Part shown: positions 1 to 64,000 of the stretch, one piece after another | How the letters are laid out: every line of letters begins with the position of its first letter | Position numbering within the stretch: position 1 is the first letter of the stretch | From: Luteolibacter sp. Y139 | GTDB taxonomy: Bacteria; Verrucomicrobiota; Verrucomicrobiia; Verrucomicrobiales; Akkermansiaceae | Assembly (NCBI RefSeq): GCF_038066715.1 | Contig: NZ_JBBUKT010000015.1 | Coordinates: forward strand, 1 to 64,000 | Length of the DNA stretch: 64,000 nucleotides | Direction: 5' to 3' | The notes under the pieces: model-generated | What the model was told of the DNA's origin: nothing | Database searches by the model: none | What the model saw: the letters and a program-made list of their open reading frames with translations, nothing else | Translations under genes and position numbers: made by a program

Positions 1-26
1 CGGCATCGGCCCCCCAGCCGATGCCG
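1..26. other. Perfect 10-bp inverted repeat (hairpin)
   Basis: CGGCATCGGC (1-10) is exactly complementary to GCCGATGCCG (17-26), with a 6-nt C-rich loop. No T-tract follows on either strand. It could be a terminator or part of a structured leader of a gene lying to the left of the window; the sequence does not decide. Confidence 0.45.
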
Positions 27-278
27 CCGCGTTCTGTCCCACCGGTTCACTGCTACCAGCCATTCGGAAGCCTCCTCTGTGGCTTCACGCGGTCAGCGAA
101 CCGGAAGTTTACACCCAGTGTTACAACACCCTGGCCCCGTGTGATCACACGAAGGGAATCAGTGGGGGACCAGCGTCTCATGACGAGGGCACGATTCGCC
201 CGGATCTCCCGACAATCAATAGGGCATGATAACGAATTTTTTATGAGCGGATAACTCGCCGTAGTGCAACACGCCCAA
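27..278. other. Gene-free stretch with palindromic operator-like sites
   Basis: No convincing gene is seen between the window start and polA; the only sizeable open frame has no recognisable protein features. The stretch contains a perfect 14-bp palindrome CGTGTGATCACACG at 138-151 and an imperfect one, GTGTT-AC-AACAC, at 118-129. Such symmetric sites 20 bp apart are typical of transcription-factor binding sites for a promoter firing to the left or right, but no regulator can be named. Confidence 0.3.
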
Positions 279-302
279 ATTCGGCAATCGGGATTGCCGA
301 AT
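279..302 (-). terminator. Intrinsic terminator after polA
   Basis: An 11-bp perfect stem (279-289 with 292-302, arms ATTCGGCAATC and GATTGCCGAAT) lies 35 bp beyond the polA stop codon. On the minus strand the run after the stem is only TTT, whereas on the plus strand a T5 tract follows at 305-309. It may therefore act in both directions. Confidence 0.6.
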
Positions 303-337
303 GCGTTTTTCCCGGCGCAGAAAGTCTTCCACGTTGC

Positions 338-3115
338 TTAATGCGCCGCCAACCAGTTTGGACCGGTGCCGTGTTCGACCAGGATCGGCACATCTCCGGG
401 AAGCGGCAGTGCGGTCTCCATGGCATGAAGAATTTGCGGGATGAGTTCTTCTTGTTCTGGAAGCGCGAGATCGAAAACGAGTTCGTCGTGGACCTGGAGA
501 AGCATCCTGGTTTGGCGAGACGTCTCGCGGAGCAGGGCATCGATGCGGATCATCGCCAGCTTGATCATGTCGGCGGCGGTACCTTGGATCGGGGTATTGA
601 TCGCCGCGCGCTCGGCATTGCCGCGGATGGTCTGGTTGGCCGAGGTGAGATCGGGGAAATGGCGGCGGCGACCACTGAGGGTCTCGACGTAGCCTTTGTC
701 GCGGGCCTCGGTGATGGTGCGATCCATGAACTCTTTGATCGCGGGATACTCCTTGAAGTAGTTGTTGATGATGTCCGCGGCCTCGCCGCGGGGGATGCCG
801 AGGCGTTGGCTGAGGCCGAAGGCGGAGATGCCGTAGATGATGCCGAAGTTCACCATCTTCGCGCCGCTGCGCTGCTCGCGGGTGACTTCGCTTTCGGCGA
901 TGCCCCAGACCTTGGCGGCGGTGGCGGTGTGAATGTCGCGGTTCTCGCGGAATGCCTCGATCATCGAGACGTCGTTGGCGAGGGAGGCCATGACGCGGAG
1001 CTCGATCTGGGAGTAGTCGCAAGAAAGCAGCGTGAAGCCTTCGCGGGGGACGAAGGCCTTACGGATCTGGCGGCCGAGCGCGGAGCGGATCGGGATGTTC
1101 TGCAGGTTCGGATCGGTCGAGGCGAGACGGCCGGTCGCGGCGACGAGTTGGTGGAACTGCGTGTGGATGCGGTTCGTCTTCTGAACGATGTGGCCGGGAA
1201 GGGCGTCGAGGTAGGTGCCCTTCAGCTTGGTGGCTTCGCGGTATTCGAGGATCTCGTCGATGATCGGGTGTTTGCCGGCGAGCGAGGCGAGAGTGGCTTC
1301 GTCGGTCTTGAACTGGCCGGTCTTGGTCTTCTTCGCCTTGTCGGCGAGGCCAAGTTCGTTGAAGAGGATTTCCCCGAGCTGCTTGGGGGAGTTCAGGTTG
1401 AAGGGGCGTCCGACATGGGCGGCGATTGACTTCGAGAGTTCATCGATGCGCTGCTGGAGCTGTGCGCCGATCTCGACGAGGGCAGTGGGATCGATCGCAA
1501 TGCCTTCCATCTCCATGCGGACGAGCACGGGCAAGAGGGGGCACTCGATGGCGCTGAAGACGTGCTGCTGTCCGTCTAACAGCGGGCGAAGTTTTCCCGC
1601 GATCTGCCAGGTGACGTCGGCGTCTTCGGCGGCGTATTCCGCCAGCGTGGCGAGTGGAATGGAGGCGATGTCGAGTTCCTTGGACGCCTTCTTGGTTTCG
1701 GCAAAGGCGAAGAGATCATCGCTGGCCGCGGGTGACGGGACGGCATTGGCGATGTCGATGAGCTTGACCGGCGTGTAGCCGAGCATGGTCTCGCTGACGT
1801 AGTCCATGGTGTGGCGCTGGTCAGGAAACGCGAGGCCGTGGGCGAGCATCGAGTCGAAGATGGGCCCGGCGACTTCGATGCCGTGCTGGTGCAGGACGCA
1901 GAGGTCGTATTTGAGATTGTGGCCGATCTTTTCCGCGGGTGAGGAGAGCGCCTTGCGGAGGTCCGGGAGGAGCGAATCGGAGTAGGGGAGATACCAGCCT
2001 TCGTAGTCGTTCCAAGAGAAGGCGACGCCGAGCAGCCTGGCGGCGAAGCGATCGAGCGAGGTGCTCTCGATGTCGAAGCAGAAGCGCTCTTGTTTGGCGA
2101 GCTGGGCGAAGAGCTCGGCTTGTTTCTCCTGGGTGTCGGCGAGGTGATAGGTATGCGGGACCTCGACGATGGTCTTGAGGTGGGAGAAGACCGGCGCGGG
2201 CGATGTGGTTTCGCTGGCTTCCGCTGGAGCATCAGCGGTGCTGGCGGATTCACCGAAGAGCCGCTTGGTGAGGGTGCGGAATTCGAACTCGGTGAAGATA
2301 GCCTTCACTGCCTCATCATCGCGCGGGGAGAGGGCGAGGTCTGCCCAGGTGACGTCGATCGGTGCGTCGATGATGATGGTGGCGAGATCCTTAGAAAGCA
2401 GCGCCTGATCGGCGTAGGTTTCGAGGTTCTCCTTCTGCTTACCCTTCAGGGACGAGAGATTGGCGAGGAGGTTTTCCACGGAGCCGAAGTCGGCGATGAG
2501 CTTTTGCGCGGTCTTGGGTCCGATGCCGGGGACGCCGGGGATATTGTCGACGGCGTCACCCATGAGGCCGAGCAGGTCGATGATCTGGTGCGGATCCTTC
2601 ACGCCCCAGATTTCCGGGAGCTGGGGGACGCCGATGACTTCGTGCTCGGAGCCCTTTTTGCCGGGCTTCCACATGAAGGTGCGCTCGCTGAGGAGCTGGG
2701 CGAAGTCCTTGTCCGGCGTGACCATGTAGGTCTCGATGCCCTCCGCGTCGGCGCGCTTGGCCAGTGTGCCGATCAGGTCGTCGGCCTCGTAGCCGTCGAT
2801 TTCCAGAAGCGGCAGGTGAAAGGCGCGGCAGAGGCGCTTCACATTCGGGATGGCAGCGGCGAGTTCCTCCGGCATTTCGTCGCGCTGGGCCTTGTAGGCG
2901 GGAAATTTCTCGTGGCGGGGGGTGGGGGCGGAGGTGTCCCAAGCGACGCCGAGGTGGGTCGGCTTCTCCTTTTCCAGAATCGTCAGCAGGGTATTGATGA
3001 AGCCGTAGAGGGCTGACGTGTTGACGCCCTTGGAGTTACGGATGGGGTTCTGGATGAAGGCGAAATGGGCGCGATAGACGAGCGCCATCCCATCCAGCAG
3101 GAAAAGTCGAGACAT
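338..3115 (-). CDS. polA: DNA polymerase I with 5'-3' and 3'-5' exonuclease domains
   Basis: This is the 925-residue repair and Okazaki-fragment-processing polymerase, of normal full length. The N-terminal 5'-3' exonuclease domain spans about residues 1-290 and includes a helix-hairpin-helix around 193-203 (PGVPGIGPKTA). The 3'-5' proofreading domain spans about 320-510. Its exonuclease residues are present: FDIEST (D348, E350), HNLKYD near 399-404 and YAAEDAD near 494-500. Proofreading should therefore be active, unlike in Taq-type PolA. The polymerase domain carries motif A (SCDYSQIELRV), motif B (RSGAKMVNFGIIYG) and motif C (VHDE at about 875-878). The ATG start gives the family-typical MSRLFLLDG beginning. 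The gene is transcribed alone and ends at a hairpin terminator. Confidence 0.98.
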   Translation of the reverse strand: MSRLFLLDGMALVYRAHFAFIQNPIRNSKGVNTSALYGFINTLLTILEKEKPTHLGVAWDTSAPTPRHEKFPAYKAQRDEMPEELAAAIPNVKRLCRAFHLPLLEIDGYEADDLIGTLAKRADAEGIETYMVTPDKDFAQLLSERTFMWKPGKKGSEHEVIGVPQLPEIWGVKDPHQIIDLLGLMGDAVDNIPGVPGIGPKTAQKLIADFGSVENLLANLSSLKGKQKENLETYADQALLSKDLATIIIDAPIDVTWADLALSPRDDEAVKAIFTEFEFRTLTKRLFGESASTADAPAEASETTSPAPVFSHLKTIVEVPHTYHLADTQEKQAELFAQLAKQERFCFDIESTSLDRFAARLLGVAFSWNDYEGWYLPYSDSLLPDLRKALSSPAEKIGHNLKYDLCVLHQHGIEVAGPIFDSMLAHGLAFPDQRHTMDYVSETMLGYTPVKLIDIANAVPSPAASDDLFAFAETKKASKELDIASIPLATLAEYAAEDADVTWQIAGKLRPLLDGQQHVFSAIECPLLPVLVRMEMEGIAIDPTALVEIGAQLQQRIDELSKSIAAHVGRPFNLNSPKQLGEILFNELGLADKAKKTKTGQFKTDEATLASLAGKHPIIDEILEYREATKLKGTYLDALPGHIVQKTNRIHTQFHQLVAATGRLASTDPNLQNIPIRSALGRQIRKAFVPREGFTLLSCDYSQIELRVMASLANDVSMIEAFRENRDIHTATAAKVWGIAESEVTREQRSGAKMVNFGIIYGISAFGLSQRLGIPRGEAADIINNYFKEYPAIKEFMDRTITEARDKGYVETLSGRRRHFPDLTSANQTIRGNAERAAINTPIQGTAADMIKLAMIRIDALLRETSRQTRMLLQVHDELVFDLALPEQEELIPQILHAMETALPLPGDVPILVEHGTGPNWLAAH

Positions 3116-3252
3116 GGGCGGAGGCTACGGGGGGGCGTGGCGAGCCGGAAAGCGGAAAGGACGGGCGATGGCGGGTGGAAAATGGATCGCCGGTTGGACC
3201 GGTGAAATTTCTCGTCAAAGGGTGTGTTAAACTCCTACGTATCCGCAGTCAC

Positions 3253-3885
3253 ATGAACGTTGTTTTCCCGATCATTTGTGTCGTTGCTGCCGGTGCGGCT
3301 GGCTACTACTTGGAGCCGGGCTTGCGCCCGACGCTGACCGGGAGGACCCAAGTGGCCATCGTGGTGCAGAACCTGCCGGAAGACGGGGATGATACCCCGG
3401 CGCCGCCGACGCCCACTCCGACTCCGAAGCCGGAACCCACGCCAAAGCCCGAGCCCACTCCGAAACCGGAGCCTGCTCCCGAGCCCGCGCCGCCTGAACC
3501 GGCTCCGACCCCGACACCGGAACCAACACCCGAGCCCGCACCGACGCCTGAACCGGCTCCCACTCCGACTCCTGAGCCTGCACCGACTCCTACGCCCGAG
3601 CCTGCCGCGACTGCAGGTGGTGCCGCGCTGGGTGCGGACGACATCGTGAAGGCGATGCAGGAGAGCATCAAAGGCAAGCAGGTGAAGGAATTCACCTTTG
3701 AGCAGGTGCTCGGCTGGAAGGCCGGTGAGGAAAAGGAAGTGGACGGTGTGAAGTATCAGACCGGCCAAGCAGCCTACAAGGCAGAGACGATTTTCGGTGT
3801 GAAGACAATCCAAGCCCAAGCCCTCATCAAGGATGGCAAGGTCGCCAAGTGGATCTGGCCGAACAGCGGGATGGAGATCAAGTAA
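3253..3885 (+). CDS. Membrane-anchored protein with Pro/Thr/Glu-rich spacer
   Basis: Not a family I recognise. With the ATG at 3253 the 210-residue product starts with a single hydrophobic segment (about residues 2-20), typical of an uncleaved signal anchor. A low-complexity region of about 70 residues follows, made of PTP, PEP and PAP units that probably forms an extended rod. The C-terminus is a compact domain of about 90 residues (from IVKAMQESIKGKQV to WIWPNSGMEIK). The architecture suggests an inner-membrane or periplasmic protein that places its C-terminal domain away from the membrane. An in-frame ATG at 3175 would add 26 residues ahead of the hydrophobic segment and is less likely. 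An intrinsic terminator follows the stop codon. Confidence 0.7.
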   Translation: MNVVFPIICVVAAGAAGYYLEPGLRPTLTGRTQVAIVVQNLPEDGDDTPAPPTPTPTPKPEPTPKPEPTPKPEPAPEPAPPEPAPTPTPEPTPEPAPTPEPAPTPTPEPAPTPTPEPAATAGGAALGADDIVKAMQESIKGKQVKEFTFEQVLGWKAGEEKEVDGVKYQTGQAAYKAETIFGVKTIQAQALIKDGKVAKWIWPNSGMEIK

Positions 3886-3924
3886 GCGACGGAAGGCGCG
3901 AACACTCCAGACACCAGACTTTAG

Positions 3925-3951
3925 AACGGCGGCCGGTGGGCCGCCGTTTTT
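3925..3951 (+). terminator. Intrinsic terminator between convergent genes
   Basis: A perfect 10-bp GC-rich stem (3925-3934 with 3939-3948), a 4-nt GGTG loop and a T5 run (3947-3951) follow the gene ending at 3885. The convergent minus-strand gene stops at 3957, so the hairpin may serve both. Confidence 0.85.
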
Positions 3952-3956
3952 CTTGC

Positions 3957-4475
3957 TCAGCCGCCACTGCCTTCCATGAGCAAGACCGCGCCCTCGTCCT
4001 GACTCAAATAGTGGGTCATTTTCAAGGAACTCTCAGCTTGGAAGAGAATGTGGTTGAGAGTCGTGGCCTCTTGGGAGAAGGCGGGCACATTCTTATCAAG
4101 CAGGTGCGGTGAAGGATAGAGGACTTCGTCCATGCCCAAGCGAAGCTTGATGTCCCTTTTCTTCAGCAGCGCGTTGATCGCGAGGATGCGCTCTTGCAAG
4201 GTCTGCTCCGGGAATTCGGTTTGTCCGGGCAGGATCTCTCTCAATCCCGCGAACATCTCGTCAATGCCATGCTCCTTCTTCGGTTCGCGTTCGTGGAGCT
4301 TGCCCTTCAAGCGAACTGCTTCTGTCGATGAAGTCTTCCCTTCGTCTGAATGAGCTTCGCTTGCTCCGGAGGCGGGCATGCCGACTTCTGCAACCCCGTG
4401 CTGCAAAAAGACGGAACGGAGAAACAACGCCAAGCCGACGACGAACAGTAGGATACAGAATCGGCGGAATGACAT
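3957..4475 (-). CDS. Hypothetical single-pass membrane/exported protein
   Basis: A 172-residue protein that I cannot assign to a family. Residues 5-22 (FCILLFVVGLALFLRSVF) are a hydrophobic anchor. The rest is charged and probably periplasmic, with a low-complexity Ser/Glu/Lys stretch (about 35-75) and a helical C-terminal part (about 75-172). The ATG lies 22 bp from the stop codon of the upstream carboxypeptidase gene, so the two may be co-transcribed. No cysteine follows the hydrophobic segment at a lipobox position, which argues against a lipoprotein. Confidence 0.6.
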   Translation of the reverse strand: MSFRRFCILLFVVGLALFLRSVFLQHGVAEVGMPASGASEAHSDEGKTSSTEAVRLKGKLHEREPKKEHGIDEMFAGLREILPGQTEFPEQTLQERILAINALLKKRDIKLRLGMDEVLYPSPHLLDKNVPAFSQEATTLNHILFQAESSLKMTHYLSQDEGAVLLMEGSGG

Positions 4476-4497
4476 GGCTGGGATCGCCGTGAGTTCT

Positions 4498-5964
4498 TCA
4501 GCCGACGTAGCGCGCCTTGAGATGGGCGAGGTGGGCTTCGGGTGAGGGGGCTTTGCCGGTCGCTTGCGTGACGATCTCGGTGGGAGTGAGCACGGCGCCC
4601 TTGCTGTGGACCTTGTCGCGCAGCCAGGAGAGCAGCGGGCCGTATTCGGCCTTTGCGATGGTGGAGGCGATGTCGGGCTGGGTGTTTGCGGCGGCGAAGA
4701 GTTGGGCGGCGTTGAGGTTGCCGAGTGTGTAGGTCGGGAAGTAGCCGAGGCCGCCCATCGCCCAGTGGATGTCCTGGAGGCAGCCGTGGGCGTCGTCCGG
4801 CGGTGTCATGCCGAAGAGGTCGCGGAAGCTTTCGTTCCATGCGGCGGGCACGTCCTTGACGGCGAGCTCTCCGGAGACGAGGCGGCGCTCGAGGGCGAAG
4901 CGCAGGAGGATGTGAAGGTCGTAGGTGGCCTCGTCGGCTTCGACGCGGATGAAGGAGAACTCCGCGCGGTGGATTGCGGCGAGGAAGTCATCGAGCGAGG
5001 TGTGGGACAGCTGCGGGAAATGTTTGGCGGCGACGGGCAGCCACTTTTCCCAGAAGGGTCGCGAGCGGCCGACGTGGTTTTCCCAGAGGCGGGATTGCGA
5101 CTCGTGGATGCCGAGCGAAGCGGCTTCGCCGGAGGGCAGGCCGACTTCGCTGGAAGGCAGGCCTTGTTCGTAGAGGCCGTGGCCGGCCTCGTGCATCACG
5201 CCGAAGAGCGAGGAGGTGAAATCGCTCTCATCGTAGCGAGTGGTCAGCCGGATATCGCGCGGGCCGAGGGTGGTGCAGAAGGGATGTGCGGTGGTGTCGA
5301 TACGGCCGGCCTTGAAATCGAAGCCGAGCGATTCGGCGACCAAGGCATTGAACTCCTGCTGGGCGGCGATGGGATAGGGGCCGCCGGGAAGAGTGGCGTT
5401 GCGTTTGTTAGAGCGCTCCACGGCGGCTGCGGCGAGTTCGCGGAGCTGTGGCTTCAGGGCATCGAACAAAGAGGCGATGTTGGACGCGGTCGAGCCGCGT
5501 TCGTAAGTATCGAGCAAGGCGTCGTAGGCTTCGGCTTGGTAGCCCCAGCGCTCCGCCTTCTCACGCTCGATGCCGAGGATGGTCTCCAGATGCGGAGCGA
5601 AGGAGGAGAAGTCGGAGCGCTTGCGGGCATCGGCCCATGCGACTTTAGCCAGCGAAGACGCTTGGGCTTCTCTCGCGACAAGCTCGCCGGGCAGCTTGGT
5701 GGCGCGATCGAAATCGCGGCGCATGGCGGCGGTCAGCGCCGGTGCGGTGGCATCCGCTTCGGCGGCGGCAAGGGCGTCGCCCCAGGCGGCGGAAGTGCCG
5801 AGTTCGTGGGCGCGTTCCGAAAGCCAGGCGAGCTGATCGGCGCGCCACTCGTGGCCATCGTCCGGCAGGTAGGTTTCCTGATCCCAGCCGATGGTGGCGG
5901 CGGAGGTGGCGACGACGGCCCGCTCGCGGGCCAAGGTGCGGAGGCGATCGAGGGCGGTGCTCAC
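4498..5964 (-). CDS. M32 family metallocarboxypeptidase (carboxypeptidase Taq type)
   Basis: A zinc carboxypeptidase that removes C-terminal residues from peptides in the cytoplasm; no signal peptide is seen. The zinc motif HEAGH lies near residue 257 within VMHEAGHGLYEQGLP, followed by the family-typical GIHESQSRLWEN and by ITLRD-like DIRLTTRYDE and PTYTLGNLNAAQ segments. The 488-residue length matches the roughly 500 residues usual for M32. The frame stays open well upstream of this start, but the extra residues are arginine-rich and overlap the isochorismate synthase gene. I therefore chose GTG at 5962-5964, which gives STALDRLRTLARE at the N-terminus. The start is inferred and has no strong Shine-Dalgarno sequence. 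Confidence 0.93.
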   Translation of the reverse strand: MSTALDRLRTLARERAVVATSAATIGWDQETYLPDDGHEWRADQLAWLSERAHELGTSAAWGDALAAAEADATAPALTAAMRRDFDRATKLPGELVAREAQASSLAKVAWADARKRSDFSSFAPHLETILGIEREKAERWGYQAEAYDALLDTYERGSTASNIASLFDALKPQLRELAAAAVERSNKRNATLPGGPYPIAAQQEFNALVAESLGFDFKAGRIDTTAHPFCTTLGPRDIRLTTRYDESDFTSSLFGVMHEAGHGLYEQGLPSSEVGLPSGEAASLGIHESQSRLWENHVGRSRPFWEKWLPVAAKHFPQLSHTSLDDFLAAIHRAEFSFIRVEADEATYDLHILLRFALERRLVSGELAVKDVPAAWNESFRDLFGMTPPDDAHGCLQDIHWAMGGLGYFPTYTLGNLNAAQLFAAANTQPDIASTIAKAEYGPLLSWLRDKVHSKGAVLTPTEIVTQATGKAPSPEAHLAHLKARYVG

Positions 5965-6011
5965 GTCCGGGAGATTGGAGAGCGGACAGGCCCGAAGCAA
6001 GAACTGGACTG

Positions 6012-7025
6012 CTACAGTCCGAAGCGAGCTTTCACCGCCTCGCGTTTGAGGCGCAGTTCGCGCCATTCGTTGACGAGGCGGCTGGCCTCGATGACACCGC
6101 AGCCGGCGGGGAGGATCACCTCGCGGTGGTGCCACCAGAGGCCGCGGATGGCGACGATGGCGTGGAATTCGCCGTCGAGGATCGCGCCGAATGGGGCGCC
6201 GAAGTCTTCTGGTGTGCCGAGACGGCGACGCCAATCGATGAGCTGCTGCAGTGTTTCGGGCGTGCGGGGCAGGGGACCGAGCGCGGGCGTCGGGTGAAGG
6301 CGGCGGACCAATTGGGCCGGGCTTTCATCGCCGATGAGATCGACTTCGATGGGGGTGTGGAAGTGAACGATGGAGCCGAGTTCCATGATGCCGCGCGGGC
6401 CACGGCGGACACGGCCGATGTCGCCGAGCTTGGAGACGAGTGACTGGGCGACGTATTCGTGCTCGCGGATCTCCTTTTCATCCACGGCGAGGACGTCGCG
6501 TTCTTCGGTGCGAGCGGTGCCGGCGAGGGCCATCGTTTTCAAGATGGTGCCGGTGATGGAGAAGAGCTGTTCCGGCGAGGCTCCGGCGAATCCCGAGATT
6601 CCATCCGAAAAGCCGTAGCCTAACAGGGGCTCCTCGCTTCCCGCGGCAGTTGCCAGCAGGCGATGGCCGGGTGGCTCTTCCAAGGTCCCGCGCTCGACGA
6701 CAACGGGGACGGTTTTTTCAAAGGTGCCGGTGCGGATGGCGGCGCTGATTTCCTGGAAGATGGCGGCGAAGTCGGAGGCGTCCGGTGGTTCCCAGTTGCA
6801 GGTGGGAACGCCATCGGTTTCGGCGATGAATGCCGCCACTTCATTTCGACCGACGACTTCCCAATGTTGAGGGACCAACCACGGCTCGGTGGATGTTAGT
6901 CCGAAGTCATTCCGGTAAAACGCGACGCCATCGTGTGGTGGCTTAGCGGACGACGCAAATGGTCCGCGACCGACGAGGGAACGTCCGTCCGCGAGGTCGA
7001 GGAAGGCGAAGCTGTCGGAACTCAC
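6012..7025 (-). CDS. Chorismate-binding enzyme, probable isochorismate synthase
   Basis: It probably converts chorismate to isochorismate, the first step towards menaquinone or a catechol product. The 337-residue protein has the C-terminal chorismate-binding fold with recognisable blocks: ASPEQLFS, ALAGTARTEERD, KEIREHEYVAQSL, HFHTPIEV, LHPTPALGPLP and the terminal GCGVIEASRLVNEWRELRLK. The length and the lack of the N-terminal TrpE/PabB domain favour MenF/EntC over anthranilate or aminodeoxychorismate synthase. The LAGT block lacks the usual RPRG, so substrate assignment is moderate. The GTG start overlaps the upstream stop codon as GTGA. A near-perfect Shine-Dalgarno (AAGGAGGTCC, 7032-7041) lies within the end of the upstream gene, so translation is coupled. 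No other menaquinone genes are nearby. Confidence 0.78.
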   Translation of the reverse strand: MSSDSFAFLDLADGRSLVGRGPFASSAKPPHDGVAFYRNDFGLTSTEPWLVPQHWEVVGRNEVAAFIAETDGVPTCNWEPPDASDFAAIFQEISAAIRTGTFEKTVPVVVERGTLEEPPGHRLLATAAGSEEPLLGYGFSDGISGFAGASPEQLFSITGTILKTMALAGTARTEERDVLAVDEKEIREHEYVAQSLVSKLGDIGRVRRGPRGIMELGSIVHFHTPIEVDLIGDESPAQLVRRLHPTPALGPLPRTPETLQQLIDWRRRLGTPEDFGAPFGAILDGEFHAIVAIRGLWWHHREVILPAGCGVIEASRLVNEWRELRLKREAVKARFGL

Positions 7026-7462
7026 GCGATCGGACCTCCTTCACGCAGCCGGTTGATTTCCTCGGACATCGCGGCGGTCAATTGCTCGAGTTCTTCGGCG
7101 CGATTTGTCGCGCGTGCAGCGGCGAATCCATGAATCGCGAAGCCCACCGAGAACAAGATCAATCCGATAGGAATCAACAAGCCACCGGCCATCAGAAGGC
7201 CGGGAATTGCGGATCCTCCGACCGAAAAGGCACTGGAGCTAGCGCTTGCGGAAGTCGACCCCAAGGACCGGAAAAGGATCATCGTGCCTGCTGAGTAGAG
7301 GAAGGGCCCGATCGTCAGGAAGGTTATGCCAATGGCCATCATCCACCACGCCGCACCCCGGCGGGCTTTCCACAGGCCGACGATTCCGGCCCAGAAGCCG
7401 GACATCAGACCGAGAAACAGGATCAGGACGATGATGCCGATCCAAGACGATGCGGTGGCCAT
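7022..7462 (-). CDS. Small three-pass membrane protein with C-terminal helix (paralogue of 9977-10372)
   Basis: A 146-residue protein of unknown function. Three hydrophobic segments are visible at about residues 7-30, 38-62 and 83-112. They are followed by a charged cytoplasmic-type tail containing ELEQLTAAMSEEINRLREG. The same tail (ELEQLVAAMSEDMDRLRSEG) ends the protein at 9977-10372, while the membrane parts are only loosely alike. The tail looks like an amphipathic or coiled-coil helix suited to oligomerisation or docking. The stop codon overlaps the GTG start of the isochorismate synthase, so the two genes form one transcription unit. Confidence 0.7.
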   Translation of the reverse strand: MATASSWIGIIVLILFLGLMSGFWAGIVGLWKARRGAAWWMMAIGITFLTIGPFLYSAGTMILFRSLGSTSASASSSAFSVGGSAIPGLLMAGGLLIPIGLILFSVGFAIHGFAAARATNRAEELEQLTAAMSEEINRLREGGPIA

Positions 7463-7492
7463 GCCGCATCCAAGGAAACTTCAGCCATGCCG

Positions 7493-8614
7493 TCAATTAC
7501 CTGCCTGTTTGGTCCATCCCTGCAGGCGTCCTTCGAGTGTCGCGAAATCTCCGGCAAGGTTGGCAAGTCCGGGATCGCTTTTCCAAGCGGCCACCATGGC
7601 GAGGGCGGCTTGGTCACCGGCTTGGACCTGGTCTTTTTGAAACGGCGCAGGTGGCTTGCCATAGAGGCGATAGCCGGTGGTCGCGCTACGCAGGGGGAAG
7701 AGTGAGAGGAAGCGCTGCTTCTCGGATTGGGGGATTTCCGGATTCTTGAGATAGGCTTCCACCTGACCCGCTTGGGCTGGGTCCGAGACATTGGTCCGTG
7801 CCATGAGGCTGGCGCGGAGGTCCGGTTGTGCGGCGAACAGGCTATCGTCCGTGGAGATCAGTTCCGCCACCAAGGCCGGCTGCTCTGCTGCCGTTTCATG
7901 GAGGGCGAAGGATCCGGCCTTGAGAGCGGTTGGGGAATGATCGACCCAGTGAGCGAGGCTTTCTGCGATTTCAGGAGACCGGGAGAAGCGGGAAAGATCG
8001 AGGGCTTCCGCCAATCCGACGGAATCCTGCCAGGCAGGCGTCTCCAACATCTTCGAGAAATACCCGGCGAGTTCCTTGTCGGAAGCGCGCCACGTCTCGC
8101 CGAAGGTCAGCGGTTTCAGCGCCACGGCGAACTCTTCCGCGGAAGAGGTGGTCGTAAGGACTTCGCGAGCGATCTCCATCGCAAGGTCCGGATCAGTGAC
8201 GGACAAGACATCGAGAAGGAAGACCCGCATGGTGGGCCAGCCACGCAATGCACGGCCGGGCCCGGTTTCGAAGGCGATGCCGGTCTTGGCGTCGGCACCG
8301 CTGCGGAGCAGTTGGCCGATCGTCTGGGCCACGACATCCGGCTCTTCTTCAAGCCACCGACTCTTGGTGGTGACGAGCCATTGCTTCAGCTTGGCGGGAT
8401 CGTCTCCATTCTCACATCGCGAAAGGCATTCCTGCCAGTCGGACAAGATGGTCTTGTGGCCGGGCACGTCCAAGCGAGCCGGTGGGGTCGCTTGCTTCGG
8501 CGGTGGAGGTGGGGTGGAGGCAAGGTTTTCCCGAGGGCCGTGCGAAAGCGCGATCCATCCCGCGAGTCCGCCGACCGCGATGAGAACCAAGGGTAAGGCC
8601 TGGGGGCGAGCCAT
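7493..8614 (-). CDS. Signal-anchored hypothetical protein coupled to the serine protease
   Basis: A 373-residue protein without a recognised domain. It begins MARPQALPLVLIAVGGLAG, a signal anchor or signal peptide. A proline-rich linker (ASTPPPPPKQ) and a long, apparently helical region of HEAT- or TPR-like character follow. The ATG at 8612-8614 is only 2 nt after the stop codon of the upstream trypsin-like protease, so the pair is almost certainly translated together. A partner, inhibitor or substrate-adaptor role for the protease is a reasonable inference from context but has no motif support. The frame is open 28 codons further upstream into the protease gene; that part is low-complexity and was excluded. 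Confidence 0.7.
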   Translation of the reverse strand: MARPQALPLVLIAVGGLAGWIALSHGPRENLASTPPPPPKQATPPARLDVPGHKTILSDWQECLSRCENGDDPAKLKQWLVTTKSRWLEEEPDVVAQTIGQLLRSGADAKTGIAFETGPGRALRGWPTMRVFLLDVLSVTDPDLAMEIAREVLTTTSSAEEFAVALKPLTFGETWRASDKELAGYFSKMLETPAWQDSVGLAEALDLSRFSRSPEIAESLAHWVDHSPTALKAGSFALHETAAEQPALVAELISTDDSLFAAQPDLRASLMARTNVSDPAQAGQVEAYLKNPEIPQSEKQRFLSLFPLRSATTGYRLYGKPPAPFQKDQVQAGDQAALAMVAAWKSDPGLANLAGDFATLEGRLQGWTKQAGN

Positions 8615-8616
8615 GC

Positions 8617-9843
8617 TCAGTCGGTGCCGACTTCCAGTTGAAAGCGTGTGACGGTGGCGATGTCTTCGGTCAGGCGATCCTGCACCAGGAGTTGCCACTT
8701 GCCGGGGATACCTTCGGTGGTGCTTTCGCCGCCACCGATGAACTCCCCGCTGAGGTCCATGTCATTGATGACGAGGTCATCGGCACCCGCGCCTTCGCTA
8801 TCGTGGAGGAGAACGAAGGTGCCATCCGGGCCTAACAGGCCGACGACGAGATCGCCGACGTGGTTGGTGGTGATGGTCAGATTCAGCCGGACGAAGGAGA
8901 TCACGGAGCCTTCCGGGAAAGCACCGATTTTCAGCGGGATGCGAGTCCACTTCTGGCGGCCGTCTGGAATCACCTTCGGGGTGGAAAGCGCGGCGAGGCG
9001 GCTGCTGGTGGTGACGCTCGAGGTGTCCTTGACCGTGCCGGTGACTGACTCACCCAGGACGGGCTGGGCGCTCTTGAACAGGCTCTTGATCTCGGAGGTG
9101 AAGGCGTAGAGTCCGGCTTCCGAAGGGCGACCGGAAACGAGTAGGGCGCCGACCTTCCATCCGCCTTCTCCATCGCGAACCCATACCGGACCGCCGCTGT
9201 TGCCGGGACCGGTCGAGATGTGAGTGGCGTAGAGATAGTTTCCCTGTTCGGATTTGAAGGGATGGGCCTCTTCGAGGGTGGTGTGCAGGTAGTAGTTCCC
9301 CTCATTCCCGGTGTAGTCGATCAGGGCAGGATAGCCGGTGATCATCGACGGGATGCCTGCGCGCAAATTGACGGCGCCCTTGAAATCCACGACGGCGGGT
9401 GCTTCCTCGGTGAAGAGGTCGAAGGACCATGCGAGGGCGGCGTCACGGGTGAATGCGGCTCTGGAATTGGAGCCCGAGAGTTCGACTTGTTTCGCGTAGG
9501 ATGCCCAGCGGAAGAAGCCGCGGGCCTGGACGCCCGATTCCTCGGCGGGTGCGTCTTCGGAATTCACGCCGCTGAACCAGAGCGGAGGCAGGCTCCAGCG
9601 GCTGCCTGCGTCATCATAAAGCACGTGCCCGGCGGTCAAAAACAGATGGCGATCTTGTGCGACCACGCCGCTGCCGCGGCTGTCGTCCGAATAGACCACG
9701 CCGTTGAGGTTATAGGGACGTTCGGTGAGAAGGCTCTCATCGATGGGAAGGGATGAGTTGGTTTTGGGCGGCGGCTCTACGGTGCCTGCGAGGGCGGGGA
9801 GCGACAAGCAAGCGGCGACAAGCGAGGGCGCGAAAATTCTCAT
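8617..9843 (-). CDS. Secreted trypsin-like serine protease with C-terminal P domain
   Basis: An exported endopeptidase of the S1 (chymotrypsin) clan. With the ATG at 9841-9843 the 408-residue precursor starts with a signal peptide (MRIFAPSLVAACLSLPALAG). The catalytic triad is complete: His73 in LTAGHVLYD, Asp134 in FTRDAALAW and Ser216 in GPGNSGGPVW. A jelly-roll proprotein-convertase P-type domain fills about residues 300-408. Its pattern includes RLNLTITTNHVGDLVVGLLG and GKWQLLVQDRL. P domains often stabilise secreted proteases or bind substrate. The gene is first in an operon with the anchored protein ending at 7493. A TTGACA box lies 58 bp upstream. Confidence 0.9.
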   Translation of the reverse strand: MRIFAPSLVAACLSLPALAGTVEPPPKTNSSLPIDESLLTERPYNLNGVVYSDDSRGSGVVAQDRHLFLTAGHVLYDDAGSRWSLPPLWFSGVNSEDAPAEESGVQARGFFRWASYAKQVELSGSNSRAAFTRDAALAWSFDLFTEEAPAVVDFKGAVNLRAGIPSMITGYPALIDYTGNEGNYYLHTTLEEAHPFKSEQGNYLYATHISTGPGNSGGPVWVRDGEGGWKVGALLVSGRPSEAGLYAFTSEIKSLFKSAQPVLGESVTGTVKDTSSVTTSSRLAALSTPKVIPDGRQKWTRIPLKIGAFPEGSVISFVRLNLTITTNHVGDLVVGLLGPDGTFVLLHDSEGAGADDLVINDMDLSGEFIGGGESTTEGIPGKWQLLVQDRLTEDIATVTRFQLEVGTD

Positions 9844-9877
9844 ATCTTGAAGGGTGACAAACGTGGACAGCACGCAT

Positions 9878-9906
9878 CCCTTAAATTTTTAGAAAAATGT
9901 TGTCAA
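9878..9906 (-). promoter_or_regulatory. Probable sigma70-type promoter of the serine protease operon
   Basis: On the minus strand a perfect -35 hexamer TTGACA (complement of 9901-9906) is followed by a 17-nt A/T-rich spacer and a weak -10 TAAGGG (9878-9883). Transcription would start near 9871, about 28 nt ahead of the chosen ATG. The poor -10 makes this tentative. Confidence 0.45.
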
Positions 9907-9976
9907 GACACGCCTTCGGCCGGGGAAAGGCGATCCCGTCACCAAAACTTCCCGGGACATGTTAGAAGCCAGCCTC

Positions 9977-10372
9977 CTACGATGGCCGGGAGCCCTCGCT
10001 GCGGAGTCTATCCATGTCCTCTGACATGGCGGCGACCAACTGCTCAAGCTCGGCCTGGCGTTGGAAGGCGCGGGCCATCTGGAGCGCGTACAAGGTGAAT
10101 CCCACGGCAAAAGCCACACCCCCCAAGCGGGAGGCCATGGACCACCATTCCCAGATCCTAGGATTCCCAAACCGGGACAATCCGATCATCGGGCCGACGA
10201 TGAAGTAGATAGAGGTAAGGGTGCCAACGAGCAGTCCCGAGAACATCAGCCACCACGGGAGTCTGGCCGAAGACCGCCGGAGAAAGACTATGCCGGCCCA
10301 CTGTACCACGAAATATACCAGCGAGCCGAAGGCGGCCAGCACCTGGGGAAGGGAGAAACTCATTGCCACCAT
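9977..10372 (-). CDS. Small membrane protein with C-terminal helix (paralogue of 7022-7462)
   Basis: A 131-residue protein of unknown function with three hydrophobic segments (about 8-30, 38-62 and 75-102). The charged tail contains ELEQLVAAMSEDMDRLRSEG. That tail matches the protein at 7022-7462 in nearly every position, identifying a small lineage-specific family. Either ATG at 10370-10372 or 10361-10363 could start it; neither has a clear ribosome-binding site. It follows rbfA on the same strand after 41 bp and may be a distal member of the nusA-infB-rbfA transcription unit. Confidence 0.7.
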   Translation of the reverse strand: MVAMSFSLPQVLAAFGSLVYFVVQWAGIVFLRRSSARLPWWLMFSGLLVGTLTSIYFIVGPMIGLSRFGNPRIWEWWSMASRLGGVAFAVGFTLYALQMARAFQRQAELEQLVAAMSEDMDRLRSEGSRPS

Positions 10373-10413
10373 CTCATCATGGCGGCAGAGGATAGGTCAA
10401 TTCCCCGGAGGCT

Positions 10414-10779
10414 TCAGTCCTGCGGTTCGTCCGCGTCCTTCGCCGTGGGCAGTTTCGCGACTTCGTCGAGAAGGTTCACGATTTCCACGCCGCGCTCGGC
10501 GGAGCCGTCGTGACGGAAAGACAGAATGGGTGTCGACTTCAGCACCACGCGCTTCGAGATCTTCTTCTGGATCGCGCCGTGGTCGCGATTGAGCTTTTCG
10601 AGCACGGGCTCGACCCGGCCGCCGAGGACGCCAATCCAGACTTTGGCTTCCTTGATGTCCTGGGTAGTCTCCACTGCGTTCACGGTCACGAGGGCGCCAT
10701 GCCACTCATAGTCCTTCTGGACCACGGTGCCGATCTCGCGCTTCAGCAACTCATTGACCCGGTCGATGCGTTGGGACAT
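10414..10779 (-). CDS. rbfA: Ribosome-binding factor A
   Basis: A 30S subunit maturation and cold-adaptation factor of 121 residues with a single KH-type domain. The N-terminal MSQRIDRVNELLKREIG is the family signature region. The core includes VNAVETTQDIKEAKVWIGVLG and KRVVLKSTPILSFRHDGS, the canonical RbfA strand with its conserved P and F positions. I start at ATG 10777-10779 because 17 further in-frame residues upstream do not resemble the family. It lies downstream of infB, the classical arrangement. Confidence 0.95.
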   Translation of the reverse strand: MSQRIDRVNELLKREIGTVVQKDYEWHGALVTVNAVETTQDIKEAKVWIGVLGGRVEPVLEKLNRDHGAIQKKISKRVVLKSTPILSFRHDGSAERGVEIVNLLDEVAKLPTAKDADEPQD

Positions 10780-10814
10780 GGGAATGTGTTCAGTTTGAAG
10801 TTTCAAGTTTTCAG

Positions 10815-10849
10815 CAAAGGCAGGAACCATGGATCAGTTCCTGCCTTTG
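10815..10849 (-). other. 13-bp perfect hairpin between infB and rbfA
   Basis: The arms CAAAGGCAGGAAC (10815-10827) and GTTCCTGCCTTTG (10837-10849) pair perfectly around a 9-nt loop, in the 92-bp spacer between infB and rbfA. No T-run follows on the minus strand. It is more likely an RNA-processing or attenuating structure in the operon transcript than a full terminator. Confidence 0.55.
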
Positions 10850-10871
10850 TCTTGGAAAACCAGCCCCCAGC

Positions 10872-13034
10872 TTACAGCGTCTGCGGGATCTTCTCGAGCG
10901 TGTAGCACTCGATGACGTCGGCTTCCTGATACTCGTTGAACTCACCGAGTCGGATACCGCATTCCATGCCCGACTTGACCTCTTCCACTTCGTCCTGGAA
11001 GCGGCGGAGGGTGGACATCTTGCCGTCGAAGACCGGCACGCCACCGCGGATGACGCGGGCGTGGGCCTTGCGATGAATCTTGCCATCCGTGACGTATGAA
11101 CCGGCGGCGCGGCCCTTCGACTTGGAGAGCTTGAAGATCATTCTCACCTCGGCGTGGCCGATGATGTTCTCGCGGGTGAGCGGCTCGAGCATGCCGAGCA
11201 TCGCCTCGCGGACCTGATCGATCAGTTCGTAAACGATCGAGTAGAGCTTCACCTGGACGCCCTCGGACTTGACCACCTTGACGGCGTTGGCCTCGACCTT
11301 GGTATTGAAGCCAAGCACCACCGCGTCGGCGGAGCTTGCCATCTGGACGTCGGCCGCAGTGATCGGACCGGCAGCAGCCACGATGATCTGGGTGGTAACC
11401 TTGTCGGACTTGATGTCGCCGATGGCCCGCTTGATCGCTTCGACCGAGCCCTGCACGTCGCACTTGAGGACGACCTTGAGGACGGCCTTGCCGGTGCCTT
11501 CGATGACGTTGGAGAAGAGGTCCTCCATGCGGCTCTTCCGGGTCAACTGGAGGCGATCGTTGCGGCGGTCAAGCTGGCGTTCATCGGCCAGCTTCTGGGC
11601 TGCGCGGATGTTGTCCATTTCGACGAGGCTGTCGCCGACGTTCGGCATCTCGTCGAAGCCAATGACTTCGACTGGGGTGCCGGGCTTGGCTTCCTTGACG
11701 GATTCGCCGCGGTCGTTGATGAGCGACTTCACCTTGCCGGCGAAGGGACCGCAGATGAAAGGAGTGCCGACCTTGAGGGTGCCGGTTTCCACGATGACCG
11801 AAGCGGTGGCGCCGCGGCCGGGCTGGACGCGTGCCTCGATGATCGAGGCGCGGGCATTGCCCTTCGGGTTGGCCTTGAGTTCGAGCACCTCGGCCTGGAG
11901 GGCGAGGAGTTCGAGCAAGCCATCGACACCGGCTCCGGTGAGAGCGGAAACTTCCACGCATTCGACGTCGCCGCCGAAGTCGACGGTCTGCAGGCCTTTC
12001 TCGGCGAGCTGGGTCTTCACCCGCATCACGTTGGCAGTCGGCAGATCGACCTTGTTGATGGCGACGATGATGGTCTTTTCGGCCTTCTTCGCGTGTTCGA
12101 TCGCTTCCAGCGTCTGCGGCATGATGCCGTCATTCGCGGCGACGACGAGCACCACGATGTCCGTGATGTCGGCACCGCGGGCGCGCATGTCGGAGAAGAT
12201 GGCGTGACCCGGAGTATCGATGAAGGTGACCGGCTTGCCCTCGCGCTCCACCTTGTAGGCGGCGACGTGCTGGGTGATGCCGCCGGCCTCGCCCTTGGTG
12301 ATCGAAGACTTGCGGATGTAGTCGAGCAGGGAGGTCTTCCCGTGGTCGACGTGGCCCATGATGGTGATGATCGGCGGGCGGAGTTGGAGTACGTCTTCCG
12401 GCTCGTCCTGGACCTTTTCCGGCTCGACGACGACTTCCTCGATCTTGTGAACGCCGCCGCCCTTTTCGCGCTTCTCGCGCTCGAAGATGAAGCCGTGGAG
12501 TTCGCAAACCTTCGCGGCCGTTTCGGGCTCGATCGCCTGATGGGGAGCGACGAAGACCTGGAGCTTGATCAGATCCGCCAGCAACACGAAGGGCTTGAGG
12601 CCCATGCGGGTGGCGAGCTCGCTGACGATGATCGGCGGCTTGATGCTGATGACGTTGCCACTGTCGCCGGATTCTTCGACGGGCGCTTCGACCGCGGCGG
12701 CTGGCGAGATGGACTCGGCTGGCGGCGGGGGAGGAGCCGGTGCCGCGGGAGCGGGTGCAGGCTTCTCCTCTTCCAGCAGCTTGGAAATGGTCGGCAACAC
12801 GGCCTTGCCCGATTGCTCGGTCTTGCGGACGCCACTGCGCTTCTTCTTTCCGCCTTCGTCGAAGAGATCAAGGGCGGCAGCCTTGGCTTTGTCGAGGGCG
12901 CTTGGTGGCGGCGGTGTGTCGGCTGCAACTTGAGCGGCTCGCTGGCGCTCGCGGCGCGTCGATGCCTTCGGTTCCTCGATCAGATCGAGAACCTTCTTTT
13001 TCGGAGGCGTGCTATCCTTGTCTTTAGGGACCAT
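10872..13034 (-). CDS. infB: Translation initiation factor IF-2
   Basis: This GTPase delivers initiator tRNA to the 30S subunit. The 720-residue protein has a short, lysine- and proline/alanine-rich N-terminal region (about 1-140), then the IF2 N-terminal subdomain. The G domain carries all GTP-binding motifs: GHVDHGKTSLLD (G1), DTPGHAIFSDMRARGA (G3) and NKVDLP (G4). Domains II to IV follow, including the C2 domain with VIRGGVPVFDGKMSTLRRF. The N-terminal extension is short compared with enterobacterial IF-2 (about 890 residues). The gene is 63 bp downstream of nusA and 92 bp upstream of rbfA. Confidence 0.98.
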   Translation of the reverse strand: MVPKDKDSTPPKKKVLDLIEEPKASTRRERQRAAQVAADTPPPPSALDKAKAAALDLFDEGGKKKRSGVRKTEQSGKAVLPTISKLLEEEKPAPAPAAPAPPPPPAESISPAAAVEAPVEESGDSGNVISIKPPIIVSELATRMGLKPFVLLADLIKLQVFVAPHQAIEPETAAKVCELHGFIFEREKREKGGGVHKIEEVVVEPEKVQDEPEDVLQLRPPIITIMGHVDHGKTSLLDYIRKSSITKGEAGGITQHVAAYKVEREGKPVTFIDTPGHAIFSDMRARGADITDIVVLVVAANDGIMPQTLEAIEHAKKAEKTIIVAINKVDLPTANVMRVKTQLAEKGLQTVDFGGDVECVEVSALTGAGVDGLLELLALQAEVLELKANPKGNARASIIEARVQPGRGATASVIVETGTLKVGTPFICGPFAGKVKSLINDRGESVKEAKPGTPVEVIGFDEMPNVGDSLVEMDNIRAAQKLADERQLDRRNDRLQLTRKSRMEDLFSNVIEGTGKAVLKVVLKCDVQGSVEAIKRAIGDIKSDKVTTQIIVAAAGPITAADVQMASSADAVVLGFNTKVEANAVKVVKSEGVQVKLYSIVYELIDQVREAMLGMLEPLTRENIIGHAEVRMIFKLSKSKGRAAGSYVTDGKIHRKAHARVIRGGVPVFDGKMSTLRRFQDEVEEVKSGMECGIRLGEFNEYQEADVIECYTLEKIPQTL

Positions 13035-13097
13035 CAGGCGTGTGTGTCGTCGTTTCGGAGCAACTGGCTCCGGGAAAAATCTGTCGAATCAATCGTA

Positions 13098-14363
13098 TCA
13101 GGCCGAAGCCGAGTGCTGCTTCGCGCGGTCGAGGATATCTTGGGCGCGCTCTTCGGTAATCTCAAGGTTGGCGGCAATGTAGTCCACCGGCATCTCCGCG
13201 ACAATATCGGCGGACATGCCACCTGCGCGGAAGAGTTTGGCGGCCAGGTCGTCGTCGAGACCGAGTTGCTCGGCCATCGAGTGGGCGGCACCGGCGATCT
13301 TCTTTTCGAATTGCTCCAGCTTGCTCTCGTCCTTGCGAACTTGGACGTCCCAGCCCATCAGGCGGGAAGACAGGCGGGCGTTCTGGCCGCGGCGGCCGAT
13401 CGCCTTGCTGAGGTCTTCCTCGTCGACGGTCACATGGACCACGCGGTTTTCCTTGTCGACGGTGATGGTGCGGAGGACGGCCGGCTTGAGGGCTTCGCGG
13501 ACGAATTCCTCCGGATCATCGCTCCAGCGGATGATGTCGACCTTCTCGTTGTTGAGCTCGCGGACGATGTTCTTCACGCGTGCGCCGCGGAGGCCGACGC
13601 AGGCGCCCACAGGGTCCACCTTGTCGTCGGTGCTGAAGACGGCGACCTTGGTGCGGTAGCCGGCTTCGCGGGCGATGCCGCGGATTTCCACGGTGCGGTC
13701 GGAGATCTCATTCACTTCCGCTTCGAAGAGGCGGCGGACGAAATTCGGGTGGCTGCGGGAGAGGATGATCTCCGGGCCGCGGCCTTCGTTTTCCACGGCC
13801 ACGACGTAGGCGCGGATGCGGTCACCGATGTTATATTCCTCGGTCTGGACGCGCTCGCGGGACGGCATGACGCCCTCGAACTTGCCGAGGTCGATGAGCA
13901 CATCGCTGCGGTCGAAGCGGCGGACGGTGCCGGAGACGATGTCGCCCGCGCGGTCCTTGAACTCCTCGTAAATCATCTCCTTCTCCGCCTGGCGGAGGCG
14001 CTGCATCATCGTCTGCTTCGCGGTCTGGACGGCGATGCGGCCGAAGTCCTTCGGCGTGACGTTGAACTCGAGGAGGTCGCCTGGTTGCGCGTCCGGCTTC
14101 TTCTTGAGCGCGGTGGCAAGGGGGACCTCGTTGAACTTGTCCTTATACTCCTCATCGGCCACGGCCGTCAGTACCGCGAAGATGCGGGTCTCGCCCTTCT
14201 TGGTGTTCACATCGGCCCGCAGGGTCTCGATGGCATCGGCCCCGGGGACCATTTTGCGATAGGCGGAAATGAAGGCGTACTCGAGCGCTGCAACGACCTT
14301 GTCGCGGTCGATGCCTTTTTCTTTCTCGTAGTAATCGATGAGGGCGACGATGTCGTTGGTCAT
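13098..14363 (-). CDS. nusA: Transcription termination/antitermination factor NusA
   Basis: NusA is an RNA polymerase-binding elongation factor. The ATG at 14361-14363 gives a 421-residue protein starting with the typical MTNDIVALIDYYEKEKGID. The domains run in order: N-terminal polymerase-binding domain (about 1-125), S1 domain (about 135-200, GDIVSGTVRRFD), then KH1 and KH2 (VGACVGLRGARVKNIVREL and LSKAIGRRGQNARLSSRL). A single short C-terminal helical repeat follows (about 365-421). The two acidic AR1/AR2 repeats of E. coli NusA are not both present. No rimP gene precedes it. Upstream in-frame codons were rejected because they encode non-homologous sequence across a hairpin-rich leader. 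Confidence 0.97.
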   Translation of the reverse strand: MTNDIVALIDYYEKEKGIDRDKVVAALEYAFISAYRKMVPGADAIETLRADVNTKKGETRIFAVLTAVADEEYKDKFNEVPLATALKKKPDAQPGDLLEFNVTPKDFGRIAVQTAKQTMMQRLRQAEKEMIYEEFKDRAGDIVSGTVRRFDRSDVLIDLGKFEGVMPSRERVQTEEYNIGDRIRAYVVAVENEGRGPEIILSRSHPNFVRRLFEAEVNEISDRTVEIRGIAREAGYRTKVAVFSTDDKVDPVGACVGLRGARVKNIVRELNNEKVDIIRWSDDPEEFVREALKPAVLRTITVDKENRVVHVTVDEEDLSKAIGRRGQNARLSSRLMGWDVQVRKDESKLEQFEKKIAGAAHSMAEQLGLDDDLAAKLFRAGGMSADIVAEMPVDYIAANLEITEERAQDILDRAKQHSASA

Positions 14364-14402
14364 GGCGGGCAGTGCGGCGCGGGTGCGCTCCGTATGTCCA
14401 GA

Positions 14403-14442
14403 GACGCGAAAGAGCGGGCTTTTGACCCGCTCCGTTCGCGTC
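14403..14442 (-). other. Nested hairpin in nusA leader / terminator of upstream gene
   Basis: An outer 8-bp stem (GACGCGAA 14403-14410 with TTCGCGTC 14435-14442) encloses an inner 7-bp stem (GAGCGGG 14412-14418 with CCCGCTC 14426-14432). It lies 40-79 nt ahead of nusA and 74 nt after the stop codon of the DUF1080-like gene. It could terminate that gene or act in the nusA leader. Confidence 0.5.
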
Positions 14443-14515
14443 GGAAGTTTGATCTGCGGCGGGGATACGGCGGAACGACTTGACTTGCAAGCCGAATCTC
14501 CCGTCTGAGTCAGGG

Positions 14516-15139
14516 CTAAAAAGGCCTCCAGCGGAGGCTCCGAAACTCCCCGCTGGTCTGCCATGTGGCGAGCCCGAAAGGGGCGCATTGGTCGATCGGT
14601 CCGGGCCGCAAACCGAGCTTCCGGCCGGTGGTCTGGAAGTCAATGACCTGCTCGTCATCGATCCACGCCTCGATGCGCCCGGCGGAGCATTTCAGGCGCA
14701 GCCGGTACCAGCGTTCCTTTTCAAAGGAGCGGCGGAAGGTGGTCTCGTTTTCGGACGCATCCTTGCCGTCGATCGAGGAGAGTCCGACGGCGTTGCCGCC
14801 CCAGCCGCCGACGATCCAAGTCAGGCATTCGCCGCCAGCGCGGGCGGGGAAGGTGAGGCCGCAGAAGAAGTCGGTGCCATCGAGTCGGCGGGCTTCAAAT
14901 TCTATTTCAAACGGCGGTTTCACGGGTGGCCCGGTCCACTTCGTCGCGCTGAGGCTTTCGCTCGACTGGAGCCGCAGCTGGCCGGGGGAGGGGAATGAGA
15001 GCTCGCCGCCCGCGGCGGGTTGCCAGTGGGCTGTGAGGGGCTGCCAAACTGACCCGGCCTCGACGGCCGCCGGTCCCTCCCTACGGCAGGCCGCGGGGAG
15101 GGTGGCGAAGGTGAGCTGGAGCCAGCCGCGGCGGTTCAT
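14516..15139 (-). CDS. DUF1080/LamG-like secreted lipoprotein
   Basis: A 207-residue protein with a twin-arginine-like start (MNRRGWLQLTFATLPAAC). It reads either as a lipoprotein signal with Cys18 or as a Tat-type signal. The mature part is a single beta-sandwich resembling the 3-keto-disaccharide hydrolase (DUF1080) or concanavalin-like fold. Supporting patterns are FEIEFEARRLDGTDFFCGLTF, WYRLRLKCSAGRIEAWIDDE and FGLATWQTSGEFRSLRWRP. This family is expanded in Verrucomicrobiota and Planctomycetota and is linked to extracytoplasmic carbohydrate processing. Whether this member is enzymatic or only binds glycan cannot be read from the sequence. Confidence 0.75.
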   Translation of the reverse strand: MNRRGWLQLTFATLPAACRREGPAAVEAGSVWQPLTAHWQPAAGGELSFPSPGQLRLQSSESLSATKWTGPPVKPPFEIEFEARRLDGTDFFCGLTFPARAGGECLTWIVGGWGGNAVGLSSIDGKDASENETTFRRSFEKERWYRLRLKCSAGRIEAWIDDEQVIDFQTTGRKLGLRPGPIDQCAPFGLATWQTSGEFRSLRWRPF

Positions 15140-15168
15140 GGCGGAATTACGCCACGAACCGCGGGGAT

Positions 15169-18100
15169 TTACAGGTTCCCATTGAGGCGGACGAACATCT
15201 TGGCCCCGGTGCGCGGGATCTTGACCGTCACGCGATCGACACCGGGGCCGAAGCCATCGTCGGTCTCGGTGATCTGGACACCGTTCACGCCATTGGTGGC
15301 GGGGGTCCAGGTTCCGGTGAGAGTTCCACCATACTCCGCGAAGGGCGCGGCCGCGGAGGCGACGTCGGCGCGGCGGAACACGAAGGTGGCCCAGGTGGGG
15401 TCCATGGTCAGCTGCGGCAGGACGGCGACGGGTGGAGTGCCGGTGCCGGTGGGATTGCCGCCGAGGACGAATTCCAGGCTGTTCGGAATGCCGTCCTTGT
15501 CCGGGTCGGCGGTGGCGAGGCGGTTCGTGCCTTGCAGTCCCATGTAGTCGAGCCAGAAGGTATAGCTCGGGTCGCCGGGTGGTGGGGCGATTGCATTACC
15601 AGGTTGCGTCTCTCCCGGCATCAGGCCCGGATACTCCAGGAACTCCTTGCGGATGATCTGACGGCTGAAGCCCGGCACTTGCCAAGCCACCGACACGTAA
15701 TCGTCGCCGCCGCCTTCCTTCTGCAGCGCCTCGATGTAGCAGCGCTGGCCTGCGACGAGTGCGATCGTTGCCGAGGTCTGGTTGGTGTTGTTGGTCCAGT
15801 TTTGGTAGCCGGTGGCACCGGTCGTGTAGGCGACGCGGGTCTTGTTCGCGGGATTGCCATCGGTCGCGAGGTTGAGGTCGCCGCCATCGTCCGAGGCGAT
15901 CCAGAACGTGTAGCTGCCGGTGCGCGGAGCGATGAGGTAGCCGCTGATCTTCTGGCCGTAGTTGTCGCCCCAGTTCACCGGCGCGTCGAAGCTATCGAGG
16001 GTCAGGGTCTGGTTCGGCGTGTTCGGGTAGTTCGCGTTGCCGGTGAGGTCGCTGACGTTGTTGCCGCCGATGCCGGTCCAGATCTCGCGCTTGAGTGCCA
16101 CGTTTGCCGGGGGCGTGCCGGGGTATTGGAGGAAGCGTCCATCGAGGACCTGCCGTGGGAACGATGGGCCCTGCCATGCCACCGAGACGTGATCTCCGCC
16201 CGCGCCTTCCTTCTGATACGCTTCGATGTAGTAGGTGGTGCCTGCAATCAGCGGCAAGCTGCCGGATTCCTGGGTGGCATACTTGGTCCACTGGCGGAAG
16301 TCGGTGAATGCCGTGGTGTAGGCGATGCGCACCTTGTTCGCGGGATTGGCATCGGTGGAAAGCCAGAGCTCGCTGGCGTCGTCGGAGCTGATCCAGAACT
16401 TGAAGTTGCCGGACTCCGGGGCCACCAGCTTGGCGGTGAGGCGCTGGCCGTAGTTGTCACCGTGATCGGTCGGCGTTTCGAAGGTGGTGAGCTGGCCACG
16501 TGCGGTGGGCGTGCCGGCAATGAAGGCGGCATTGCTCGTCAGATTGGAGACCTGCTCACCGGCGATGCCCGACCAGACCTCGCGGCGGATCGATGGCTTG
16601 CCGGGGATGACCGACGGGTGCTCCAGGAATTGATTCGGAATCACGCGACGGGCAAAGCCGGGGCCCTGCCACGCGACCGCGAGATGATCGGTGGTGGTGC
16701 CTTCCTTATGCAGCACTTCGAGGAAATAGCGGCGGCCTGCTTCAAGGGCGACCGGCACCGATTTCTGCGTGGCCTGCACATCCCAGCCCTGCGCCGCCAC
16801 GGAACCGCTCACGCTGGCGAGCTTGATGCGGTTCGCCGGATTGCCGTCGGTGGAAAGCCACAGCTCGCTGGAGTTGTCGGAGGCGATCCAGAAGGTGTAT
16901 CGCCCGTGATCCGGCGCGATGAGGTAGCCGCTGAGGCGCTCGCCAAAGGTATCGGCCACATTCGAGCCAGTAACCAGGCCGACATTCGCTGCCAGCGTGG
17001 TGACGGTCGATGGCGTGGCCGGGAACGCGGCGTTGCCGGTGAGGTCGGTAACGTTATCGCCGGCGATGCCATTCCACACCTCGCGCTTCAGCAACGAGCG
17101 ATCCGCGGGAGCGGTGGGGTGTTCAAGGTAGTCATTGCCGATGACCTGCCGCGTGATGCCGGGGCCTTGCCAGGCTACGGCCACGTGGTCGCCGCCGATG
17201 CCGTCGCGGTGGCGCACTTCGATGTAGTAGCGCTTGCCTGCGATGAGGGTGCGGGCGGTCGATTTCTGCGAGGCATTGATGTCCCATGCTTCCGGGGCGA
17301 CGAAGCCGGTGACCGAGGCGATCTGCGCGGCGTTGGCGGGGTTTTCGTCGGTGGAAAGCCTAAGCAGTCCATCGTCATCGCAGGCGAGCCAGAAGGTGTA
17401 GCTTCCTGTCACCTGTGGGACGAGGTAGCCGGAGATGCGGTCGCTGTAGTTGTCCGCAGTGTCGGCCCAGGACTTGAAGGTGAAGAGCGCGCCTTCCGAG
17501 CTCGGCGCGGTGGCCGGTGGCGTGGTGGTGGTATTGCCGAGCCAGACCTCGCGCTTCAAGGAGGGGCGATAGCTGTCGGGATACTCGAGGTTGTCGCCGC
17601 TGATCCGGGTGCGGGCGATGCCGGGGCCTTGCCACGCCACGGCGAGGTGATCGCCGCCGCCGCCTTCTTTCTGCAAGGCTTCCACGTAGTAACGCTGGCC
17701 GGCGACCAGCGAGATCGCCACCGATTGCTGGCTGGCTTGGTCGGTCCACGCCTGATTGCCGGTGGCTCCCACCACGCTGGCGATGGTCTTCTTGTTAGAA
17801 GGATTCGCGTCGGTGGAGAGGCGCAGCTCGCCGCCATCGTCGGAAGCGATCCAGAACGTGTAGCTGCCGGTGGCCGGGGGGATGAGATAGCCGCTCAGGC
17901 GCTGGCCGTAGTTGTCGCCCCAGCCGGACGGGGCCTCGAAGTGCTGCGTGTAACCGCTTTGATCCGGCGACTGCGGGAAGTAGAGCGAGTCGGTAAGTTC
18001 ATTGAGACCCTGTCCTCCGGTGAGGCCGGTCCAGACTTCGCGCTTCAGGCCGGCCTTCACGACGTTCACGGTGACGGACGCGGTGTCGGAAAGGGGAGTA

Positions 18101-21100
18101 GGGCCGTTGTCGGTGGCAGTGATGGTTAGAACGCGAGTGCCCGTCGGCAGACGAGAGCCGGTGGCGCGGATGGTGCCGGTGGCGGGATCGATGGTGAAGG
18201 CTCCGTCCGTGTTTCCGCCGGTGATCGAGTAGGTCACCTTGGTGCCTGGATCAGACCAGTCTTTGGCTTCAAGGGTTGTTACCAGGCCATCGCGGTCGAA
18301 GACGGTGACTGTCTTGTCATCGAGCACCGGTGCGGCGTGATTGTAGAACTGCTGCGTCACATGGGGCGCGCCGAGGATGACCTGGCCGAAGTCCGGACCT
18401 TGCCATGACACGGCGAGATTATCCGAGACCGCGCCTTCCTTGTGGAGTGCCTCGATGTAGTAGAACTTGCCGCCTTCCAGCGTGATCGCGGCGGATTTCT
18501 GGGTGGCATACTTGCCCCACTCGCGCGAGCCGGTGGCGCCGGTGTGGTAGGCGATCTTCACCTTGTTCGCGGGATTGCTGTCGGTGGAAAGCCAGAGCTC
18601 ACCGGCATCGTCGGAAGCGATCCAGAAGGTGTAGCTGCCGCTGTCCGGTGCGCGCAGGTAACCGCTGAGGCGCTGGCCGTAGTTTTCGGCGATGTTCTGC
18701 GGCGTCTCGAAGAATGCCTGGTAGGTGACCGAGGTCGGGCTGTTAGGGAAGGCGGCGTTCGAGGTCAGGTTGGTGATCTGGCCGCCGCTGATGCCGGACC
18801 AGTATTCGCGCTTCACGGCGCGCGGTTCGACTTCCACGGCGATCTGCGCGGTGCGCTGCAAGCCGCCGGAATCGGTCACGCGGACATCGAGGTAGTATTT
18901 CGGAAGGGTCGCGAAGGAGAGCGCGCCATTCACGGTCAGCGCGCCGGTGGTGGCATTCAGGGCGAAGGCGGTGCCGGTATTGCCGCCGGTGATGGTGTAA
19001 GCGGAGAGGACGGAGCCCGGCTCGAAATCGCCAGCCGCCAGGGTGCCGACCGCCGTGCCCACGGTGCTGTCTTCACGGACGCGGAAGGTCATATTCGCGA
19101 GCCACGGTGGGCGGTTCGCCATGGTGCCCGGATACTCGAGATACTCCATACCGATGAGACGGCGGGAAAGGGTGGGTGTCTGCCACGCCACCGCGGCGTG
19201 GTCACCGCCGGCATTTTCCCGATGCAGGTATTCGATGTAGTAACGCTGCCCGGCCACGAGCGCGATATTGGCGGACTGCTGGGAAGCCTGGTTGGCCCAA
19301 TTGATGTCCGTGTTCGCGTTGTTGTAGGCGACCTTGACCTTGTTCGCAGGATTGCTGTCGGTGGACAGCCACAGCTCGCTGATGTCGTCGGCTGCGGTCC
19401 AGAAGACGTGATTGCCGGTCTCGGTCGGGACGAGATAGCCGCTGAATTTCTGGCCGTAGTTGTCGGCGGGGTAGCAGCCTTGGAAGGTGCCGGCATGGCG
19501 GGTGACGTTCGGGCTGTTAGGATAGTTTGCATTCGTGGTCAGTCCCGCGAGCGTGTTGCCGCTGAGGCCGGTCCAGATCTCCTGCTTCAGGCCACGCATG
19601 GGCGCGACGCGCACGGTGACGGGCACCGATTGTGCACCGCCGGAGGTGTAGCCCACGGTCAGATTGAAGACTGTGCCGCCTGTGAGAGCGGCGGCATTGG
19701 CCACGCTGAGCACGCCGGTGCCGCTGATCGCGAAGGCGGTGCCGGTATTTCCCGCGGTGATCGAGTAAGCCGAACCGCCCGGAGCGACGGTGCCGATCAC
19801 TGCGGTGTTCAGGGCAATGACCGGAACATTGAAGCGCCAGCCGGGAGTGGGGACGGTGCCGGTGATGGTGTATTCGCCGAGTGAGCCGTAGTCATCGTAG
19901 CCATCGGTGGCCCAAGTGCCATTGCCGACGCCGTCGACCGTCACGGTGTAGGTGCCGGCGACGACGGCAGTGGAAAGCGTGGCGCTCAACTGATTCGCCG
20001 GGCTGGCGGTGGCAACCAGCGTGCCGGCGGAGTTGTAGAGCTTCGCCTCGATATCGAGGTTGGGGCTGTTGACCGCGCCATTGAACTGGAGATTCAAGGT
20101 GCCGCCGCCGGTGGTGAAGGTGAAGCCATCCACGTCATCAGGGCTGGCGATGATCCCTGTGTTAGAAACCGCTCCGCCCGAGCCGATGGTGAGCGGCGTC
20201 GCCTGCACGGCATCCGGCATGTGGTCGTCCACGCGGCGGGCTGCGACCGCCCCGATGATGATCAGGTCATCCTCGTGCTGGTTGGCATTGTTGTAGTCGC
20301 CCTTGCTCCACTGGCAGATGTTCTGATTGTAGGGTGCGCCCATGATCGGGCCCCAGCTCATCGCGCCGCTGCCGTGGCCGCCGTAGTAGCCCTGGGTGGT
20401 GGTGTCGTCGTGGCTGAGGCCGAAGGTGTGGCCGACCTCGTGCGAGATCACTACCGCGCCGGCGTTGCCGCTGTAGAAGTTCCAGCACACCGGATCGCCG
20501 GATTCGCGGAAGGTATTGTTGAACGCGACGCCGCCAGCAGAGGCGAAATTGTTCGTGGTGGTGATGCAGCGAATGCGCAGCCCCTGTGGTGCGCGCAGGT
20601 AAGCTTGCAAGTCGGTGGTCACATTGACCTCGAACGGTGCGAAGTCCTCCGACACCCGTTGCCACATGCCGGTGATCTCGCTGGCCGACAGATTATAAGC
20701 CGGGGCGATGATTCGCCGTCCGCCTTCCCACGATTGGCCTTCGATGATCTCGCCGTCGAAATCGAGGTAGATCGTCGCTTCCGCGCGCGGCAGGCTGCTG
20801 AGGACCGGGATGGCTTCATAGATGGTGCCGACTGAACGGCCGCCGTTATAGATCGCCGCCTTTTCCGGATCCGGGGCATCGGTCTTCGCGAACTGCTTCC
20901 AATTCGGGTCCGGCTCGCAAATCACATCGCCGATGGGCCGCCGGGCGACCTGCAATCCGCCATCCGGCCCGCTGGAATAGACGTAGGCGATGCCGTCTTT
21001 CTTCTGGAGAACGAATCCGCGATAGCCCCATGGCTCGCCGCCGATTTCAAAGGTGCCGCTGCCGTCCTCGACATCGCCGCCAGCCGCGCGGGCGCCATTG

Positions 21101-21396
21101 TCGTAATGATTCACGTAATTCAGGCGGGCGGCGATCTCGCCACCGCCGGGGAGGGGGAGGCGGATCACCGATCCTTTTTCCAAGGCGCCGATGTCGGTGA
21201 AAGGACCTGCATTCCCGGCGGCTACGGGCATTGGCTGGGTGAGCGGCAGCGCGGGAGCTGCCTTTTCCTTCACTTTCACCGCCGCGGGGGCGACGGCCTG
21301 GGCGGCGACCTCCGGCTTTTCCTTCAATAGGCCGAGCGCCAGAATGCCGGCTCCAGAGGTGATGGACGCGAGTAGGACCTTGGTCGAATTCTTCAT
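15169..21396 (-). CDS. Giant secreted metzincin-like metalloprotease with seven PA14 modules
   Basis: A 2075-residue exported protein. A signal sequence (MKNSTKVLLASITSGAGILALGLL) is followed by a zinc protease domain with the motif HEVGHTFGLSHD (about 319-330) and a Met-turn-like SGAMSWGPIMG about 13 residues later. A bacterial pre-peptidase-type beta domain follows (about 400-530). Seven PA14 modules begin near residues 599, 859, 1119, 1279, 1435, 1599 and 1765. Each starts with a version of LKREVWTGI and contains SGYL, FWIASDD and ELWLSTD(S/A)NPANK. Cadherin-like repeats separate the first three. PA14 modules commonly bind glycans. The C-terminus carries a DPDKDGIPN calcium-loop (about 1962) and ends KMFVRLNGNL. 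A TTG codon five residues upstream is an alternative start. Substrate unknown. Confidence 0.9.
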   Translation of the reverse strand: MKNSTKVLLASITSGAGILALGLLKEKPEVAAQAVAPAAVKVKEKAAPALPLTQPMPVAAGNAGPFTDIGALEKGSVIRLPLPGGGEIAARLNYVNHYDNGARAAGGDVEDGSGTFEIGGEPWGYRGFVLQKKDGIAYVYSSGPDGGLQVARRPIGDVICEPDPNWKQFAKTDAPDPEKAAIYNGGRSVGTIYEAIPVLSSLPRAEATIYLDFDGEIIEGQSWEGGRRIIAPAYNLSASEITGMWQRVSEDFAPFEVNVTTDLQAYLRAPQGLRIRCITTTNNFASAGGVAFNNTFRESGDPVCWNFYSGNAGAVVISHEVGHTFGLSHDDTTTQGYYGGHGSGAMSWGPIMGAPYNQNICQWSKGDYNNANQHEDDLIIIGAVAARRVDDHMPDAVQATPLTIGSGGAVSNTGIIASPDDVDGFTFTTGGGTLNLQFNGAVNSPNLDIEAKLYNSAGTLVATASPANQLSATLSTAVVAGTYTVTVDGVGNGTWATDGYDDYGSLGEYTITGTVPTPGWRFNVPVIALNTAVIGTVAPGGSAYSITAGNTGTAFAISGTGVLSVANAAALTGGTVFNLTVGYTSGGAQSVPVTVRVAPMRGLKQEIWTGLSGNTLAGLTTNANYPNSPNVTRHAGTFQGCYPADNYGQKFSGYLVPTETGNHVFWTAADDISELWLSTDSNPANKVKVAYNNANTDINWANQASQQSANIALVAGQRYYIEYLHRENAGGDHAAVAWQTPTLSRRLIGMEYLEYPGTMANRPPWLANMTFRVREDSTVGTAVGTLAAGDFEPGSVLSAYTITGGNTGTAFALNATTGALTVNGALSFATLPKYYLDVRVTDSGGLQRTAQIAVEVEPRAVKREYWSGISGGQITNLTSNAAFPNSPTSVTYQAFFETPQNIAENYGQRLSGYLRAPDSGSYTFWIASDDAGELWLSTDSNPANKVKIAYHTGATGSREWGKYATQKSAAITLEGGKFYYIEALHKEGAVSDNLAVSWQGPDFGQVILGAPHVTQQFYNHAAPVLDDKTVTVFDRDGLVTTLEAKDWSDPGTKVTYSITGGNTDGAFTIDPATGTIRATGSRLPTGTRVLTITATDNGPTPLSDTASVTVNVVKAGLKREVWTGLTGGQGLNELTDSLYFPQSPDQSGYTQHFEAPSGWGDNYGQRLSGYLIPPATGSYTFWIASDDGGELRLSTDANPSNKKTIASVVGATGNQAWTDQASQQSVAISLVAGQRYYVEALQKEGGGGDHLAVAWQGPGIARTRISGDNLEYPDSYRPSLKREVWLGNTTTTPPATAPSSEGALFTFKSWADTADNYSDRISGYLVPQVTGSYTFWLACDDDGLLRLSTDENPANAAQIASVTGFVAPEAWDINASQKSTARTLIAGKRYYIEVRHRDGIGGDHVAVAWQGPGITRQVIGNDYLEHPTAPADRSLLKREVWNGIAGDNVTDLTGNAAFPATPSTVTTLAANVGLVTGSNVADTFGERLSGYLIAPDHGRYTFWIASDNSSELWLSTDGNPANRIKLASVSGSVAAQGWDVQATQKSVPVALEAGRRYFLEVLHKEGTTTDHLAVAWQGPGFARRVIPNQFLEHPSVIPGKPSIRREVWSGIAGEQVSNLTSNAAFIAGTPTARGQLTTFETPTDHGDNYGQRLTAKLVAPESGNFKFWISSDDASELWLSTDANPANKVRIAYTTAFTDFRQWTKYATQESGSLPLIAGTTYYIEAYQKEGAGGDHVSVAWQGPSFPRQVLDGRFLQYPGTPPANVALKREIWTGIGGNNVSDLTGNANYPNTPNQTLTLDSFDAPVNWGDNYGQKISGYLIAPRTGSYTFWIASDDGGDLNLATDGNPANKTRVAYTTGATGYQNWTNNTNQTSATIALVAGQRCYIEALQKEGGGDDYVSVAWQVPGFSRQIIRKEFLEYPGLMPGETQPGNAIAPPPGDPSYTFWLDYMGLQGTNRLATADPDKDGIPNSLEFVLGGNPTGTGTPPVAVLPQLTMDPTWATFVFRRADVASAAAPFAEYGGTLTGTWTPATNGVNGVQITETDDGFGPGVDRVTVKIPRTGAKMFVRLNGNL

Positions 21397-21640
21397 TGGG
21401 TTTGGGGACAAGGAATCCCGACGGGCGGCGGGATTCGGGCGTAGGCGTAACGTCGTTTGTCCGCCTGCGGCTTAGTCGCTTTTTCTAACCGGCTTCTAAC
21501 TTCCGCAGCTGCCTCCGGTGGCATCAAAGCTCATTTCCAGCGGTGGCTTAAGTTCGCGCCGTTCTGTCCGACAGCAACGGGAATCGCTTCCCGGGAAAAC
21601 GCCCTGTGAAAGTGGACTCCCAGCCTTCACGCTCCAGCCC
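21397..21640. other. Intergenic region between divergent genes
   Basis: This 244-bp spacer separates the start of the minus-strand metalloprotease from the plus-strand HAD hydrolase, so it must hold both promoters. I see no clear -35/-10 pair or hairpin. Two TTCTAAC words occur near 21483-21500. The frame of the hydrolase is open into this region (from 21518), which leaves its start uncertain. Confidence 0.3.
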
Positions 21641-22315
21641 GTGCTCCAAGCTCTCTTCCTCGATGCCGCCGGGACCTTGATCGAACCGGCCGAACCAGTC
21701 GCCGTCGTTTACGCGCGCACTGCGGCAGCATACGGGCAGACGGTGGATCCAGCGGAGGTGAAAAAGTGGTTTGGCTTGGCTTTCGACGGAATCAGCGGTC
21801 CCGAGTATGAAGCCCATCCCGACGGCGACGCTGCGGAACGCGAGTGGTGGTCTTGGATCGTTCTCCTCGTCTTTAACAAGAGCTTGGGCACGCCATTGCC
21901 GGAGGGTTTTTTCCGGCCCTGTTTCGAAGCTTTGTTCGCGCACTACGCTCGCCCGGATGCGTGGCGGGTGTTCCCGGAGGTTCCCGATGTCCTTGCCGAG
22001 GCTCGATCTGCCGGGCTGAGGCTGGCCGTGGTGTCGAATTTCGACCTCCGGCTGCATGGCATTCTCGCCGGCCACGGGCTGCATTTCGACGAGGTGATCA
22101 CCTCCGCCGATGTCCGGGCCCGCAAGCCGGATCCCGCGATCTTCCGCGCCGCTCTTGGAAGGCTCCGTCTCCAGCCGCACGAAGTCTTCCATGCCGGAGA
22201 CTCGCCGGTAACGGACATCGACGGTGCCTCCGCCATGGGGATCGATGCCTGTCTCATCTCCCGCCCGGCGATGGACCTGCGCGCTTTCCTCGCCGAGGCC
22301 CTCGCGCGGTGTTGA
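21641..22315 (+). CDS. HAD-superfamily hydrolase, REG-2/HDHD3-like
   Basis: A predicted cytoplasmic phosphatase of 224 residues from GTG 21641. Motif I is LFLDAAGTL, where the usual second aspartate is replaced by Ala-Gly; this occurs in the REG-2-like branch of the family. Motif II is LAVVSNFD, motif III is the lysine in RARKPDP, and motif IV is HAGDSPVTDIDGA. A helical cap lies between motifs I and II, giving the IA-type topology. The frame extends 41 codons further upstream to ATG 21518, but those residues are Ser/Arg-rich and unlike the family. The substrate cannot be inferred. tRNA-Lys follows on the same strand after 88 bp. Confidence 0.85.
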   Translation: MLQALFLDAAGTLIEPAEPVAVVYARTAAAYGQTVDPAEVKKWFGLAFDGISGPEYEAHPDGDAAEREWWSWIVLLVFNKSLGTPLPEGFFRPCFEALFAHYARPDAWRVFPEVPDVLAEARSAGLRLAVVSNFDLRLHGILAGHGLHFDEVITSADVRARKPDPAIFRAALGRLRLQPHEVFHAGDSPVTDIDGASAMGIDACLISRPAMDLRAFLAEALARC

Positions 22316-22323
22316 AAATGATC

Positions 22324-22352
22324 TTGCCAAACTCCGACCCCACCTCTACCCA
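22324..22352 (+). promoter_or_regulatory. Possible promoter of tRNA-Lys
   Basis: TTGCCA (22324-22329) is separated by 17 nt from TACCCA (22347-22352), ending 51 nt ahead of the tRNA. The match to the sigma70 consensus is weak. A similar TTGCCA-N17-CATCTT arrangement precedes yebC at 62575-62603. Confidence 0.3.
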
Positions 22353-22403
22353 TCCGCGCCCCGGCGACCGCCACCAGACGGTCACCGGATCCGGAACGGT
22401 AAC

Positions 22404-22476
22404 GCGAGGATAGCTCAGTCGGTAGAGCAGTTGGCTTTTAACCAATTGGTCCTGGGTTCGAGTCCCAGTCCTCGTA
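22404..22476 (+). tRNA. tRNA-Lys(TTT)
   Basis: A complete 73-nt cloverleaf. The acceptor arm GCGAGGA pairs with TCCTCGT (the first pair is a G-T wobble), the D stem is GCTC/GAGC, and the anticodon stem is GTTGG/CCAAT with loop CTTTTAA. The anticodon TTT is at 22437-22439 and the T arm is CTGGG-TTCGAGT-CCCAG. The discriminator base is A at 22476. CCA is not encoded (CTG follows), so the 3' end must be added by tRNA nucleotidyltransferase. Confidence 0.97.
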
Positions 22477-22548
22477 CTGTCCGGTTCATTGGTTTGCGGG
22501 AATTTGATTTCCCCCGTGGGCCCGAATTTGTCGGGTTGCAAGTTCCCC

Positions 22549-25500
22549 TTAGTCTTGGGCCTTGGCGCGCATGAATGCCTTCGTTTGTCCGGTGGGGACG
22601 ATGTAGAAGGTGCGGTTGGTCCAGCCGGCTTCGGGTGCGGGGATGTTTGCCTGCGCGATGGCGGCGTCCGGGCCGGTCAGCTCCGTCACGGGAGCGGACC
22701 AATCGGTTAGATCGAATCCTCCCTGGATGGTGTAGGTGACACCATCGACGGGAGTGGACACTTGTTCACCGGGGCCGCTGAAGGTCGCGCCATTCCGCAC
22801 TGCCAGGGTGAGCGTGAAGAGGCGGACTCCGGAGACCTCAAGGACCTTCGGGGTCATGCGCGGGGTATCCGCTGCGGAAAGGGGGGAGGTATTGAACGCG
22901 AACTCGGCGAGGTTAGTGAGGCCGTCGTTGTCTGGATCGGCGGTGATGATCAGGTTCGTGGTTGTTAAACCCTTCGCGAACGCCCAGGCGGTGTAGGCTG
23001 CGGAGCTGCTGAGGACCGTGAGTTTGCCGGTGCCGGAAAAGTGCGCGTCATCGATGTGGGCGGCTCCGGAGCCGGTGGCGCCGTAGGTGCCGGCGGCCAT
23101 CTGCACGCCATCGAGGAAGAGCTGGGTGACAGTGTCCGAGGCGGTGGTGATCGAGAGCTTCGCGCCGCTGGCGATGCTGACCGTGGAGCTGTCCGCCAAG
23201 GTGGACGCGCCGAGAATCAAGGTGCCGGCATTGACGGTGGTGCTGCCGGTGTAGGTGTTCGCGCCGCCGAGCGTGAGATCGCCCGCGCCGCTCTTCACCA
23301 GCGAAAGGCCGCCGGTGCCATTGGCGATGATGCCCGCATAGGTGCTGGCGGTGGCGTTGTTGATGGTGAGCTCGGACGCGGTGGCGGCGGTGTTGGTGAT
23401 GGTGGCGGCGTTCGTGCCTTTGGTCACGGTGTTCGCGGTCTGATTGAAGCCGTTCAGATCGAGGGTGGTGGCGGCCGAATTCGCGAGCACCACGTCCGCG
23501 GTTTTCACAAGCGCGTCATTGCTGCCGATTTTCAGGGCTCCGGAAATGTAGATCGAGGAATAGCTGCTGGTGGAGGCGGCGGGGATGATGAAATTCCCGG
23601 CGCGGAAGCTGACCGGCACGGTGCTGGTGATCGGTCCGGAAACCGTGAGCGTGGAGGTAGCGTCAGTGTAGAAATGGCCGCCGTTGGTTGGGTTCGCGGT
23701 GATGTTGATGGGGCCGGACCAAGTGGCGGCGGACGAGGTGTTGTTGATTTCCAGATCACCGCGGCCGGAGATGCCTTGATTCACGCCGAGGTTCAGCGTG
23801 TTGGCGACGTTCACGCCGTTGGTGAGTTGGATGCGTGCGGTCGTCGAGCCGCTGGTGTTGAGGGTCACCGCGCCGGCACCGAAGGCGGAGCTGTTAGAGA
23901 TGATGAACAGGCCGTCGGTGATCGAGGTGCCGCCGGTGTAGCTATTGGCACTGGCAAGCGTCACGGTGGTGGTGCCCGACTTGGTGAGCGTGCCGCTGCC
24001 GGTGATGTCCAGGTTGGTGAGGGTGCCGGTATTGAGGGTCAGCTTGCTGACATCGATCTGCGTGCCCCCGCCATTGAAGATGCCGGCATTCGAGGTGAAG
24101 GTGGTGGTGCCGGTGTAGGTCTGCGGCGAGGTGAAGGTGACGTTGCCGTTGATCGAGAGGTTATTGGAGCCGGTGACGATGTTCGATCCACTCAGAGTGA
24201 GCGTGCCGCCGAGTTGATTGCCCAGCCGGACGGTGGTGCCATTCGGGGTGAGAGTTCCGGTGTAGGTGACGTTGTCCTTCGCGCCGAGATAGCCGTTGTA
24301 GCCAGCGGTGCTGAAGTTGAGGTTTTCGGCGAGGTTGTTGTTCGCGGTCAGTGCGAGGCCACCGGTCGATCCTACGGTGATGCGGGTGGTGAGCAGGGTT
24401 TGGAGCGAGGTGTTGTAGTCGAAGGCGATCGCGCCATTGGTGGATGAGCCGATATTCCGGCTGCTGCCGGGAACCGCATTGGCGTTGGCAAACACGAGGG
24501 TGCCTCCGTTGGAATTGGTCGCGCCGGTGTAGCTGTTGATGCCGGAGAGCGTCCAGATGCCGCCGCCGGTTTTGGTCAGGGCGGTGGAGCTGGAGCCGTC
24601 GACGATGGAGCCGGCGAATTCACCGATGCCCGAACCTTGCAAGGTGAGGACCTTGGCACCCGCACCGGTGACGGTAAGATTGCTGGTGAATTTCAGCGTG
24701 CCGGTGCCTCCCTGATCGAGGGTGCCGCCGCCGGTGGTGCCTGCCAGATTGATCACGCGGTCGGTGGTCTCGCCGGTGCCGCCGTAGGCGAGGTTGGCGC
24801 CAGTGGTGGTGTCTCCGAGTGAGATGGTGCCGTCGGCCACGGTAACGGGAGCGCCGAGTCCGCTGCTGGCAGTGCCACCGACCACGCTGTTGAAGGAATT
24901 AGCCTTCAATACGCCGCCCGCGACGCTGGTCGGACCCTTGTAGGTGTTAGATCCGGTGAGCGTCAGAGTGGAGGTTCCGAGTTTGGTGAAGCCGAAGCCA
25001 TTGCCTTCGTCGCCGATCGCGCCGCTGATGGTGCCATTGAAGCCGTTGCTCGCTCCGAGCGAGGTGTTCGCCTTGAAGGTCACCGGGCCGGACCAAGTGC
25101 CGTTTTCAACCCGGAGTTGGCCGAGCGCCTCACCGGTCGTGCCACCGTAGAGCTGAACTGCCGCGCTATAGGATAAGGCGGAAGACGTGTAGAGCGTGCC
25201 GCCGTTGAGCACCTTGATGGTGGCGGCGGATGAGATGATCGTATTCTGTGAGCCATTTGCGACCGATAGTTTGCCGCCGGTGGTGGCGGGGGAAACCTCG
25301 ATGATGCCGGTGAAATTATTCAGCGGGCCAGAGAGGGCGGTGGTGTTAGATCCGGTGGAGGTAGCCACGGTGATCTTGCCGGAGCCGGAGATCGTCTGGC
25401 CATAGTTTGAGGCACCGGCGATGGCCAGGGTGCCCGCTGCATTCACGGTGACGCTGCCGCCAGTGGGAAACGACGCGAGTGCAGGAAAGGACAGCGTGCC

Positions 25501-27966
25501 GCCATCAATGCGGGTGCCGCCGCTGTAGGTATTCGTGCCGCTCAATACGAGCGTGCCGCTGCCGAGCTTGGCCAGACCTGTGGAGGTGGAAGTGCCTGCG
25601 TTGACCAGGTTTGCGGAGTAGGTGAAGGTTCCGCCAGCGTTGGTGGTGTCCAGTCCGAGGACGGCTCCCGTTTTCAGGCCGCCGGTGGAGGAGCCGAGTG
25701 CATCGAAAAGGGCGATGTCCGAGGCGGTGAACTCACCGGCACCGCCGATGTTCAGGCCGAGGGTGCCGCCGGAGTTCACCACGAGATTGGAGGTGGTCCA
25801 GGCGGCGGAATTTCCCTGATAGAGGTTGGCCGGCTTGGGAAAGATGAGGGTTCCGCCGTTGATGGTGGTGACGCCGGTGTAGGTGTTCGCACCGGACAAG
25901 GTCCAGGTGCCGCTGCTGTTCTTCGCAACGCCTGTTAGATTCGTCACGCCGGAGACCGTCACGAGCTGGCCATTGACGCCGGTGCCCGTCGCCGCGGGGG
26001 AAAATGTGACCGTGCGGCTGCCGGTATTGATGGCAGTGATGGTGGTTCCGGCGGAGAAGCCGGTGCCGGAAATGCTGCTGCCCACGGTGACGCCATCCAC
26101 GGAGGACAGGTTCACGGTGGTGCTTCCGCTGGAGATGGCGCTGGTCATTTGGGTGGTCCCGGACAGTCCATTCGCGATCACGCCGCTCAGTTCGCCGATG
26201 CCCGCGGTGGCTCCGCCGAGGGTGAGGACTTTGCTTCCCACACCGCTGGTGGTGATGTCGGAGGTGAATCTTAGCAGTCCGGTGCCGGATTGATTCACCG
26301 CCGGTGTGCCGGTGGTGCCCGCCATGTCTAGCACGCGGTCGGTGGTCTCACCGCTGCCCGTGTAGTTCAGGGTGCCGCCGGTAGTGCTGGCTCCAACGGT
26401 GATGGTGCCATTCGCCACGGTGGTAGGTGCTCCCAAGGAGCTGGTCGCGAGCAGGGGCGAGCCGCCGTTCACGCTATTGAGGGAAGTGGCGGTTAGGGTT
26501 CCGCCATTGACCTTTGTTTGGCCGGTGTAGGTGCTTGGGCCGGAAAGGGTCCAAGTGCCATTGCCAGTCTTCAGGATGGAGGTGAGATTCTGGACGCCGG
26601 AAACGATCATGGTCTGGCCGTTGGCGCCTGCGCCAGTGGCTGCCGGGCTGATGGTCACCACGCGGGTGCTGGTATTGATCGCGGTGATGGTGGTACCTGC
26701 GCCAAGGCCGGTGCCGGAGATGGTGCTGCCGATGATCACGCCATCGACGGAGGCCAGCGTGATGGTGGTGGCACCGCTGGAAAACGCTGCGGTGGTGGCG
26801 GTGCTGCCGGATGCGGCATCGCCGATCGCTCCGGCAATCTCGCCGGTGGTGGAGCCTTGAAGCGTGAGGGCCTTGCTGCCGAGGCCGGTGACGGAGAGGG
26901 GACTGGTGAATTTCAACAAGCCGCTGCCTCCCACGCTCAAGGTGGGTCCGGCATTGGTGCTGGCGATTTCCAACACGCGGTCGGTGGTTTCGCCGGTGCC
27001 GGTATAAGTGATGGAACCAAAGGTCGTGCTGGTGCCGAGTACGATGGTTCCCGTAGTCATGGTGGTGGGCGCGCCGAGGTTGCTCGTCGCGAGCAAGGGT
27101 GTGCCGCCGTTCACACTGTTGAACGATGTGAGGTTCACGCTGCCATAGCCGATTTTCGTTTGACCGGTATAGGTATTCGCTCCGGAGAGGGTGAGCGTGC
27201 CGGTGTCAGTCTTGAACAGGGAACCGCTGCCACTCACCGTGCCGCTGAGCACCAGGGTGGTCCCGCCGAAGGTCCGGAGCACGCCGGTGCCGCTCAGTCC
27301 GATCGCATTGGTCAGCGTCAGGGTGCCGGTGGTGGCTACGATGCCGCCGCCATTCAGGGTGATCGGCCCGCTGCCGGCGGCGGCCGGGCTGCCAAAGGCG
27401 ACGAGGCCCGAGGTGATGGTCATGCCATGGGTCAGGCCGGTATTGGTGCCATTGAGCGTGAGACGGCCGGTCGTGAATCCACCGGTGGCTGTTAGATCGC
27501 CATTCGATGCGATCGAGACTCCGGGTGAGCCGGTGCCTGCGAGGTTGCTGTTGATGGTGGAGAAGATGTTGGTGGCTTGGGCCGTGGTGTTCACCACTCC
27601 GGTCGAGCTGCCGAAATCGAGGGTTCCGTTTCCGGCGACGTTGCCGATGACGTAGTTACCGCTGTTGATGTAAATGCCGCCGAGCGTGATCGTTCCACCT
27701 GGAGTGCCTGCGGTGACGAGGGTGACCGTTCCCGACGCACTGCCGAACATGGCGGTGTCGGCAGTGGTATTGCTCCACGCGATGTTCGAGCCACTGACGT
27801 TCGCGGTGTCCCAATTCGTGGAAACCGTATCCCAAGTGCCAGCGCCGCCATTGGCCGTGGAATTGCTGTCGGTGCCGTCCCAGTAGAACGTCGCCGCGGA
27901 GGCAGGAGAAACTAAAGCGCTGAGAGTTAAGGCGATGAAGGTCGGGAAGGGACGGGTGGTGAACAT
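22549..27966 (-). CDS. Giant secreted autotransporter-associated beta-strand-repeat protein
   Basis: An 1805-residue exported protein with an N-terminal signal peptide (MFTTRPFPTFIALTLSALVSPASA). Most of the chain is a right-handed beta-helix-type array with many copies of the autotransporter-associated beta-strand repeat, recognisable as GTWTLSGANTYTGxTxVxxGTL. Three larger super-repeats of roughly 200 residues share FNSVNGG, LGAPT, GETTDRV and a KxLTLxG block. No outer-membrane barrel, PEP-CTERM or LPXTG signal is present. The C-terminal region instead has WAFAKGL, a DPDNDGLTNLAEF calcium-loop-like segment and the ending KAFMRAKAQD. A role at the cell surface or in an extracellular matrix is likely but inferred from family only. 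The ATG is at 27964-27966. Confidence 0.9.
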   Translation of the reverse strand: MFTTRPFPTFIALTLSALVSPASAATFYWDGTDSNSTANGGAGTWDTVSTNWDTANVSGSNIAWSNTTADTAMFGSASGTVTLVTAGTPGGTITLGGIYINSGNYVIGNVAGNGTLDFGSSTGVVNTTAQATNIFSTINSNLAGTGSPGVSIASNGDLTATGGFTTGRLTLNGTNTGLTHGMTITSGLVAFGSPAAAGSGPITLNGGGIVATTGTLTLTNAIGLSGTGVLRTFGGTTLVLSGTVSGSGSLFKTDTGTLTLSGANTYTGQTKIGYGSVNLTSFNSVNGGTPLLATSNLGAPTTMTTGTIVLGTSTTFGSITYTGTGETTDRVLEIASTNAGPTLSVGGSGLLKFTSPLSVTGLGSKALTLQGSTTGEIAGAIGDAASGSTATTAAFSSGATTITLASVDGVIIGSTISGTGLGAGTTITAINTSTRVVTISPAATGAGANGQTMIVSGVQNLTSILKTGNGTWTLSGPSTYTGQTKVNGGTLTATSLNSVNGGSPLLATSSLGAPTTVANGTITVGASTTGGTLNYTGSGETTDRVLDMAGTTGTPAVNQSGTGLLRFTSDITTSGVGSKVLTLGGATAGIGELSGVIANGLSGTTQMTSAISSGSTTVNLSSVDGVTVGSSISGTGFSAGTTITAINTGSRTVTFSPAATGTGVNGQLVTVSGVTNLTGVAKNSSGTWTLSGANTYTGVTTINGGTLIFPKPANLYQGNSAAWTTSNLVVNSGGTLGLNIGGAGEFTASDIALFDALGSSTGGLKTGAVLGLDTTNAGGTFTYSANLVNAGTSTSTGLAKLGSGTLVLSGTNTYSGGTRIDGGTLSFPALASFPTGGSVTVNAAGTLAIAGASNYGQTISGSGKITVATSTGSNTTALSGPLNNFTGIIEVSPATTGGKLSVANGSQNTIISSAATIKVLNGGTLYTSSALSYSAAVQLYGGTTGEALGQLRVENGTWSGPVTFKANTSLGASNGFNGTISGAIGDEGNGFGFTKLGTSTLTLTGSNTYKGPTSVAGGVLKANSFNSVVGGTASSGLGAPVTVADGTISLGDTTTGANLAYGGTGETTDRVINLAGTTGGGTLDQGGTGTLKFTSNLTVTGAGAKVLTLQGSGIGEFAGSIVDGSSSTALTKTGGGIWTLSGINSYTGATNSNGGTLVFANANAVPGSSRNIGSSTNGAIAFDYNTSLQTLLTTRITVGSTGGLALTANNNLAENLNFSTAGYNGYLGAKDNVTYTGTLTPNGTTVRLGNQLGGTLTLSGSNIVTGSNNLSINGNVTFTSPQTYTGTTTFTSNAGIFNGGGTQIDVSKLTLNTGTLTNLDITGSGTLTKSGTTTVTLASANSYTGGTSITDGLFIISNSSAFGAGAVTLNTSGSTTARIQLTNGVNVANTLNLGVNQGISGRGDLEINNTSSAATWSGPINITANPTNGGHFYTDATSTLTVSGPITSTVPVSFRAGNFIIPAASTSSYSSIYISGALKIGSNDALVKTADVVLANSAATTLDLNGFNQTANTVTKGTNAATITNTAATASELTINNATASTYAGIIANGTGGLSLVKSGAGDLTLGGANTYTGSTTVNAGTLILGASTLADSSTVSIASGAKLSITTASDTVTQLFLDGVQMAAGTYGATGSGAAHIDDAHFSGTGKLTVLSSSAAYTAWAFAKGLTTTNLIITADPDNDGLTNLAEFAFNTSPLSAADTPRMTPKVLEVSGVRLFTLTLAVRNGATFSGPGEQVSTPVDGVTYTIQGGFDLTDWSAPVTELTGPDAAIAQANIPAPEAGWTNRTFYIVPTGQTKAFMRAKAQD

Positions 27967-28079
27967 TCGGGCATCCTAGCTTCCGTTCATTAACCTAACA
28001 TGAATGTAGCCAAAGGTTTCGCTTTTTCAAAGCGGTCACCTGCCCGCCCGATGTGTCGGCGACCCATCTTTTTCCCGCC

Positions 28080-28114
28080 TTTTTTGTCAGGATCTGCCGC
28101 CACGGGTGAATAAG
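28080..28114 (+). promoter_or_regulatory. ECF-type promoter element, copy 1
   Basis: TTTTTTGTCAGGATC is followed after 11 nt by GTGAATAAG. The same two blocks with identical spacing stand directly upstream of the ECF sigma gene at 31620-31655 on the other strand. The arrangement suggests a -35/-10 promoter recognised by that sigma factor. Downstream is only a 32-codon remnant, then the beta-propeller gene. Confidence 0.5.
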
Positions 28115-28121
28115 GACGAGG

Positions 28122-28220
28122 ATGGGGGAAACCCCTTCGACCGCAGAGCCTCTTCTTGATGCCGTAATTACCGGCGAGAAGTCCCAAAGGTGCGACAGCT
28201 CGCGCGTTCTTGAGCCGTAG
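28122..28220 (+). pseudogene. 32-codon remnant resembling the start of an ECF sigma gene
   Basis: ATG 28122 opens a 32-codon frame ending in TAG (28218-28220), with GGACGAGG as a possible ribosome-binding site. The first residues, MGETPSTAEPLLDAVITGEK, follow the same pattern as the N-terminus of the ECF sigma factor at 31045-31611 (EKHLDDILGGQ). The leader upstream is nearly identical too. After residue 20 the similarity stops. I read it as a sigma gene that lost its body. A genuine short peptide gene cannot be excluded. Confidence 0.4.
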
Positions 28221-28263
28221 GCCCGTCGTTTCGACTCCATTCTAACAAAAATCCACGGATATC

Positions 28264-29343
28264 ATGACCAGCAAACCCCATCAGGTGAGGATGATTCTTT
28301 CGGCCATTGGTTTGGCCGCTGCTTCCGGGAGCCTTTCCAAGGCACAGGCGGCGACGCCCTGTATGGACGTGCTGCACCTTTTCACGGCGCCAGGGGTCCC
28401 GGCATTTGCCCCGGGCGAGATCGCGGTGCCGGACCGGCCGGCGGATGGGGTGGTGCGTGAGGGGCTGCCGGGTGAGGGTCTGGCGCGGCACCCGATGCTG
28501 TATGTGGGGGAGAACTACAACAAGATGTTCCTGGTCAACGATGGCAAGGTCATCTGGACCTATGCGACGGGGCCGCGTCCTGAGTTCGATGACGTGTGGA
28601 TGCTTTCCAACGGGAACATCCTTTTTTCCCGCATGGAGTACGTGGCGGTGATCACGCCGGACAAGAAGGTGGTGTGGCGCTACGACTGCAAGCTCTCGAA
28701 CGATGACAAGAAGACGGAGATCCATGCGTGCCAGCCGATCGGCGAGGACAAGGTGATGTTCGTGGAAAACGCGCTGCCGCCGCGGCTGAAGGTGATCAAT
28801 ATCAAGACCGGCGAGGTCGAGGTGGACCATGAAATTCCCTATGAGAAGCCGCAGGGAGTCCATGGCCAGTTCCGGCGCGCCCGTGTCACGGCGCAGGAAA
28901 CCTATCTGCTTTCCTATCTGAGCCTCGATCGCGTGGTGGAGTTCGACAAGGACTTCAAGGAGATCTGGCGATACGACATCGCCAAGCCTTGGGCGGCGGT
29001 CCGCTTGAAGAACGGGAATACGCTGATCACGAATGAAAAGGACAGTCTCACGCGCGAGGTGAATGCCAAGAAGGAAACGGTCTGGGAGTTTGATTGCGCG
29101 AAAGATCTGCCGGCGGAGTATCAATTCACGTCGGCACCGCAGACCTGCACCCGCCTCGCGAACGGGAACACCATTTTCACGTCGCGCGGGCAGAATGGCA
29201 AAGGGCCGCAGCTCATCGAGGTGACACCGGACAAGAAGGTCGTGTGGGTGCTGCAGGATTGGAAAACGCTGGGGGATGCGACCGCGGTGCAGATTTTGAA
29301 TGATCCCGGTGTTCCTGAAGTTCCGGGAGAGTCGGAGCATTGA
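28264..29343 (+). CDS. Secreted PQQ-like beta-propeller repeat protein
   Basis: A 359-residue protein with a signal peptide (about 1-30, ending near KAQA). It then has repeating beta-propeller blades marked by NDGKVIWTY, SNGNILFSR, PDKKVVWRYD, KNGNTLITN, ANGNTIFTSR and PDKKVVWVLQD. The pattern GNT(L/I)hhxxx...xxhVW belongs to the PQQ/WD-like or arylsulfotransferase-like propellers. No conserved sulfotransferase histidine pattern can be assigned, so a binding role is as likely as an enzymatic one. The gene lies downstream of the ECF-type promoter element at 28080-28114, with a TTCTAACA word at 28238-28245, and may belong to that regulon. Confidence 0.75.
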   Translation: MTSKPHQVRMILSAIGLAAASGSLSKAQAATPCMDVLHLFTAPGVPAFAPGEIAVPDRPADGVVREGLPGEGLARHPMLYVGENYNKMFLVNDGKVIWTYATGPRPEFDDVWMLSNGNILFSRMEYVAVITPDKKVVWRYDCKLSNDDKKTEIHACQPIGEDKVMFVENALPPRLKVINIKTGEVEVDHEIPYEKPQGVHGQFRRARVTAQETYLLSYLSLDRVVEFDKDFKEIWRYDIAKPWAAVRLKNGNTLITNEKDSLTREVNAKKETVWEFDCAKDLPAEYQFTSAPQTCTRLANGNTIFTSRGQNGKGPQLIEVTPDKKVVWVLQDWKTLGDATAVQILNDPGVPEVPGESEH

Positions 29344-29375
29344 TCTTCCTTAGCCGTCTTTGGTGATTGGGCGGT

Positions 29376-31055
29376 TCAACGTTGCTTTCCTCCGAGCGCG
29401 GCGTGCTGGCGGATTTCTTCCGGGGTTAGTACACGATCGTAGATTGCGATCTCCGCGAGGCGGCCGTGAAGCTGGCGCCATGGCTTTGAGTCGGCTTCGG
29501 TGGTGGTGTAGCCGACGGAGTAGCCGAAGAGCAGGGCAACAGGAGTTTGCGGAGCCACCTCATCGCAGACCCCGGAGGCGAGGCGGACTCCGTCGACATG
29601 GATGGACATCTCGCGTTCCTGCCGTTGGGCGACGACATGGTGCCAGACGAAGGGGAGGGTGCCAGGTTGTGAAATCAGATTCACGCCCTCGGTGCTCATG
29701 GCCGTCGCACGCATCAGATAACGCATGCGGCCCGGGGCCAGCGAGCCGGCTGGAGAAGATGAGGTGCCTGCTTCCTGGCGGCCGGCAGGGACGACGAAGT
29801 CCGGATACTGCGTGGCAAACTCCAGCAGGCTGAATTGCCGCGAGCTTCCGGCATCTGGAGCGAACGATGCCAAAGTGGCGTGCCCGCAGTCGGTGGTGGC
29901 GAACCACATTTCCACTGCCGAACCGGCCCGTATCATGGTCCACGGCTGCTCTGCGACAAGGCCGGCGGGACCTTCCTCGTGGCCGAGTCTTGCGCTGACA
30001 TGGCCTCGTTCATCCGGCAGCAGTTTGACGGCTCCCACCGATTGCAGCGCCATGCCGCCGGCGATTTCATTCGGGATAAGCCCGTCGGCGTCGCTGCGAT
30101 CGAGTCGCCAGTAGTGCTTCGGCTTCGCGGCGAGGATGGCGCCAGCATAGTCATCACTAAGAGGAAGTGGCGGCAGCGGGATTTCCGGGGCGGCGGGGAA
30201 ATCATTCATGCCGGAGGGTTCGAACTCTCCGGTGCTGGGAAGCATGCGGACGGCTTCGCTTGGCTTTAGAACCTGGGTGCGCACGCCGTCCTGTTCCGGT
30301 TGCTTTAGAGCGGCGAGCACCGAGCCTTTGAAGACGCCGACTTGCGTGGCGCCGTCATCGGCCACGGTCACGCCCATCTCTGTTCCCAGGTCGGTCGCGG
30401 TGCCGCGCGGGGTTTCGACGCAGAATCCCTCCGCTCCCATCGGCACATTCGTGCGGATCTTGCCGCGGTGAAAGATCACGCGGTTGAAGGCGGCCAACTC
30501 GAGATCCGCAGGGCCTTCTATCGTGAGCAGCACGCCCTTGTTGAAGAGCAGCGTGACCCGGCCGGATTGCAACTGCAGCCGTCCTTGCCTGAGCAGGTCT
30601 CCCGGTTGGGGAGGGCGTGCATTGGCCCATTGAGGGGAATCCGCCAGGAGCAGTTGGGCAAGTGGTGGCGGCTCAAGAGGCGAGTCCGCTGGTTTTCGCC
30701 AGAGGAGGAGGATGCAGAGCATCACCGCGACCGAGGCTGCGCCGACGGCGGCCAAGCGCCACCAGCTCTGGACGAGACGGAAGGGTTGCTTGCTGACGGC
30801 GGTCATCACGCGGCTTTCCAGCGCCTGCTGCGAACCTGCCGGCTCGTGGACGATGCCCAACCTTTCGCATAGCTCCAGCCAGCGGGGCTCGGGGGCCTGG
30901 GCGACGCGCGCGAGGGACAGCATCCAGATTTCCCCGGTGAAGGCGGCTCGGAACTCCGCGTCTTGTTCCAGCCGCGCGAGCAAGGCGTCGGCCCTTCCTG
31001 GCGGCAATTCACCGCCTTGCCACGCGGCCACGGCATCGAGCAGGTCAGGATCCAT
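29376..31055 (-). CDS. FecR-type anti-sigma protein with C-terminal LamG domain
   Basis: A 559-residue membrane protein that probably controls the adjacent sigma factor. The N-terminal cytoplasmic region (about 1-90, MDPDLLDAVAAWQGGELPP) has the compact helical composition of an anti-sigma domain. A transmembrane helix (about 100-120, LAAVGAASVAVMLCILLLW) follows. A FecR periplasmic domain comes next (about 150-260, including GKIRTNVPMGAEGFCVETPRGTATDLGTE and VGVFKGSV). The C-terminus is a LamG/concanavalin-like domain (about 300-559, ending IAIYDRVLTPEEI), suited to sensing glycans outside. The ATG at 31053-31055 overlaps the sigma gene by 11 nt, with AAAGGA as ribosome-binding site, so the pair is translationally coupled. 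Confidence 0.88.
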   Translation of the reverse strand: MDPDLLDAVAAWQGGELPPGRADALLARLEQDAEFRAAFTGEIWMLSLARVAQAPEPRWLELCERLGIVHEPAGSQQALESRVMTAVSKQPFRLVQSWWRLAAVGAASVAVMLCILLLWRKPADSPLEPPPLAQLLLADSPQWANARPPQPGDLLRQGRLQLQSGRVTLLFNKGVLLTIEGPADLELAAFNRVIFHRGKIRTNVPMGAEGFCVETPRGTATDLGTEMGVTVADDGATQVGVFKGSVLAALKQPEQDGVRTQVLKPSEAVRMLPSTGEFEPSGMNDFPAAPEIPLPPLPLSDDYAGAILAAKPKHYWRLDRSDADGLIPNEIAGGMALQSVGAVKLLPDERGHVSARLGHEEGPAGLVAEQPWTMIRAGSAVEMWFATTDCGHATLASFAPDAGSSRQFSLLEFATQYPDFVVPAGRQEAGTSSSPAGSLAPGRMRYLMRATAMSTEGVNLISQPGTLPFVWHHVVAQRQEREMSIHVDGVRLASGVCDEVAPQTPVALLFGYSVGYTTTEADSKPWRQLHGRLAEIAIYDRVLTPEEIRQHAALGGKQR

Positions 31056-31611
31056 GGGACAAATTCCTTTCAACGCAGTCCCGCAGCAGTGCCGAGGCCC
31101 GGTGCTGGATCTGATAGATGTTAGGCACGGAAAGCGCCATCTCCCGGGCTAAGGCGAGAGCCTTTTCTTGGTCAAGCCAGCCTCGTATCACCCGGCGCAT
31201 GCGGTCTGGCAATTTACCGATGCAGCCTAACAGGGCTTCGAGATGCACTTCCTTCGTTCGGCTGGCGGCGGTGTCGAGATCGGCTTCGAGGAGATTGACG
31301 GCCTCCCGCTGGAAAAGCTCCAGCGCTCCGGTGCGGCGTGAGGTGCGCTCGTAGTGATGCCGTAGCTTGTTGCGGGCGATGCCACGCAGCCAGGCTCCGA
31401 AATTCTCGCTCCTGACAAAAGTGGGAAGCCGTTCGTAGGCGACGATGAATACCTCCTGAGCGAGATCATCGAGATCATTCAGATGGAAGAGCTGCGTGCC
31501 GAGAAACGTGCGCAACGATGGACCATACTCGCGGACAATGCCGAGGAAGGCATCGGTCTGTCCGCCGAGGATGTCATCGAGGTGTTTTTCGAGATCAAAG
31601 GCTTCGGCCAT
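31045..31611 (-). CDS. ECF sigma-70 factor
   Basis: A 188-residue alternative sigma factor of the type expanded in Verrucomicrobiota and Planctomycetota. Region 2 spans about residues 20-95 (DLDDLAQEVFIVAYERLPTF, then NFGAWLRGIARNKLRHHYER). Region 4 spans about 125-185 (LGCIGKLPDRMRRVIRGWL, followed by a helix-turn-helix ending VPNIYQIQHRASALLRDCV). It overlaps its FecR/LamG partner by 11 nt. A promoter-like element (31620-31655) ends 8 nt before the ATG and recurs at 28080-28114, pointing to autoregulation. The divergent neighbour at 31784 is the obvious additional target. Confidence 0.93.
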   Translation of the reverse strand: MAEAFDLEKHLDDILGGQTDAFLGIVREYGPSLRTFLGTQLFHLNDLDDLAQEVFIVAYERLPTFVRSENFGAWLRGIARNKLRHHYERTSRRTGALELFQREAVNLLEADLDTAASRTKEVHLEALLGCIGKLPDRMRRVIRGWLDQEKALALAREMALSVPNIYQIQHRASALLRDCVERNLSHGS

Positions 31612-31619
31612 ATTCAGCT

Positions 31620-31655
31620 CTTATTCACGCGTTGCGGGGGATCCTGACAAAAAAA
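31620..31655 (-). promoter_or_regulatory. ECF-type promoter element, copy 2, upstream of the sigma gene
   Basis: On the minus strand TTTTTTTGTCAGGATC is followed after 11 nt by GTGAATAAG, 8 nt ahead of the sigma factor ATG. The element matches copy 1 (28080-28114) in both blocks and spacing. On the plus strand a partial match, TTTGTCAG, occurs at 31683-31690 facing the divergent gene. Confidence 0.55.
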
Positions 31656-31783
31656 GTTCACCGGGAAAAATAAACGCGGCGGTTTGTCAGAATTCCGAAG
31701 TGGGCGGGAAGTTGTCGGACAGCAGCCCTTCGCAGCCCAGTGCGAAGCCTTTCCGCTGCTTCTTCAGAACCCAAGACCCCACA

Positions 31784-34700
31784 ATGAAAGTCCGTAGAAA
31801 CAACCCCTTCCTCCGTTTTTCGCCACTGTCCCCCGCAGCGGTGGTGATGATTTCCTTCGCTGGCTCCACCGGAGCACATGCCAACACCGCACTGAATGTG
31901 AAAACGGCGCTGGCTCTCGATGCCGGCCTGCAGGTGGCCACGACCTATGACCAGAACCTGGTGCCTGCCGCTACCCGCGACATCGTTTTCACCACGACCG
32001 CGAACTACGCGAACAACTTCGTGGCGGGCAGGTTTGGCATGGGAAACACGATCAATACGGGATCGATCAACCTCCTCAACACGGCCACGCCGATCACCCT
32101 TTTCAATGGCAACCAAGGCACCGCGGCACCGGTCACGCTGAGCGGAGGCAACTCGACGTCCGGCAATGCGGCGGACCTGCTCTATGTTGCTACCGGTGCG
32201 AATCTGGCGATCTCCGGATTCAAGGCCGATGGGATCGTGCCGAACACGGTGAACCTGATCCTGGGAACTTCCGGCAACTTCAACGTGGCGGGCACGGCGT
32301 GGATCAGCGCGCCGATCGCGAGCGGCACCATCACGCAGAATGGCACGACCAACAATCTCACAGCGAACACCAATGCCATCACCAAGACGGGAGCCGGCAC
32401 GCTCCTCCTGACCAGCTCGCTGAACAACTTCACGGGCGGCATGACGATCAGCGGTGGCGTCTTGCAGTTGGGCAACGGCGGCACCACGGGGAAGCTCGCC
32501 ACGGCCAGTGCCATCGTCAATGACGCGAACCTCACGATCAACCGGAGCAACGCGACGGTGCAGGGCACGGATTTCAGCGCCGCAGCCATCACTGGAGCTG
32601 GTTCGTTCATTCAGGCAGGATCGGGTAGCACGACCCTCACGGCAGCGAATACCTACACTGGTGCCACCACCGTGAACGCTGGCACCCTCCAACTGGACGG
32701 CTCCCTCACTTCGAACATCACCGTCAACGCCTCGGCGACTCTCACGGGCGCGGGTTCCACGACGGGTTCGCTGACGATGAACGCCGGATCGACCTTTTCC
32801 GCGGCGACCTTCGATCCGGCTTTCCAAGCCAACGGGGTCAACTTTGCCGGCGCTACCAAGCTCACGTTCAACGGCACTCCGAGCTACGGACAGCAGACGG
32901 TCCTCTTCAAATACGGTGCGGGTGGCGTGCAGTCCCTTGGAAATCTAACTTCCAACTTCCGGATCACGCCGCAAAACGATGTGGCGAATTCCCAAGTGGT
33001 GGGCACGGTGACGGTCAATGACCTGACGTGGAACTCGACCGATGGCACGTGGGCAATCGGCACCGGTGGATGGAGCGGCGCGCCGAGCTACTATGATGGT
33101 GACAGCGTGACCTTCAATGAACGTCCGGCGGCAAGCACGGTCACGATCAGCGGCGTTGTCAGTCCGGCATCAGTCGTGGTCACCAATACCGTCAATCCCT
33201 ACACCTTTACGGGCAGCGGTTCGATCAGCGGGATCACGAACCTTTCCAAGGAGGGTGCGGGTGCCTTGACCCTCGCGACGGGCAATACCTACTCCGGTGG
33301 CACCAATCTCGAGGCGGGGATGCTCAATATCAATCATGCGTCGGCGCTCGGGACCGGTCCGCTGGCCATCTATGGCGGTGGCATCGACAATACGAGCGGC
33401 GCGGCGTTGGTGATGACGAACGCCGTCCCGCAGAATTGGAACACCGACTTCACGTTCACCGGCAGCCAGAATCTCGACATGGGACGCGGCCTGGTGGTGA
33501 CGGGCGGCGAGGGATCTAACAGGACGGTCACGATTGCGGCGGGGACGCTCACGGTGGGCAGACTCACGACGTTCGGCCAGGGCTTCACCAAGCAAGGCCC
33601 CGGCAAGCTGGAGGTGACCGGATTCGCGAACAATATCGCCAACAGCACAGTCACCGGCGTGCTGAATGTTGCCGCGGGTGAACTGCAGATCAATCGCACC
33701 GGGGTGGCCGCGGCCGATTCCGGAGACTTCACGGCCGCGGGCCTCACCGGAAGCGGCACCGTCACCAATGGAGGCGCTGGTTCGCGCTGGTTCTACTCGA
33801 ATCCGACGGAAGGCAGCTTCACTTTCACCGGCCTCCTGGCGAATGGCGGGGCGGGCGGCCTTGGATTCTACAAGAGCAATGCTGGCACCCAGATCCTGAC
33901 CGGGGCGAACACCTTCACGGATGTCGGGAACGTCGTCGGCGGCGCTCTGGTCCTCGCGAATAACACGGCCTTGGGAACACCGGCTGGCAATACGAATGTG
34001 AGCACCGGTGGCTCGCTGCAATTGCAGGGTGGCATCACCGTGGCGGAGCCGCTGGTGACCTCGGGGCAGGGGACAGGTGTCGCGTCTAACAACGTGGTGG
34101 ACCTCAATCCTGCCGCGCCGGGAGCGATCCGGAATCTGTCGGGAAACAATACCTTGAGCGGAACCGTGAGCCTCACCAGCGGTGGTGGTGGCACGCTGGT
34201 GCGGGTGGACAGCGGCAGCACGCTGCATTTCACGGGGACGATCGGCATCATCAATGCCGGTACTAACCGCCGTATCTTCCTCGGTGGTGCTGGCAGCGGT
34301 GACGTCAGCGGCGTCATCAGCAACAACTTCGGTGGAGCGGGAGTGCTCAGCGTTGATAAGGTGGACGCAGGCACGTGGACGCTCGCGGGCGTGAATACCT
34401 ACACGGGTACCACCACGGTAAACGCGGGGACTCTGGTGCTGAACGGGAGCCTCTCTACAGGCGCGGTCACCGTGGCGACGGGCGGCACCCTTGGCGGAAA
34501 TGGGTCGATTGGCGGAAGTGTCACCATCGCGACGGGAGGCATCCATTCGCTGGCGCTTGCTGCGACTCCGGAGGCCCAGGTGCCGCAGACCATCACCGGC
34601 TCGCTCACCCATGCCGTGGCTTCGGTCCTGAATCTGACTGCGCTGTCAGCGCCTGCTGCCGGAACCTACAATCTGGTCACCACCACGACGGGAACGATCA

Positions 34701-35170
34701 CGGGACTTCCGGATCGCTCGGGATTTGCCGGTGGCACGCTGGAGATCTCGCCGGATGGCAAGACGCTGAGGCTGGTGGTTACCGGTGGAACGGACTATGG
34801 CAACTGGATCGGCGGGTTCACCTTCGCTCCCGGTGCGGATACGACGGCAGCGGGCGATCCGGATGGAGATGGCGTGAGCAATGCGAAGGAATACTCCTTC
34901 GGCCTCACTCCGAATAGCGGCGCCTCCCTCAGTCCGATGGTCTCGACCCTCGACAAAGCCACGGGGCAATTCAGCTATACCCGCCGCAAGCCGTCGCTGA
35001 CCGGCCTCAACTACAGCTACGAATTCAGCACGAATCTCAGTGGCTGGACTTCCTTCACACCGACGGCGGTCGTTTCCAACAACGGTGATCCGATCGAGAC
35101 AGTAACCGTCACCGTTCCCGCCGCGGTGATGAACAACGCGAAGGCATTCATCCGTGTGAGCGACCAATGA
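31784..35170 (+). CDS. Secreted autotransporter-associated beta-strand-repeat protein
   Basis: An 1128-residue exported protein starting MKVRRNNPFLRFSPLSPAA with a signal peptide of about 35 residues ending near GAHA. The body has repeated beta-strand units such as TLTAANTYTGATTVNAGTLQLDG and WTLAGVNTYTGTTTVNAGTL, predicted to form an extended beta-helix. No translocator barrel is present. The last 130 residues hold AAGDPDGDGVSNAKEYSFG, a beta-rich domain and the ending KAFIRVSDQ, parallel to the other giant proteins here. The gene is divergent from the ECF sigma gene with 172 bp between the starts, so it is a good candidate for control by that sigma/FecR pair. The frame is open upstream to 31496, but those codons overlap the sigma gene and were rejected. 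Confidence 0.88.
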   Translation: MKVRRNNPFLRFSPLSPAAVVMISFAGSTGAHANTALNVKTALALDAGLQVATTYDQNLVPAATRDIVFTTTANYANNFVAGRFGMGNTINTGSINLLNTATPITLFNGNQGTAAPVTLSGGNSTSGNAADLLYVATGANLAISGFKADGIVPNTVNLILGTSGNFNVAGTAWISAPIASGTITQNGTTNNLTANTNAITKTGAGTLLLTSSLNNFTGGMTISGGVLQLGNGGTTGKLATASAIVNDANLTINRSNATVQGTDFSAAAITGAGSFIQAGSGSTTLTAANTYTGATTVNAGTLQLDGSLTSNITVNASATLTGAGSTTGSLTMNAGSTFSAATFDPAFQANGVNFAGATKLTFNGTPSYGQQTVLFKYGAGGVQSLGNLTSNFRITPQNDVANSQVVGTVTVNDLTWNSTDGTWAIGTGGWSGAPSYYDGDSVTFNERPAASTVTISGVVSPASVVVTNTVNPYTFTGSGSISGITNLSKEGAGALTLATGNTYSGGTNLEAGMLNINHASALGTGPLAIYGGGIDNTSGAALVMTNAVPQNWNTDFTFTGSQNLDMGRGLVVTGGEGSNRTVTIAAGTLTVGRLTTFGQGFTKQGPGKLEVTGFANNIANSTVTGVLNVAAGELQINRTGVAAADSGDFTAAGLTGSGTVTNGGAGSRWFYSNPTEGSFTFTGLLANGGAGGLGFYKSNAGTQILTGANTFTDVGNVVGGALVLANNTALGTPAGNTNVSTGGSLQLQGGITVAEPLVTSGQGTGVASNNVVDLNPAAPGAIRNLSGNNTLSGTVSLTSGGGGTLVRVDSGSTLHFTGTIGIINAGTNRRIFLGGAGSGDVSGVISNNFGGAGVLSVDKVDAGTWTLAGVNTYTGTTTVNAGTLVLNGSLSTGAVTVATGGTLGGNGSIGGSVTIATGGIHSLALAATPEAQVPQTITGSLTHAVASVLNLTALSAPAAGTYNLVTTTTGTITGLPDRSGFAGGTLEISPDGKTLRLVVTGGTDYGNWIGGFTFAPGADTTAAGDPDGDGVSNAKEYSFGLTPNSGASLSPMVSTLDKATGQFSYTRRKPSLTGLNYSYEFSTNLSGWTSFTPTAVVSNNGDPIETVTVTVPAAVMNNAKAFIRVSDQ

Positions 35171-35214
35171 CCGGGTGAAGATCGTCAAAATTGAAGTGAA
35201 CCACTCACACGCGA

Positions 35215-35318
35215 GCGAGCCGACAACGAGGCTCGCCACATGACGAGTTTCCAGGGGTTTTCCTGAACGAGGTCATTCAGGAAGCGTAGTGGCGGCCCGG
35301 CCGGGTTACCGGGCCGCC
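35215..35318. terminator. Cluster of three hairpins after the 31784-35170 gene
   Basis: Three stems lie in a row: GCGAGCC/GGCTCGC (35215-35236), TTCCTGA/TCAGGAA (35260-35283) and a perfect 10-bp GGCGGCCCGG/CCGGGCCGCC (35291-35318). None has a good T-tract. The last is the strongest and probably terminates transcription from upstream. Confidence 0.5.
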
Positions 35319-35364
35319 ATCCTTGGATGAGAGCTATGACGTGACTTTCACCTGCAGCAAGCCA

Positions 35365-36069
35365 ATGAACCTTTTTCGAACGCCGATTCACGTCGGGATC
35401 GTGGAAAGCAATCGAGGGATCCTGTCCGAGCTTCAGCAGCTCATCAATGAAGCAGGAAACCTGCGTTGTGTCTGTGCCTCGACCAGCGGCGAGGATGCCT
35501 TGGAGAGGATTCCACAGGCGCGACCGCACGTGGTGATCATGGGCCTGGGCCTTGCCGGGATCTGCGGCATCGAGTGCACGGTCCGCCTCAAGCGGATTCT
35601 CCGGGAGACCCAGGTGTTGATATACTCGTCGCAAAGCGCGGAACAGTCGGTATCGCGTGCCTTTCAGGCTGGAGCGGGAGGATATCTTCTCAAGCACCGC
35701 GATCATTCGGCGATCGTGCAGGGGGTGTTGGATCTGGTGGACGGTGGCGCGCCGATGACCGGCGAAGTCGCCCGCAAGGTCGTTCAATCCTTATGGAGGA
35801 CAGAAGCCCGCAGTCTCAGTGATCTCCTCACGCCGCGGGAAGAAGAGATCCTCGGATGTCTGACGAGCGGGCTGGTGAACAAGGAGATCGGGGACCGGCT
35901 TGCCGTGAGTTGTGACACGGTGCGCTATCACCTGAAGAATATTTACGCCAAGCTGAGTGTGCGAACGCGCACGGAGGCGGTGGTCAAGTATCTGAGTTCA
36001 ACCGACCGACACCCGGGTGATGCGGAAGTGTATCCGCTGCCGCTGTCGCCCCTGATCGGGAGCAAGTGA
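35365..36069 (+). CDS. LuxR/NarL-type response regulator with degenerate receiver
   Basis: A 234-residue DNA-binding regulator. The N-terminal receiver-like domain (about 1-125) starts IHVGIVESN. Where phosphorylatable receivers have an aspartate after the third strand, this protein reads VVIMGLGLAG, with glycine in its place. The conserved Lys (GYLLKHRD) and Ser/Thr (IYSSQ) positions remain. The C-terminal GerE-type helix-turn-helix (about 150-215) is intact: LTPREEEILGCLTSGLVNKEIGDRLAVS then VRYHLKNIYAKL. It should bind DNA but cannot be phosphorylated at the canonical site. No histidine kinase is adjacent. An ATG at 35323 would add 14 residues but overlaps the strong hairpin region. Confidence 0.88.
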   Translation: MNLFRTPIHVGIVESNRGILSELQQLINEAGNLRCVCASTSGEDALERIPQARPHVVIMGLGLAGICGIECTVRLKRILRETQVLIYSSQSAEQSVSRAFQAGAGGYLLKHRDHSAIVQGVLDLVDGGAPMTGEVARKVVQSLWRTEARSLSDLLTPREEEILGCLTSGLVNKEIGDRLAVSCDTVRYHLKNIYAKLSVRTRTEAVVKYLSSTDRHPGDAEVYPLPLSPLIGSK

Positions 36070-36093
36070 AGCAAGCTCACGAATCGCCGGATC

Positions 36094-36375
36094 ATGAGAG
36101 AAGCCATCCATGAAGCCGACTCGCTCGACCTCGAGAACGAGATTTTCGAGACGGCCCTGCAACTCACCGATCCCGAGCGAAGACGCGAATACCTGGACAG
36201 GACGTTTTACGGGGATCGTCAGGGCAGGGAGGGAATGGAGGAGTTGCTCGGGATGACCGGGATCGCATCGAGCTATTTTCTGGAGGGTCGCCAGAGAATG
36301 CTGGAACTCGCCCGGGAAGTGCTGGAGGAGCTACCGGAGTGGGTAGGTGTCCCGGTGCTTCCTCCAAAGCGCTGA
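36094..36375 (+). CDS. Orphan N-terminal domain of bacterial Ser/Thr kinase type
   Basis: A 93-residue protein whose sequence (ENEIFETALQLTDPERRREYLDRTFYGD, continuing to EGMEELLGMTGIASSYFL) follows the short helical domain that precedes the kinase domain in many Verrucomicrobiota and Planctomycetota Ser/Thr kinases. That form reads roughly IFxxALxLxxxERxxYLDxACxGDxxLRxEVExLL. No kinase domain follows; the frame stops after a proline-rich end. It is either a truncated kinase gene or a stand-alone adaptor. It lies 24 bp after the degenerate response regulator on the same strand, so the two probably form an operon. Confidence 0.6.
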   Translation: MREAIHEADSLDLENEIFETALQLTDPERRREYLDRTFYGDRQGREGMEELLGMTGIASSYFLEGRQRMLELAREVLEELPEWVGVPVLPPKR

Positions 36376-36456
36376 AAGAATTTCCCCTCGCCACCGTTCC
36401 CGGAGTTCAATCGCTCGGCCCATGAGAGCGGCTTTCAACTCCCGTCAGGCGTGACA

Positions 36457-37548
36457 ATGATACGAACCATCCGGATCCCTTGTATTGCAGCGACTAGCTT
36501 CGCACTGGCGGGCGGCCATTTGCAGGCATTCACCACGGCGGATTCGGATGCGATTTTCGAGGCCCATACGAAGACCTTCTATCGAGTGGAGAATGGCAAA
36601 GGGTGGCACCTCAAGAAGTCGGATGGAGACAACAGGGCGGACTTCTGGATGCAGGCGGAGATGCTGGAAATGGTGCTGGATGTTTACGCCCGCACCCAGA
36701 GCAAGAAGCAGCTCGCGATGTTCGACGAGTTGCTCAAGGGATTCATCGCCAAGCATGGGGAAACCTGGGAGCGCAACGATTTCAACGATGACATCATGTG
36801 GATGGTCATCGCCTGCACGAGGGGATACCTGATCACGAAGAATCCCGAGTATCTCTCGGTGGCGAAGGCGAACTTCGACCTCTGCTACAAGAGGGCGATC
36901 TCGGATGACCTCGGCGGTGGCCTGTGGTGGAAGACCGACAACAAGTCGAAGAACGCCTGCGTGAATGGCCCCGGAGCAATCGCGGCTTTCCTGCTGGGGC
37001 AGGCGACGAAGAATCACGCCTATACGACCAAGGCGAAGGAGCTGTTCCTGTGGGAGCGAAAGACGCTGTTCGACGAGAAGACGGGAAAGGTCTCCGATAA
37101 CATCCAGAAGAGTGGCAAGGTGGGTGCCTTCGCACTCACCTACAATCAGGGGACCTTCGTCGGAGCGGCGAACTTGCTCGGTTACAACAGCGATGCGCAG
37201 CTGGCGGCTGCCTTCACGATGAACAGCATGTGCAAGGATGGTTATCTGCCGGCGTCCGGAGAGGCGGGCGATGGCGGTGGATTCAATGGGATCGGCGTGC
37301 GATGGATCGCCCGCTACATGAGGGACCAGAAGCAACAGGCGACCTTCGAGCCATGGCTGCAGAAGAATGCCGAGGCCGCCTGGCAAGCGCGGCGGGTGGA
37401 CGACAATCTCTCCTGGTGTGCCTGGCCGAAGCCGACGCCCGAGGGAACGAGGCATGCGTGGGGCTGCAGCAGTGCGGTCGTGATCCTGCAGGCGGTGCGG
37501 CCGACCGAGCCGGTCAAGCAAGAGGGTGCTGTTAGAAAAGCGCCGTGA
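36457..37548 (+). CDS. Secreted GH76-family glycoside hydrolase (endo-alpha-1,6-mannanase type)
   Basis: A 363-residue exported enzyme with a signal peptide (MIRTIRIPCIAATSFALAGG, cleaved near LQA). The (alpha/alpha)6-barrel family 76 pattern is present: FWMQAEMLEM, the catalytic aspartate pair in FNDDIMWMVIA (near residues 110-116), GGGLWWKTDN, NGPGAIAAFLL and a late GGGFNGIGVRWIARY. GH76 enzymes cleave alpha-1,6-mannan of fungal walls or mannosyl-inositol glycans. GTG at 36451 adds two residues and is an equal alternative start. The gene is not grouped with other mannan-degradation genes here. Confidence 0.85.
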   Translation: MIRTIRIPCIAATSFALAGGHLQAFTTADSDAIFEAHTKTFYRVENGKGWHLKKSDGDNRADFWMQAEMLEMVLDVYARTQSKKQLAMFDELLKGFIAKHGETWERNDFNDDIMWMVIACTRGYLITKNPEYLSVAKANFDLCYKRAISDDLGGGLWWKTDNKSKNACVNGPGAIAAFLLGQATKNHAYTTKAKELFLWERKTLFDEKTGKVSDNIQKSGKVGAFALTYNQGTFVGAANLLGYNSDAQLAAAFTMNSMCKDGYLPASGEAGDGGGFNGIGVRWIARYMRDQKQQATFEPWLQKNAEAAWQARRVDDNLSWCAWPKPTPEGTRHAWGCSSAVVILQAVRPTEPVKQEGAVRKAP

Positions 37549-37565
37549 GTTGAAACGAGGGACCT

Positions 37566-37705
37566 CTTCTCCGGAACCTACCGCCGTTTTTTCCGGCGAA
37601 CCCATGCCGGAGAAGAAAAGGCGGTTGCCCTCGGGAGCTGCGGTTGCCGGAGAAGAGGACCAAGTCGGGGAGGACACTTTGCCGCCCGCTGAGGAGGCGG
37701 GCGGC
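37566..37705. terminator. Hairpins between convergent genes
   Basis: Two structures separate the GH76 gene from the convergent giant gene. CTTCTCCGG (37566-37574) pairs with CCGGAGAAG downstream around an inner CGCCG-T6-CCGGCG. A perfect 9-bp GCCGCCCGC/GCGGGCGGC lies at 37681-37705. The second is close to the minus-strand gene end at 37720. T-tracts are poor. Confidence 0.5.
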
Positions 37706-37719
37706 GCGTGAAGGGGTGC

Positions 37720-40700
37720 TTACTCGGTGGTGGTGGCCGTGATCCGGGCGAACAGTTTCCCGGTCGGCGCATTGGATGCCGGGATGGTGACGATCACGTG
37801 ATCGGGCGTGGTTTCCTCATCGATCGTGACGGTGATGCCGCCCGCGTAGGAGCCGCCGCTCTGGGTGATGGGCACATCGGTCCAAGTGCCATTGAGAGTG
37901 GCGGCCCACTGGACGGTCGCATCGACTTCTCCGATGGAGGTTTCGTCGCGGTCGAACTCGAGGGTGAGTCCTTGGCTGCCGTCGCCAGTGACCGTGATGA
38001 GGGGCGTATTGTCCGTCACGAGTGGATTCCCGCCGAGCACCCACTCGAGGCCATTGGCGATGCCGTCTTTCTCCGGATCATCATTGAAGCCATTCTCCTT
38101 GCCGGGAGAGCCATCGAGGCCCTTTGACGTGGCCCAGACGAGATAGGGGCTGGCCGCGGAAGTGGAGACGAGCTGCACTTGGAACGGGGTGTAGTGGATT
38201 ACAAAAGAGTTCAATCCAGAGCTGATCGTGGCACCTTCCGGCAAGCTGGCGAACGTGCCGGTGACTCCCCCGGAAGCATCGACGATGGCGAACTCGGTTC
38301 CCGTCGACAGGGTGCTCGCGCCGATTTCACCGAGCGTGAGCGTCGCGCCCGCGATATCGATGGTGCCGAAGGATTGGACCTGGTCGGCGCTGCTGAACTC
38401 GCCATCGATCTTCACATGGAGGGTCGAGCCCGGGGCGAGGTCGGCCGAGCTGCAGAAGAAGACAGCCGTGTCCGCATCACCAGGGGCAAGGGTGGCGCCC
38501 GAGGCTACGGTCAGGGCGGAGTTGTCGCTATTGCCATTGCCGCCGAGCGTGCCTGCCTGGACGGCCGTCGTTCCGCTGAAGGAATTGAGGCCATTCAGGA
38601 TGAGCGTGCCGGCGCCGGTCTTCACGAGGCCGCCGGTGCCATCGAGGGCGCCCGTGAGGCGGATGGTGTGGCCGGCGGTGTCGAAGGTGGTATTGCCGCC
38701 GGTGCCGGTCAGGGCGATGGCCAGCGGTGACTGCCAGTCCGCGGCGGCACTGATGGTGCTGCCGCCGAGAGCGAAGGTGTAGAGTCCGCTGGTGGTGGTG
38801 ATGCCGCCGGTGCCGATGGTGAAGGTGCCGCCATTCAGCGTGCAGGTGGCGGTGCCGAAGCCAAAGGTGGAGCCTAGTTCCAGCTGGCGGACGGAGACGG
38901 AGCCGCCGGCTTGCGTGAAGCTGCCGGTGACACCGGCGCTGGTGCCTCCGAGGGCGAGGCCGAGCTTGATGTTTGGCATATTCAGCGTGCCGCCGTTCAT
39001 CTGGTAGCTGGAGGCGGTGCCCGTGTTCGCTCCGCTGGCGCCGATGAAGGCGTTGGCGCGGTTGGCGGGAGTGTAAGTGAAGGTGCCGCCGTTTTGAACG
39101 ACTGCCGCGGAGCCGCCATCGCGGCCGAAAACGAGATCGTCAACGTAGCTGCCGGTGACATTGATGACGGCACCGGGCTCGATGGTGGCGGTGGTGTGGG
39201 CGCCGGTGATATTGCCGAGCCAGATGGTCGCACCGCCGCCGGTGAAGTTGGTGGTGCCGGTGAAGCTCAGCGTGGCATTGGTGGTGGTGATGCCGCCGAA
39301 GCTGCTCGTGCCCGTGAAGCTGCGGATGGCCGAGCCGCTATCGAGCAGACTGCCGGTGAAGGTATTGTTCCCACCGAGGGTGAGATTGCCCGAGGCTCCG
39401 ATGAGCACGAGGTTTCCAGAGACCGTGGAGGTGCCATTGAGCGCGACCTCGCCAGCGTCCAACAGCAACGAGCTGCCGGAGGACAGGGGGGAGGTCAGCG
39501 TGAGCGAGCCGGCGCCCAGCTTGTGCAGGCCGCCGGAGGATGTGATCGTGCCGGTGCCACCGAAGGTGTAGTTGTTGGAACTGCTATCCACGGTGAACGA
39601 AGCGGTGGAGACGTTCGTGCTGACATTCACGGCGGGAGTTGCCGAGCCGGTGTTGCCGAAGCTCACCGGATCGCCGTCGGCGAAGGTGGTGGCGGCCACG
39701 CCGTCATTCCAATTCGGAGTGAGGAAATTCCACGCGTTGGTGGTGCCATCGCCGACCCAGGTAAGATTGCGGCGGCTGGTGCCGAAGACGACGTCCGACC
39801 AGCTCTGGCCGATGCGAATTTCATCGTGCTTCACGGTGCGGGTGCCGTCGAAGGCGGCGAGCGAAATGCCATTGAAGGACATGTCGGCCGCGGCCAGCCG
39901 GGTGAGCGTGGGGACGCCGGGCTCGGTGGCCGAGACGGGATTCTGATAGACGAGGACGTCGTCATTGCCGGCCTTGAAGTTGATGCGCACGACGTAGAAG
40001 TTCACGCCGGTGCTGCCGGCGCCGATGACGGTCTGGGTGCCATTCGGCGCGCGGAGCGAGATGGTGGCGTTGCCGGTGTCATTGCCGATGCCGCCGATGC
40101 GTCCGGGGTCGCCGAGATTGCCGCGGTGGAACTCGAACTCGAAAAACTTGGTGGTGCCGTCCGGCTGCTGGAGGAAGCTGATGTAGATCGTCTTGCCATC
40201 GGCGCCGATGTTGCCGCTGCCATCGACGTAGCCAGCGGTGCCGAAGCGGCCGCCGGTGGTGGCATCGAGCAAGCGTCCGTCACGCTGGCCATTGGGGACG
40301 AAGGAGGCGTTTCCGTGCGAGAGCAGGTCGTGGCCGTTGGGAGCATTGGTGCCGGCGACGAGGCTGGCGCCGATGATGTCAGAACCGCCGCCGGAGACAT
40401 TGGTCCACGCGGCCCCCCAGCCGAGGCCGCCGGTTTTGGCGACGGTGGCGCCGGGACCTGTATCATAGTCGAAGCCCTCGTAGGCGAGCAATCCGGCGGG
40501 TGCAGTCTCCACCGTGACCTGTGCATCGGTGGTAGTGGCGTTGCCTTGGGAATTGGTGGCTACCAGATGGTAGGCACCGCTGTTAGAGGGTTGGGCATTG
40601 CCCAGCGTAAGCGTCGCGTTGGTCTCGCCGCCGAGTGGATCGCTGCCTTTGTACCACTGGTAGGTCGGCAGCGGTTGGGCGGTGACGTCCGTGGTGAGCA

Positions 40701-41568
40701 CCACGGTGGAGCCGGCGTAGGCCTGGGTGGCGGCCCGCGGTTGCTTGACGATCACCGGTGCCGCATTGGGAGGAACGGTCACGTCCGCCCAAGTCTCGCC
40801 GATGCGGACTTCATCATGGGCGACGGTGCGGCTGTTGTTGAAGGCGCCGAAGGAGATGCCATCGAAGGACATGTCCGCTGCACCAAGCCGGATGAGCGTG
40901 GGGGAGGCAGGTTCGGTCAGGGATGTGGGATTGCGGTAGACGTAGACGTCGTCGTTGCCGTTCTTGAAGTCGATGCGGACAACGTAGAAGTTCACATTGG
41001 TATCGCCCGCGCCGATCGCGGTGTGGGTGCCGTTCGGTGCACGCAGGTTGACGTTGGTGCCGCCCTGGTCATTGCCGATACCGCCGATGCGTCCCGCGTC
41101 GCCGAGGTTGCCGCGGTGAAACTCGAACTCGTAGTAGTTCGAGGTGCCGTTCGCTTGCTGGAGAAAGCTGAGGTAAATGGTCTTGTTATCCGCGCCGATG
41201 ACATTGCTGGCGTTCACGTAGCCGCGACTGCCGAAAGGGCCGGTGGCGGTGATATCCAGCTTGCGGCCGACGCGGCGGCCATTCGGCAGGAACGAGGCGC
41301 GGCCGAGCGAGCGGAGGTCGTAGCCTGCCGGGGCGCTGGCGGATGCGGTGAGACCAGCGGCGGAGACATCGGAGCTGGCGTTGCTCACCGTTTGCCAAGC
41401 GCCGTTCCAGCCGGAGCCACCGGCCTTGCCGGTCAGGCTGCCTGAGCCTGCGGGATAGTCGAAGCCTTCATAGGCCATCGGTGCGGCATGGGTTGCCAAG
41501 GGAATCAATAAGGCCACGCCAAAGGCGAGCGGGGTCAAAGGGAGGTAGGACTGAGTTGGTTTTTTCAT
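37720..41568 (-). CDS. Giant secreted protein: duplicated lectin-like modules, Ig-like domain, beta-strand repeats
   Basis: A 1282-residue exported protein (MKKPTQSYLPLTPLAFGVALL, signal peptide ending near ATHA). Two homologous modules of about 240 residues (about 30-270 and 360-600) each run from AYEGFDY through FEFHRGNLGD(A/P)GRIGGIGND to HDE(V/I)RIG. They are a recent internal duplication, probably LamG/concanavalin-like. Between them is an Ig-like domain (about 275-360, TYQWYKGSDPLGG ... NSGAYHLVATNSQG). Autotransporter-associated beta-strand repeats follow (about 620-1120). The C-terminal region has DDPEKDGIANGLEWVLGGNP and ends KLFARITATTTE. The likely role is surface or matrix attachment to glycans. 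Confidence 0.88.
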   Translation of the reverse strand: MKKPTQSYLPLTPLAFGVALLIPLATHAAPMAYEGFDYPAGSGSLTGKAGGSGWNGAWQTVSNASSDVSAAGLTASASAPAGYDLRSLGRASFLPNGRRVGRKLDITATGPFGSRGYVNASNVIGADNKTIYLSFLQQANGTSNYYEFEFHRGNLGDAGRIGGIGNDQGGTNVNLRAPNGTHTAIGAGDTNVNFYVVRIDFKNGNDDVYVYRNPTSLTEPASPTLIRLGAADMSFDGISFGAFNNSRTVAHDEVRIGETWADVTVPPNAAPVIVKQPRAATQAYAGSTVVLTTDVTAQPLPTYQWYKGSDPLGGETNATLTLGNAQPSNSGAYHLVATNSQGNATTTDAQVTVETAPAGLLAYEGFDYDTGPGATVAKTGGLGWGAAWTNVSGGGSDIIGASLVAGTNAPNGHDLLSHGNASFVPNGQRDGRLLDATTGGRFGTAGYVDGSGNIGADGKTIYISFLQQPDGTTKFFEFEFHRGNLGDPGRIGGIGNDTGNATISLRAPNGTQTVIGAGSTGVNFYVVRINFKAGNDDVLVYQNPVSATEPGVPTLTRLAAADMSFNGISLAAFDGTRTVKHDEIRIGQSWSDVVFGTSRRNLTWVGDGTTNAWNFLTPNWNDGVAATTFADGDPVSFGNTGSATPAVNVSTNVSTASFTVDSSSNNYTFGGTGTITSSGGLHKLGAGSLTLTSPLSSGSSLLLDAGEVALNGTSTVSGNLVLIGASGNLTLGGNNTFTGSLLDSGSAIRSFTGTSSFGGITTTNATLSFTGTTNFTGGGATIWLGNITGAHTTATIEPGAVINVTGSYVDDLVFGRDGGSAAVVQNGGTFTYTPANRANAFIGASGANTGTASSYQMNGGTLNMPNIKLGLALGGTSAGVTGSFTQAGGSVSVRQLELGSTFGFGTATCTLNGGTFTIGTGGITTTSGLYTFALGGSTISAAADWQSPLAIALTGTGGNTTFDTAGHTIRLTGALDGTGGLVKTGAGTLILNGLNSFSGTTAVQAGTLGGNGNSDNSALTVASGATLAPGDADTAVFFCSSADLAPGSTLHVKIDGEFSSADQVQSFGTIDIAGATLTLGEIGASTLSTGTEFAIVDASGGVTGTFASLPEGATISSGLNSFVIHYTPFQVQLVSTSAASPYLVWATSKGLDGSPGKENGFNDDPEKDGIANGLEWVLGGNPLVTDNTPLITVTGDGSQGLTLEFDRDETSIGEVDATVQWAATLNGTWTDVPITQSGGSYAGGITVTIDEETTPDHVIVTIPASNAPTGKLFARITATTTE

Positions 41569-41798
41569 GGACTCGGGGTCGCGGTTTTTCGAACCGGACA
41601 CCGGACGGCGGCAGGATCATCACGATCACTCTCCATCCGATGGGTTATGCCAGCTACCCCGGCACCCAAAGGCGCAACAACCGGAAAGCCCGTGCCCCTT
41701 GCACGATTCTGTCACGACCGCTTTTGAGTGCAGCCATGACAGCATGCCGGCTCTCGAGACTCTCGGGTGCCGTTTTCAATCGTGTCGCTCCGCCTCCC
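41569..41798. other. Intergenic region upstream of the giant protein
   Basis: This 230-bp spacer must carry the promoter of the minus-strand gene starting at 41568. No clear hexamer pair or hairpin is visible, and the open frames crossing it have no protein-like character. The regulator gene ends at 41799 on the same strand, so it reads into this gene. Confidence 0.3.
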
Positions 41799-42965
41799 CT
41801 ACTTGCTCCCGCTGCGGGACGAGCCTTGGTAAGCGCCGCAGGTTTCACGCACGATCATCTGCGGCGAGAGCATGATGTTTCGCGGCGGCAGGGAGGGGTT
41901 AGAGATCCGCTCGAGCATGCAGTTGAAAGCCGTCAGGGCGATATCGCGGCAGGGCTGCTGCATGGTGGTCAGCGGGATGGTGAGCAGGTTGGCAAAGCGG
42001 ACGTCGTCGAAGCCGACCAGTCGCACGTCATCCGGCACCTTTACGCGCAGGCGGTTCAGTGTTTGCAGCAGTTGCGCGGCGATGTGATCGCTGGTGCACA
42101 TGATCGCCTCGATCCTGCCGCTCTGCACTATGGTGCGGACAAACTTCTGGTCGAGCGGATCGCCGATGCGGACGAAGTCCCTCGGGACATCGATGCCCTG
42201 GGCAAACATGGCGGATTGTGCGCCCGCGATTCGCAGATCCACGGTGGACGCGGTGTAAGGCTTCGCGACGTAGACGATGCGCTTCACGCCTAGCTTGATC
42301 AAGTGGGCGGCGAGGCGATAGCCGCCGGAGAAATTATCCACGCCCACGAGATCGAATTCGCTGCGGCGGGGGAGGCCTACCGCATCGCGATCGAGCAAGA
42401 CGATCGGAATGCCAGCCTGTCGGAGCCGCGTGAGAATGCGCAGGTTCGCTTCATCGCGATCTGCTTGATGCTCGAAGGGGACGGCGAATACCCCGGCGAG
42501 TCCGCTTTCGATGAAGCGCTCACAGAGTTCCTCGGCCTCGCTGACGGTCATCTTGGGTTCGTTCAGGTTGCGGCTCAGTCCTTGGTCGCCCCACCACAGT
42601 CCGAAATCATGGACGCGGGCGAGGTCGGCAAGCTCGCCGCAGATCGTTTCGAAGATCTCGGTGTGGCGGAGATTCGGCACCAGCATGCCGAGTTGCCGGG
42701 TGCCTGCCTGAGGCCGACGAGGTGCGCTGCTACCGCTGCCAGTGCGCGGATCGGAGACATAGGTGCCTGAGCCCGCGCGGCGCTCGATCAGCCCTTCATC
42801 ACGCAGCGCAAGCAACGCCCGGCCGATGGTAGGGCGGGAAACCTGGAACCGTTCCGCAAGCTGGAGCTCGCTCGGCAGCCGACCGGTTTTGGCATATTTT
42901 CCGGCCAGGATCTCGGTGGCCAGTATCCTCGAAACGTCACGGTGCTTTGCCTGCTTGTCACTCAT
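41799..42965 (-). CDS. GntR-LacI hybrid (AraR-type) sugar-responsive regulator
   Basis: A 388-residue transcription factor combining two families. The N-terminal GntR winged helix-turn-helix spans about residues 8-75 (GRLPSELQLAERFQVSRPTIGRAL, then GLIERRAGSGTYV). The C-terminal LacI/periplasmic-binding-like effector domain spans about 90-375 (LGMLVPNL, GVDNFSGGYRLAAHLIKLG, VGFDDVRFANLL, PLTTMQQPC). This architecture is that of AraR-like sugar repressors. It is divergent from an MFS sugar porter and a GH32 gene, and two palindromes lie in the 95-bp shared spacer. A fructose- or sucrose-derived effector is the natural inference, not shown directly. Confidence 0.9.
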   Translation of the reverse strand: MSDKQAKHRDVSRILATEILAGKYAKTGRLPSELQLAERFQVSRPTIGRALLALRDEGLIERRAGSGTYVSDPRTGSGSSAPRRPQAGTRQLGMLVPNLRHTEIFETICGELADLARVHDFGLWWGDQGLSRNLNEPKMTVSEAEELCERFIESGLAGVFAVPFEHQADRDEANLRILTRLRQAGIPIVLLDRDAVGLPRRSEFDLVGVDNFSGGYRLAAHLIKLGVKRIVYVAKPYTASTVDLRIAGAQSAMFAQGIDVPRDFVRIGDPLDQKFVRTIVQSGRIEAIMCTSDHIAAQLLQTLNRLRVKVPDDVRLVGFDDVRFANLLTIPLTTMQQPCRDIALTAFNCMLERISNPSLPPRNIMLSPQMIVRETCGAYQGSSRSGSK

Positions 42966-42984
42966 GCGGTCATCTCAGGTTTTA

Positions 42985-43016
42985 TCCAGTCATGTCTGGA
43001 AAATTGACCGTGTCAA
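42985..43016. promoter_or_regulatory. Two palindromic operators between regulator and sugar porter
   Basis: TCCAGTCATGTCTGGA (42985-43000) has symmetric TCCAG/CTGGA half-sites. TTGACCGTGTCAA (43004-43016) is a perfect TTGAC-CGT-GTCAA repeat. They sit in the divergent promoter region of the GntR-LacI regulator and are its likely binding sites. TTGACA on the minus strand (43011-43016) could be the -35 box of the regulator, though no good -10 follows. Confidence 0.6.
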
Positions 43017-43060
43017 CGCTGGCTCTTGTCCGGGGAAGGGCTCGGGCTTGAGCTTGAGGT

Positions 43061-44446
43061 GTGATTTCAAACCCAGAATCGGTGAACGCCGACGACCTTG
43101 CCGGAGAACCGGTCGGCATTAGTCCGGCATTGATAGGTGCCACCTTGGTGGGAGCGCTGGGCGGCCTGCTATTCGGCTTCGACACGGCGGTCATTTCCGG
43201 CTGTCAGGACCAATTGAAGAAGCTGCTTTCGCTCACGACGGAGGCGCAGGGAATCATGACCGCGTCAGCCATGGCCGGGGCGACCGTGGGATCGCTGGCC
43301 GCTGCGAAACCCGGCGACCTCTTCGGCCGGCGCGACTGCCTCAAGTGGACGGCTGGCTTCTACCTGCTCTGCGCGCTTGGGTGCGCTTTCGCCACCGATC
43401 TGTGGATGATCATCGCGGCGCGTGTTCTTGGTGGTCTCGCGGTAGGCGCATCCTCGGTGCTGGGCCCCATGTATCTCGCGGAGATCGCACCGGCATCATG
43501 GCGTGGACGGTTGGTGGCCTGCTTCCAGGTGAACATCGTCCTTGGCGTGCTGGTGGCCTATTTCTCGAACTATCTGATCGGCACGTTCAACCTGGGCGAC
43601 CAGGAGTGGCGATGGAAACTCGGCGTGCAAGCCGTGCCTGCCGCGGCTTTCCTTGCGACCCTATTTTTCATCCCGCGCAGCCCGCGTTGGCTGCTGATGA
43701 AAGGAATGCGGCAAGAGGCGGCGGAAACGCTTGGCCGGCTCGGCGTGAAGAATGTGGATGCCCAGATTGCCAGCATCGAAGGCTCGCTTTCGGCGAACCG
43801 TTCCACGGTTAGCGCATCGCTTTTCACGGCGCAGTTCCGCAAGCCGGTGATGCTGGCCATTATCATCGCGGTCTTCAACCAGGTCGGCGGCATCAATGCG
43901 CTGTGGTACTATGCGGATACGATTTTCACGATGGCCGGATTCGACAAGAATACGAGCGCGCTCCAGGCTGTAGGACTTGGCATTGCCAACATCCTGGCAA
44001 CGCTCTTCGGCATGGCGGTCATCGACAAGGTCGGCCGCAAGCCACTGCTGATGTGGGGCACCGTGGGCTGCGGCATCGCCTTGGCCGGGGTGGCCTTGAT
44101 CTTCACGACGGGAGCCCGGCCGGAGCTGCTGGTGTGGCTGTTCGGGTTGTTCGTGATCTGCCACGCCTTCGGCCAGGGTGCGGTGATCTGGGTCTTCATC
44201 AGCGAGATCTTTCCGACCGTGGTGCGGAGCAAGGGCCAGACGCTCGGCAGCTTCACGCACTGGTTCATGGCCATGCTCGTCTCGTATTCCTTCCCGATGG
44301 TTGCCCGGGGTGTGGGCCAGCCGCTCGCAGGATTGCCTTTCTGGATCTTCGCGATCTTCATGGTGATCCAGCTCATCGTCGTCGGAATGACCTTCCCGGA
44401 AACCAAGCAAATCGCACTCGAAGACATTGATGAAACCATCCGCTGA
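43061..44446 (+). CDS. MFS sugar:proton symporter (sugar porter family)
   Basis: A 461-residue inner-membrane transporter with about twelve hydrophobic helices. Sugar-porter signatures are present: GGLLFGFDTAVISG in helix 1, GDLFGRRDCLK after helix 2, RVLGGLAVGASSVLGPMYLAEIAP, PRSPRWLL after helix 6, QVGGINALWYYADTIF in helix 7, DKVGRKPLL, and the ending PETKQIALEDI. This class includes XylE, GalP and fructose or glucose porters. The GTG start has GAGGT immediately upstream; a second GTG at 43082 is possible. Adjacent to an AraR-like regulator and a GH32 enzyme, it most likely imports fructose or sucrose. Confidence 0.93.
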   Translation: MISNPESVNADDLAGEPVGISPALIGATLVGALGGLLFGFDTAVISGCQDQLKKLLSLTTEAQGIMTASAMAGATVGSLAAAKPGDLFGRRDCLKWTAGFYLLCALGCAFATDLWMIIAARVLGGLAVGASSVLGPMYLAEIAPASWRGRLVACFQVNIVLGVLVAYFSNYLIGTFNLGDQEWRWKLGVQAVPAAAFLATLFFIPRSPRWLLMKGMRQEAAETLGRLGVKNVDAQIASIEGSLSANRSTVSASLFTAQFRKPVMLAIIIAVFNQVGGINALWYYADTIFTMAGFDKNTSALQAVGLGIANILATLFGMAVIDKVGRKPLLMWGTVGCGIALAGVALIFTTGARPELLVWLFGLFVICHAFGQGAVIWVFISEIFPTVVRSKGQTLGSFTHWFMAMLVSYSFPMVARGVGQPLAGLPFWIFAIFMVIQLIVVGMTFPETKQIALEDIDETIR

Positions 44447-44942
44447 AACGACCGAAGCCGCCGGATGGCGGACCCTGCGCGCCACGGTGGTGCCGGGCCA
44501 TCAAGTGGCCTCCGGCAATAACCGCAATCCGCTCTTTCCCGGTGGAACGATCCGCATGCAGGTGCCTCACTTCCGCGCGCTGGGCCTGGATCTCTCGGAA
44601 TTCCATCCGGGCACGATCAACATCAGCATCGCTCCGAACCGCTACCAGGTGCTGGAAGCGGCGGTAACCTTGCGCGAGGTGCAATGGCATCCCACTGAGC
44701 CAGCGGAGGACTTTTCGTTCTTCGATGTCGAGGTGACCGCAGGTGAAGGTGCTCCGGTGCGCGGCTACATTTACTACCCGCACCCGGATACGAAGCCAAC
44801 GCACTTCCAGAGTCCCGATGTGCTGGAGCTGCTGCTGCCGTTCGTGAGTGGCATCGAGTATGGAGCCGCGATCAAGCTGAAGGTCCGCGAGAACCAGCTG
44901 TCCGTGCTGGAGCCGGACGCGCGGGAACTGGCCGATTGTTAG
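44430..44942 (+). CDS. Small conserved protein in the fructan locus
   Basis: A 170-residue soluble protein that I do not recognise with confidence. The ATG at 44430 overlaps the end of the sugar-porter gene by 17 nt, indicating translational coupling. The pattern FHPGTINISI, then YIYYPHPDTKPTHFQSPDVLELLLPFVSG and a final KLKVRENQLSVLEP, recalls the cradle-loop barrel of CTP-dependent (archaeal-type) riboflavin kinases. Those also have a GTLNV segment and a late LR..L..GD.V.V.V region. Catalytic residues cannot be confirmed. Its place between transporter and GH32 gene suggests a role in sugar metabolism or its control. Confidence 0.6.
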   Translation: MKPSAETTEAAGWRTLRATVVPGHQVASGNNRNPLFPGGTIRMQVPHFRALGLDLSEFHPGTINISIAPNRYQVLEAAVTLREVQWHPTEPAEDFSFFDVEVTAGEGAPVRGYIYYPHPDTKPTHFQSPDVLELLLPFVSGIEYGAAIKLKVRENQLSVLEPDARELADC

Positions 44943-45079
44943 ATGCCGTATCTCCGAACGTTGATAGCAGCTTTACTGAAGCGACGTTCTGCTCTCTGCC
45001 TGGAATTCCCGGGTGCCTGTGCGTGTGGATCTCCGCGAGACAGAAGAATCCCGGCAAAGCTGCCCCTGATCCTTTCCCG

Positions 45080-46960
45080 ATGAATTTCAAACGACCTTTC
45101 ACCACCATGCCCCTCCGCTACCTCATCATGCACTCGTTGCTCGCCACCGTTGCATTCGGTGCCGACGATATTGTCATCAACGACTTCGAGAGCGCCGGCT
45201 ACGGGGCGTGGCGGAAGGACGGCACGGCCTTCGATGAGGGGCCGGCGCGTGGAGCCAGCCTAGCGACGCTGGAGATCACCAATGCGGTGGGCTCGGGTGT
45301 CGCGTGCAGCGAGAACTTCAACTCGGGGACTACCGGCGGCAATGATGTGCCGCAGGGGCGCTTGACCTCGCAGGAGTTCGAGATCCAGCGGAAATACATT
45401 TCCTTCAAGATCGGCGGCGGCGACTACGAGCGCCATGCGTGCATGAACCTGCTGGTGGACGGCGAGATCGTGAAGAGTGCCACGGGAAGGAACTCCGATG
45501 CGATGTATGCCGCGAGCTGGGATGTCACGAAGTGGGCGGGCAAGAAGGCGAAGATCGAGCTGGTGGATGAAGCCAGCGGTAACTGGGGCCACATTCTCGC
45601 GGATCAGCTGGTGCAGACGGATGCGCCTGCGGTGCTGCCGGTGGTGACCACGCCGGTCTATCGGGAAGCGGCGCGCCCGCTGTATCACTTCACTGCCCGG
45701 CAGTGGACGATGGACCGGCTCAATCCCGGCATGCGGCAGGAAGGCTGGCTGAATGACCTCAATGGCATGATCTTCTACAAGGGCGAGTATCACATGTTCG
45801 CTCAGCGCTGGAACAAGTGCTGGATCCATGCGGTGAGCAAGGATCTGGTCCACTGGACCGAGCTTCCGCCGGCCTTCTGGGAAGAGGAGCTCGACAGCGC
45901 GGTGCAGTCCGGCTCCTGCGTGATGGACATGAAGAACACGTCCGGCCTCGGGCAACCGGGCAAGGAGCCGCCGATGGTTGCCGTGTGGTCCCGCAACGAC
46001 AACCGCACCCAGTGTCTTTCCTACAGCCTCGACAGCGGACGCACCTTCAAGCACTACGAGAAGAATCCGCTCTTCGTCTTCCCCGAGCGCGATCCCAAGA
46101 TCTTCTGGCACGCGCCGTCTAACAAGTGGGTGATGGTGATGTATGGCAGCGGCCAGTATCACATCTTCACGTCCACGAACCTGCTTTCGTGGAAGAACGA
46201 GAACAACCCGATTCCCAATGCCTTCGAGTGCCCGGATTTTTTCGAGCTGCCGGTGGAAGGCACGAGCACGAAGAAGTGGGTGCTGGTTCACGCGGACGGG
46301 AAGTATTCCTCAGGCGCCTTCAGCGGGACGAAGTTCACGGAGGAGACGGACCGCTTCCTGATGGACATCGGCGGCGACCCTTTCTACGCCACGCAGACCT
46401 TCAACAATACCGAGACCGGCGACGGACGGCGGATCCAGCTCGCCTGGATGCGCGGCTCGAATTTCCCCGGCCAGCCCTTCAGCCAGCAGGTGACCTTCCC
46501 GTGCGAGCTGAAGCTGAAGAATACCCGGGCGGGCCTGCGCATCTTCCGGCAGCCGGTGCGCGAGATTTCGCTGCTGGCGGATCAGGTCAAGAATGTGCCA
46601 TGCGGAAAGCTCACCCCCGGTGAGGTGACCACCATTTGTGAAACGGGCGAGGCCTATCGCATTGAAGCCGAGGTGGACATCCCGGCGAATGCCTCGGTGG
46701 TTTTCAATGTTCGTGGCACCGCGGTGCGCTTGGGCAAGAATGAGCTCCGCGTGAATGACAGGAGCGCCAAGATCCCTGAGGACGTGAAGAAGGTGGAGAT
46801 CCTCGTGGACCGCGCCTCGCTGGAGGTGTTCGTCAACGACGGCGAGATTTCCTGCACGCGGATCCTCCATCCATCGGCGGCGGGGACGCTGCTGACCACC
46901 GAGGGTGGCAGCGCGACGGTCCCCACCGTGCGCCTCACGACCCTGAAGGGAATGTGGTGA
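45080..46960 (+). CDS. Secreted GH32 glycoside hydrolase (levanase/inulinase/invertase type)
   Basis: A 626-residue exported enzyme that cleaves beta-fructosides. The signal peptide lies within MNFKRPFTTMPLRYLIMHSLLATVAFGA. An N-terminal beta-sandwich-like extension of about 180 residues precedes the five-bladed propeller. Catalytic signatures are GWLNDLNGM near 221 (the nucleophile Asp; family usual WMNDPNG), RDPK near 336 and ECPDF near 382 (acid/base Glu). The C-terminal beta-sandwich ends with VEILVDRASLEVFVNDGE, typical of the family. Leu replaces Pro in the first motif. ATG 45107 is an alternative start. It ends the regulator-porter-hydrolase locus. Confidence 0.92.
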   Translation: MNFKRPFTTMPLRYLIMHSLLATVAFGADDIVINDFESAGYGAWRKDGTAFDEGPARGASLATLEITNAVGSGVACSENFNSGTTGGNDVPQGRLTSQEFEIQRKYISFKIGGGDYERHACMNLLVDGEIVKSATGRNSDAMYAASWDVTKWAGKKAKIELVDEASGNWGHILADQLVQTDAPAVLPVVTTPVYREAARPLYHFTARQWTMDRLNPGMRQEGWLNDLNGMIFYKGEYHMFAQRWNKCWIHAVSKDLVHWTELPPAFWEEELDSAVQSGSCVMDMKNTSGLGQPGKEPPMVAVWSRNDNRTQCLSYSLDSGRTFKHYEKNPLFVFPERDPKIFWHAPSNKWVMVMYGSGQYHIFTSTNLLSWKNENNPIPNAFECPDFFELPVEGTSTKKWVLVHADGKYSSGAFSGTKFTEETDRFLMDIGGDPFYATQTFNNTETGDGRRIQLAWMRGSNFPGQPFSQQVTFPCELKLKNTRAGLRIFRQPVREISLLADQVKNVPCGKLTPGEVTTICETGEAYRIEAEVDIPANASVVFNVRGTAVRLGKNELRVNDRSAKIPEDVKKVEILVDRASLEVFVNDGEISCTRILHPSAAGTLLTTEGGSATVPTVRLTTLKGMW

Positions 46961-47018
46961 GTTAACCCCGGAGATAAAAACAGCTTGTCCAAAGGCCCTT
47001 CTCCGTGAAGTGAAGGGC

Positions 47019-49136
47019 ATGCTCAGGCGAGGTGCGCCTCTTTTCACCCTAACCCTCTTTCTTGGCGCGGCGCTGCTGTTTCTGATCCAGCTCGTCTTCG
47101 CCCGCATGGTGCTGCCGTTGCTCGGCGGCGCACCGGCCGTGTGGAATACGGCGATGGTGTTCTACCAGGCGGTGTTGCTGGCGGGCTATGGCTACGCGCA
47201 CTGGCTGACGACGAAGGCGGGAAGAAAGTGGCAGCCCGGGATTCACGCGCTGGTTCTTTTGGCGGGCTTCGCTTGCTTGCCGTTCGCCGTTCCGGGCAAT
47301 GGCGGGCCTCCGGGTGACAGCAGTCCCATTCCGTGGCTCATAGGAGTGCTCACGATGGGGGTGGGGTTGCCCTTTTTCGCCGTTTCAGCGACCAGTTCAC
47401 TGCTGCAACATTGGTTTTCCAAGACGGCCGATCCCGATGCTCGTGATCCGTATTTCCTCTACGCTGCGAGTAATGCCGGCAGCCTCGCCGGCTTGCTCGG
47501 CTATCCGCTACTGGTGGAGCCGAATGTCACGCTGAGAGGACAGGCGTGGGGATGGATGATCGGCTATGCCGTGCTCGCGGTGGGCGTGTTGGCTTGTGGC
47601 TGGCGTTCCGCGCAAACAACGTCGTCCGAGGTGGAAGCGCCACGTGGACGCATCACCGGCAAACGGCGCCTGCGGTGGGTGCTGTGCGCGCTGGTGCCGT
47701 CCAGCCTGATGCTCAGCGTGACGACCTATCTCTCCAGCGAGATCGCGGCGGTGCCGCTGCTGTGGGTGCTGCCGCTGGCTCTCTATCTGGCGACCTTCAT
47801 GATCGTCTTCGCGCAACGCCCGCTGATCCCGCATGAAGCGTCGAAGCGGCTGCTGCCCTTGTTGCTGGTTGGAGTGGTGATGGTGATCGCGACAGTGGTG
47901 ACGACGCCGATGTCGTTGCTGGCGGCGTTGCACCTGGCGGGATTTTTCGTCGCGGCGCTGGTGTGCCATGGTGAATTGGCAAAGGACCGGCCGGGCGCGG
48001 AGTCTCTAACAGAGTTCTACTTCTGGATGTCGTTCGGTGGGGTCCTGGGCGGGGCATTCAATGCCTTGGTCGCGCCGGCGATCTTCGACCGGGTCATCGA
48101 GTATCCGCTGATGGTGGTGGCTGCTGCATTGATCGGCATTTCCTCGGGGAAGGCCGGTCGCCATCTCGCCTGGGCGGTGGTGCCGGTGGTGCTGGCGCTT
48201 GTTTTGGTCAAGCCGCTGGGGCCGATGTTTGCCTTCGGTGTGGCGTCATTGACGTGCTTCCTCTTGTCGAGGAACGGTATCCGCTTCGCCCTCGGGCTGG
48301 CGGGAGTGCTATTGGTCGCGGGCTTCACGGGGGAGGGGGGAAGCCGGGTGCTCTTGACCGAGCGGAGCTTCTTCGGGATTCACCGGGTGGAGGACGATGG
48401 CAGATTCCACAGCCTCTTCCACGGCAAGACGATCCACGGGGTGCAGGACATGAGCCGGCCAAAAGTGCCGCTGAGCTACTATCATCCGGAGGGATCGCTG
48501 GGGCGCATCTTCGGCGCGGGCGTCACCGGGCCGGTCGGGGCCGTGGGGCTCGGTGCGGGGGCGCTGGCAGCGTATGGAAGGCCGGGGCAGGCAATCGATT
48601 TCTACGAGATCGATCCGGTGGTCGCGCGGATTGCCAGCGATCCACGATATTTCTCGTACTTGTCCGGTTCGCGGGCGAAGGTTTCGATCATTCTCGGGGA
48701 TGCACGGCTGATGCTGGCGAAGGCTCCGGATGCCCGCTACGAGCTGCTGGTGCTGGATGCCTACGGCTCCGACTCGGTGCCGGTTCACCTGCTCACCCGC
48801 GAGGCGCTGCAGCTCTACCTGCGCAAGCTCGCCCCGGGAGGGCGGATCGCCTTCCACGTCTCGAATCTCCACCTGAATCTCCGGCCGGTGGTGGCAAATC
48901 TCGCCCATGATGCCGGGCTGGTCTGCCTCGCCGAAGACGACGAAGACGTGACCGATGAGGAAATGAAGGCTGGCAAGTTTCCCTCGCGCTGGATGATTGT
49001 AGCGCGGCGGTTGGAGGATTTCGGGTCCTTGCCGGACCACGGGAATTGGGAAGTTCTTGGAAGCGATCCGAAGTCGCCGTTGTGGACGGATGACCATTCC
49101 TCGATCCTGCCGCTGCTCGATTTCCGGCTGCGCTGA
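47019..49136 (+). CDS. Fused multi-pass membrane / spermidine-synthase-like protein
   Basis: A 705-residue inner-membrane protein. The first 430 or so residues contain about twelve hydrophobic helices arranged as in the fused MFS/spermidine synthase group. The C-terminal 250 residues form a Rossmann-type methyltransferase-like fold similar to spermidine synthases. They include GPVGAVGLGAGALAAYG, FYEIDPVVARIA, ILGDARLMLA and YELLVLDAYGSDSVPVHLLT. Key polyamine-binding residues cannot be confirmed, so synthesis of a polyamine is not assured. GTG 47010 is an alternative start. Confidence 0.82.
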   Translation: MLRRGAPLFTLTLFLGAALLFLIQLVFARMVLPLLGGAPAVWNTAMVFYQAVLLAGYGYAHWLTTKAGRKWQPGIHALVLLAGFACLPFAVPGNGGPPGDSSPIPWLIGVLTMGVGLPFFAVSATSSLLQHWFSKTADPDARDPYFLYAASNAGSLAGLLGYPLLVEPNVTLRGQAWGWMIGYAVLAVGVLACGWRSAQTTSSEVEAPRGRITGKRRLRWVLCALVPSSLMLSVTTYLSSEIAAVPLLWVLPLALYLATFMIVFAQRPLIPHEASKRLLPLLLVGVVMVIATVVTTPMSLLAALHLAGFFVAALVCHGELAKDRPGAESLTEFYFWMSFGGVLGGAFNALVAPAIFDRVIEYPLMVVAAALIGISSGKAGRHLAWAVVPVVLALVLVKPLGPMFAFGVASLTCFLLSRNGIRFALGLAGVLLVAGFTGEGGSRVLLTERSFFGIHRVEDDGRFHSLFHGKTIHGVQDMSRPKVPLSYYHPEGSLGRIFGAGVTGPVGAVGLGAGALAAYGRPGQAIDFYEIDPVVARIASDPRYFSYLSGSRAKVSIILGDARLMLAKAPDARYELLVLDAYGSDSVPVHLLTREALQLYLRKLAPGGRIAFHVSNLHLNLRPVVANLAHDAGLVCLAEDDEDVTDEEMKAGKFPSRWMIVARRLEDFGSLPDHGNWEVLGSDPKSPLWTDDHSSILPLLDFRLR

Positions 49137-49181
49137 ATCCGGGCTTTCGCGGGTGCCTTTCCGGGTGTTAGATCCCCGGTG

Positions 49182-50084
49182 ATGTCGCGGATGAGAAAGC
49201 TGCGGTTTTTCCTCTTCTTCCGGATGATGACCCGCCGGTGGAGGCAGCATCGTCATGCGGACAATGCGGCGGCGCTGGCCTTTTACGCGCTGATTTCGCT
49301 GCCGCCGCTGCTGCTGATCGGGGTCACCGTGGCGGGCGTGGTGCTCGGCGAGACGGCGGCGCACGGGGAGCTGGAAAGCAAGTTCACCGCGGTGCTCGGG
49401 GTGGACATGGCGCGGATGATCGAGGCCATCTTGCAGAGCGCACGGATCGCTCCGCGGTCCCAGCCGGGAGCCTTCGTGGTCGCGCTGGTGACGCTGCTCT
49501 ACGCAGGCTCGCACGTTCTTTCGAAATTACGCACGACGCTCAATATCGTGAACGAGGCCGCGCCGGCCGATCCCTCGCGGCGGTGGCTCGGCAAGCTGGC
49601 GGCGAGAGCGCTGTGCGCGGGATTGATCCTGATGTTTGGCGTGATGCTGGCTGCGGGCACGGTGCTGGATGCCTTTGCAGCCTTCGTGGCTGCACGGATG
49701 GATGCGCCGTGGCTCTCGAAGCTGAATCTGGTTCAGCGCTTCGGCTGGCTGTCCACCTACACGCTGCTGATGTTCGTCTTCGCGCTGATCATGAAGGTGC
49801 TGCCGCGGCGGCGTCCGCTGTGGCGGCACGCCTTCGCCGGAGCCGCCTTCGCCGCGCTGGTCGCGATCTCACTGAAGGGCGGCCTCGACCTCTACTTCCG
49901 CTACTCGGCGTGGGGATCCTTCATCGGTGGCGGTGTGAACTTCCTGGTCTTCCTGTTTTGGCTCGCGGCTTCGATCCAGGCCTTCCTCGCGGGAGCGGAG
50001 GTGGCGGCCTGGTTCAGCCGGCAAGTGGCGAGGAAGAAGCGGGCTGCCCAGCGGGCTGCGCTCTCTCGCGCGGGCAGCCAGTAG
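49182..50084 (+). CDS. YihY/virulence factor BrkB family membrane protein
   Basis: A 300-residue inner-membrane protein with six hydrophobic segments. Family features are the N-terminal HADNAAALAFYALISLPPLLLI, the central LYAGSHVLSKLRTTLNIV, VLPRRRPLWRHAFAGA, and the C-terminal YSAWGSFIGGGVNFLVFLFWLAASIQAFLAGAEVAAWF. The biochemical role of the family is not settled; RNase BN was an early misassignment. The gene starts 45 bp after the spermidine-synthase-like gene on the same strand. GTG 49179 is an alternative start. Confidence 0.9.
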   Translation: MSRMRKLRFFLFFRMMTRRWRQHRHADNAAALAFYALISLPPLLLIGVTVAGVVLGETAAHGELESKFTAVLGVDMARMIEAILQSARIAPRSQPGAFVVALVTLLYAGSHVLSKLRTTLNIVNEAAPADPSRRWLGKLAARALCAGLILMFGVMLAAGTVLDAFAAFVAARMDAPWLSKLNLVQRFGWLSTYTLLMFVFALIMKVLPRRRPLWRHAFAGAAFAALVAISLKGGLDLYFRYSAWGSFIGGGVNFLVFLFWLAASIQAFLAGAEVAAWFSRQVARKKRAAQRAALSRAGSQ

Positions 50085-50115
50085 ATCAGAAAGGTCTCTA
50101 ACAGACGCCGATAGC

Positions 50116-53100
50116 TCAGTCCCACCGGAGCCGGAAGAAGCCGCCTGCTGCTTCTGACGGAATGGCCAGCGAGCCATCTTCGGAGAGCGTGCTGCCGGTC
50201 ATTCCATGTTCCGGAAGCAAGTCCCAGTTGCCGGAGGTGTCGCGCTTCGCGACCGGATTCCAGGTCAAGAGATCACCGGAGTTTTCCAAATGGATCACAC
50301 CACCGGAGGGAATAGAGAAATCGGAAGCCAGCGGGAGCGTGAGCGTCCAACCGCTTGCCGATTTCGTCAGCACCAGCGGCTGGGATTCGATGGACGGAGT
50401 GGTGACGATCGTTTGTGCCACGACGGTGGGCACGATGGGAGCCGGGAGGAAGGGCTGGAGCTGTGGGATATCGCGGAGATCGATGACCTTGGCCTTGGCC
50501 TGGTCGAAGATGTCGTTTTGCTGGCAGGCGAGTTGTTCGCCATTGAGCTGGATGTCGTAGAAGCCGACCTGCGAACCGCCCTTGATCTGGACGATGAGGT
50601 GCGGTGGCAGGGTGCCCGACAGCTCGTAGAGATAGAGGCTGCTGCCGCCGACGGCGAGGACGTTGCCCGGCAGGATGGCGAGCGAGTAGCCGATGTATTC
50701 GTCTTCATCGGTCGGAGTGCCGGTCCAGAGAAGGGCGCCGGTGGTGGCGGAGTAGCCTTGGACGGCACCGCGGAACTCGGGATCCGGGGCACTTGTCGGC
50801 TTCGAGGAGGCGATGAGCAGGTCTGCGGTCGAGACCATTTCCTCGCCGAAGAAGCGGCCGGCACCGGGCGAAGGCGTGGCGAGCGTGCGCAGCAGCTTGC
50901 CCTTCGGCATGGAGTATTGGAAGACCGCGCCGGAGCGGTTGTTGATCCATGGCGCGGCGATCCACACCGATTGGTCGTTCTCGGTGATGGTCTCGCCGAA
51001 GCTCATCGTTTGACCCTTCGGTGCCTTGATGGTCTTCAGCTTCTTGCCAGTGCGGATGTCGTAGAGGTAGGCGGCACCAGGAGACTTCTTCTCGGTGACG
51101 AATGCCTCCGAGCCGGGCGCGCCGATCCACAGATGATTTCCGCGGGTGTAGAGCTCATCGCCGAAGCGCTGGAGATACTTCTGGCCATTGATGTAGTAGA
51201 AGGGCGTCTTGCGATCGCCGGGACGATAGACGTAGACCCGCGATGGAAGCTCGTTGCCCAATTTGCGCCCGTAGTTTTCCTGGGTGACGGCCAAGTAGTC
51301 GCCAGTGCCTGCCATGGTGAAGGCGAAGGAGTAGGCGCCCATGGTGCCGACCGGCGAGATCTGTGAGAAGGTCGGGTCTTCCGTCCAGGATACGAGGTGG
51401 GCGCCATCAAGGCGGCTCTGATAGGCCCAGCCGTCGCCAACGGGGGCGAAGTTGCGGCCCATCGGCTTCTCGACCCAGCCGATCTCATCGACCGAGATCA
51501 GGTCGTCATCGGTCACGCCTACGGAGACGCGGCGGACCTCGGTCTTGCCATTGCCGGTCAGGGTGATTTCGAGCGCGGCGGTGAGGTCTTCCTCCGGGAT
51601 GTAGTCATTCACGACCGACAAGCCGGAGTCGAAGGTGGTGGTGCCTGCCGGAACCACGACGGGGATGCCCGTGCCAGCCCAGTCCGCGGCCTCATTGCGA
51701 CCGGCGGCGATGACCTGGCAGGTGACGGTGATCGGATAGGGAGCGGCCTCGGTGAAGGAGACCTGCAGGGTGCCATCGTTCTCGCGGATCGAGTCCGGAG
51801 TGACGAGTGACGGTAGGTCGGTGCCCTGCGAGAAGCGTGCGATGCGGAAGCCGTCCCACTCGAAGGAAGTCACGGCCTTCGTTCCCTCCACGGCGAAGGG
51901 CGCAAGCTGGAAGCGCGGTGTCTCCAGCGAGTCCGGCAGCTCCGCGGAGCCCGGCAAGACGGTGGCGGCGAGGTCGCCTAACAGCATGTCGATTTCCACG
52001 CTGGTGCTGCTTTCGAAAATGCGGACCACGGGGTGTCCATCGTAGCGCCGGTCGGTGACGAAGATCCTGCCGCCATCGACATCGATGCGGCCCACGTCGC
52101 CAAAGGAGCCATTCAGCGGGAACAGCTGCTTGAGATCCTGCGGCGTGGTGACATTGCAGAACCACACCTTGTTGTGATACGTCATCACAAGGAGGTTGCC
52201 ATCCGCCGCGAGGGTGGGAGTGCCGCCGTTCCATGGACCGGGGGAGATCAGCAGGCCGAGGTCCGAGCCATCGGTGCGCGAGTACTTCCGCAGGGAACCG
52301 CCGGGCTCCGTCATGATCAGGAAGTCCTGCGTGTAGGCGGCAGTGCTCAGGAAGAGATTGCGCTCCGGCTTGAGCGTCGTGTGGGGCGGGGTGAGCGAAT
52401 ACTCGAAGCTGGCATCGGTGCCGATGCCGGTGACGACGTGAGTGTCGGAGAATGCCTCGGTGCCATTGTCGCCGAAGTCGCTGCTCTTCCGGAAGACCAC
52501 CTGGTCCGTCACGGGATCATAGACGGTGATCGCGGCATACTCGCGCAGCAGGGCGCGGCCGTTGGCATTCCCGAGGAAGCTGAGGCCGGTCTGCGGGACC
52601 GCACGATTCCAGTTCGCCGCTGTCCAATCGCCGGAGTCAAACGGCTTTGTTAGAACGGCGGGCTGAGAGGAAGGAGCGGTGGTCCATTGGTTCGTCTGGA
52701 TCAGGCGGCCACCGGCGAGTGAGACGCCCGTGGCCTTCGCCTCGGAGCCTACCCATGGTGCCACGGGTGACAGCAGGTTGAAGGACGAGCCGCGGATCAC
52801 ACCGGCGAAGCGGGTTGATGTTAGAAGGGCATTCGCGCTCGGTTCGGAGAGCTCGACGAAAAGCGATTCATTGCCCTCGATGACCTGGTCTTGCGTGAGC
52901 GGCACGTCGATGACCTTCGTCGTCTGCCCGGCGGCGATCGTGTAAACTTGGTCGACCGCGGTGAAGTCGGCGGGCGAGGTCGCGGAGCCATTGCTGGTGC
53001 GCAGGCGGAAGGACACGGGACTGGTGTCCGTTTCGGAAAGCGACACCTGCACCTTCAGGATGCCATCCGACTCATGGGCGGGCAGGCATTGGCCGCTGAG

Positions 53101-54249
53101 CTTCGTTTCCGGCAGGCCGCCGGCGGGCATGCGATAGGAGACGGTGCCGGACAGGGCGCTATCGGCCGGCAGGAACCACAGGTCGCCATCCACGAAGGCA
53201 TAGGGACTGGCGACATTCGGTCCGAGGCTGCCCATGAAGAGCGACGCCTGATAGGCAGCGCTCGCAGAGGTGCCGGAGAGGAATAGGACATCGTTGCCAT
53301 ACTTGGAGAGCGTGGCGTGCCAGTTGCCATTCGCCGCGATCACCGGGCGGAGCTGTGCCTGGTAGTAGTTGTCCGCCGTGAAGTCCGACCGCGCCGAGAG
53401 TTGCGACGTGGCGAGATTGTAGTGAAGCAGCGAGGGAAAGGGATACGGGCTGCCGGTGCGGGCGGTGAAGATGAGCGCGCTGCCATTCATCGCGAAGCTG
53501 GCGCCCACCTCCGTGCTATTGAAGTCCTCGGGCAGTGGGAGGGCGGTGAAGGTGCCGGTGGCGAGATTCACATCCACGAGCTTCTGCGGGCCGGACCACA
53601 TCGCGGCGTAGTAAACGACATGATCGCCGGCCATGGCGGCCGTGTTGCCACCGGCGAAGGTCTGTTGGTTCAGGTACGGGAACTCCGCCGGGATGGTCAG
53701 CGTGGGCAGCTCGGCCATCGTCGCGACATTCCACAGGTGCAGTTTTCTCGGGACCGGATCGGAGACGAGCAGGCGGCCATTCGAGAGTCCGCAGAAGGAA
53801 TTGCTGACGCCACCTCCGACGGCGAGATCGGCGCTGCCGACGAGCGTGCCGGTGGACACTTGATACACGATGGCGGTCACGCCGCTATTCGCGCCCGGTG
53901 GATTCGTGTGGGTGACGAAGGAGTCGCAGAACACCGCGAGGTAGTCGCCCTCTGCGGCCATGGCCGAGCCGAAATTCGAGATATCCCGCAGTGAGCCGGG
54001 GCTGCCCGCGATCGGGGCGTCATCGGCGGGGCGAGTCAGCGTGCGGATCACCAGGCCGGTGGTGCGGTCGGCGATTCGGACGGTATTGAAGTCGGTGCGA
54101 TAGGCGACCCAAGTGCCGCCGTGGACCACGTTCACGGCCGGCAGGGATCCCTCTGCCACGGGCTGCGGGATGAAGGGGACCTGTGCCTCCGCCGGAAGGG
54201 CGGCCAGCAAGGAGATCAGCGCGATGGCGCGGAAGTTGAAGAGTGACAT
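50116..54249 (-). CDS. Giant secreted propeller-type protein with Calx-beta domains
   Basis: A 1377-residue exported protein with a signal peptide (MSLFNFRAIALISLLAALPAEA). Three stretches of propeller-like repeats (about 30-380, 480-815 and 925-1240) contain segments such as GDYLAVFCDS, GDYLAVTQENYGRKLG and LYDIRTGKKLKTI, similar to FG-GAP or PQQ-like propellers. They are separated by two Calx-beta-type domains. One is near 390-475 with VSFRLRTSNGSATSPADF and VIEGNESLFVELSEP. The other is near 818-925 with SIRENDGTLQVSFTE. The C-terminus ends AAGGFFRLRWD, similar to the endings of the other giants but without a DPDxDG loop. Function unknown; surface or extracellular location likely. Confidence 0.82.
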   Translation of the reverse strand: MSLFNFRAIALISLLAALPAEAQVPFIPQPVAEGSLPAVNVVHGGTWVAYRTDFNTVRIADRTTGLVIRTLTRPADDAPIAGSPGSLRDISNFGSAMAAEGDYLAVFCDSFVTHTNPPGANSGVTAIVYQVSTGTLVGSADLAVGGGVSNSFCGLSNGRLLVSDPVPRKLHLWNVATMAELPTLTIPAEFPYLNQQTFAGGNTAAMAGDHVVYYAAMWSGPQKLVDVNLATGTFTALPLPEDFNSTEVGASFAMNGSALIFTARTGSPYPFPSLLHYNLATSQLSARSDFTADNYYQAQLRPVIAANGNWHATLSKYGNDVLFLSGTSASAAYQASLFMGSLGPNVASPYAFVDGDLWFLPADSALSGTVSYRMPAGGLPETKLSGQCLPAHESDGILKVQVSLSETDTSPVSFRLRTSNGSATSPADFTAVDQVYTIAAGQTTKVIDVPLTQDQVIEGNESLFVELSEPSANALLTSTRFAGVIRGSSFNLLSPVAPWVGSEAKATGVSLAGGRLIQTNQWTTAPSSQPAVLTKPFDSGDWTAANWNRAVPQTGLSFLGNANGRALLREYAAITVYDPVTDQVVFRKSSDFGDNGTEAFSDTHVVTGIGTDASFEYSLTPPHTTLKPERNLFLSTAAYTQDFLIMTEPGGSLRKYSRTDGSDLGLLISPGPWNGGTPTLAADGNLLVMTYHNKVWFCNVTTPQDLKQLFPLNGSFGDVGRIDVDGGRIFVTDRRYDGHPVVRIFESSTSVEIDMLLGDLAATVLPGSAELPDSLETPRFQLAPFAVEGTKAVTSFEWDGFRIARFSQGTDLPSLVTPDSIRENDGTLQVSFTEAAPYPITVTCQVIAAGRNEAADWAGTGIPVVVPAGTTTFDSGLSVVNDYIPEEDLTAALEITLTGNGKTEVRRVSVGVTDDDLISVDEIGWVEKPMGRNFAPVGDGWAYQSRLDGAHLVSWTEDPTFSQISPVGTMGAYSFAFTMAGTGDYLAVTQENYGRKLGNELPSRVYVYRPGDRKTPFYYINGQKYLQRFGDELYTRGNHLWIGAPGSEAFVTEKKSPGAAYLYDIRTGKKLKTIKAPKGQTMSFGETITENDQSVWIAAPWINNRSGAVFQYSMPKGKLLRTLATPSPGAGRFFGEEMVSTADLLIASSKPTSAPDPEFRGAVQGYSATTGALLWTGTPTDEDEYIGYSLAILPGNVLAVGGSSLYLYELSGTLPPHLIVQIKGGSQVGFYDIQLNGEQLACQQNDIFDQAKAKVIDLRDIPQLQPFLPAPIVPTVVAQTIVTTPSIESQPLVLTKSASGWTLTLPLASDFSIPSGGVIHLENSGDLLTWNPVAKRDTSGNWDLLPEHGMTGSTLSEDGSLAIPSEAAGGFFRLRWD

Positions 54250-54591
54250 GTGAGGCAGAGGGTCTAGGGGCGTGGGAAGTCTGGCGAATCGTTTTCTCGC
54301 CTATCATCATCGGGAAAGCCGATGGTCTCTGTGGCTCCGGGGGGAAGTTGTGTGGAGACTCTCCGTCATCTGACTGAGGTCAACTCGAATGTTGGAAAAG
54401 CAGCACGTTTCGGCGCGTCCTTAGCGCCGTGTTGCTTCCTGCAATCTGCACCGCTCGGGCCGCGATGATTTCGCGTGGGGCGAGGCACCGTGTGACAACT
54501 TCGTGCCAATGCGGGTCCTGTTCATGAAAAGGTTTTCTTCCGCCAGGGGGCCAGTCGATGCGATAGCCTCCCCAAAGGCTCCCGTGGCATC
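54250..54591. other. Gene-free stretch at left edge of the accessory island
   Basis: This 342-bp region lies between the giant minus-strand gene and the plus-strand replication genes. It has no convincing gene. A short stem GGCGC/GCGCC lies at about 54414-54430. The promoter of the giant gene and of the helix-turn-helix gene must be here, but no clear hexamers are visible. If the island integrated by recombination, an attachment site would be expected here; none can be identified by eye. Confidence 0.3.
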
Positions 54592-54825
54592 ATGCTGCCG
54601 ATGGTTGCATCACCTGATAGTCCACAGCTCGTCGGTGCCGAGGAGTGCATCGAGCTCATCTTCCCTTGTGAAAAATCCCGGCCGGGACTGCGGACCTTCC
54701 GCCAATGGCAGGCACAGGGATACATCCCGGTCCACAGGATCGGGCGGCGCACTTACTTCGATCCGGTGCAGGTCCGCGCCGCGATCGAGCGGCGCTTCCG
54801 CATCGCTCCCGCCGAGGTTCGCTAA
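54592..54825 (+). CDS. Small helix-turn-helix (excisionase/AlpA-like) protein
   Basis: A 77-residue protein from ATG 54592, or 74 residues from ATG 54601. The core RTFRQWQAQGYIPVHRIGRRTYFDPVQVRAAIERRF has the winged-helix layout of MerR-like excisionases and phage-island activators: a helix with a Trp-Gln-Gly turn, then GRRTYF leading to a final helix. Such proteins typically regulate or assist excision and early gene expression in integrated elements. It stands 25 bp upstream of the helicase gene on the same strand. It could equally be a replication initiator subunit. Confidence 0.6.
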   Translation: MLPMVASPDSPQLVGAEECIELIFPCEKSRPGLRTFRQWQAQGYIPVHRIGRRTYFDPVQVRAAIERRFRIAPAEVR

Positions 54826-54850
54826 TCCACTCATCCTGCCGACGGAAATC

Positions 54851-56209
54851 ATGCCAGATTCCCCTCAACCGATCACGCTCTCGTCCTTTGGCGAGGAGCC
54901 GGATTACTTCGAGCCCTACTCGTCACGCTATCTTGTCCGGAATGCCACGGGGCGCTGGCTGCCGCTGCTGGAGTCCGGCTACAAGCGCCACCTGCGAGCC
55001 CGCGGCTTGAAATCGAAGCCGGACGAAGGAGACGCGCTGTCGGACATCGATGCCGCCATCCTCGATGTACAGGACCACCGCGACATCTCGCACTACGGTC
55101 CCATCTGCGGGAAGAACGCGGGGCTGTTAGAAGCGAATGGCCAGCGCATCCTGGTCACCGAGGACCTGCGGTTGCCCGAGCCCGCGGCGGGATCGTGGGC
55201 GAACCTGCGGGCGGTGCTGGAGGGCCTGCTGCAAAGGGGCGAGGAGGAAGCGACCGGACGGCTCCAAGTAGCGACCTTCCACGGATGGATACGGAGCAGC
55301 GTGAAGGCCCTGCGAGCGGGCGAGCTCCAGCAGCAGCAGGCGCTCGCGCTATGCGGGCCGCCGCGCTGCGGGAAGTCCTTCCTGCAAGGCATCATCACCC
55401 ACATGCTCGGGGGCAGGGGAGCGAAGGCGGAGCGCTACTTCTCCGGCAGGACGCCCTTCAATGCCGACCTCTATGCGGCGGAGCACCTGATGCTGGAGGA
55501 TGAGCACTGCTCCACCCGCATCGAGAACCGGCTGAAGCTCGGCTCCTCGCTCAAGCAGCACACCGTCTCCACCTACCTCGGCAGCCTGCATGCGAAGGGG
55601 CGGAATGCGGTGAACCTGCCCGGCTGGTGGCGCGTGTCCATCACGCTGAATGACGATCCCGAGGCGATGATGGTGCTGCCACCGCTGGACCAGCACATCG
55701 CGGACAAGATCATCATCCTGCGTGCCTCGGTCTTCCAGTGGCCGATGCCGATGGAGAGCACCTCGGATCGCACGGGCTTCCATGCGAGGATTGTCAGCGA
55801 GATTCCCGCTTACCTGCATTGGCTGCTGCATGAGTGGCAGGCACCGCGGGAAGTGATCGATCCGCATCGCTACAATGTGGCGACGTTTCATCATCCCGAG
55901 TTGGCGGAGGCGCTGCATTGCTTCTCACCGGAGGCGGAGCTGCATGAGCTGCTCCAGCTCGCGTATGCGGATGCCGCGCTGCATCGCAGGTCAGTGGAGG
56001 CGACGGCGGCGGAGATCGAGGCGGCGGTGAGGTATCGCGATCCGGCACGTGCCGATCGTCTCTTCAGTTTCCGGAATGCGTGCAGCACTTACTTGGGAAG
56101 GCTGGTGAAGAAGTATCCGAACCAACTCGAAGCGGTGCGTGACAAGACGCACCGCTGGTGGGTCATCGATCATGGATTCCTCTCCAGCCAGCCTCCGGTG
56201 ACGCGGTGA
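54851..56209 (+). CDS. Phage/plasmid-type primase-helicase (SF3/DUF5906-like P-loop ATPase)
   Basis: A 452-residue replicative ATPase of mobile elements. Walker A is GPPRCGKS (residues 169-176) and a Walker B-like segment is EHLMLEDEHCS (about 209-219). A sensor region, WRVSITLNDDPEAMMVLPPLD, precedes IADKIIILRAS. This order is that of the superfamily 3-like helicase domain in phage and satellite primases. The N-terminal 140 residues are unassigned, and the C-terminal part (about 330-452) is helical with a winged-helix-like end. No primase active site is seen here; it is encoded separately by the next gene. A perfect 10-bp hairpin and a repeated 25-nt element overlap its 3' end. Confidence 0.75.
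   Translation: MPDSPQPITLSSFGEEPDYFEPYSSRYLVRNATGRWLPLLESGYKRHLRARGLKSKPDEGDALSDIDAAILDVQDHRDISHYGPICGKNAGLLEANGQRILVTEDLRLPEPAAGSWANLRAVLEGLLQRGEEEATGRLQVATFHGWIRSSVKALRAGELQQQQALALCGPPRCGKSFLQGIITHMLGGRGAKAERYFSGRTPFNADLYAAEHLMLEDEHCSTRIENRLKLGSSLKQHTVSTYLGSLHAKGRNAVNLPGWWRVSITLNDDPEAMMVLPPLDQHIADKIIILRASVFQWPMPMESTSDRTGFHARIVSEIPAYLHWLLHEWQAPREVIDPHRYNVATFHHPELAEALHCFSPEAELHELLQLAYADAALHRRSVEATAAEIEAAVRYRDPARADRLFSFRNACSTYLGRLVKKYPNQLEAVRDKTHRWWVIDHGFLSSQPPVTR
56131..56156. other. 10-bp perfect palindrome inside the 3' end of the helicase gene
   Basis: AGCGGTGCGT (56131-56140) pairs exactly with ACGCACCGCT (56147-56156) around a 6-nt loop. It lies within coding sequence, 43 bp before the 25-nt repeated element, so the two may form one structured site such as an origin or control region for the primase gene. 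Confidence 0.5.
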
Positions 56210-56223
56210 CACGCGAAAGTCAT
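56199..56223 (+). repeat. 25-nt element, copy 1 (inverted copy at 59044-59068)
   Basis: This element covers the helicase stop codon and the following 14 bp. It is repeated in inverted orientation 2.8 kb downstream with one mismatch in 25. Internally it holds two imperfect direct repeats of TGAC(G/A)CG. Function unknown. Confidence 0.7.
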
Positions 56224-56243
56224 ATTCTCAGGAAATAGATAAA

Positions 56244-57203
56244 ATGGCCCTCGATGTGGCGCGGCTGGAGAAGGTCCGGCACAGTCCTGCTGGCAAGATC
56301 ACCGCCCGCTGTCCGGCCTGTGCGGAAGACGGCGGCGATCGGACCGGCAATCACCTGGTGATCTTCCCCGATGAGAAATTCGCCTGCGCCGCCCGCGCGG
56401 GAGACGGGGATCACCGGAAGAGGATCATGGCGCTGGTGGGCATTCGTTCCGAAGTCACCTTCGACGCGGAGCAACGCCGCCAATGGTGGAAAGAGAAGCA
56501 TGCGACGCGGCAGCGGAGCATCGGGAAGCAGCGTCTTGCGAACTCCGCGCGGCATCGACGGCAGGAACTCATCCGACAATACGGGTGGCTTCGGGAAGAG
56601 GTGTGGGAGGATTCACCGCAACGGATCGACAGCGATCTCGTGGCGATGGACCCCGCCCATTTCCTCGGCAGCCTCTTCCTGCCGGATGATCTCCTCTGGA
56701 CCGGTGAAGTTCATCAAAGCGGCAGTGACTGGCATGCGGAGCGCTGGAAGACCTGCTCGGAGTGGGCTGCCACCAGCACACGCATCGGCCCCATGACCAC
56801 GCCCGCCGTGTGGATGCCGGGAACGATTTCCCGTGCTTCTAACAACGTGCTCAGGTCTCCGTATGTGGTCCTCGATTTCGATGGCTTCGATGGGATCAAG
56901 CCCATCACACCTGACGAGCTTTCGAGACACGTCTTGGACTCACTCGCGATCATCCGCTGGCTCCGCGAAGCCATGGCCTGGCAACTCGCCGCCATCCTCT
57001 GGACCGGAGGAAAGAGCCTCCACGCGTGGTTTCACACGCCACCGCCTGAAGTGCTGAAGAGCCTGCTCCCCGTGGCTCAATCCCTAGGCATGGACGCCGG
57101 CCTTATCGGACGGCCGGAGCATCCGTGCCGGCTATCGGGGCAGGTTCACAAAGGGAGCGGAAAGGTGTCGCGGGTGATGTGGGTCCAGGCCCGAACCCAG
57201 TAG
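56244..57203 (+). CDS. Archaeo-eukaryotic-type primase with N-terminal zinc-finger-like region
   Basis: A 319-residue protein with the layout of a mobile-element primase. An N-terminal CPAC...H...C cluster (residues about 23-49, including GDRTGNHLVIFPDEKFACAA) resembles the CHC2-type zinc finger of DNA primases. The central catalytic region has VLDFDGFDG (acidic D-x-D) and LWTGGKSLHAWF (the S-x-H motif), followed by LSGQVHKGSG. These fit the AEP primase active site that synthesises RNA or DNA primers. It lies 34 bp after the helicase. The last codons and TAG stop lie within a REP-type repeat, so the original C-terminus may have been longer. Confidence 0.7.
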   Translation: MALDVARLEKVRHSPAGKITARCPACAEDGGDRTGNHLVIFPDEKFACAARAGDGDHRKRIMALVGIRSEVTFDAEQRRQWWKEKHATRQRSIGKQRLANSARHRRQELIRQYGWLREEVWEDSPQRIDSDLVAMDPAHFLGSLFLPDDLLWTGEVHQSGSDWHAERWKTCSEWAATSTRIGPMTTPAVWMPGTISRASNNVLRSPYVVLDFDGFDGIKPITPDELSRHVLDSLAIIRWLREAMAWQLAAILWTGGKSLHAWFHTPPPEVLKSLLPVAQSLGMDAGLIGRPEHPCRLSGQVHKGSGKVSRVMWVQARTQ

Positions 57204-57266
57204 TCGAAGACCCGGACTGCGGCAGCCTGCTGCCGCTCAATGCCAGCAGCCCTGCTGCGGGGAAGG
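57195..57266 (-). repeat. REP-type element A
   Basis: Read on the minus strand this matches element C (58893-58970) almost base for base: CTTCCC(C/T)GCAGCAGGGCTG, GAGCGGCAGCAG, CTGCCGCAGTCCGGGTCT and CGACTACTGG. It can fold by pairing of its GC-rich halves. It overlaps the 3' end of the primase gene and supplies its stop codon. Confidence 0.7.
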
Positions 57267-57329
57267 ACGGGGTAGATGAGCTCCATCAGAAAGCCAGCCC
57301 AATGGACATGCCGCATCGGCTTGTGTCTG

Positions 57330-58005
57330 CTAAGCGCGTCCCGGCTGACTGACGAATTGCTTCAGGGAGTAGTATGTGGGCGTAAGCCTTCCCATACCCC
57401 CGTAAGCTGCCGTGTATTTTCCCTCAAAAGTTTCGAAACACCCGGTTCGCGAAAGTCTGTTCATGAAGTCATCAAGCTGATCCGCCGGAATAGAAAGCTC
57501 CCGTGTCAGCGTCTTCTCCAACGCATCCCAAAACTTCTGAGCCAAGGTGTAGTCATTGTCGCCGGGTGCTCGCTCGATGGTTGATGAATACCCATCCAAA
57601 ATCGAAAGCGCCCTCAGTTCACGGAAGCTCAGCTCATCGAGAATGGAAAGCAGGTCTTCATAAGCATCCGCATCGCACGAGGCATCGGTCACCGTTTGCC
57701 AGCAAGTTCGCGAACAGGACAATCTTCTCGCGCCGCCTTGTGTTTCTAGCAGCGTTCGCAGTGATGAAATACTTGTGGAGGAACTCCTCGCTACCAATGA
57801 CGTCGTTCGATAGTTGGATCTGATTGTTGGAGAGAGCCTCGAAGAATACGGCTGTCCGTTCCTTTCGGATGGCATCGACTTTTCCGGTGATCAGGACATC
57901 AACCGCTCCTCCGATTCCGGCGGGGAACAATTGAAGCAATGCTCGCACGAGTTCATGGTCGGCATACCATGCCAAGGCGGTCTCTGATTTGGTGGGCTTT
58001 TCCAT
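57330..58005 (-). pseudogene. Conserved helical protein gene with a frameshift
   Basis: Two reading frames together encode one protein of about 225 residues. The first part (ATG 58003-58005) runs from MEKPTKSETALAWYADHEL through ERTAVFFEALSNNQIQLS to AARNTRRREKIVLFANLLANG. The second part, beginning in another frame near 57690-57700, continues DASCDADAYEDLLSILDELS to the stop codon at 57330. One extra nucleotide near 57690-57700 would explain the break. The intact family, with its NTRRREK-type segment after a helical region and a GIGGAVDVL hydrophobic stretch, is widespread in bacteria but of unknown function. It may be a real pseudogene, a programmed shift or a sequencing error. Confidence 0.65.
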
Positions 58006-58041
58006 GAGGCCGGATTGGAACCGGGGAGTGAGGTCGTCGTC

Positions 58042-58050
58042 TGCTATAAT
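58042..58050 (+). promoter_or_regulatory. Extended -10 promoter-like site
   Basis: TGCTATAAT contains a perfect TATAAT (58045-58050) with the extended TGn motif. No convincing -35 lies upstream. It points towards the RAYT gene, 191 bp downstream, with REP element B in between. Confidence 0.4.
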
Positions 58051-58076
58051 CGGCCGGACGATTTCGACGCATCCGG

Positions 58077-58146
58077 CAGGGTGCTTCCCCGCAACAGGGC
58101 TGCTGCACTGCAGTCCGGGTCTCCGACTGCTGGATCAGGCAGTCCA
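58077..58146 (+). repeat. REP-type element B
   Basis: It shares GGGTGCTTCCC(C/T)GCA, CAGGGCTGCTG and CAGTCCGGGTCTCCGACT with element C but lacks the middle segment of about 23 nt. It is followed by GCTGGATCAGGCAGTCC. It lies in the spacer upstream of the RAYT gene in the same orientation as C. Confidence 0.65.
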
Positions 58147-58240
58147 TATGTCCGGTCCGCTCGTTTGATTTCGATCTTAGTAACTCCCCATTGGTGTCTA
58201 TTCACTTGAACATCTATGGGACGGGAGGCAAAGTGCTTCA

Positions 58241-58825
58241 GTGATCCCCCAGTCATCCCTTCCTGACGAAGAGACCTGCAAAGGCAGCCGCGATTGGCCT
58301 CATGCTCCACCTCATCGTCTCCAGTCCGCCGGGGTCTATTTCCTTACTGCCCGAACTTCTGAGCGTCGGCACTTGCTAGCAGAAGACTCCGCCAAGGATT
58401 GGTTCCAAGACACCTTGTTGAAGTTGGCCGAGGAGAAAGGCTGGAGGCTCGAAGCATGGTGCATCCTCTCCAATCACTATCACCTCGTCGCACATAGCCC
58501 GAAGGACGGCGGCGCTTCCTTGGGGCAGCTAATCCAGCAGCTCCACGGTCTAACAACCAAGGAGCTGAATCGACGCGATGGCATGGAGGGAAGAACGAGG
58601 CTTTGGCAAAACTTCAGGGAGACGTTGCTCGTGGAACAAGCCTCCTACCTGGCCCGGCTCCACTATGTGCATCAGAATGCGGTGCATCACCGGCTTGTGA
58701 AGACCGGTTCCGAGTGGAAATGGTGTAGCGCCTTGGCATTCAAGAAAGCCGCTACCCCGGCATGGGTGAAGACGGTGGCTAGTTTTAGATATGACCGGAT
58801 TGCGGAGTTGGATGAGGATGGGTGA
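58241..58825 (+). CDS. REP-associated tyrosine transposase (RAYT, Y1/HUH family)
   Basis: A 194-residue single-strand-specific nuclease/transposase of the IS200/IS605-related TnpA-REP group. The HUH motif is HYH at residues 79-81 in CILSNHYHLVAH. The YVHQNAVHHRLV segment, normally Y(I/V)HxNPV, is at about 144-155. LWQNFRETLLVE lies between them. RAYTs are thought to mobilise or maintain REP sequences. Related REP-type repeats lie 95 bp upstream and 68 bp downstream, with a third about 1 kb upstream in the opposite orientation. The GTG start is preceded by GGGAGG 13 nt upstream. Confidence 0.9.
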   Translation: MIPQSSLPDEETCKGSRDWPHAPPHRLQSAGVYFLTARTSERRHLLAEDSAKDWFQDTLLKLAEEKGWRLEAWCILSNHYHLVAHSPKDGGASLGQLIQQLHGLTTKELNRRDGMEGRTRLWQNFRETLLVEQASYLARLHYVHQNAVHHRLVKTGSEWKWCSALAFKKAATPAWVKTVASFRYDRIAELDEDG

Positions 58826-58892
58826 TGGGTTTGAATGGTTAGACGGGGCTGAGGGGGCGGCTTGGGCGGGCAGTTTGGCGAGGGGCAGCCAC

Positions 58893-58970
58893 ACGGGTGC
58901 TTCCCTGCAGCAGGGCTGCTGGCTTCGAGCGGCAGCAGGGCTGCCGCAGTCCGGGTCTCCGACTACTGGT
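58893..58970 (+). repeat. REP-type element C
   Basis: The longest of the three related repeats, with two GC-rich imperfect palindromes (CAGCAGGGCTGCTG and GGCAGCAGGGCTGCC) followed by the CAGTCCGGGTCTCCGACT tail. It lies 67 bp after the RAYT stop codon. Elements B and C bracket the transposase in the same orientation. Confidence 0.7.
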
Positions 58971-59043
58971 GTCGGGGTCTCTGACGACTTGGGCGACGCG
59001 GCCAAGTGTTTGAGCCACCCGCGGAGAAAAATTCCCCGCAAAC

Positions 59044-59068
59044 ATGACTTTCGCGCGTCACCGCGTCA
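59044..59068 (-). repeat. 25-nt element, copy 2 (inverted copy of 56199-56223)
   Basis: The reverse complement of this segment equals 56199-56223 except for one base (G for A at the thirteenth position). It lies in a non-coding spacer between the RAYT/REP cluster and the glycosyltransferase gene. It could mark the right end of a transposed segment. Confidence 0.7.
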
Positions 59069-59126
59069 TCGCAGGCCGGTTCCAGCGCCTTTGCGATGCC
59101 TCAGGGCTTCGCTGGCCTGACTCACC

Positions 59127-59888
59127 TTATTCCTTCCAATACTCCTCCACCCACGGTGCGGGGAGCACGCGGTGGTGGATCTTGCCGGTGGTGACGCCGT
59201 TGACGGCGTCGGGCGGATCGGGCTTGCCGTGGAAGACGAGGAACTTGGCGCCCTTCGGTTTCTTGGGTGGGACGAAGAGATTGAGCGGGAAGGGCGGCCG
59301 GACGTTGAACTTGAAGCTGCGGACCCATTCTTCCGGCCACCAGTAGCGCTCCTTCATGGCGTAGGTGAGGAAGGCCTGCTCGGTCTGGAAGATGGAGCGG
59401 TCCTGGGCGCGGTCCATCTCGCGGAGGAAGGTATCGTAGATGTACTGCGACTTGCCGGCCTCGAAGCGGAAGATGGAGGAGTTCCCGATCTCGGGGCGCT
59501 TGTTCAGGATCTGTTTCCGGCGCTCCCACCAGTTGTGGATGATGCAGTTCTTGCCCGGCTGGTAGTCGAAGAGGCAGTCGATGTCATCGAGGATGACGAG
59601 GTCGAGATCGAGGAAGAGGGTGGGGCCTTCGAGGTTGGCGAAGCCGTCGCGGGTCATCACCAGCTTGAGGAAGACATTTGGCCACTTGGCCTGGGTGACG
59701 CCGGGGTTTTCCGGGAAGGGCAGGGTCTCGATGCCTTCGATCAGGCCTTCGGTATTATCTGTGAGGCACACGAAGCGGAAGGGCCGCTTGAGGTGGCGGC
59801 CGATCGAGCGGTAGAGGATATTGACGTAACGGGACGGGTATCGCGTCCCCCACTTCATGCAGATGATATTGACGGGTGCTCCGGGCAT
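59127..59888 (-). CDS. Glycosyltransferase (nucleotide-diphospho-sugar transferase fold)
   Basis: A 253-residue cytoplasmic enzyme from ATG 59886-59888. VNIICMKWGTRYPSRYVNILY begins a Rossmann-like GT-A fold. The metal-binding D-x-D lies in TLFLDLDLVILDDID (about 110-125). Later signatures are NSSIFRFEAG, FQTEQAFLTYAM and the terminal histidines HGKPDPPDA and HHRVLP. The pattern resembles glycosyltransferase family 8-like proteins of capsule or lipopolysaccharide synthesis. The acceptor is unknown. Upstream in-frame residues (to 59987) are Ser/Pro-rich and unlikely to be translated. Confidence 0.82.
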   Translation of the reverse strand: MPGAPVNIICMKWGTRYPSRYVNILYRSIGRHLKRPFRFVCLTDNTEGLIEGIETLPFPENPGVTQAKWPNVFLKLVMTRDGFANLEGPTLFLDLDLVILDDIDCLFDYQPGKNCIIHNWWERRKQILNKRPEIGNSSIFRFEAGKSQYIYDTFLREMDRAQDRSIFQTEQAFLTYAMKERYWWPEEWVRSFKFNVRPPFPLNLFVPPKKPKGAKFLVFHGKPDPPDAVNGVTTGKIHHRVLPAPWVEEYWKE

Positions 59889-59970
59889 CGGGTCGTGTGG
59901 CGGCCGGGAGCTTGGCGGCCGGGCGGGGCGGGGGAAAGGCGAATCCGACGGGGCCCTCGAAGAGCAGGAA

Positions 59971-60000
59971 CCGCGAATGGACGCCAATGGACGCGAATGG
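59971..60000. repeat. Three tandem copies of a 10-bp unit
   Basis: CCGCGAATGG, ACGCCAATGG and ACGCGAATGG follow each other directly in the spacer between glycosyltransferase and SDR genes. I recall similar CGCGAATGGA arrays as common dispersed repeats in related genomes; this is memory, not a search. Confidence 0.6.
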
Positions 60001-60074
60001 ATCCAGAAAGGCGGGGATTCCGGTTGGGTTTGCTGAGACCGGTAGCCTCGGTGCTTGGTCGCCGCTGGGAATTG

Positions 60075-60137
60075 ACCACGGATGTCACGGATGGTTTTGA
60101 GGATGCCTTGATCCGTGGCATCCGCGTTATCCGTGGT
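60075..60137. repeat. Inverted-repeat element built from ACGGAT words
   Basis: ACCACGGAT (60075-60083) pairs with ATCCGTGGT (60129-60137). Further ACGGATG and ATCCGTGG/CATCCG words lie inside, giving a long imperfect hairpin. It sits 13 bp beyond the 3' end of the SDR gene and may act as a terminator or be a dispersed repeat. Confidence 0.5.
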
Positions 60138-60149
60138 TCATTCCAGGGC

Positions 60150-60854
60150 TCACGCCTGCTGGTCGCTGCTGCGCATGAGGATGTCGCCGATTTCGACGTG
60201 GGTAGGCGCTTCCAGGATGGAGAGGATAGAGTAGGCGACGTCCTCGGGCTTGAGCATGGTCATGCTTTCGCGGGTCTTGCGGAGGGAGTCCTCGCGGCCG
60301 CGGAAGTATTGGTCGAGGAGCGGGGTATCGACGAAGCCGGGGGAGACGCAGGCGACCTGGACGGGGGAGCTGATGGCCTTGAGCTCATTGCGCAGGGCAT
60401 CGGTCACGGCGCGGACGGCGAATTTCGTGGGGGCGTAGAAGCCACCGGTGGGCGGGACGCGATGGCCGCTCATGGAGGAGACATTGACGATGCGGCCGCC
60501 CTGCTTCGGGAAGTGGCGGAGGGAGAGCTGGCAGCAAAGCGCGAGCGCCATGACATTGACGCGCCACATTTCCTCCCAGTCCGCCGGGTTGCCATCGGTG
60601 ATGCGGGCGAGGTAGGCGATGCCGGCGCAGTTCACGAGCGCATTGATGCGGCCGAGGTGGCTGAAGACCTCCAGCACTTCCTCGCGTTTCGTCAGGTCGG
60701 CCTGGATCGGGGCGACGCCCTGCGGCAGGGAATTCGGCCGGCGGGTGACGCCGAGCACATTCGCCCCGCGGTCCAACAGCAATTCGCACAATGCCCGCCC
60801 AATGCCACTGGACGCTCCGGTGACGAGGACGATGGGGCCATCTGGGCTGCTCAC
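60150..60854 (-). CDS. Short-chain dehydrogenase/reductase
   Basis: A 234-residue NAD(P)-dependent oxidoreductase with the classical SDR layout. The cofactor motif is TGASSGIG (about 12-19), the structural motif is NCAGIA (about 74-79), the catalytic Ser is in VNVSSMSG and the catalytic pair is YAPTK (about 142-146). CVSPGFVDTPL follows. The GTG start at 60852-60854 gives a normal length. The substrate cannot be deduced. It is divergent from trpS. Confidence 0.92.
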   Translation of the reverse strand: MSSPDGPIVLVTGASSGIGRALCELLLDRGANVLGVTRRPNSLPQGVAPIQADLTKREEVLEVFSHLGRINALVNCAGIAYLARITDGNPADWEEMWRVNVMALALCCQLSLRHFPKQGGRIVNVSSMSGHRVPPTGGFYAPTKFAVRAVTDALRNELKAISSPVQVACVSPGFVDTPLLDQYFRGREDSLRKTRESMTMLKPEDVAYSILSILEAPTHVEIGDILMRSSDQQA

Positions 60855-61025
60855 GCGGGAAAGGTGGCGGGCGCTGGCTGCGGGTCAATTCGAGACATGG
60901 GTCACCAGCAAGTTAGATGCCTTTTCCGGCCGGTATTTGGCGGGAGATCCCCGGAAAACCGGGCCGCATGCAAGAAGTCCGGGTGCCCTTGACCACGGGG
61001 GCCGGTCTTGTCCATGTTCCCGGCC

Positions 61026-61994
61026 ATGCGCATTTTGACCGGGCTGCAACCCAGCGGAAAGATCCACGTCGGCAACTACTTCGGGGCGATGGAGCCGGCC
61101 GTGCGCCTGCAAGATCAGGGCGAGGCTTTCTATTTCATCGCGAACTACCACGCGATGACGACGGTCAAGAGCCCCGCGGACCTGCGCGCCTACACCCGCG
61201 AACTCGCTATCGATTTCCTGGCCTGTGGCCTCGATCCCGAGCGTGCGGTGTTTTTCCTGCAGAGCGCGGTGCCGGAGGTGAATGAGCTCGCGTGGATCCT
61301 CTCGACGGTGTGCCCGGTCAGCCAGTTGGAGAAGGCGACCTCGTACAAGGACAAGCTCGCGCACGGCTTTTCACCGAGCCACGGGCTCTTCGCTTATCCG
61401 GTGCTGATGGCCGCGGACATCCTGCTCTATGATTCGAACCAGGTGCCGGTCGGCAAGGACCAGAAGCAGCATCTGGAGATCACGCGCGACCTCGCGGGCA
61501 AGATCAATGAGGCCTTCGGCGAAGGCACGCTGGTGGTGCCGGAGCCGATCATTCGTGAAGCGACGGCGATCGTGCCCGGCCTCGATGGGCAGAAGATGAG
61601 CAAGAGCTACGGCAACACGCTGCCACTCTTCGCCGATCCGGCGGAGGTGAAGAAGCTCATCATGAAGAAGCTGGTGACGGATGCGACACCGCTGGAGGAT
61701 CCCAAGCCGAAGGAGAACTCCACGCTGCTCGCGCTGTATCGCCTGATGGCGAGCGATGCGGATGTGGCGACGATGGAGGCTGACTTCGATCGCGGCGGCG
61801 TTGGCTATGGTGACTTCAAGAAGCGTCTGTTAGATGCGTATCTCGAACGCTTCGAGCCGATGCGCGCGCGCCGTGAGGAATTGCAGGCCGATCCGGGATA
61901 CGTCGATGAAGTGCTTGCGAAGGGTGCGGAGAAGGCGCGTGCCGCGGCGGCGCCGGTGATCGACCGGGTGAGGCGTGCGGTGGGCTTGGCGTGA
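61026..61994 (+). CDS. trpS: Tryptophanyl-tRNA synthetase
   Basis: A class Ic aminoacyl-tRNA synthetase charging tRNA-Trp. The 322-residue length is usual for bacterial TrpRS. The N-terminal MRILTGLQPSGKIHVGNYFG contains the HIGH-equivalent motif (HVGN). KMSKS lies in GLDGQKMSKSYGNTLP (about 188-203). GKDQKQHLEITRDLA and YPVLMAADILLYDS complete the Trp-adenylate pocket. I start at ATG 61026 because the six extra residues from 61008 are absent from the family. Confidence 0.97.
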   Translation: MRILTGLQPSGKIHVGNYFGAMEPAVRLQDQGEAFYFIANYHAMTTVKSPADLRAYTRELAIDFLACGLDPERAVFFLQSAVPEVNELAWILSTVCPVSQLEKATSYKDKLAHGFSPSHGLFAYPVLMAADILLYDSNQVPVGKDQKQHLEITRDLAGKINEAFGEGTLVVPEPIIREATAIVPGLDGQKMSKSYGNTLPLFADPAEVKKLIMKKLVTDATPLEDPKPKENSTLLALYRLMASDADVATMEADFDRGGVGYGDFKKRLLDAYLERFEPMRARREELQADPGYVDEVLAKGAEKARAAAAPVIDRVRRAVGLA

Positions 61995-62070
61995 GCTGAA
62001 GCGAGAGGCGGTGAATGAGGCTCGTGTGACACGGCGCTCATGAGTAGGTGTTTCGCGCCGATGAGGCGCG

Positions 62071-62424
62071 ATGCTCCTTGAAATGAGTGCGGAACTTGAT
62101 GCCTACAAAAAGTTTGTCGACGGGTTGGTAAATTACAAGGGGTCGGTGACCTACATCATCGACGCCTTCGAAACGAAGCGGTGGAATCATCCTCCGTCTG
62201 CCATCTTGAACGACCTTCCCGATGAGGTGAGGGAAGCCGTGGTCTCCGTGATGCGGAAGGCCGCAGAGACGGCGATTCACGATGTGCTGGTGCAGATCGT
62301 TGATGGAGAATATGCACTCGAACGCGACGGGGTCCGGTTGGCGTGCCGTCCTTTCGATGGGGCGCTGCACGATGATTTTATCGCGCGAGTTGACGGCATT
62401 CCATGGCCGGATGAGCACTCGTGA
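62071..62424 (+). CDS. Small conserved protein (possibly DUF6547-like)
   Basis: A 117-residue soluble protein. It has a helical N-terminal half (AYKKFVDGLVNYKGSVTYIIDAFE), the segment LNDLPDEVREAVVSVMRKAAETAIHDVLV, and a short beta-rich end (CRPFDGALHDDFIARVDG). I recall this layout from an uncharacterised family of small cytoplasmic proteins but cannot confirm the assignment. GAGGCG precedes ATG 62071; ATG 62083 is an alternative. It follows trpS by 76 bp. Confidence 0.6.
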   Translation: MLLEMSAELDAYKKFVDGLVNYKGSVTYIIDAFETKRWNHPPSAILNDLPDEVREAVVSVMRKAAETAIHDVLVQIVDGEYALERDGVRLACRPFDGALHDDFIARVDGIPWPDEHS

Positions 62425-62795
62425 CCGGGGTAAATGAATGGGGTGGGGGCGGAATCGGCGAGCCACCGGCGAATGGAGACGCAGGACTTTTTGAAATGAA
62501 ATGAGGGCTTGGGTGGCCTTTTTAAAAGGAACGGAGGGGTTTCGGAGGCTTCCGGAGGGGGTGAAATTTTTGCTTTGCCAAGCCGCCGGGACGGGCGCAT
62601 CTTCCCTTTGTCCGATGGACGTGGGCAGCCGCAGGATTTGCAGCCGCCGCCGGGATTGAAAGCCTTGTCGCGATGGTTTCGCACAGGACACGGCATTCCC
62701 CAAACCCGGTCCCTTCGTCCCCCTTACTTATTCCCGTACCCTAACAAGGTCATGGCCGGATTGCGGCCGTCTCCTCCGATTTTTCCAAGCGATCC
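62425..62795. other. Long leader/intergenic region upstream of yebC
   Basis: This 371-bp stretch contains no convincing gene. It has G-rich runs (62525-62565) and a near-palindrome CCTTTTTAAAAGG (about 62517-62529). A promoter candidate lies at 62575-62603 and a CTAACA word near 62741. If that promoter is used, yebC has an untranslated leader of roughly 185 nt, long enough to hold regulatory structure. Confidence 0.35.
62575..62603 (+). promoter_or_regulatory. Possible promoter of yebC
   Basis: TTGCCA (62575-62580) and CATCTT (62598-62603) are 17 bp apart, preceded by an A/T-rich stretch AAATTTTTGCTT. The arrangement resembles the TTGCCA-N17 site upstream of tRNA-Lys (22324-22352). Match to consensus is moderate. 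Confidence 0.35.
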
Positions 62796-63548
62796 ATGGC
62801 TGGTCACAACAAGTGGTCCAAGGTCAAGCACATCAAGGCACGCGTCGATGCCATCAAGGGCCGCGTCTTCAGCAAGTGCGCCCATGAAATCGCGCTTGCG
62901 GCCCGTGCCGGTGGGGGAGATGTCGGCATGAATCACCGCCTGCGCGCCGCCGTGGACAATGCCAAGGCGGTCTCGATGCCGAAGGATGGGATCGATCGCG
63001 CGATCAAGAAGGGGCTCGGCGAACTCGGCGGGGATGCGATCCAGGAGGTGACCTACGAGGGCTACGGCCCGGCCGGCATTGCCTTCATCATCGAGGCGGC
63101 CACGGATAATCTGAACCGTACCGCGGCGGACATCCGCGCGATTTTTTCAAAGAATGGCGGCGCCGTCGCCACGCCCGGCAGTGTGTCGTATCAATTCGAC
63201 CGCAAGGGCGAGATCCGCGTGCCCGCCGCCGGCATCGGCGAGGACCAGATGATGGACGCCGCCATCATGGCCGGCGCCGACGATGTGCAGGGCGATGAAT
63301 CCGAGCACGTCATCTACACCTCTCCGACCGAACTCGCCGCCGTGGCTTCCGAGCTCCGCAAGGCGGGCTTTGCCATCGCTTCCGAAAAACTCACCTCAGT
63401 CCCCCAAACCCCCTCAGTCGTCGCCGATCCGGACATCGCGCGTCATGTGATGAAGCTCTACGACCTGCTCGATGGCTACGACGACACCTTGAACGTTTTC
63501 ACCAATTTCGAAGTCGCCGACGAGGTTCTCGCGGCACTCGACGCCTAA
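62796..63548 (+). CDS. yebC: YebC/PmpR family protein (translation factor TACO1-like)
   Basis: A 250-residue cytoplasmic protein of the YebC family, described as a transcriptional regulator and more recently as relieving ribosome stalling at proline stretches. The signature MAGHNKWSKVKHIKARVDAIKG is exact. NAKAVSMPKDGIDRAIKKG, YEGYGPAGIAFIIEAATDNLNRT and the NGGAVATPGSVSYQF block follow in the usual order. The three-domain length is normal. It is followed after 16 bp by a Lys/Ala/Pro-rich gene. Confidence 0.97.
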   Translation: MAGHNKWSKVKHIKARVDAIKGRVFSKCAHEIALAARAGGGDVGMNHRLRAAVDNAKAVSMPKDGIDRAIKKGLGELGGDAIQEVTYEGYGPAGIAFIIEAATDNLNRTAADIRAIFSKNGGAVATPGSVSYQFDRKGEIRVPAAGIGEDQMMDAAIMAGADDVQGDESEHVIYTSPTELAAVASELRKAGFAIASEKLTSVPQTPSVVADPDIARHVMKLYDLLDGYDDTLNVFTNFEVADEVLAALDA

Positions 63549-63564
63549 CAATTTTTCTTTCCGC

Positions 63565-64000
63565 ATGAGCGAACACACGACTCAGGACACCGCCGGCTAC
63601 GAATCTGCCGCGGAGACTCCTTCCGATGCTGCCAAGCCCGCCAAGAAGGCGGCTACGAAGGTGGCGAAGAAGGCAGCCGCCAAAAAGACCGCCGCGAAGA
63701 AGACGGCTGCCAAAAAGACCACGGCAAAGAAGGCCGCAAAGGTGGCCGAGGCCGCTCCCGCGCCTGCACCCGTGGCACCACCCGCACCCGTGCAGGCGGT
63801 CTTCCAGCTCGAGGAACCGCCCGCACCCAAGGCCAAGGCGGTGAAGACCGCGAAGAAGGCGGCCAAGAAAGCGAAGGCAGCTCCGGTTGAAGAATCCTTT
63901 TCCATTGCCGAGCCCGCTCCGGTGAAAGCACCCGCAGAAGCGAAGCCGGTAGCCGCTGAAAGAAATGCGCCTCCCACGCATGCCGAGGAGTGGTCGCCGA
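63565..64000 (+). CDS. Lys/Ala/Pro-rich protein, partial at window edge
   Basis: ATG 63565 opens a frame that runs off the window; 145 codons are visible without a stop. Residues 24-60 are AKKAAxK repeats of the kind seen in histone H1-like or nucleoid-associated tails. A Pro/Ala stretch (about 65-80), a second AKKAAKKAK block (about 100-110) and a more acidic, Pro-rich region ending THAEEWSP follow. Such tails occur on stand-alone histone-like proteins and as N-terminal extensions of nucleic-acid-binding enzymes such as Rho. The functional domain lies outside the window, so no assignment is made. It is probably co-transcribed with yebC. Confidence 0.75.
   Translation, partial: MSEHTTQDTAGYESAAETPSDAAKPAKKAATKVAKKAAAKKTAAKKTAAKKTTAKKAAKVAEAAPAPAPVAPPAPVQAVFQLEEPPAPKAKAVKTAKKAAKKAKAAPVEESFSIAEPAPVKAPAEAKPVAAERNAPPTHAEEWSP

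Follow-up and report, generated by a model that had tools for sequence, protein, structure and literature searches.

The three adjacent genes at positions 54592–57203 of the window, the 64,000-nucleotide stretch of Luteolibacter sp. Y139 DNA analysed here, probably form the replicative core of a small mobile element that has integrated into the chromosome and now lacks a recognisable integrase, a core in which the helicase and its probable origin are exchanged as one unit. We favour this reading because of the predicted folds of the two enzymes, the accessory distribution of the module, relatives that lie next to integrase genes, a pair of repeat arms unique in the genome, a 15-mer shared with the genome G036 and the exchange of the helicase between related modules. 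The original prediction had also proposed the replication core of an integrated element, and the accessory locus, the relatives beside integrases and the predicted SF3 and AEP folds bear it out. It had overlooked the inverted pair of iteron-like repeats, the exchange of the helicase and the REP/RAYT block inserted between the primase and the right repeat.

As the original prediction described, the genes are intact, lie on the plus strand and encode a DNA-binding protein, an SF3 helicase and a primase. The first product (54592–54825, 77 aa) gave weak matches to Pfam HTH_17 and to PHROG excisionase and terminase small subunit families, in keeping with the excisionase-like protein foreseen. Its identity is 71% to the HTH protein of a cassette in a genome of the same genus, G009 (dN 0.19, dS 0.68, dN/dS ~0.28), and 49% to that of G013. 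The HTH protein also weakly matched mad1, a PADLOC component of the MADS anti-phage system (5e-5), and some relatives of the module are located near apparent restriction genes, judged by eye. A role for the module in anti-phage defence is nevertheless extremely improbable, as the mad1 match is that of a generic HTH, no other component is present and neither the helicase nor the primase has a PADLOC match. Single-sequence Pfam and PHROG searches of the three proteins returned weak matches or none; the identities of both enzymes are settled because family alignments and profiles match where single sequences fail.

The second gene (54851–56209, plus strand, ATG at 54851) encodes a 452 aa protein that is, by motifs, family profile and predicted fold, a D5-type (DUF5906-type) SF3 helicase with a C-terminal winged-helix-like domain. 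The original prediction had read it from the sequence GPPRCGKS as a P-loop primase-helicase-like ATPase. This Walker A motif, the acidic Walker B (LMLEDE) and motif C (ITLND) are conserved in the alignment of relatives. DUF5906 (PF19263) was matched by 14 of the 16 aligned ATPase relatives, with a best E-value of 1.9e-10, while the window protein itself falls short of E 0.1. The family profile retrieved the NrS-1 phage primase-helicase (6k9e, E=1.9e-5). The structure prediction (pLDDT 88.6) has an SF3 fold, the best solved matches being the NrS-1 CTR (Z 19.9) and SaPI5 Rep (Z 16.9); ASFV PrimPol, pox D5/E5, AAV Rep and papillomavirus E1 are also close. The winged-helix-like domain of the model spans residues 375–440 approximately.

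The third gene (56244–57203, plus strand) encodes a 319 aa protein with an N-terminal zinc ribbon and an AEP catalytic domain. Motifs and predicted fold make it an AEP superfamily primase, with the activity presumed from them. Cys23, Cys26, Cys48, D211, D213, H260, D284 and R296 are invariant in the alignment, and the motifs VVLDFDG and TGGKSLH, like D284, are invariant or nearly so among relatives. These correspond to the hhhDhD, sxH and hD motifs of the superfamily, and R296 may correspond to the conserved arginine of the PrimPol-PV1 supergroup. The family profile matched the AEP domain of cyanophage S-2L PrimPol (6zp9, E=0.0057). In the model, whose mean pLDDT is 78 and lower across the zinc ribbon, residues 132–319 adopt an AEP fold close to PriS (Z 11.1), RepB' (Z 10.5) and S-2L PrimPol (Z 10.3). 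The separate primase with a zinc-finger-like start and D-x-D and S-x-H residues was therefore correctly anticipated, and P-loop ATPase and AEP folds, whose absence from the predicted structures would have spoken against the original prediction, are both present. The primase has 63% identity to that of G009, with a dN/dS of ~0.22. Because the dN/dS of the module proteins relative to their nearest relatives is ~0.2–0.3, a lineage average indicating purifying selection, we regard them as products of real genes.

The module lies between two conserved flanking genes. To the left is a YihY-type membrane protein, identified by eye (49191–50084, plus strand), with orthologues in 11 of the 18 genus genomes, and to the right a predicted glycosyltransferase (59127–59888, minus strand), with orthologues in 17 of the 18. 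Similarity of the window to the congener G008 stops at 50086 and restarts at 59123. In the six congeners having both flanks (G008, G011, G012, G009, G015 and G004), other genes or almost nothing are found between them, and the three-gene module and the giant gene at 50116–54249 are absent from this interval in all six. The comparison for an empty site proposed with the original prediction thus produced congeners whose interval is devoid of the module, but no exact empty site was found among them.

Homologues of the ATPase were detected in 49 of the 387 genomes of the order and homologues of the primase in 57 (zinc-ribbon-only matches included), in both cases sporadically and at other loci. Many of these relatives adjoin a tyrosine or serine recombinase gene. 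In G162, an integrase gene is followed by helicase and primase genes in the same order as in the window. We conclude that the module is accessory because it is missing from this interval in all six congeners that have both flanks and its homologues are sporadic, located elsewhere and often encoded beside integrases. Conserved synteny as core chromosome, which would have counted against the original prediction, is absent, and a core-chromosome origin was rejected on the flank comparison and the sporadic distribution. An origin from a plasmid or isolate phage was also rejected, since neither enzyme had a tblastn match among 72,556 plasmids or 50,697 phages. Domestication of the module for a task of the host, for example gap-filling or the priming of repair, would be consistent with intact genes under purifying selection, and AEP enzymes such as PrimPol and LigD can serve repair (PMC5862659). 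We nonetheless consider it very unlikely, given the sporadic distribution, the lack of a conserved locus and the association with a helicase of the replicative type and with repeats resembling an origin.

The original prediction had noted that no integrase or terminase gene was visible. A profile search of the window for tyrosine and serine recombinases found no integrase near the module, and no flanking direct repeat or att site was found in the window, nor was a circular junction. No terminase-like gene was identified among the ORFs between the flanks with Pfam, and no packaging gene was found. Rfam matches were absent from 48000–62500. The segment to the right of the primase carries a REP–RAYT block (57190–58976), situated between the primase and the right repeat arm described below. 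It contains a REP-like repeat overlapping the primase stop codon (57190–57268, minus strand), of which 77 nt are 91% identical to an inverted copy at 58900–58976, two further REP-like repeats found by repeat search (58081–58133 and 58897–58976, both plus strand), and a 194 aa REP-associated tyrosine transposase (58241–58825, plus strand; NCBIfam REP_Tyr_transpos, 1.9e-24, above cut-off; Pfam Y1_Tnp, 1.9e-7). A probable broken cargo gene lies within the block (57330–58005, minus strand) as two overlapping out-of-frame ORFs, with a G+C content of 0.53 against ~0.64 around it and with no Pfam or PADLOC match.

These features are compatible with the remains of a prophage or integrative island that decayed through deletion of its integrase and cargo, leaving three genes that replicate nothing. 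Besides the missing integrase, the broken ORF and the REP/RAYT insertion within the segment, this explanation could account for the 2.8 kb between the two repeat arms. Moreover, relatives of the module enzymes are carried by IMG/VR contigs, with both split and fused forms on phage contigs. However, all three genes are intact and have evolved under purifying selection, as a lineage average, since the split from G009, and the same integrase-less three-gene design recurs in G009, G015, G003 and, twice, in G265, which is unexpected for random debris. Decay to an inert remnant is a possibility to be taken seriously, although we do not think it the likely one. For the replication core that we favour, the spacing of the arms has another explanation: the REP/RAYT block appears to be a later insertion that moved primase and right arm apart, as we infer from the layout and from G039, in which arms with three TGAC repeats directly flank the primase gene on both sides.

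The arms themselves are an inverted pair of iteron-like repeats. The left arm (CCGGTGACGCGGTGACACGCGAAAGTCAT; 56191–56223, plus strand, 33 nt), a candidate half origin, overlaps the helicase stop codon, and its inverted copy (59044–59076, minus strand) ends <50 nt from 59123, the point where congener similarity restarts. The inverted repeat extends over 33–49 nt (left copy GGTGACGCGGTGACACGCGAAAGTCAT), with 91% identity between the arms over 33 nt. Its 24-nt core (TGACGCGGTGAC) occurs at only two sites in the 7.1 Mb genome and did not occur in shuffles of the window. In G036, the helicase is one of the two nearest ATPases (47%), but its neighbours are not those of the window: the primase is an unrelated enzyme of the Toprim type, and the HTH protein is different. 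There, 21 nt past the ATPase stop, lies a palindrome of the 15-mer TGACGCGGTGACGCG, the sole exact copies of this sequence in that genome, and the left arm of the window carries the same 15-mer with one mismatch. The arm pair is a probable replication origin of the module.

Other ATPase genes also have inverted pairs at their 3' ends, with arms in which a short unit built on a TGAC/TGTC or a GTGG core is repeated in tandem. Within 200 nt of the stop, inverted TG[AT]C pairs were present in 10 of the 32 ATPase genes versus 5 of 465 control genes; the motif was picked after the data had been seen, but it ranked first among 64 cores. A score of at least 13 was reached by inverted repeats at 40% of helicase 3' ends and at 9% of control genes. 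When the comparison was extended to another 20 loci, more distant than these, it recovered the exact TGAC motif at one and the strict tandem-arm design at three; the latter count does not differ significantly from the controls (25/400). Simple hairpins showed no overall excess downstream of all element genes (p=0.96), and among the 3' repeat designs tested only the tandem-arm inverted design stood out. Because of the counts at the further loci, the general inverted-arm architecture appears better supported than any exact sequence.

Comparison of related cassettes indicates that the helicase is the exchangeable part of the module. The G009 cassette, with the similar HTH protein and primase described above, encodes an unrelated AAA_25 helicase between them, and the window and G009 primases are sisters in the primase tree (support 88/85). 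G039 has two primases with 87% mutual identity, one beside a D5-type SF3 helicase and the other beside an AAA_25 helicase, and their repeats differ. A DUF3987 helicase is found in the G002 and G152 cassettes. Conversely, SF3 helicases among the relatives are accompanied by AEP, Toprim or fused BT4734-type primase parts. Mapping helicase type on the primase tree required six changes by parsimony, around two of which are forced by well-supported branches; the tree is weakly resolved and helicase labels are clustered no more than shuffled labels. A single origin of the SF3 partnership was not rejected by an AU test (p=0.121) on a tree with four SF3 rows, run before one of the G039 helicases was reassigned.

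The repeats differ along with the helicase, TGAC- or GTGG-type iteron arms being found with SF3 helicases and CCTAGG-centred palindromes often with AAA_25. Among 10 AAA_25 cassettes, 7 have a CCTAGG-type palindrome core upstream of their primase, versus none of 7 others (p=0.006), which suggests that the type of cis-repeat follows the helicase and not the primase. CCTAGG palindromes were rejected as a unique cassette signature, as they also form clusters or units outside the cassette in G009, G003 and G265; they are absent from the window genome.

Six three-gene cassettes without an integrase (20 kb examined) were found at different loci, namely those of the window, G009, G015 and G003 and two in G265; they may be remnants or may have moved in trans. 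They could represent a new kind of minimal mobile cassette of ~3 kb, consisting of HTH protein, helicase, primase and origin, which moves by host or helper recombination with no recombinase of its own. In addition to the recurrent design, this reading would explain a stand-alone non-coding unit in G265 with the same kind of palindrome and the palindrome clusters in G009 and G003 that are unaccompanied by cassette genes. Yet neither boundaries nor target-site duplications were found, some relatives do possess integrases, and the palindromes of the stand-alone kind may belong to an ordinary class of dispersed repeat, copies of which ended up in cassettes, so that we consider it doubtful. Only speculatively, then, might Verrucomicrobiales harbour minimal integrase-less cassettes in which a fixed HTH protein and zinc-ribbon AEP primase are joined by a helicase and origin that can be swapped as a unit (an SF3 helicase and TGAC/GTGG arms, an AAA_25 helicase and CCTAGG palindromes, or a DUF3987 helicase); these cassettes would spread with no recombinase of their own and leave non-coding, origin-like copies at other places in the chromosome.

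Under our preferred interpretation, the replication core of an element that has lost any recognisable integrase, the HTH protein would control the operon or excision, as suggested by its family. By analogy with SaPI Rep, NrS-1, D5 and E1, the SF3 helicase would act as initiator, its winged helix binding the TGACGCGG iteron-like arms, and would then melt the DNA and load as a hexamer. The zinc-ribbon AEP primase would subsequently make primers for the host polymerase. The comparison of cassettes suggests that the helicase and its own repeat type move together, while HTH protein and primase remain as the helicase is replaced. Replication initiation would in this way be rebuilt from parts, with the same primase working, or at least persisting, next to helicases that are unrelated to each other, while the repeats presumed to be the origin switch along with the helicase. 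This opens a direct test of which protein reads the origin of a mobile element and of whether a primase can operate with a foreign helicase. The predicted origins would also be useful for vector building in Verrucomicrobiota, a phylum from which, to our knowledge, almost no plasmids or satellites have been characterised.

Among known systems, SaPIs and other PICIs (pri, rep, ori) resemble the module in having split genes for a primase and a D5/SF3-type helicase, with repeats adjoining the latter gene. In SaPIs, iterons in opposite orientations close to rep make up the origin. The fold of SaPI5 Rep is one of the solved folds closest to the window helicase. In contrast to SaPIs, the window has the helicase before the primase, the primase is a zinc-ribbon AEP, and no integrase, terminase or phage-interference gene was detected. 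Since neither an integrase nor an att site nor a packaging gene came to light, the module cannot be classed as a PICI. In SaPIs, helicase and primase are usually separate genes, and in the related SCC elements the primase has been replaced (PMC7145576, PMC10061031). The original premise that phages and satellites usually fuse primase and helicase was therefore too strong, phage contigs showing both forms. Nor do the split and the helicase-first order mark an undescribed element, as the original prediction proposed, since SaPIs are split and helicase-first is the usual gene order in the zinc-ribbon AEP primase clade.

The primase-polymerase of phage NrS-1 is the closest solved relative of the helicase and also has an AEP primase partner, but it combines both enzymes in one chain, whereas the window encodes two proteins. 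The RepA-RepB'-RepC system of RSF1010 (IncQ) resembles the AAA_25 sister cassettes, which also pair a helicase, presumably RepA-like, with an AEP primase, and the RepB' fold is close to that of the window primase. However, the window helicase is of the SF3 type, and neither enzyme occurs on any of the plasmids searched. The PrimPol-PV1 supergroup shares with the module its AEP motifs, and PMC5862659 describes bacterial AEP primases on integrated elements, with HTH and helicase neighbours and with substitution of unrelated helicases. The proteins treated there are mostly fused, and DUF5906 is not among the helicases named in the sections consulted. The split layout is thus not new in itself, and AEP primases with interchangeable helicases on integrated elements were already known. 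What is new here is a zinc-ribbon AEP clade with helicase-first order, the replacement of the helicase in the middle even among close relatives, and repeats whose type follows that of the helicase.

To the left of the cassette, the window encodes a Calx-beta repeat protein of 1377 aa (50116-54249), and in congeners this gene is missing from the corresponding locus. To its right, a RAYT gene (58241-58825) lies inside a block (57190-58976) with three REP-like repeats, the first of which contains the stop codon of the primase. A disrupted low-G+C gene (57330-58005, minus strand; G+C 0.53) is split across two overlapping frames and had no match in a family search.

The window genome contains a second relative (G000:C2:770512-771558; loci L002 and L017), in which a BT4734-like N-terminal domain is fused to a DUF5906 helicase. 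By eye, the adjoining genes resemble defence genes. The zinc ribbon of the primase N-terminus (about 70 aa) also starts other proteins (for example, L082:146-2269), either alone or fused, and one zinc-ribbon protein has an SF3 helicase within the same chain. In G039, a genome with two primases, a gene adjoining the replication module hosts an in-frame array of an 18-nt unit (L027:6475-7089), which codes for many copies of ELDKGA.

Dispersed palindromes of ~42 nt, built of tandem GTCC-type arms flanking CCTAGG, were located at L165:7291-7779, L149:10626-11078, L150:10241-10736, L148:9385-9567, L162:5641-12904 and L163:7700-8484. They frequently occur in inverted pairs that enclose roughly 100-400 nt of non-coding DNA. 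In G265, which has two integrase-less cassettes, one palindrome-bounded unit sits between the helicase and primase of cassette L150, and the interior of a stand-alone unit (L165) is homologous to it. This stand-alone unit may represent a MITE, or else a derivative consisting of the origin alone.

Follow-up and report, generated by a model that had tools for sequence, protein, structure and literature searches.

Genes of the helicase-primase module

The window, by which we mean the whole 64,000-nt stretch of Luteolibacter sp. Y139 DNA that was analysed, contains a small module whose first gene (54592-54825, forward strand) encodes a 77-aa helix-turn-helix (HTH) protein. Weak profile matches to HTH_17 (E 0.0039, below the cut-off) and to phrog_66, 'excisionase and transcriptional regulator' (E 0.0066), suggest that it is excisionase- or regulator-like. 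The gene at 54851-56209 (forward strand; start codon picked by eye) has an intact reading frame, and from its modelled fold the product is predicted to be an SF3 initiator-helicase of the D5/P4/SaPI type with a C-terminal DNA-binding region. The AlphaFold model (pLDDT 84) found the C-terminal region of NrS-1 as its best Foldseek match (E 2e-12), together with the D5/E5 proteins of vaccinia/MPXV, and VIA-align gave Z 19.8 for NrS-1 and Z 15.9/15.8 for the SaPI5 primase-helicase (model residues 1-433). Four homologues (L018, L020, L084 and L085) match DUF5906 marginally below the cut-off. Plasmid and phage collections held no helicase relative at E 1e-5.

The intact gene at 56244-57203 (forward strand) probably encodes an AEP-type primase, judging from a Cys-rich N-terminus and the motifs LDFDG, GGKSLHAWF and PEHPCRLPG, which were spotted by eye in an alignment. 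A profile search of the PDB gave a weak match to a PrimPol AEP domain (E 0.29), a single-sequence model reached pLDDT 36, and no Pfam family was matched. Homologues share 47-62 percent identity and are partnered with other helicases; a scan of viral sequences with this primase as query returned nothing.

The primase stop codon (57201-57203) is supplied by a REP element, with which a RAYT/REP cluster begins. This cluster comprises one or more REPs at 57190-57268 (reverse strand; inverted repeats I2/I3, REP motif 57197-57217), a frameshifted gene of two overlapping reading frames for which no family was found (57330-58005, reverse), a REP detected by inverted-repeat and REP-motif searches (58081-58133, forward), the gene of a REP-associated tyrosine transposase (RAYT; 58241-58825, forward) and one or more further REPs (58897-58976, forward), inverted relative to those at 57190-57268. 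The transposase scores above the cut-offs of both NCBIfam NF047646 (86.2 bits against 80) and Pfam Y1_Tnp (31.7 bits against 23). As in other RAYT/REP systems, a Y1 transposase gene is flanked by inverted REPs, and the REP motif recurs elsewhere in the genome: at up to three mismatches it has 17 matches, three on contig C15 and the rest on eight other contigs, against five for the motif searched backwards. The difference is that the cluster here looks like an insertion within a module. RAYTs act on REPs, and the 25-nt repeat described below is none of them; since the REP motif differs from it in sequence and has further genomic copies, the repeat was ruled out as part of the RAYT/REP system.

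On the far side of the cluster lies a glycosyltransferase-like gene (59127-59987). Among 12 genomes of the genus the sequence beyond this conserved gene varies, so that the borders of the element could not be placed, and a search of the same 12 genomes for an empty site found none. A search for tyrosine recombinases gave four PF00589 matches in the genome, none of them on this contig, and within that scope the integrase with flanking att sites that marks a whole PICI was not found.

The 25-nt inverted repeat

The preliminary description of this DNA had reported a 25-nt inverted repeat, beyond chance expectation, with one copy over the helicase stop codon and the other in a spacer. Both copies were recovered, at 56199-56223 (forward) and 59044-59068 (reverse), identical at 24 of 25 positions, and the ungapped homology reaches even 49 nt (56188-56236 and 59031-59079; 40/49). 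At up to three mismatches the 25-mer occurs at these two sites only in the window (0 matches in 100 dinucleotide shuffles), and a search of the whole genome found only the same two (7,106,054 bases, 31 contigs), which rules out a common intergenic repeat scattered over the genome. No match was found in 17 other Luteolibacter genomes searched. The core is 24/25 identical whereas the flanking nucleotides of the 49-nt homology match at 16/24, which suggests that the 25-mer core is under constraint.

Each copy consists of two tandem TGAC(G/A) iterons at 8-bp spacing. Copy 1, hereafter arm 1, includes the helicase stop codon TGA (56207-56209), at which its second TGAC begins; the primase start follows after 20 nt, and the arm adjoins an A+T-rich stretch of 20 nt. 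Copy 2, arm 2, is separated by 58 bp from the stop codon that ends the glycosyltransferase-like gene. The 2.8 kb between the arms bear genes, namely the primase, the frameshifted gene and the RAYT/REP cluster, as described before. The perfect 10-bp hairpin with a 6-nt loop that had been noted next to arm 1, within the 3' coding sequence of the helicase (56131-56156), is indeed present; nothing ties it specially to the repeat, since the window has seven such matches (two overlapping) against 0-4 in 10 shuffles. The hairpin is not clearly part of an origin.

Iteron pairs beside related helicases

Across the phylum, relatives of the helicase carry inverted pairs of tandem iterons, spaced 7-10 bp and often TGAC-based, where the helicase gene ends. 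Within a stretch of 420 nt spanning its stop codon, 17 of 38 non-redundant chromosomal loci have inverted tandem 5-mer iterons (shuffle mean 0.40, maximum 2), compared with 12 of 590 other regions of the same loci, and 16 of 38 have tandem TGACs 7-10 bp apart (shuffle mean 1.72, maximum 6; controls 34/590), where the control regions are mostly coding and the test regions largely intergenic, and the shuffles correct for composition only. Leaving out the locus of the window, tandem TGACs are found in 15/37 loci (p 8e-9 versus controls). By the 420-nt test inverted tandem iterons are missing in 21 of the 38 loci, including that of the window, whose arms, at 2.8 kb from each other, are too distant for this test.

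In seven of the 16 TGAC loci the start of a TGAC pair is no more than 10 nt away from the helicase stop, at offsets of -10 (the window), -2 (L019), +4 (L084), -2 (L085), -9 (L087), +1 (L098) and +2 (L107). In six convergent pairs the loop between the arms measures 56-106 nt, and its A+T content exceeded the locus mean in all eight loci measured. Often no primase follows the iteron pair in these relatives. The closest helicase relative, L021, contains ATGACGCGGTGACGC, identical to arm 2 of the window at 15/15 nt. These observations suggest a rule, that inverted TGAC tandem iterons at SF3 helicase stop codons may mark the origins of helicase-primase elements across the Verrucomicrobiota. In viral contigs, an exact 20-mer scan hit L168 only (a single copy inside a reading frame, with no partner arm) and an exact 16-mer scan hit 29 loci with one copy each; these matches, of which L168 was inspected, were taken as chance.

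Of the seven most closely related primase loci, only two have the primase gene flanked by arms, those of the window and of L075; the other five do not. The order in L075, a distant relative whose TIGR01613 helicase belongs to another SF3 subfamily, is helicase, arm, primase, arm; its primase has the same orientation as in the window, no RAYT lies between the arms, and the arms are 1041 nt apart. Subtracting the RAYT/REP cluster (1787 nt) from the spacing in the window (2794 nt) leaves 1007 nt. As the cluster also begins within the primase stop codon, it looks like a later insertion at the 3' end of the primase gene. A further primase relative, L202, has a single TGAC pair that lacks an inverted partner.

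A candidate replication origin

We consider it likely that a small integrated helicase-primase module has its replication origin here, and that the two 25-mers form the inverted iteron arms of this origin. The comparative evidence from related helicase loci thereby favours one of the options of the preliminary description, an origin with iteron-like TGAC units, and makes a testable origin candidate of two repeats that had no explanation. SaPI/PICI Rep, SCCmec Cch2 and pRN1 offer a model for the mechanism: the helicase would bind the TGAC iterons through its C-terminal domain, a hexamer would assemble on each inverted arm, melt the DNA between or beside the arms and load, and the adjacent primase would then prime both strands. 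In most relatives this would involve arms at most about 110 nt apart; in the window and L075 the primase gene lies between them, and in the window later insertion of the RAYT/REP cluster would have moved the arms from about 1.0 kb apart to 2.8 kb. Since arms at that distance might not cooperate, the origin in the window may be dead.

The layout raises the question whether SF3 initiators can act on arms kilobases apart. If helicase-primase modules of the Verrucomicrobiota have an origin architecture of their own, in which the arms bracket the primase on purpose and act over 1-3 kb through initiator-mediated looping, as in P4 ori/crr, the primase gene would itself be the origin loop and the RAYT insertion would have been tolerated because spacing is flexible; we think this rather unlikely. 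Less credible still is a decayed remnant, in which primase and RAYT insertions killed a former origin and the arms of an inert module persist through recency. The RAYT/REP cluster between the arms, the frameshifted gene and the lack of a tyrosine integrase match on the contig fit such decay, but the helicase and primase frames are intact, the core is better conserved than its flanks, and L075 has the primase between its arms with no RAYT there.

Ends of a mobile or invertible segment (56.2-59.1 kb), also proposed earlier, would agree with near-perfect inverted repeats around a Y1 transposase gene. Arm 1, however, lies inside the module, between helicase and primase, the genome holds no further copies of the arms, the REPs are a different repeat, and in related loci the arms stand at most about 110 nt apart beside the helicase rather than at element ends. 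The nearest tyrosine integrases within the scope of the search sit on other contigs and the primase of L075 is not inverted, and we regard this explanation as highly improbable. IncQ-like primase sites were considered and dropped for want of support. It is unlikely that the arms are instead operator sites, bound by the small HTH protein or the helicase to control transcription of the primase and its neighbours rather than replication. The closeness of arm 1 to the primase start and the HTH gene at the head of the module are consistent with this, but arm 2 lies past the RAYT cluster with no evident module promoter nearby, and the relatives' pair follows the helicase around an A+T-richer loop, often primase-free downstream, like the SaPI/PICI origins (PMC6092414). 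The same sites could serve both regulation and replication.

As a candidate origin, the arrangement is a variant of a published kind, the SaPI/PICI layout. The origins of SaPIs and PICIs consist of iteron sets immediately 3' of rep, and PICIs have two such sets around an AT-rich region (PMC6092414, PMC7581432); the SCCmec Cch2 helicase binds direct repeats downstream of its gene via its C-terminal domain (PMC7581432); and the pRN1 origin lies 3' of an AEP-SF3-winged-helix gene as a 21-nt stem with a 58-nt loop, the stem-loop being needed for replication (PMC4234260). The window shares with the SaPI/PICI pri-rep-ori region a SaPI5-like predicted helicase fold, a separate primase and two iteron sets directly 3' of the helicase gene, which in the SaPI/PICI case stand either side of an unwinding region. 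It differs in that the arms are inverted TGAC pairs 2.8 kb apart, that the primase gene comes after the helicase gene, enclosed by the arms, and that no integrase or helper-phage functions were found. With pRN1 it has in common inverted arms and a loop just downstream of an SF3 replication gene, whereas pRN1, an archaeal plasmid, has a single stem-loop lacking TGAC iterons and a primase fused to the helicase. The Cch2 operon likewise has a putative origin with repeats directly downstream of the helicase gene, but binding there depended on direct rather than inverted repeats, and the primase is different.

Little on Verrucomicrobiota mobile elements emerged from a literature search, and none of the papers within its reach, most subscription journals being outside it, linked DUF5906/SF3 helicases, inverted-repeat iterons and origins; the pattern may still be published. 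Phage P4, with ori1 and crr, requires two separated iteron sites jointly, one of them near the initiator gene's 3' end; it resembles the window in this separation and differs in its fused alpha protein and its different iteron.

The inverted pair and its gene module

The 25-nt inverted repeat of the preliminary description is confirmed at 56199-56223 (plus strand) and 59044-59068 (minus strand), with identity in 24 of 25 positions, and is embedded in a longer 49-nt homology with 40 matches. Both arms consist of tandem TGAC units, 8 bp apart, and the helicase stop codon TGA is the start of the second TGAC in arm 1. The window contains no third copy of the 25-mer at up to 3 mismatches (none in 100 shuffles), and no further copy was found in the 7.1-Mb genome or in 17 other genomes of the genus. 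The hairpin reported at 56131-56156 is real, and is one among several in the window.

The module starts with an HTH protein gene (54592-54825), followed by the helicase (54851-56209), arm 1, the primase (56244-57203), a cluster of REP, frameshifted gene, REP, RAYT (REP-associated tyrosine transposase) and REP (57190-58976), and arm 2. A glycosyltransferase-like gene, present in 17 of the 18 genus genomes, lies 58 bp beyond arm 2. Between two genes, at 60068-60144, a 26-nt inverted repeat (81 percent) with a 25-nt loop was also observed.

The window helicase itself matches no Pfam or NCBIfam family; its homologues match DUF5906 with scores just under the cut-off. Since its AlphaFold model (pLDDT 84) resembles, in structure comparison, the C-terminal region of NrS-1, poxvirus D5/E5 and the SaPI5 primase-helicase, the protein is predicted to be an SF3 initiator-helicase.

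Iterons at the helicase stop

Helicase relatives were gathered (23 of 387 genomes of the phylum Verrucomicrobiota positive at E 1e-20) and the DNA around every helicase stop was inspected. In many relatives inverted pairs of tandem 7-10-bp iterons, often built from TGAC, are found there, and the loop between them is higher in A+T than the locus. Counted from the final stop-codon base, the arms start at -2/+75 in L019, +4/+94 in L084, -2/+98 in L085, +51/+166 in L020, +68/+136 in L095 and +102/+220 in L102; those of the window start at -10/+2848. The same build occurs with the units GACACC (L023), GGTGAAG (L083), GCGGAGG (L093) and AGGGGT (L094). The closest relative, L021, carries ATGACGCGGTGACGC twice, inverted, 3' of the helicase, identical to arm 2 of the window across 15 nt, and in L018 a longer related motif is present five times.

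Enrichment was assessed at 38 non-redundant chromosomal loci, in a 420-nt region spanning the helicase stop, by comparison with 200 dinucleotide shuffles and 590 other, mostly coding, windows from the same loci. For inverted tandem 5-mer iterons 17 loci were positive and 21 negative in this test, versus a shuffle mean of 0.40 (maximum 2) and 12 of the 590 mostly coding controls (Fisher p 1e-15). For tandem TGAC the count was 16 of 38, versus a mean of 1.72 (maximum 6) and 34 of the 590 mostly coding controls (p 1e-9; 8e-9 with the window left out). The window itself is negative in the short-range inverted-iteron test because its loop is long.

The recurrence of inverted tandem iterons at the relatives' helicase stops supports the earlier suggestion of a replication origin with iteron-like TGAC units. 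The pair had also been proposed to be the terminal repeats of a mobile segment or recombination sites for inversion; neither proposal found support. According to PMC7581432, the C-terminal domain of SaPI Rep recognises an iteron origin directly downstream of the rep gene, and the same holds for SCCmec Cch2 and its own gene. PICI origins are described in PMC6092414 as always having two iteron sets around an AT-rich region 3' of rep, and PMC4234260 reports that pRN1 requires a structure with a 21-nt stem and a 58-nt loop 3' of its SF3 gene. By analogy we infer binding, melting and replication at the window arms: the helicase would bind both arms and open the duplex, either between the arms or next to them, after which the primase would take over.

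Origin of the long loop

The helicase of L075 (genome G039) belongs to SF3, in another subfamily than the window's (TIGR01613, P4 family). Three TGAC units, the first 3 nt past the helicase stop, precede a primase 48 percent identical to that of the window, and the inverted arm follows 29 nt past the primase stop, at an inter-arm distance of 1041 nt. Within the arms there is also an inner inverted block, GGAACAAAATTCTTCC / GGAAGAATTTTGTTCC. Among the seven closest primase loci, only the window and L075 have arms on both sides of the primase.

The 49-nt arms of the window are 2794 nt apart; without the 1787 nt of the RAYT/REP cluster, 1007 nt would remain. The primase stop codon TAG (57201-57203) falls within the first REP, and G+C is 0.52-0.57 at 57400-58600 versus about 0.62 in the surroundings. 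The simplest order of events would be an L075-like origin with a nested primase, into which the RAYT/REP cluster later inserted at the 3' end of the primase gene. If arms 1-3 kb apart do work together, they would have a precedent in phage P4, where ori and crr are separated. The outer REPs of the cluster are inverted to each other, and 57190-58976 looks like a RAYT unit with a broken cargo gene.

Repeats in other relatives

In L018 (2122-4405) five copies of GTGACAnnGTGACAGC, linked with a GGAAAAGTTTTC-like block, are found in both orientations, mostly within primase and helicase coding sequence. Arrays of the 8-bp iteron TGACGCAC at 350-366 and 4974-4998, near both ends of the 5.5-kb helicase-bearing contig L022, suggest that the element is circular or multicopy. 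Members of the helicase family are also encoded at 34 IMG/VR viral contig loci (L110-L143), so the family is shared with phages.

Related primase genes in L071, L073 and L074 are surrounded by several palindromes, 43-52 nt long, in which 4-bp iterons (CGTC/CATC) flank a CCCCTAGGGG-like core (L071 9580-9627, 11630-11677 and 12435-13154; L073 9298-9346, 10935-10983 and 11898-11946; L074 8381-8573). At least six copies occur in L071, some of them spaced by about 190 nt, and the L071 primase gene adjoins an AAA_25-type ATPase. The primase relatives in L077 and L078 carry inverted GGACGGG / GGGACG iteron pairs (8527-8625 and 2693-2838, respectively) directly past their conserved Cys-rich N-terminal domain.
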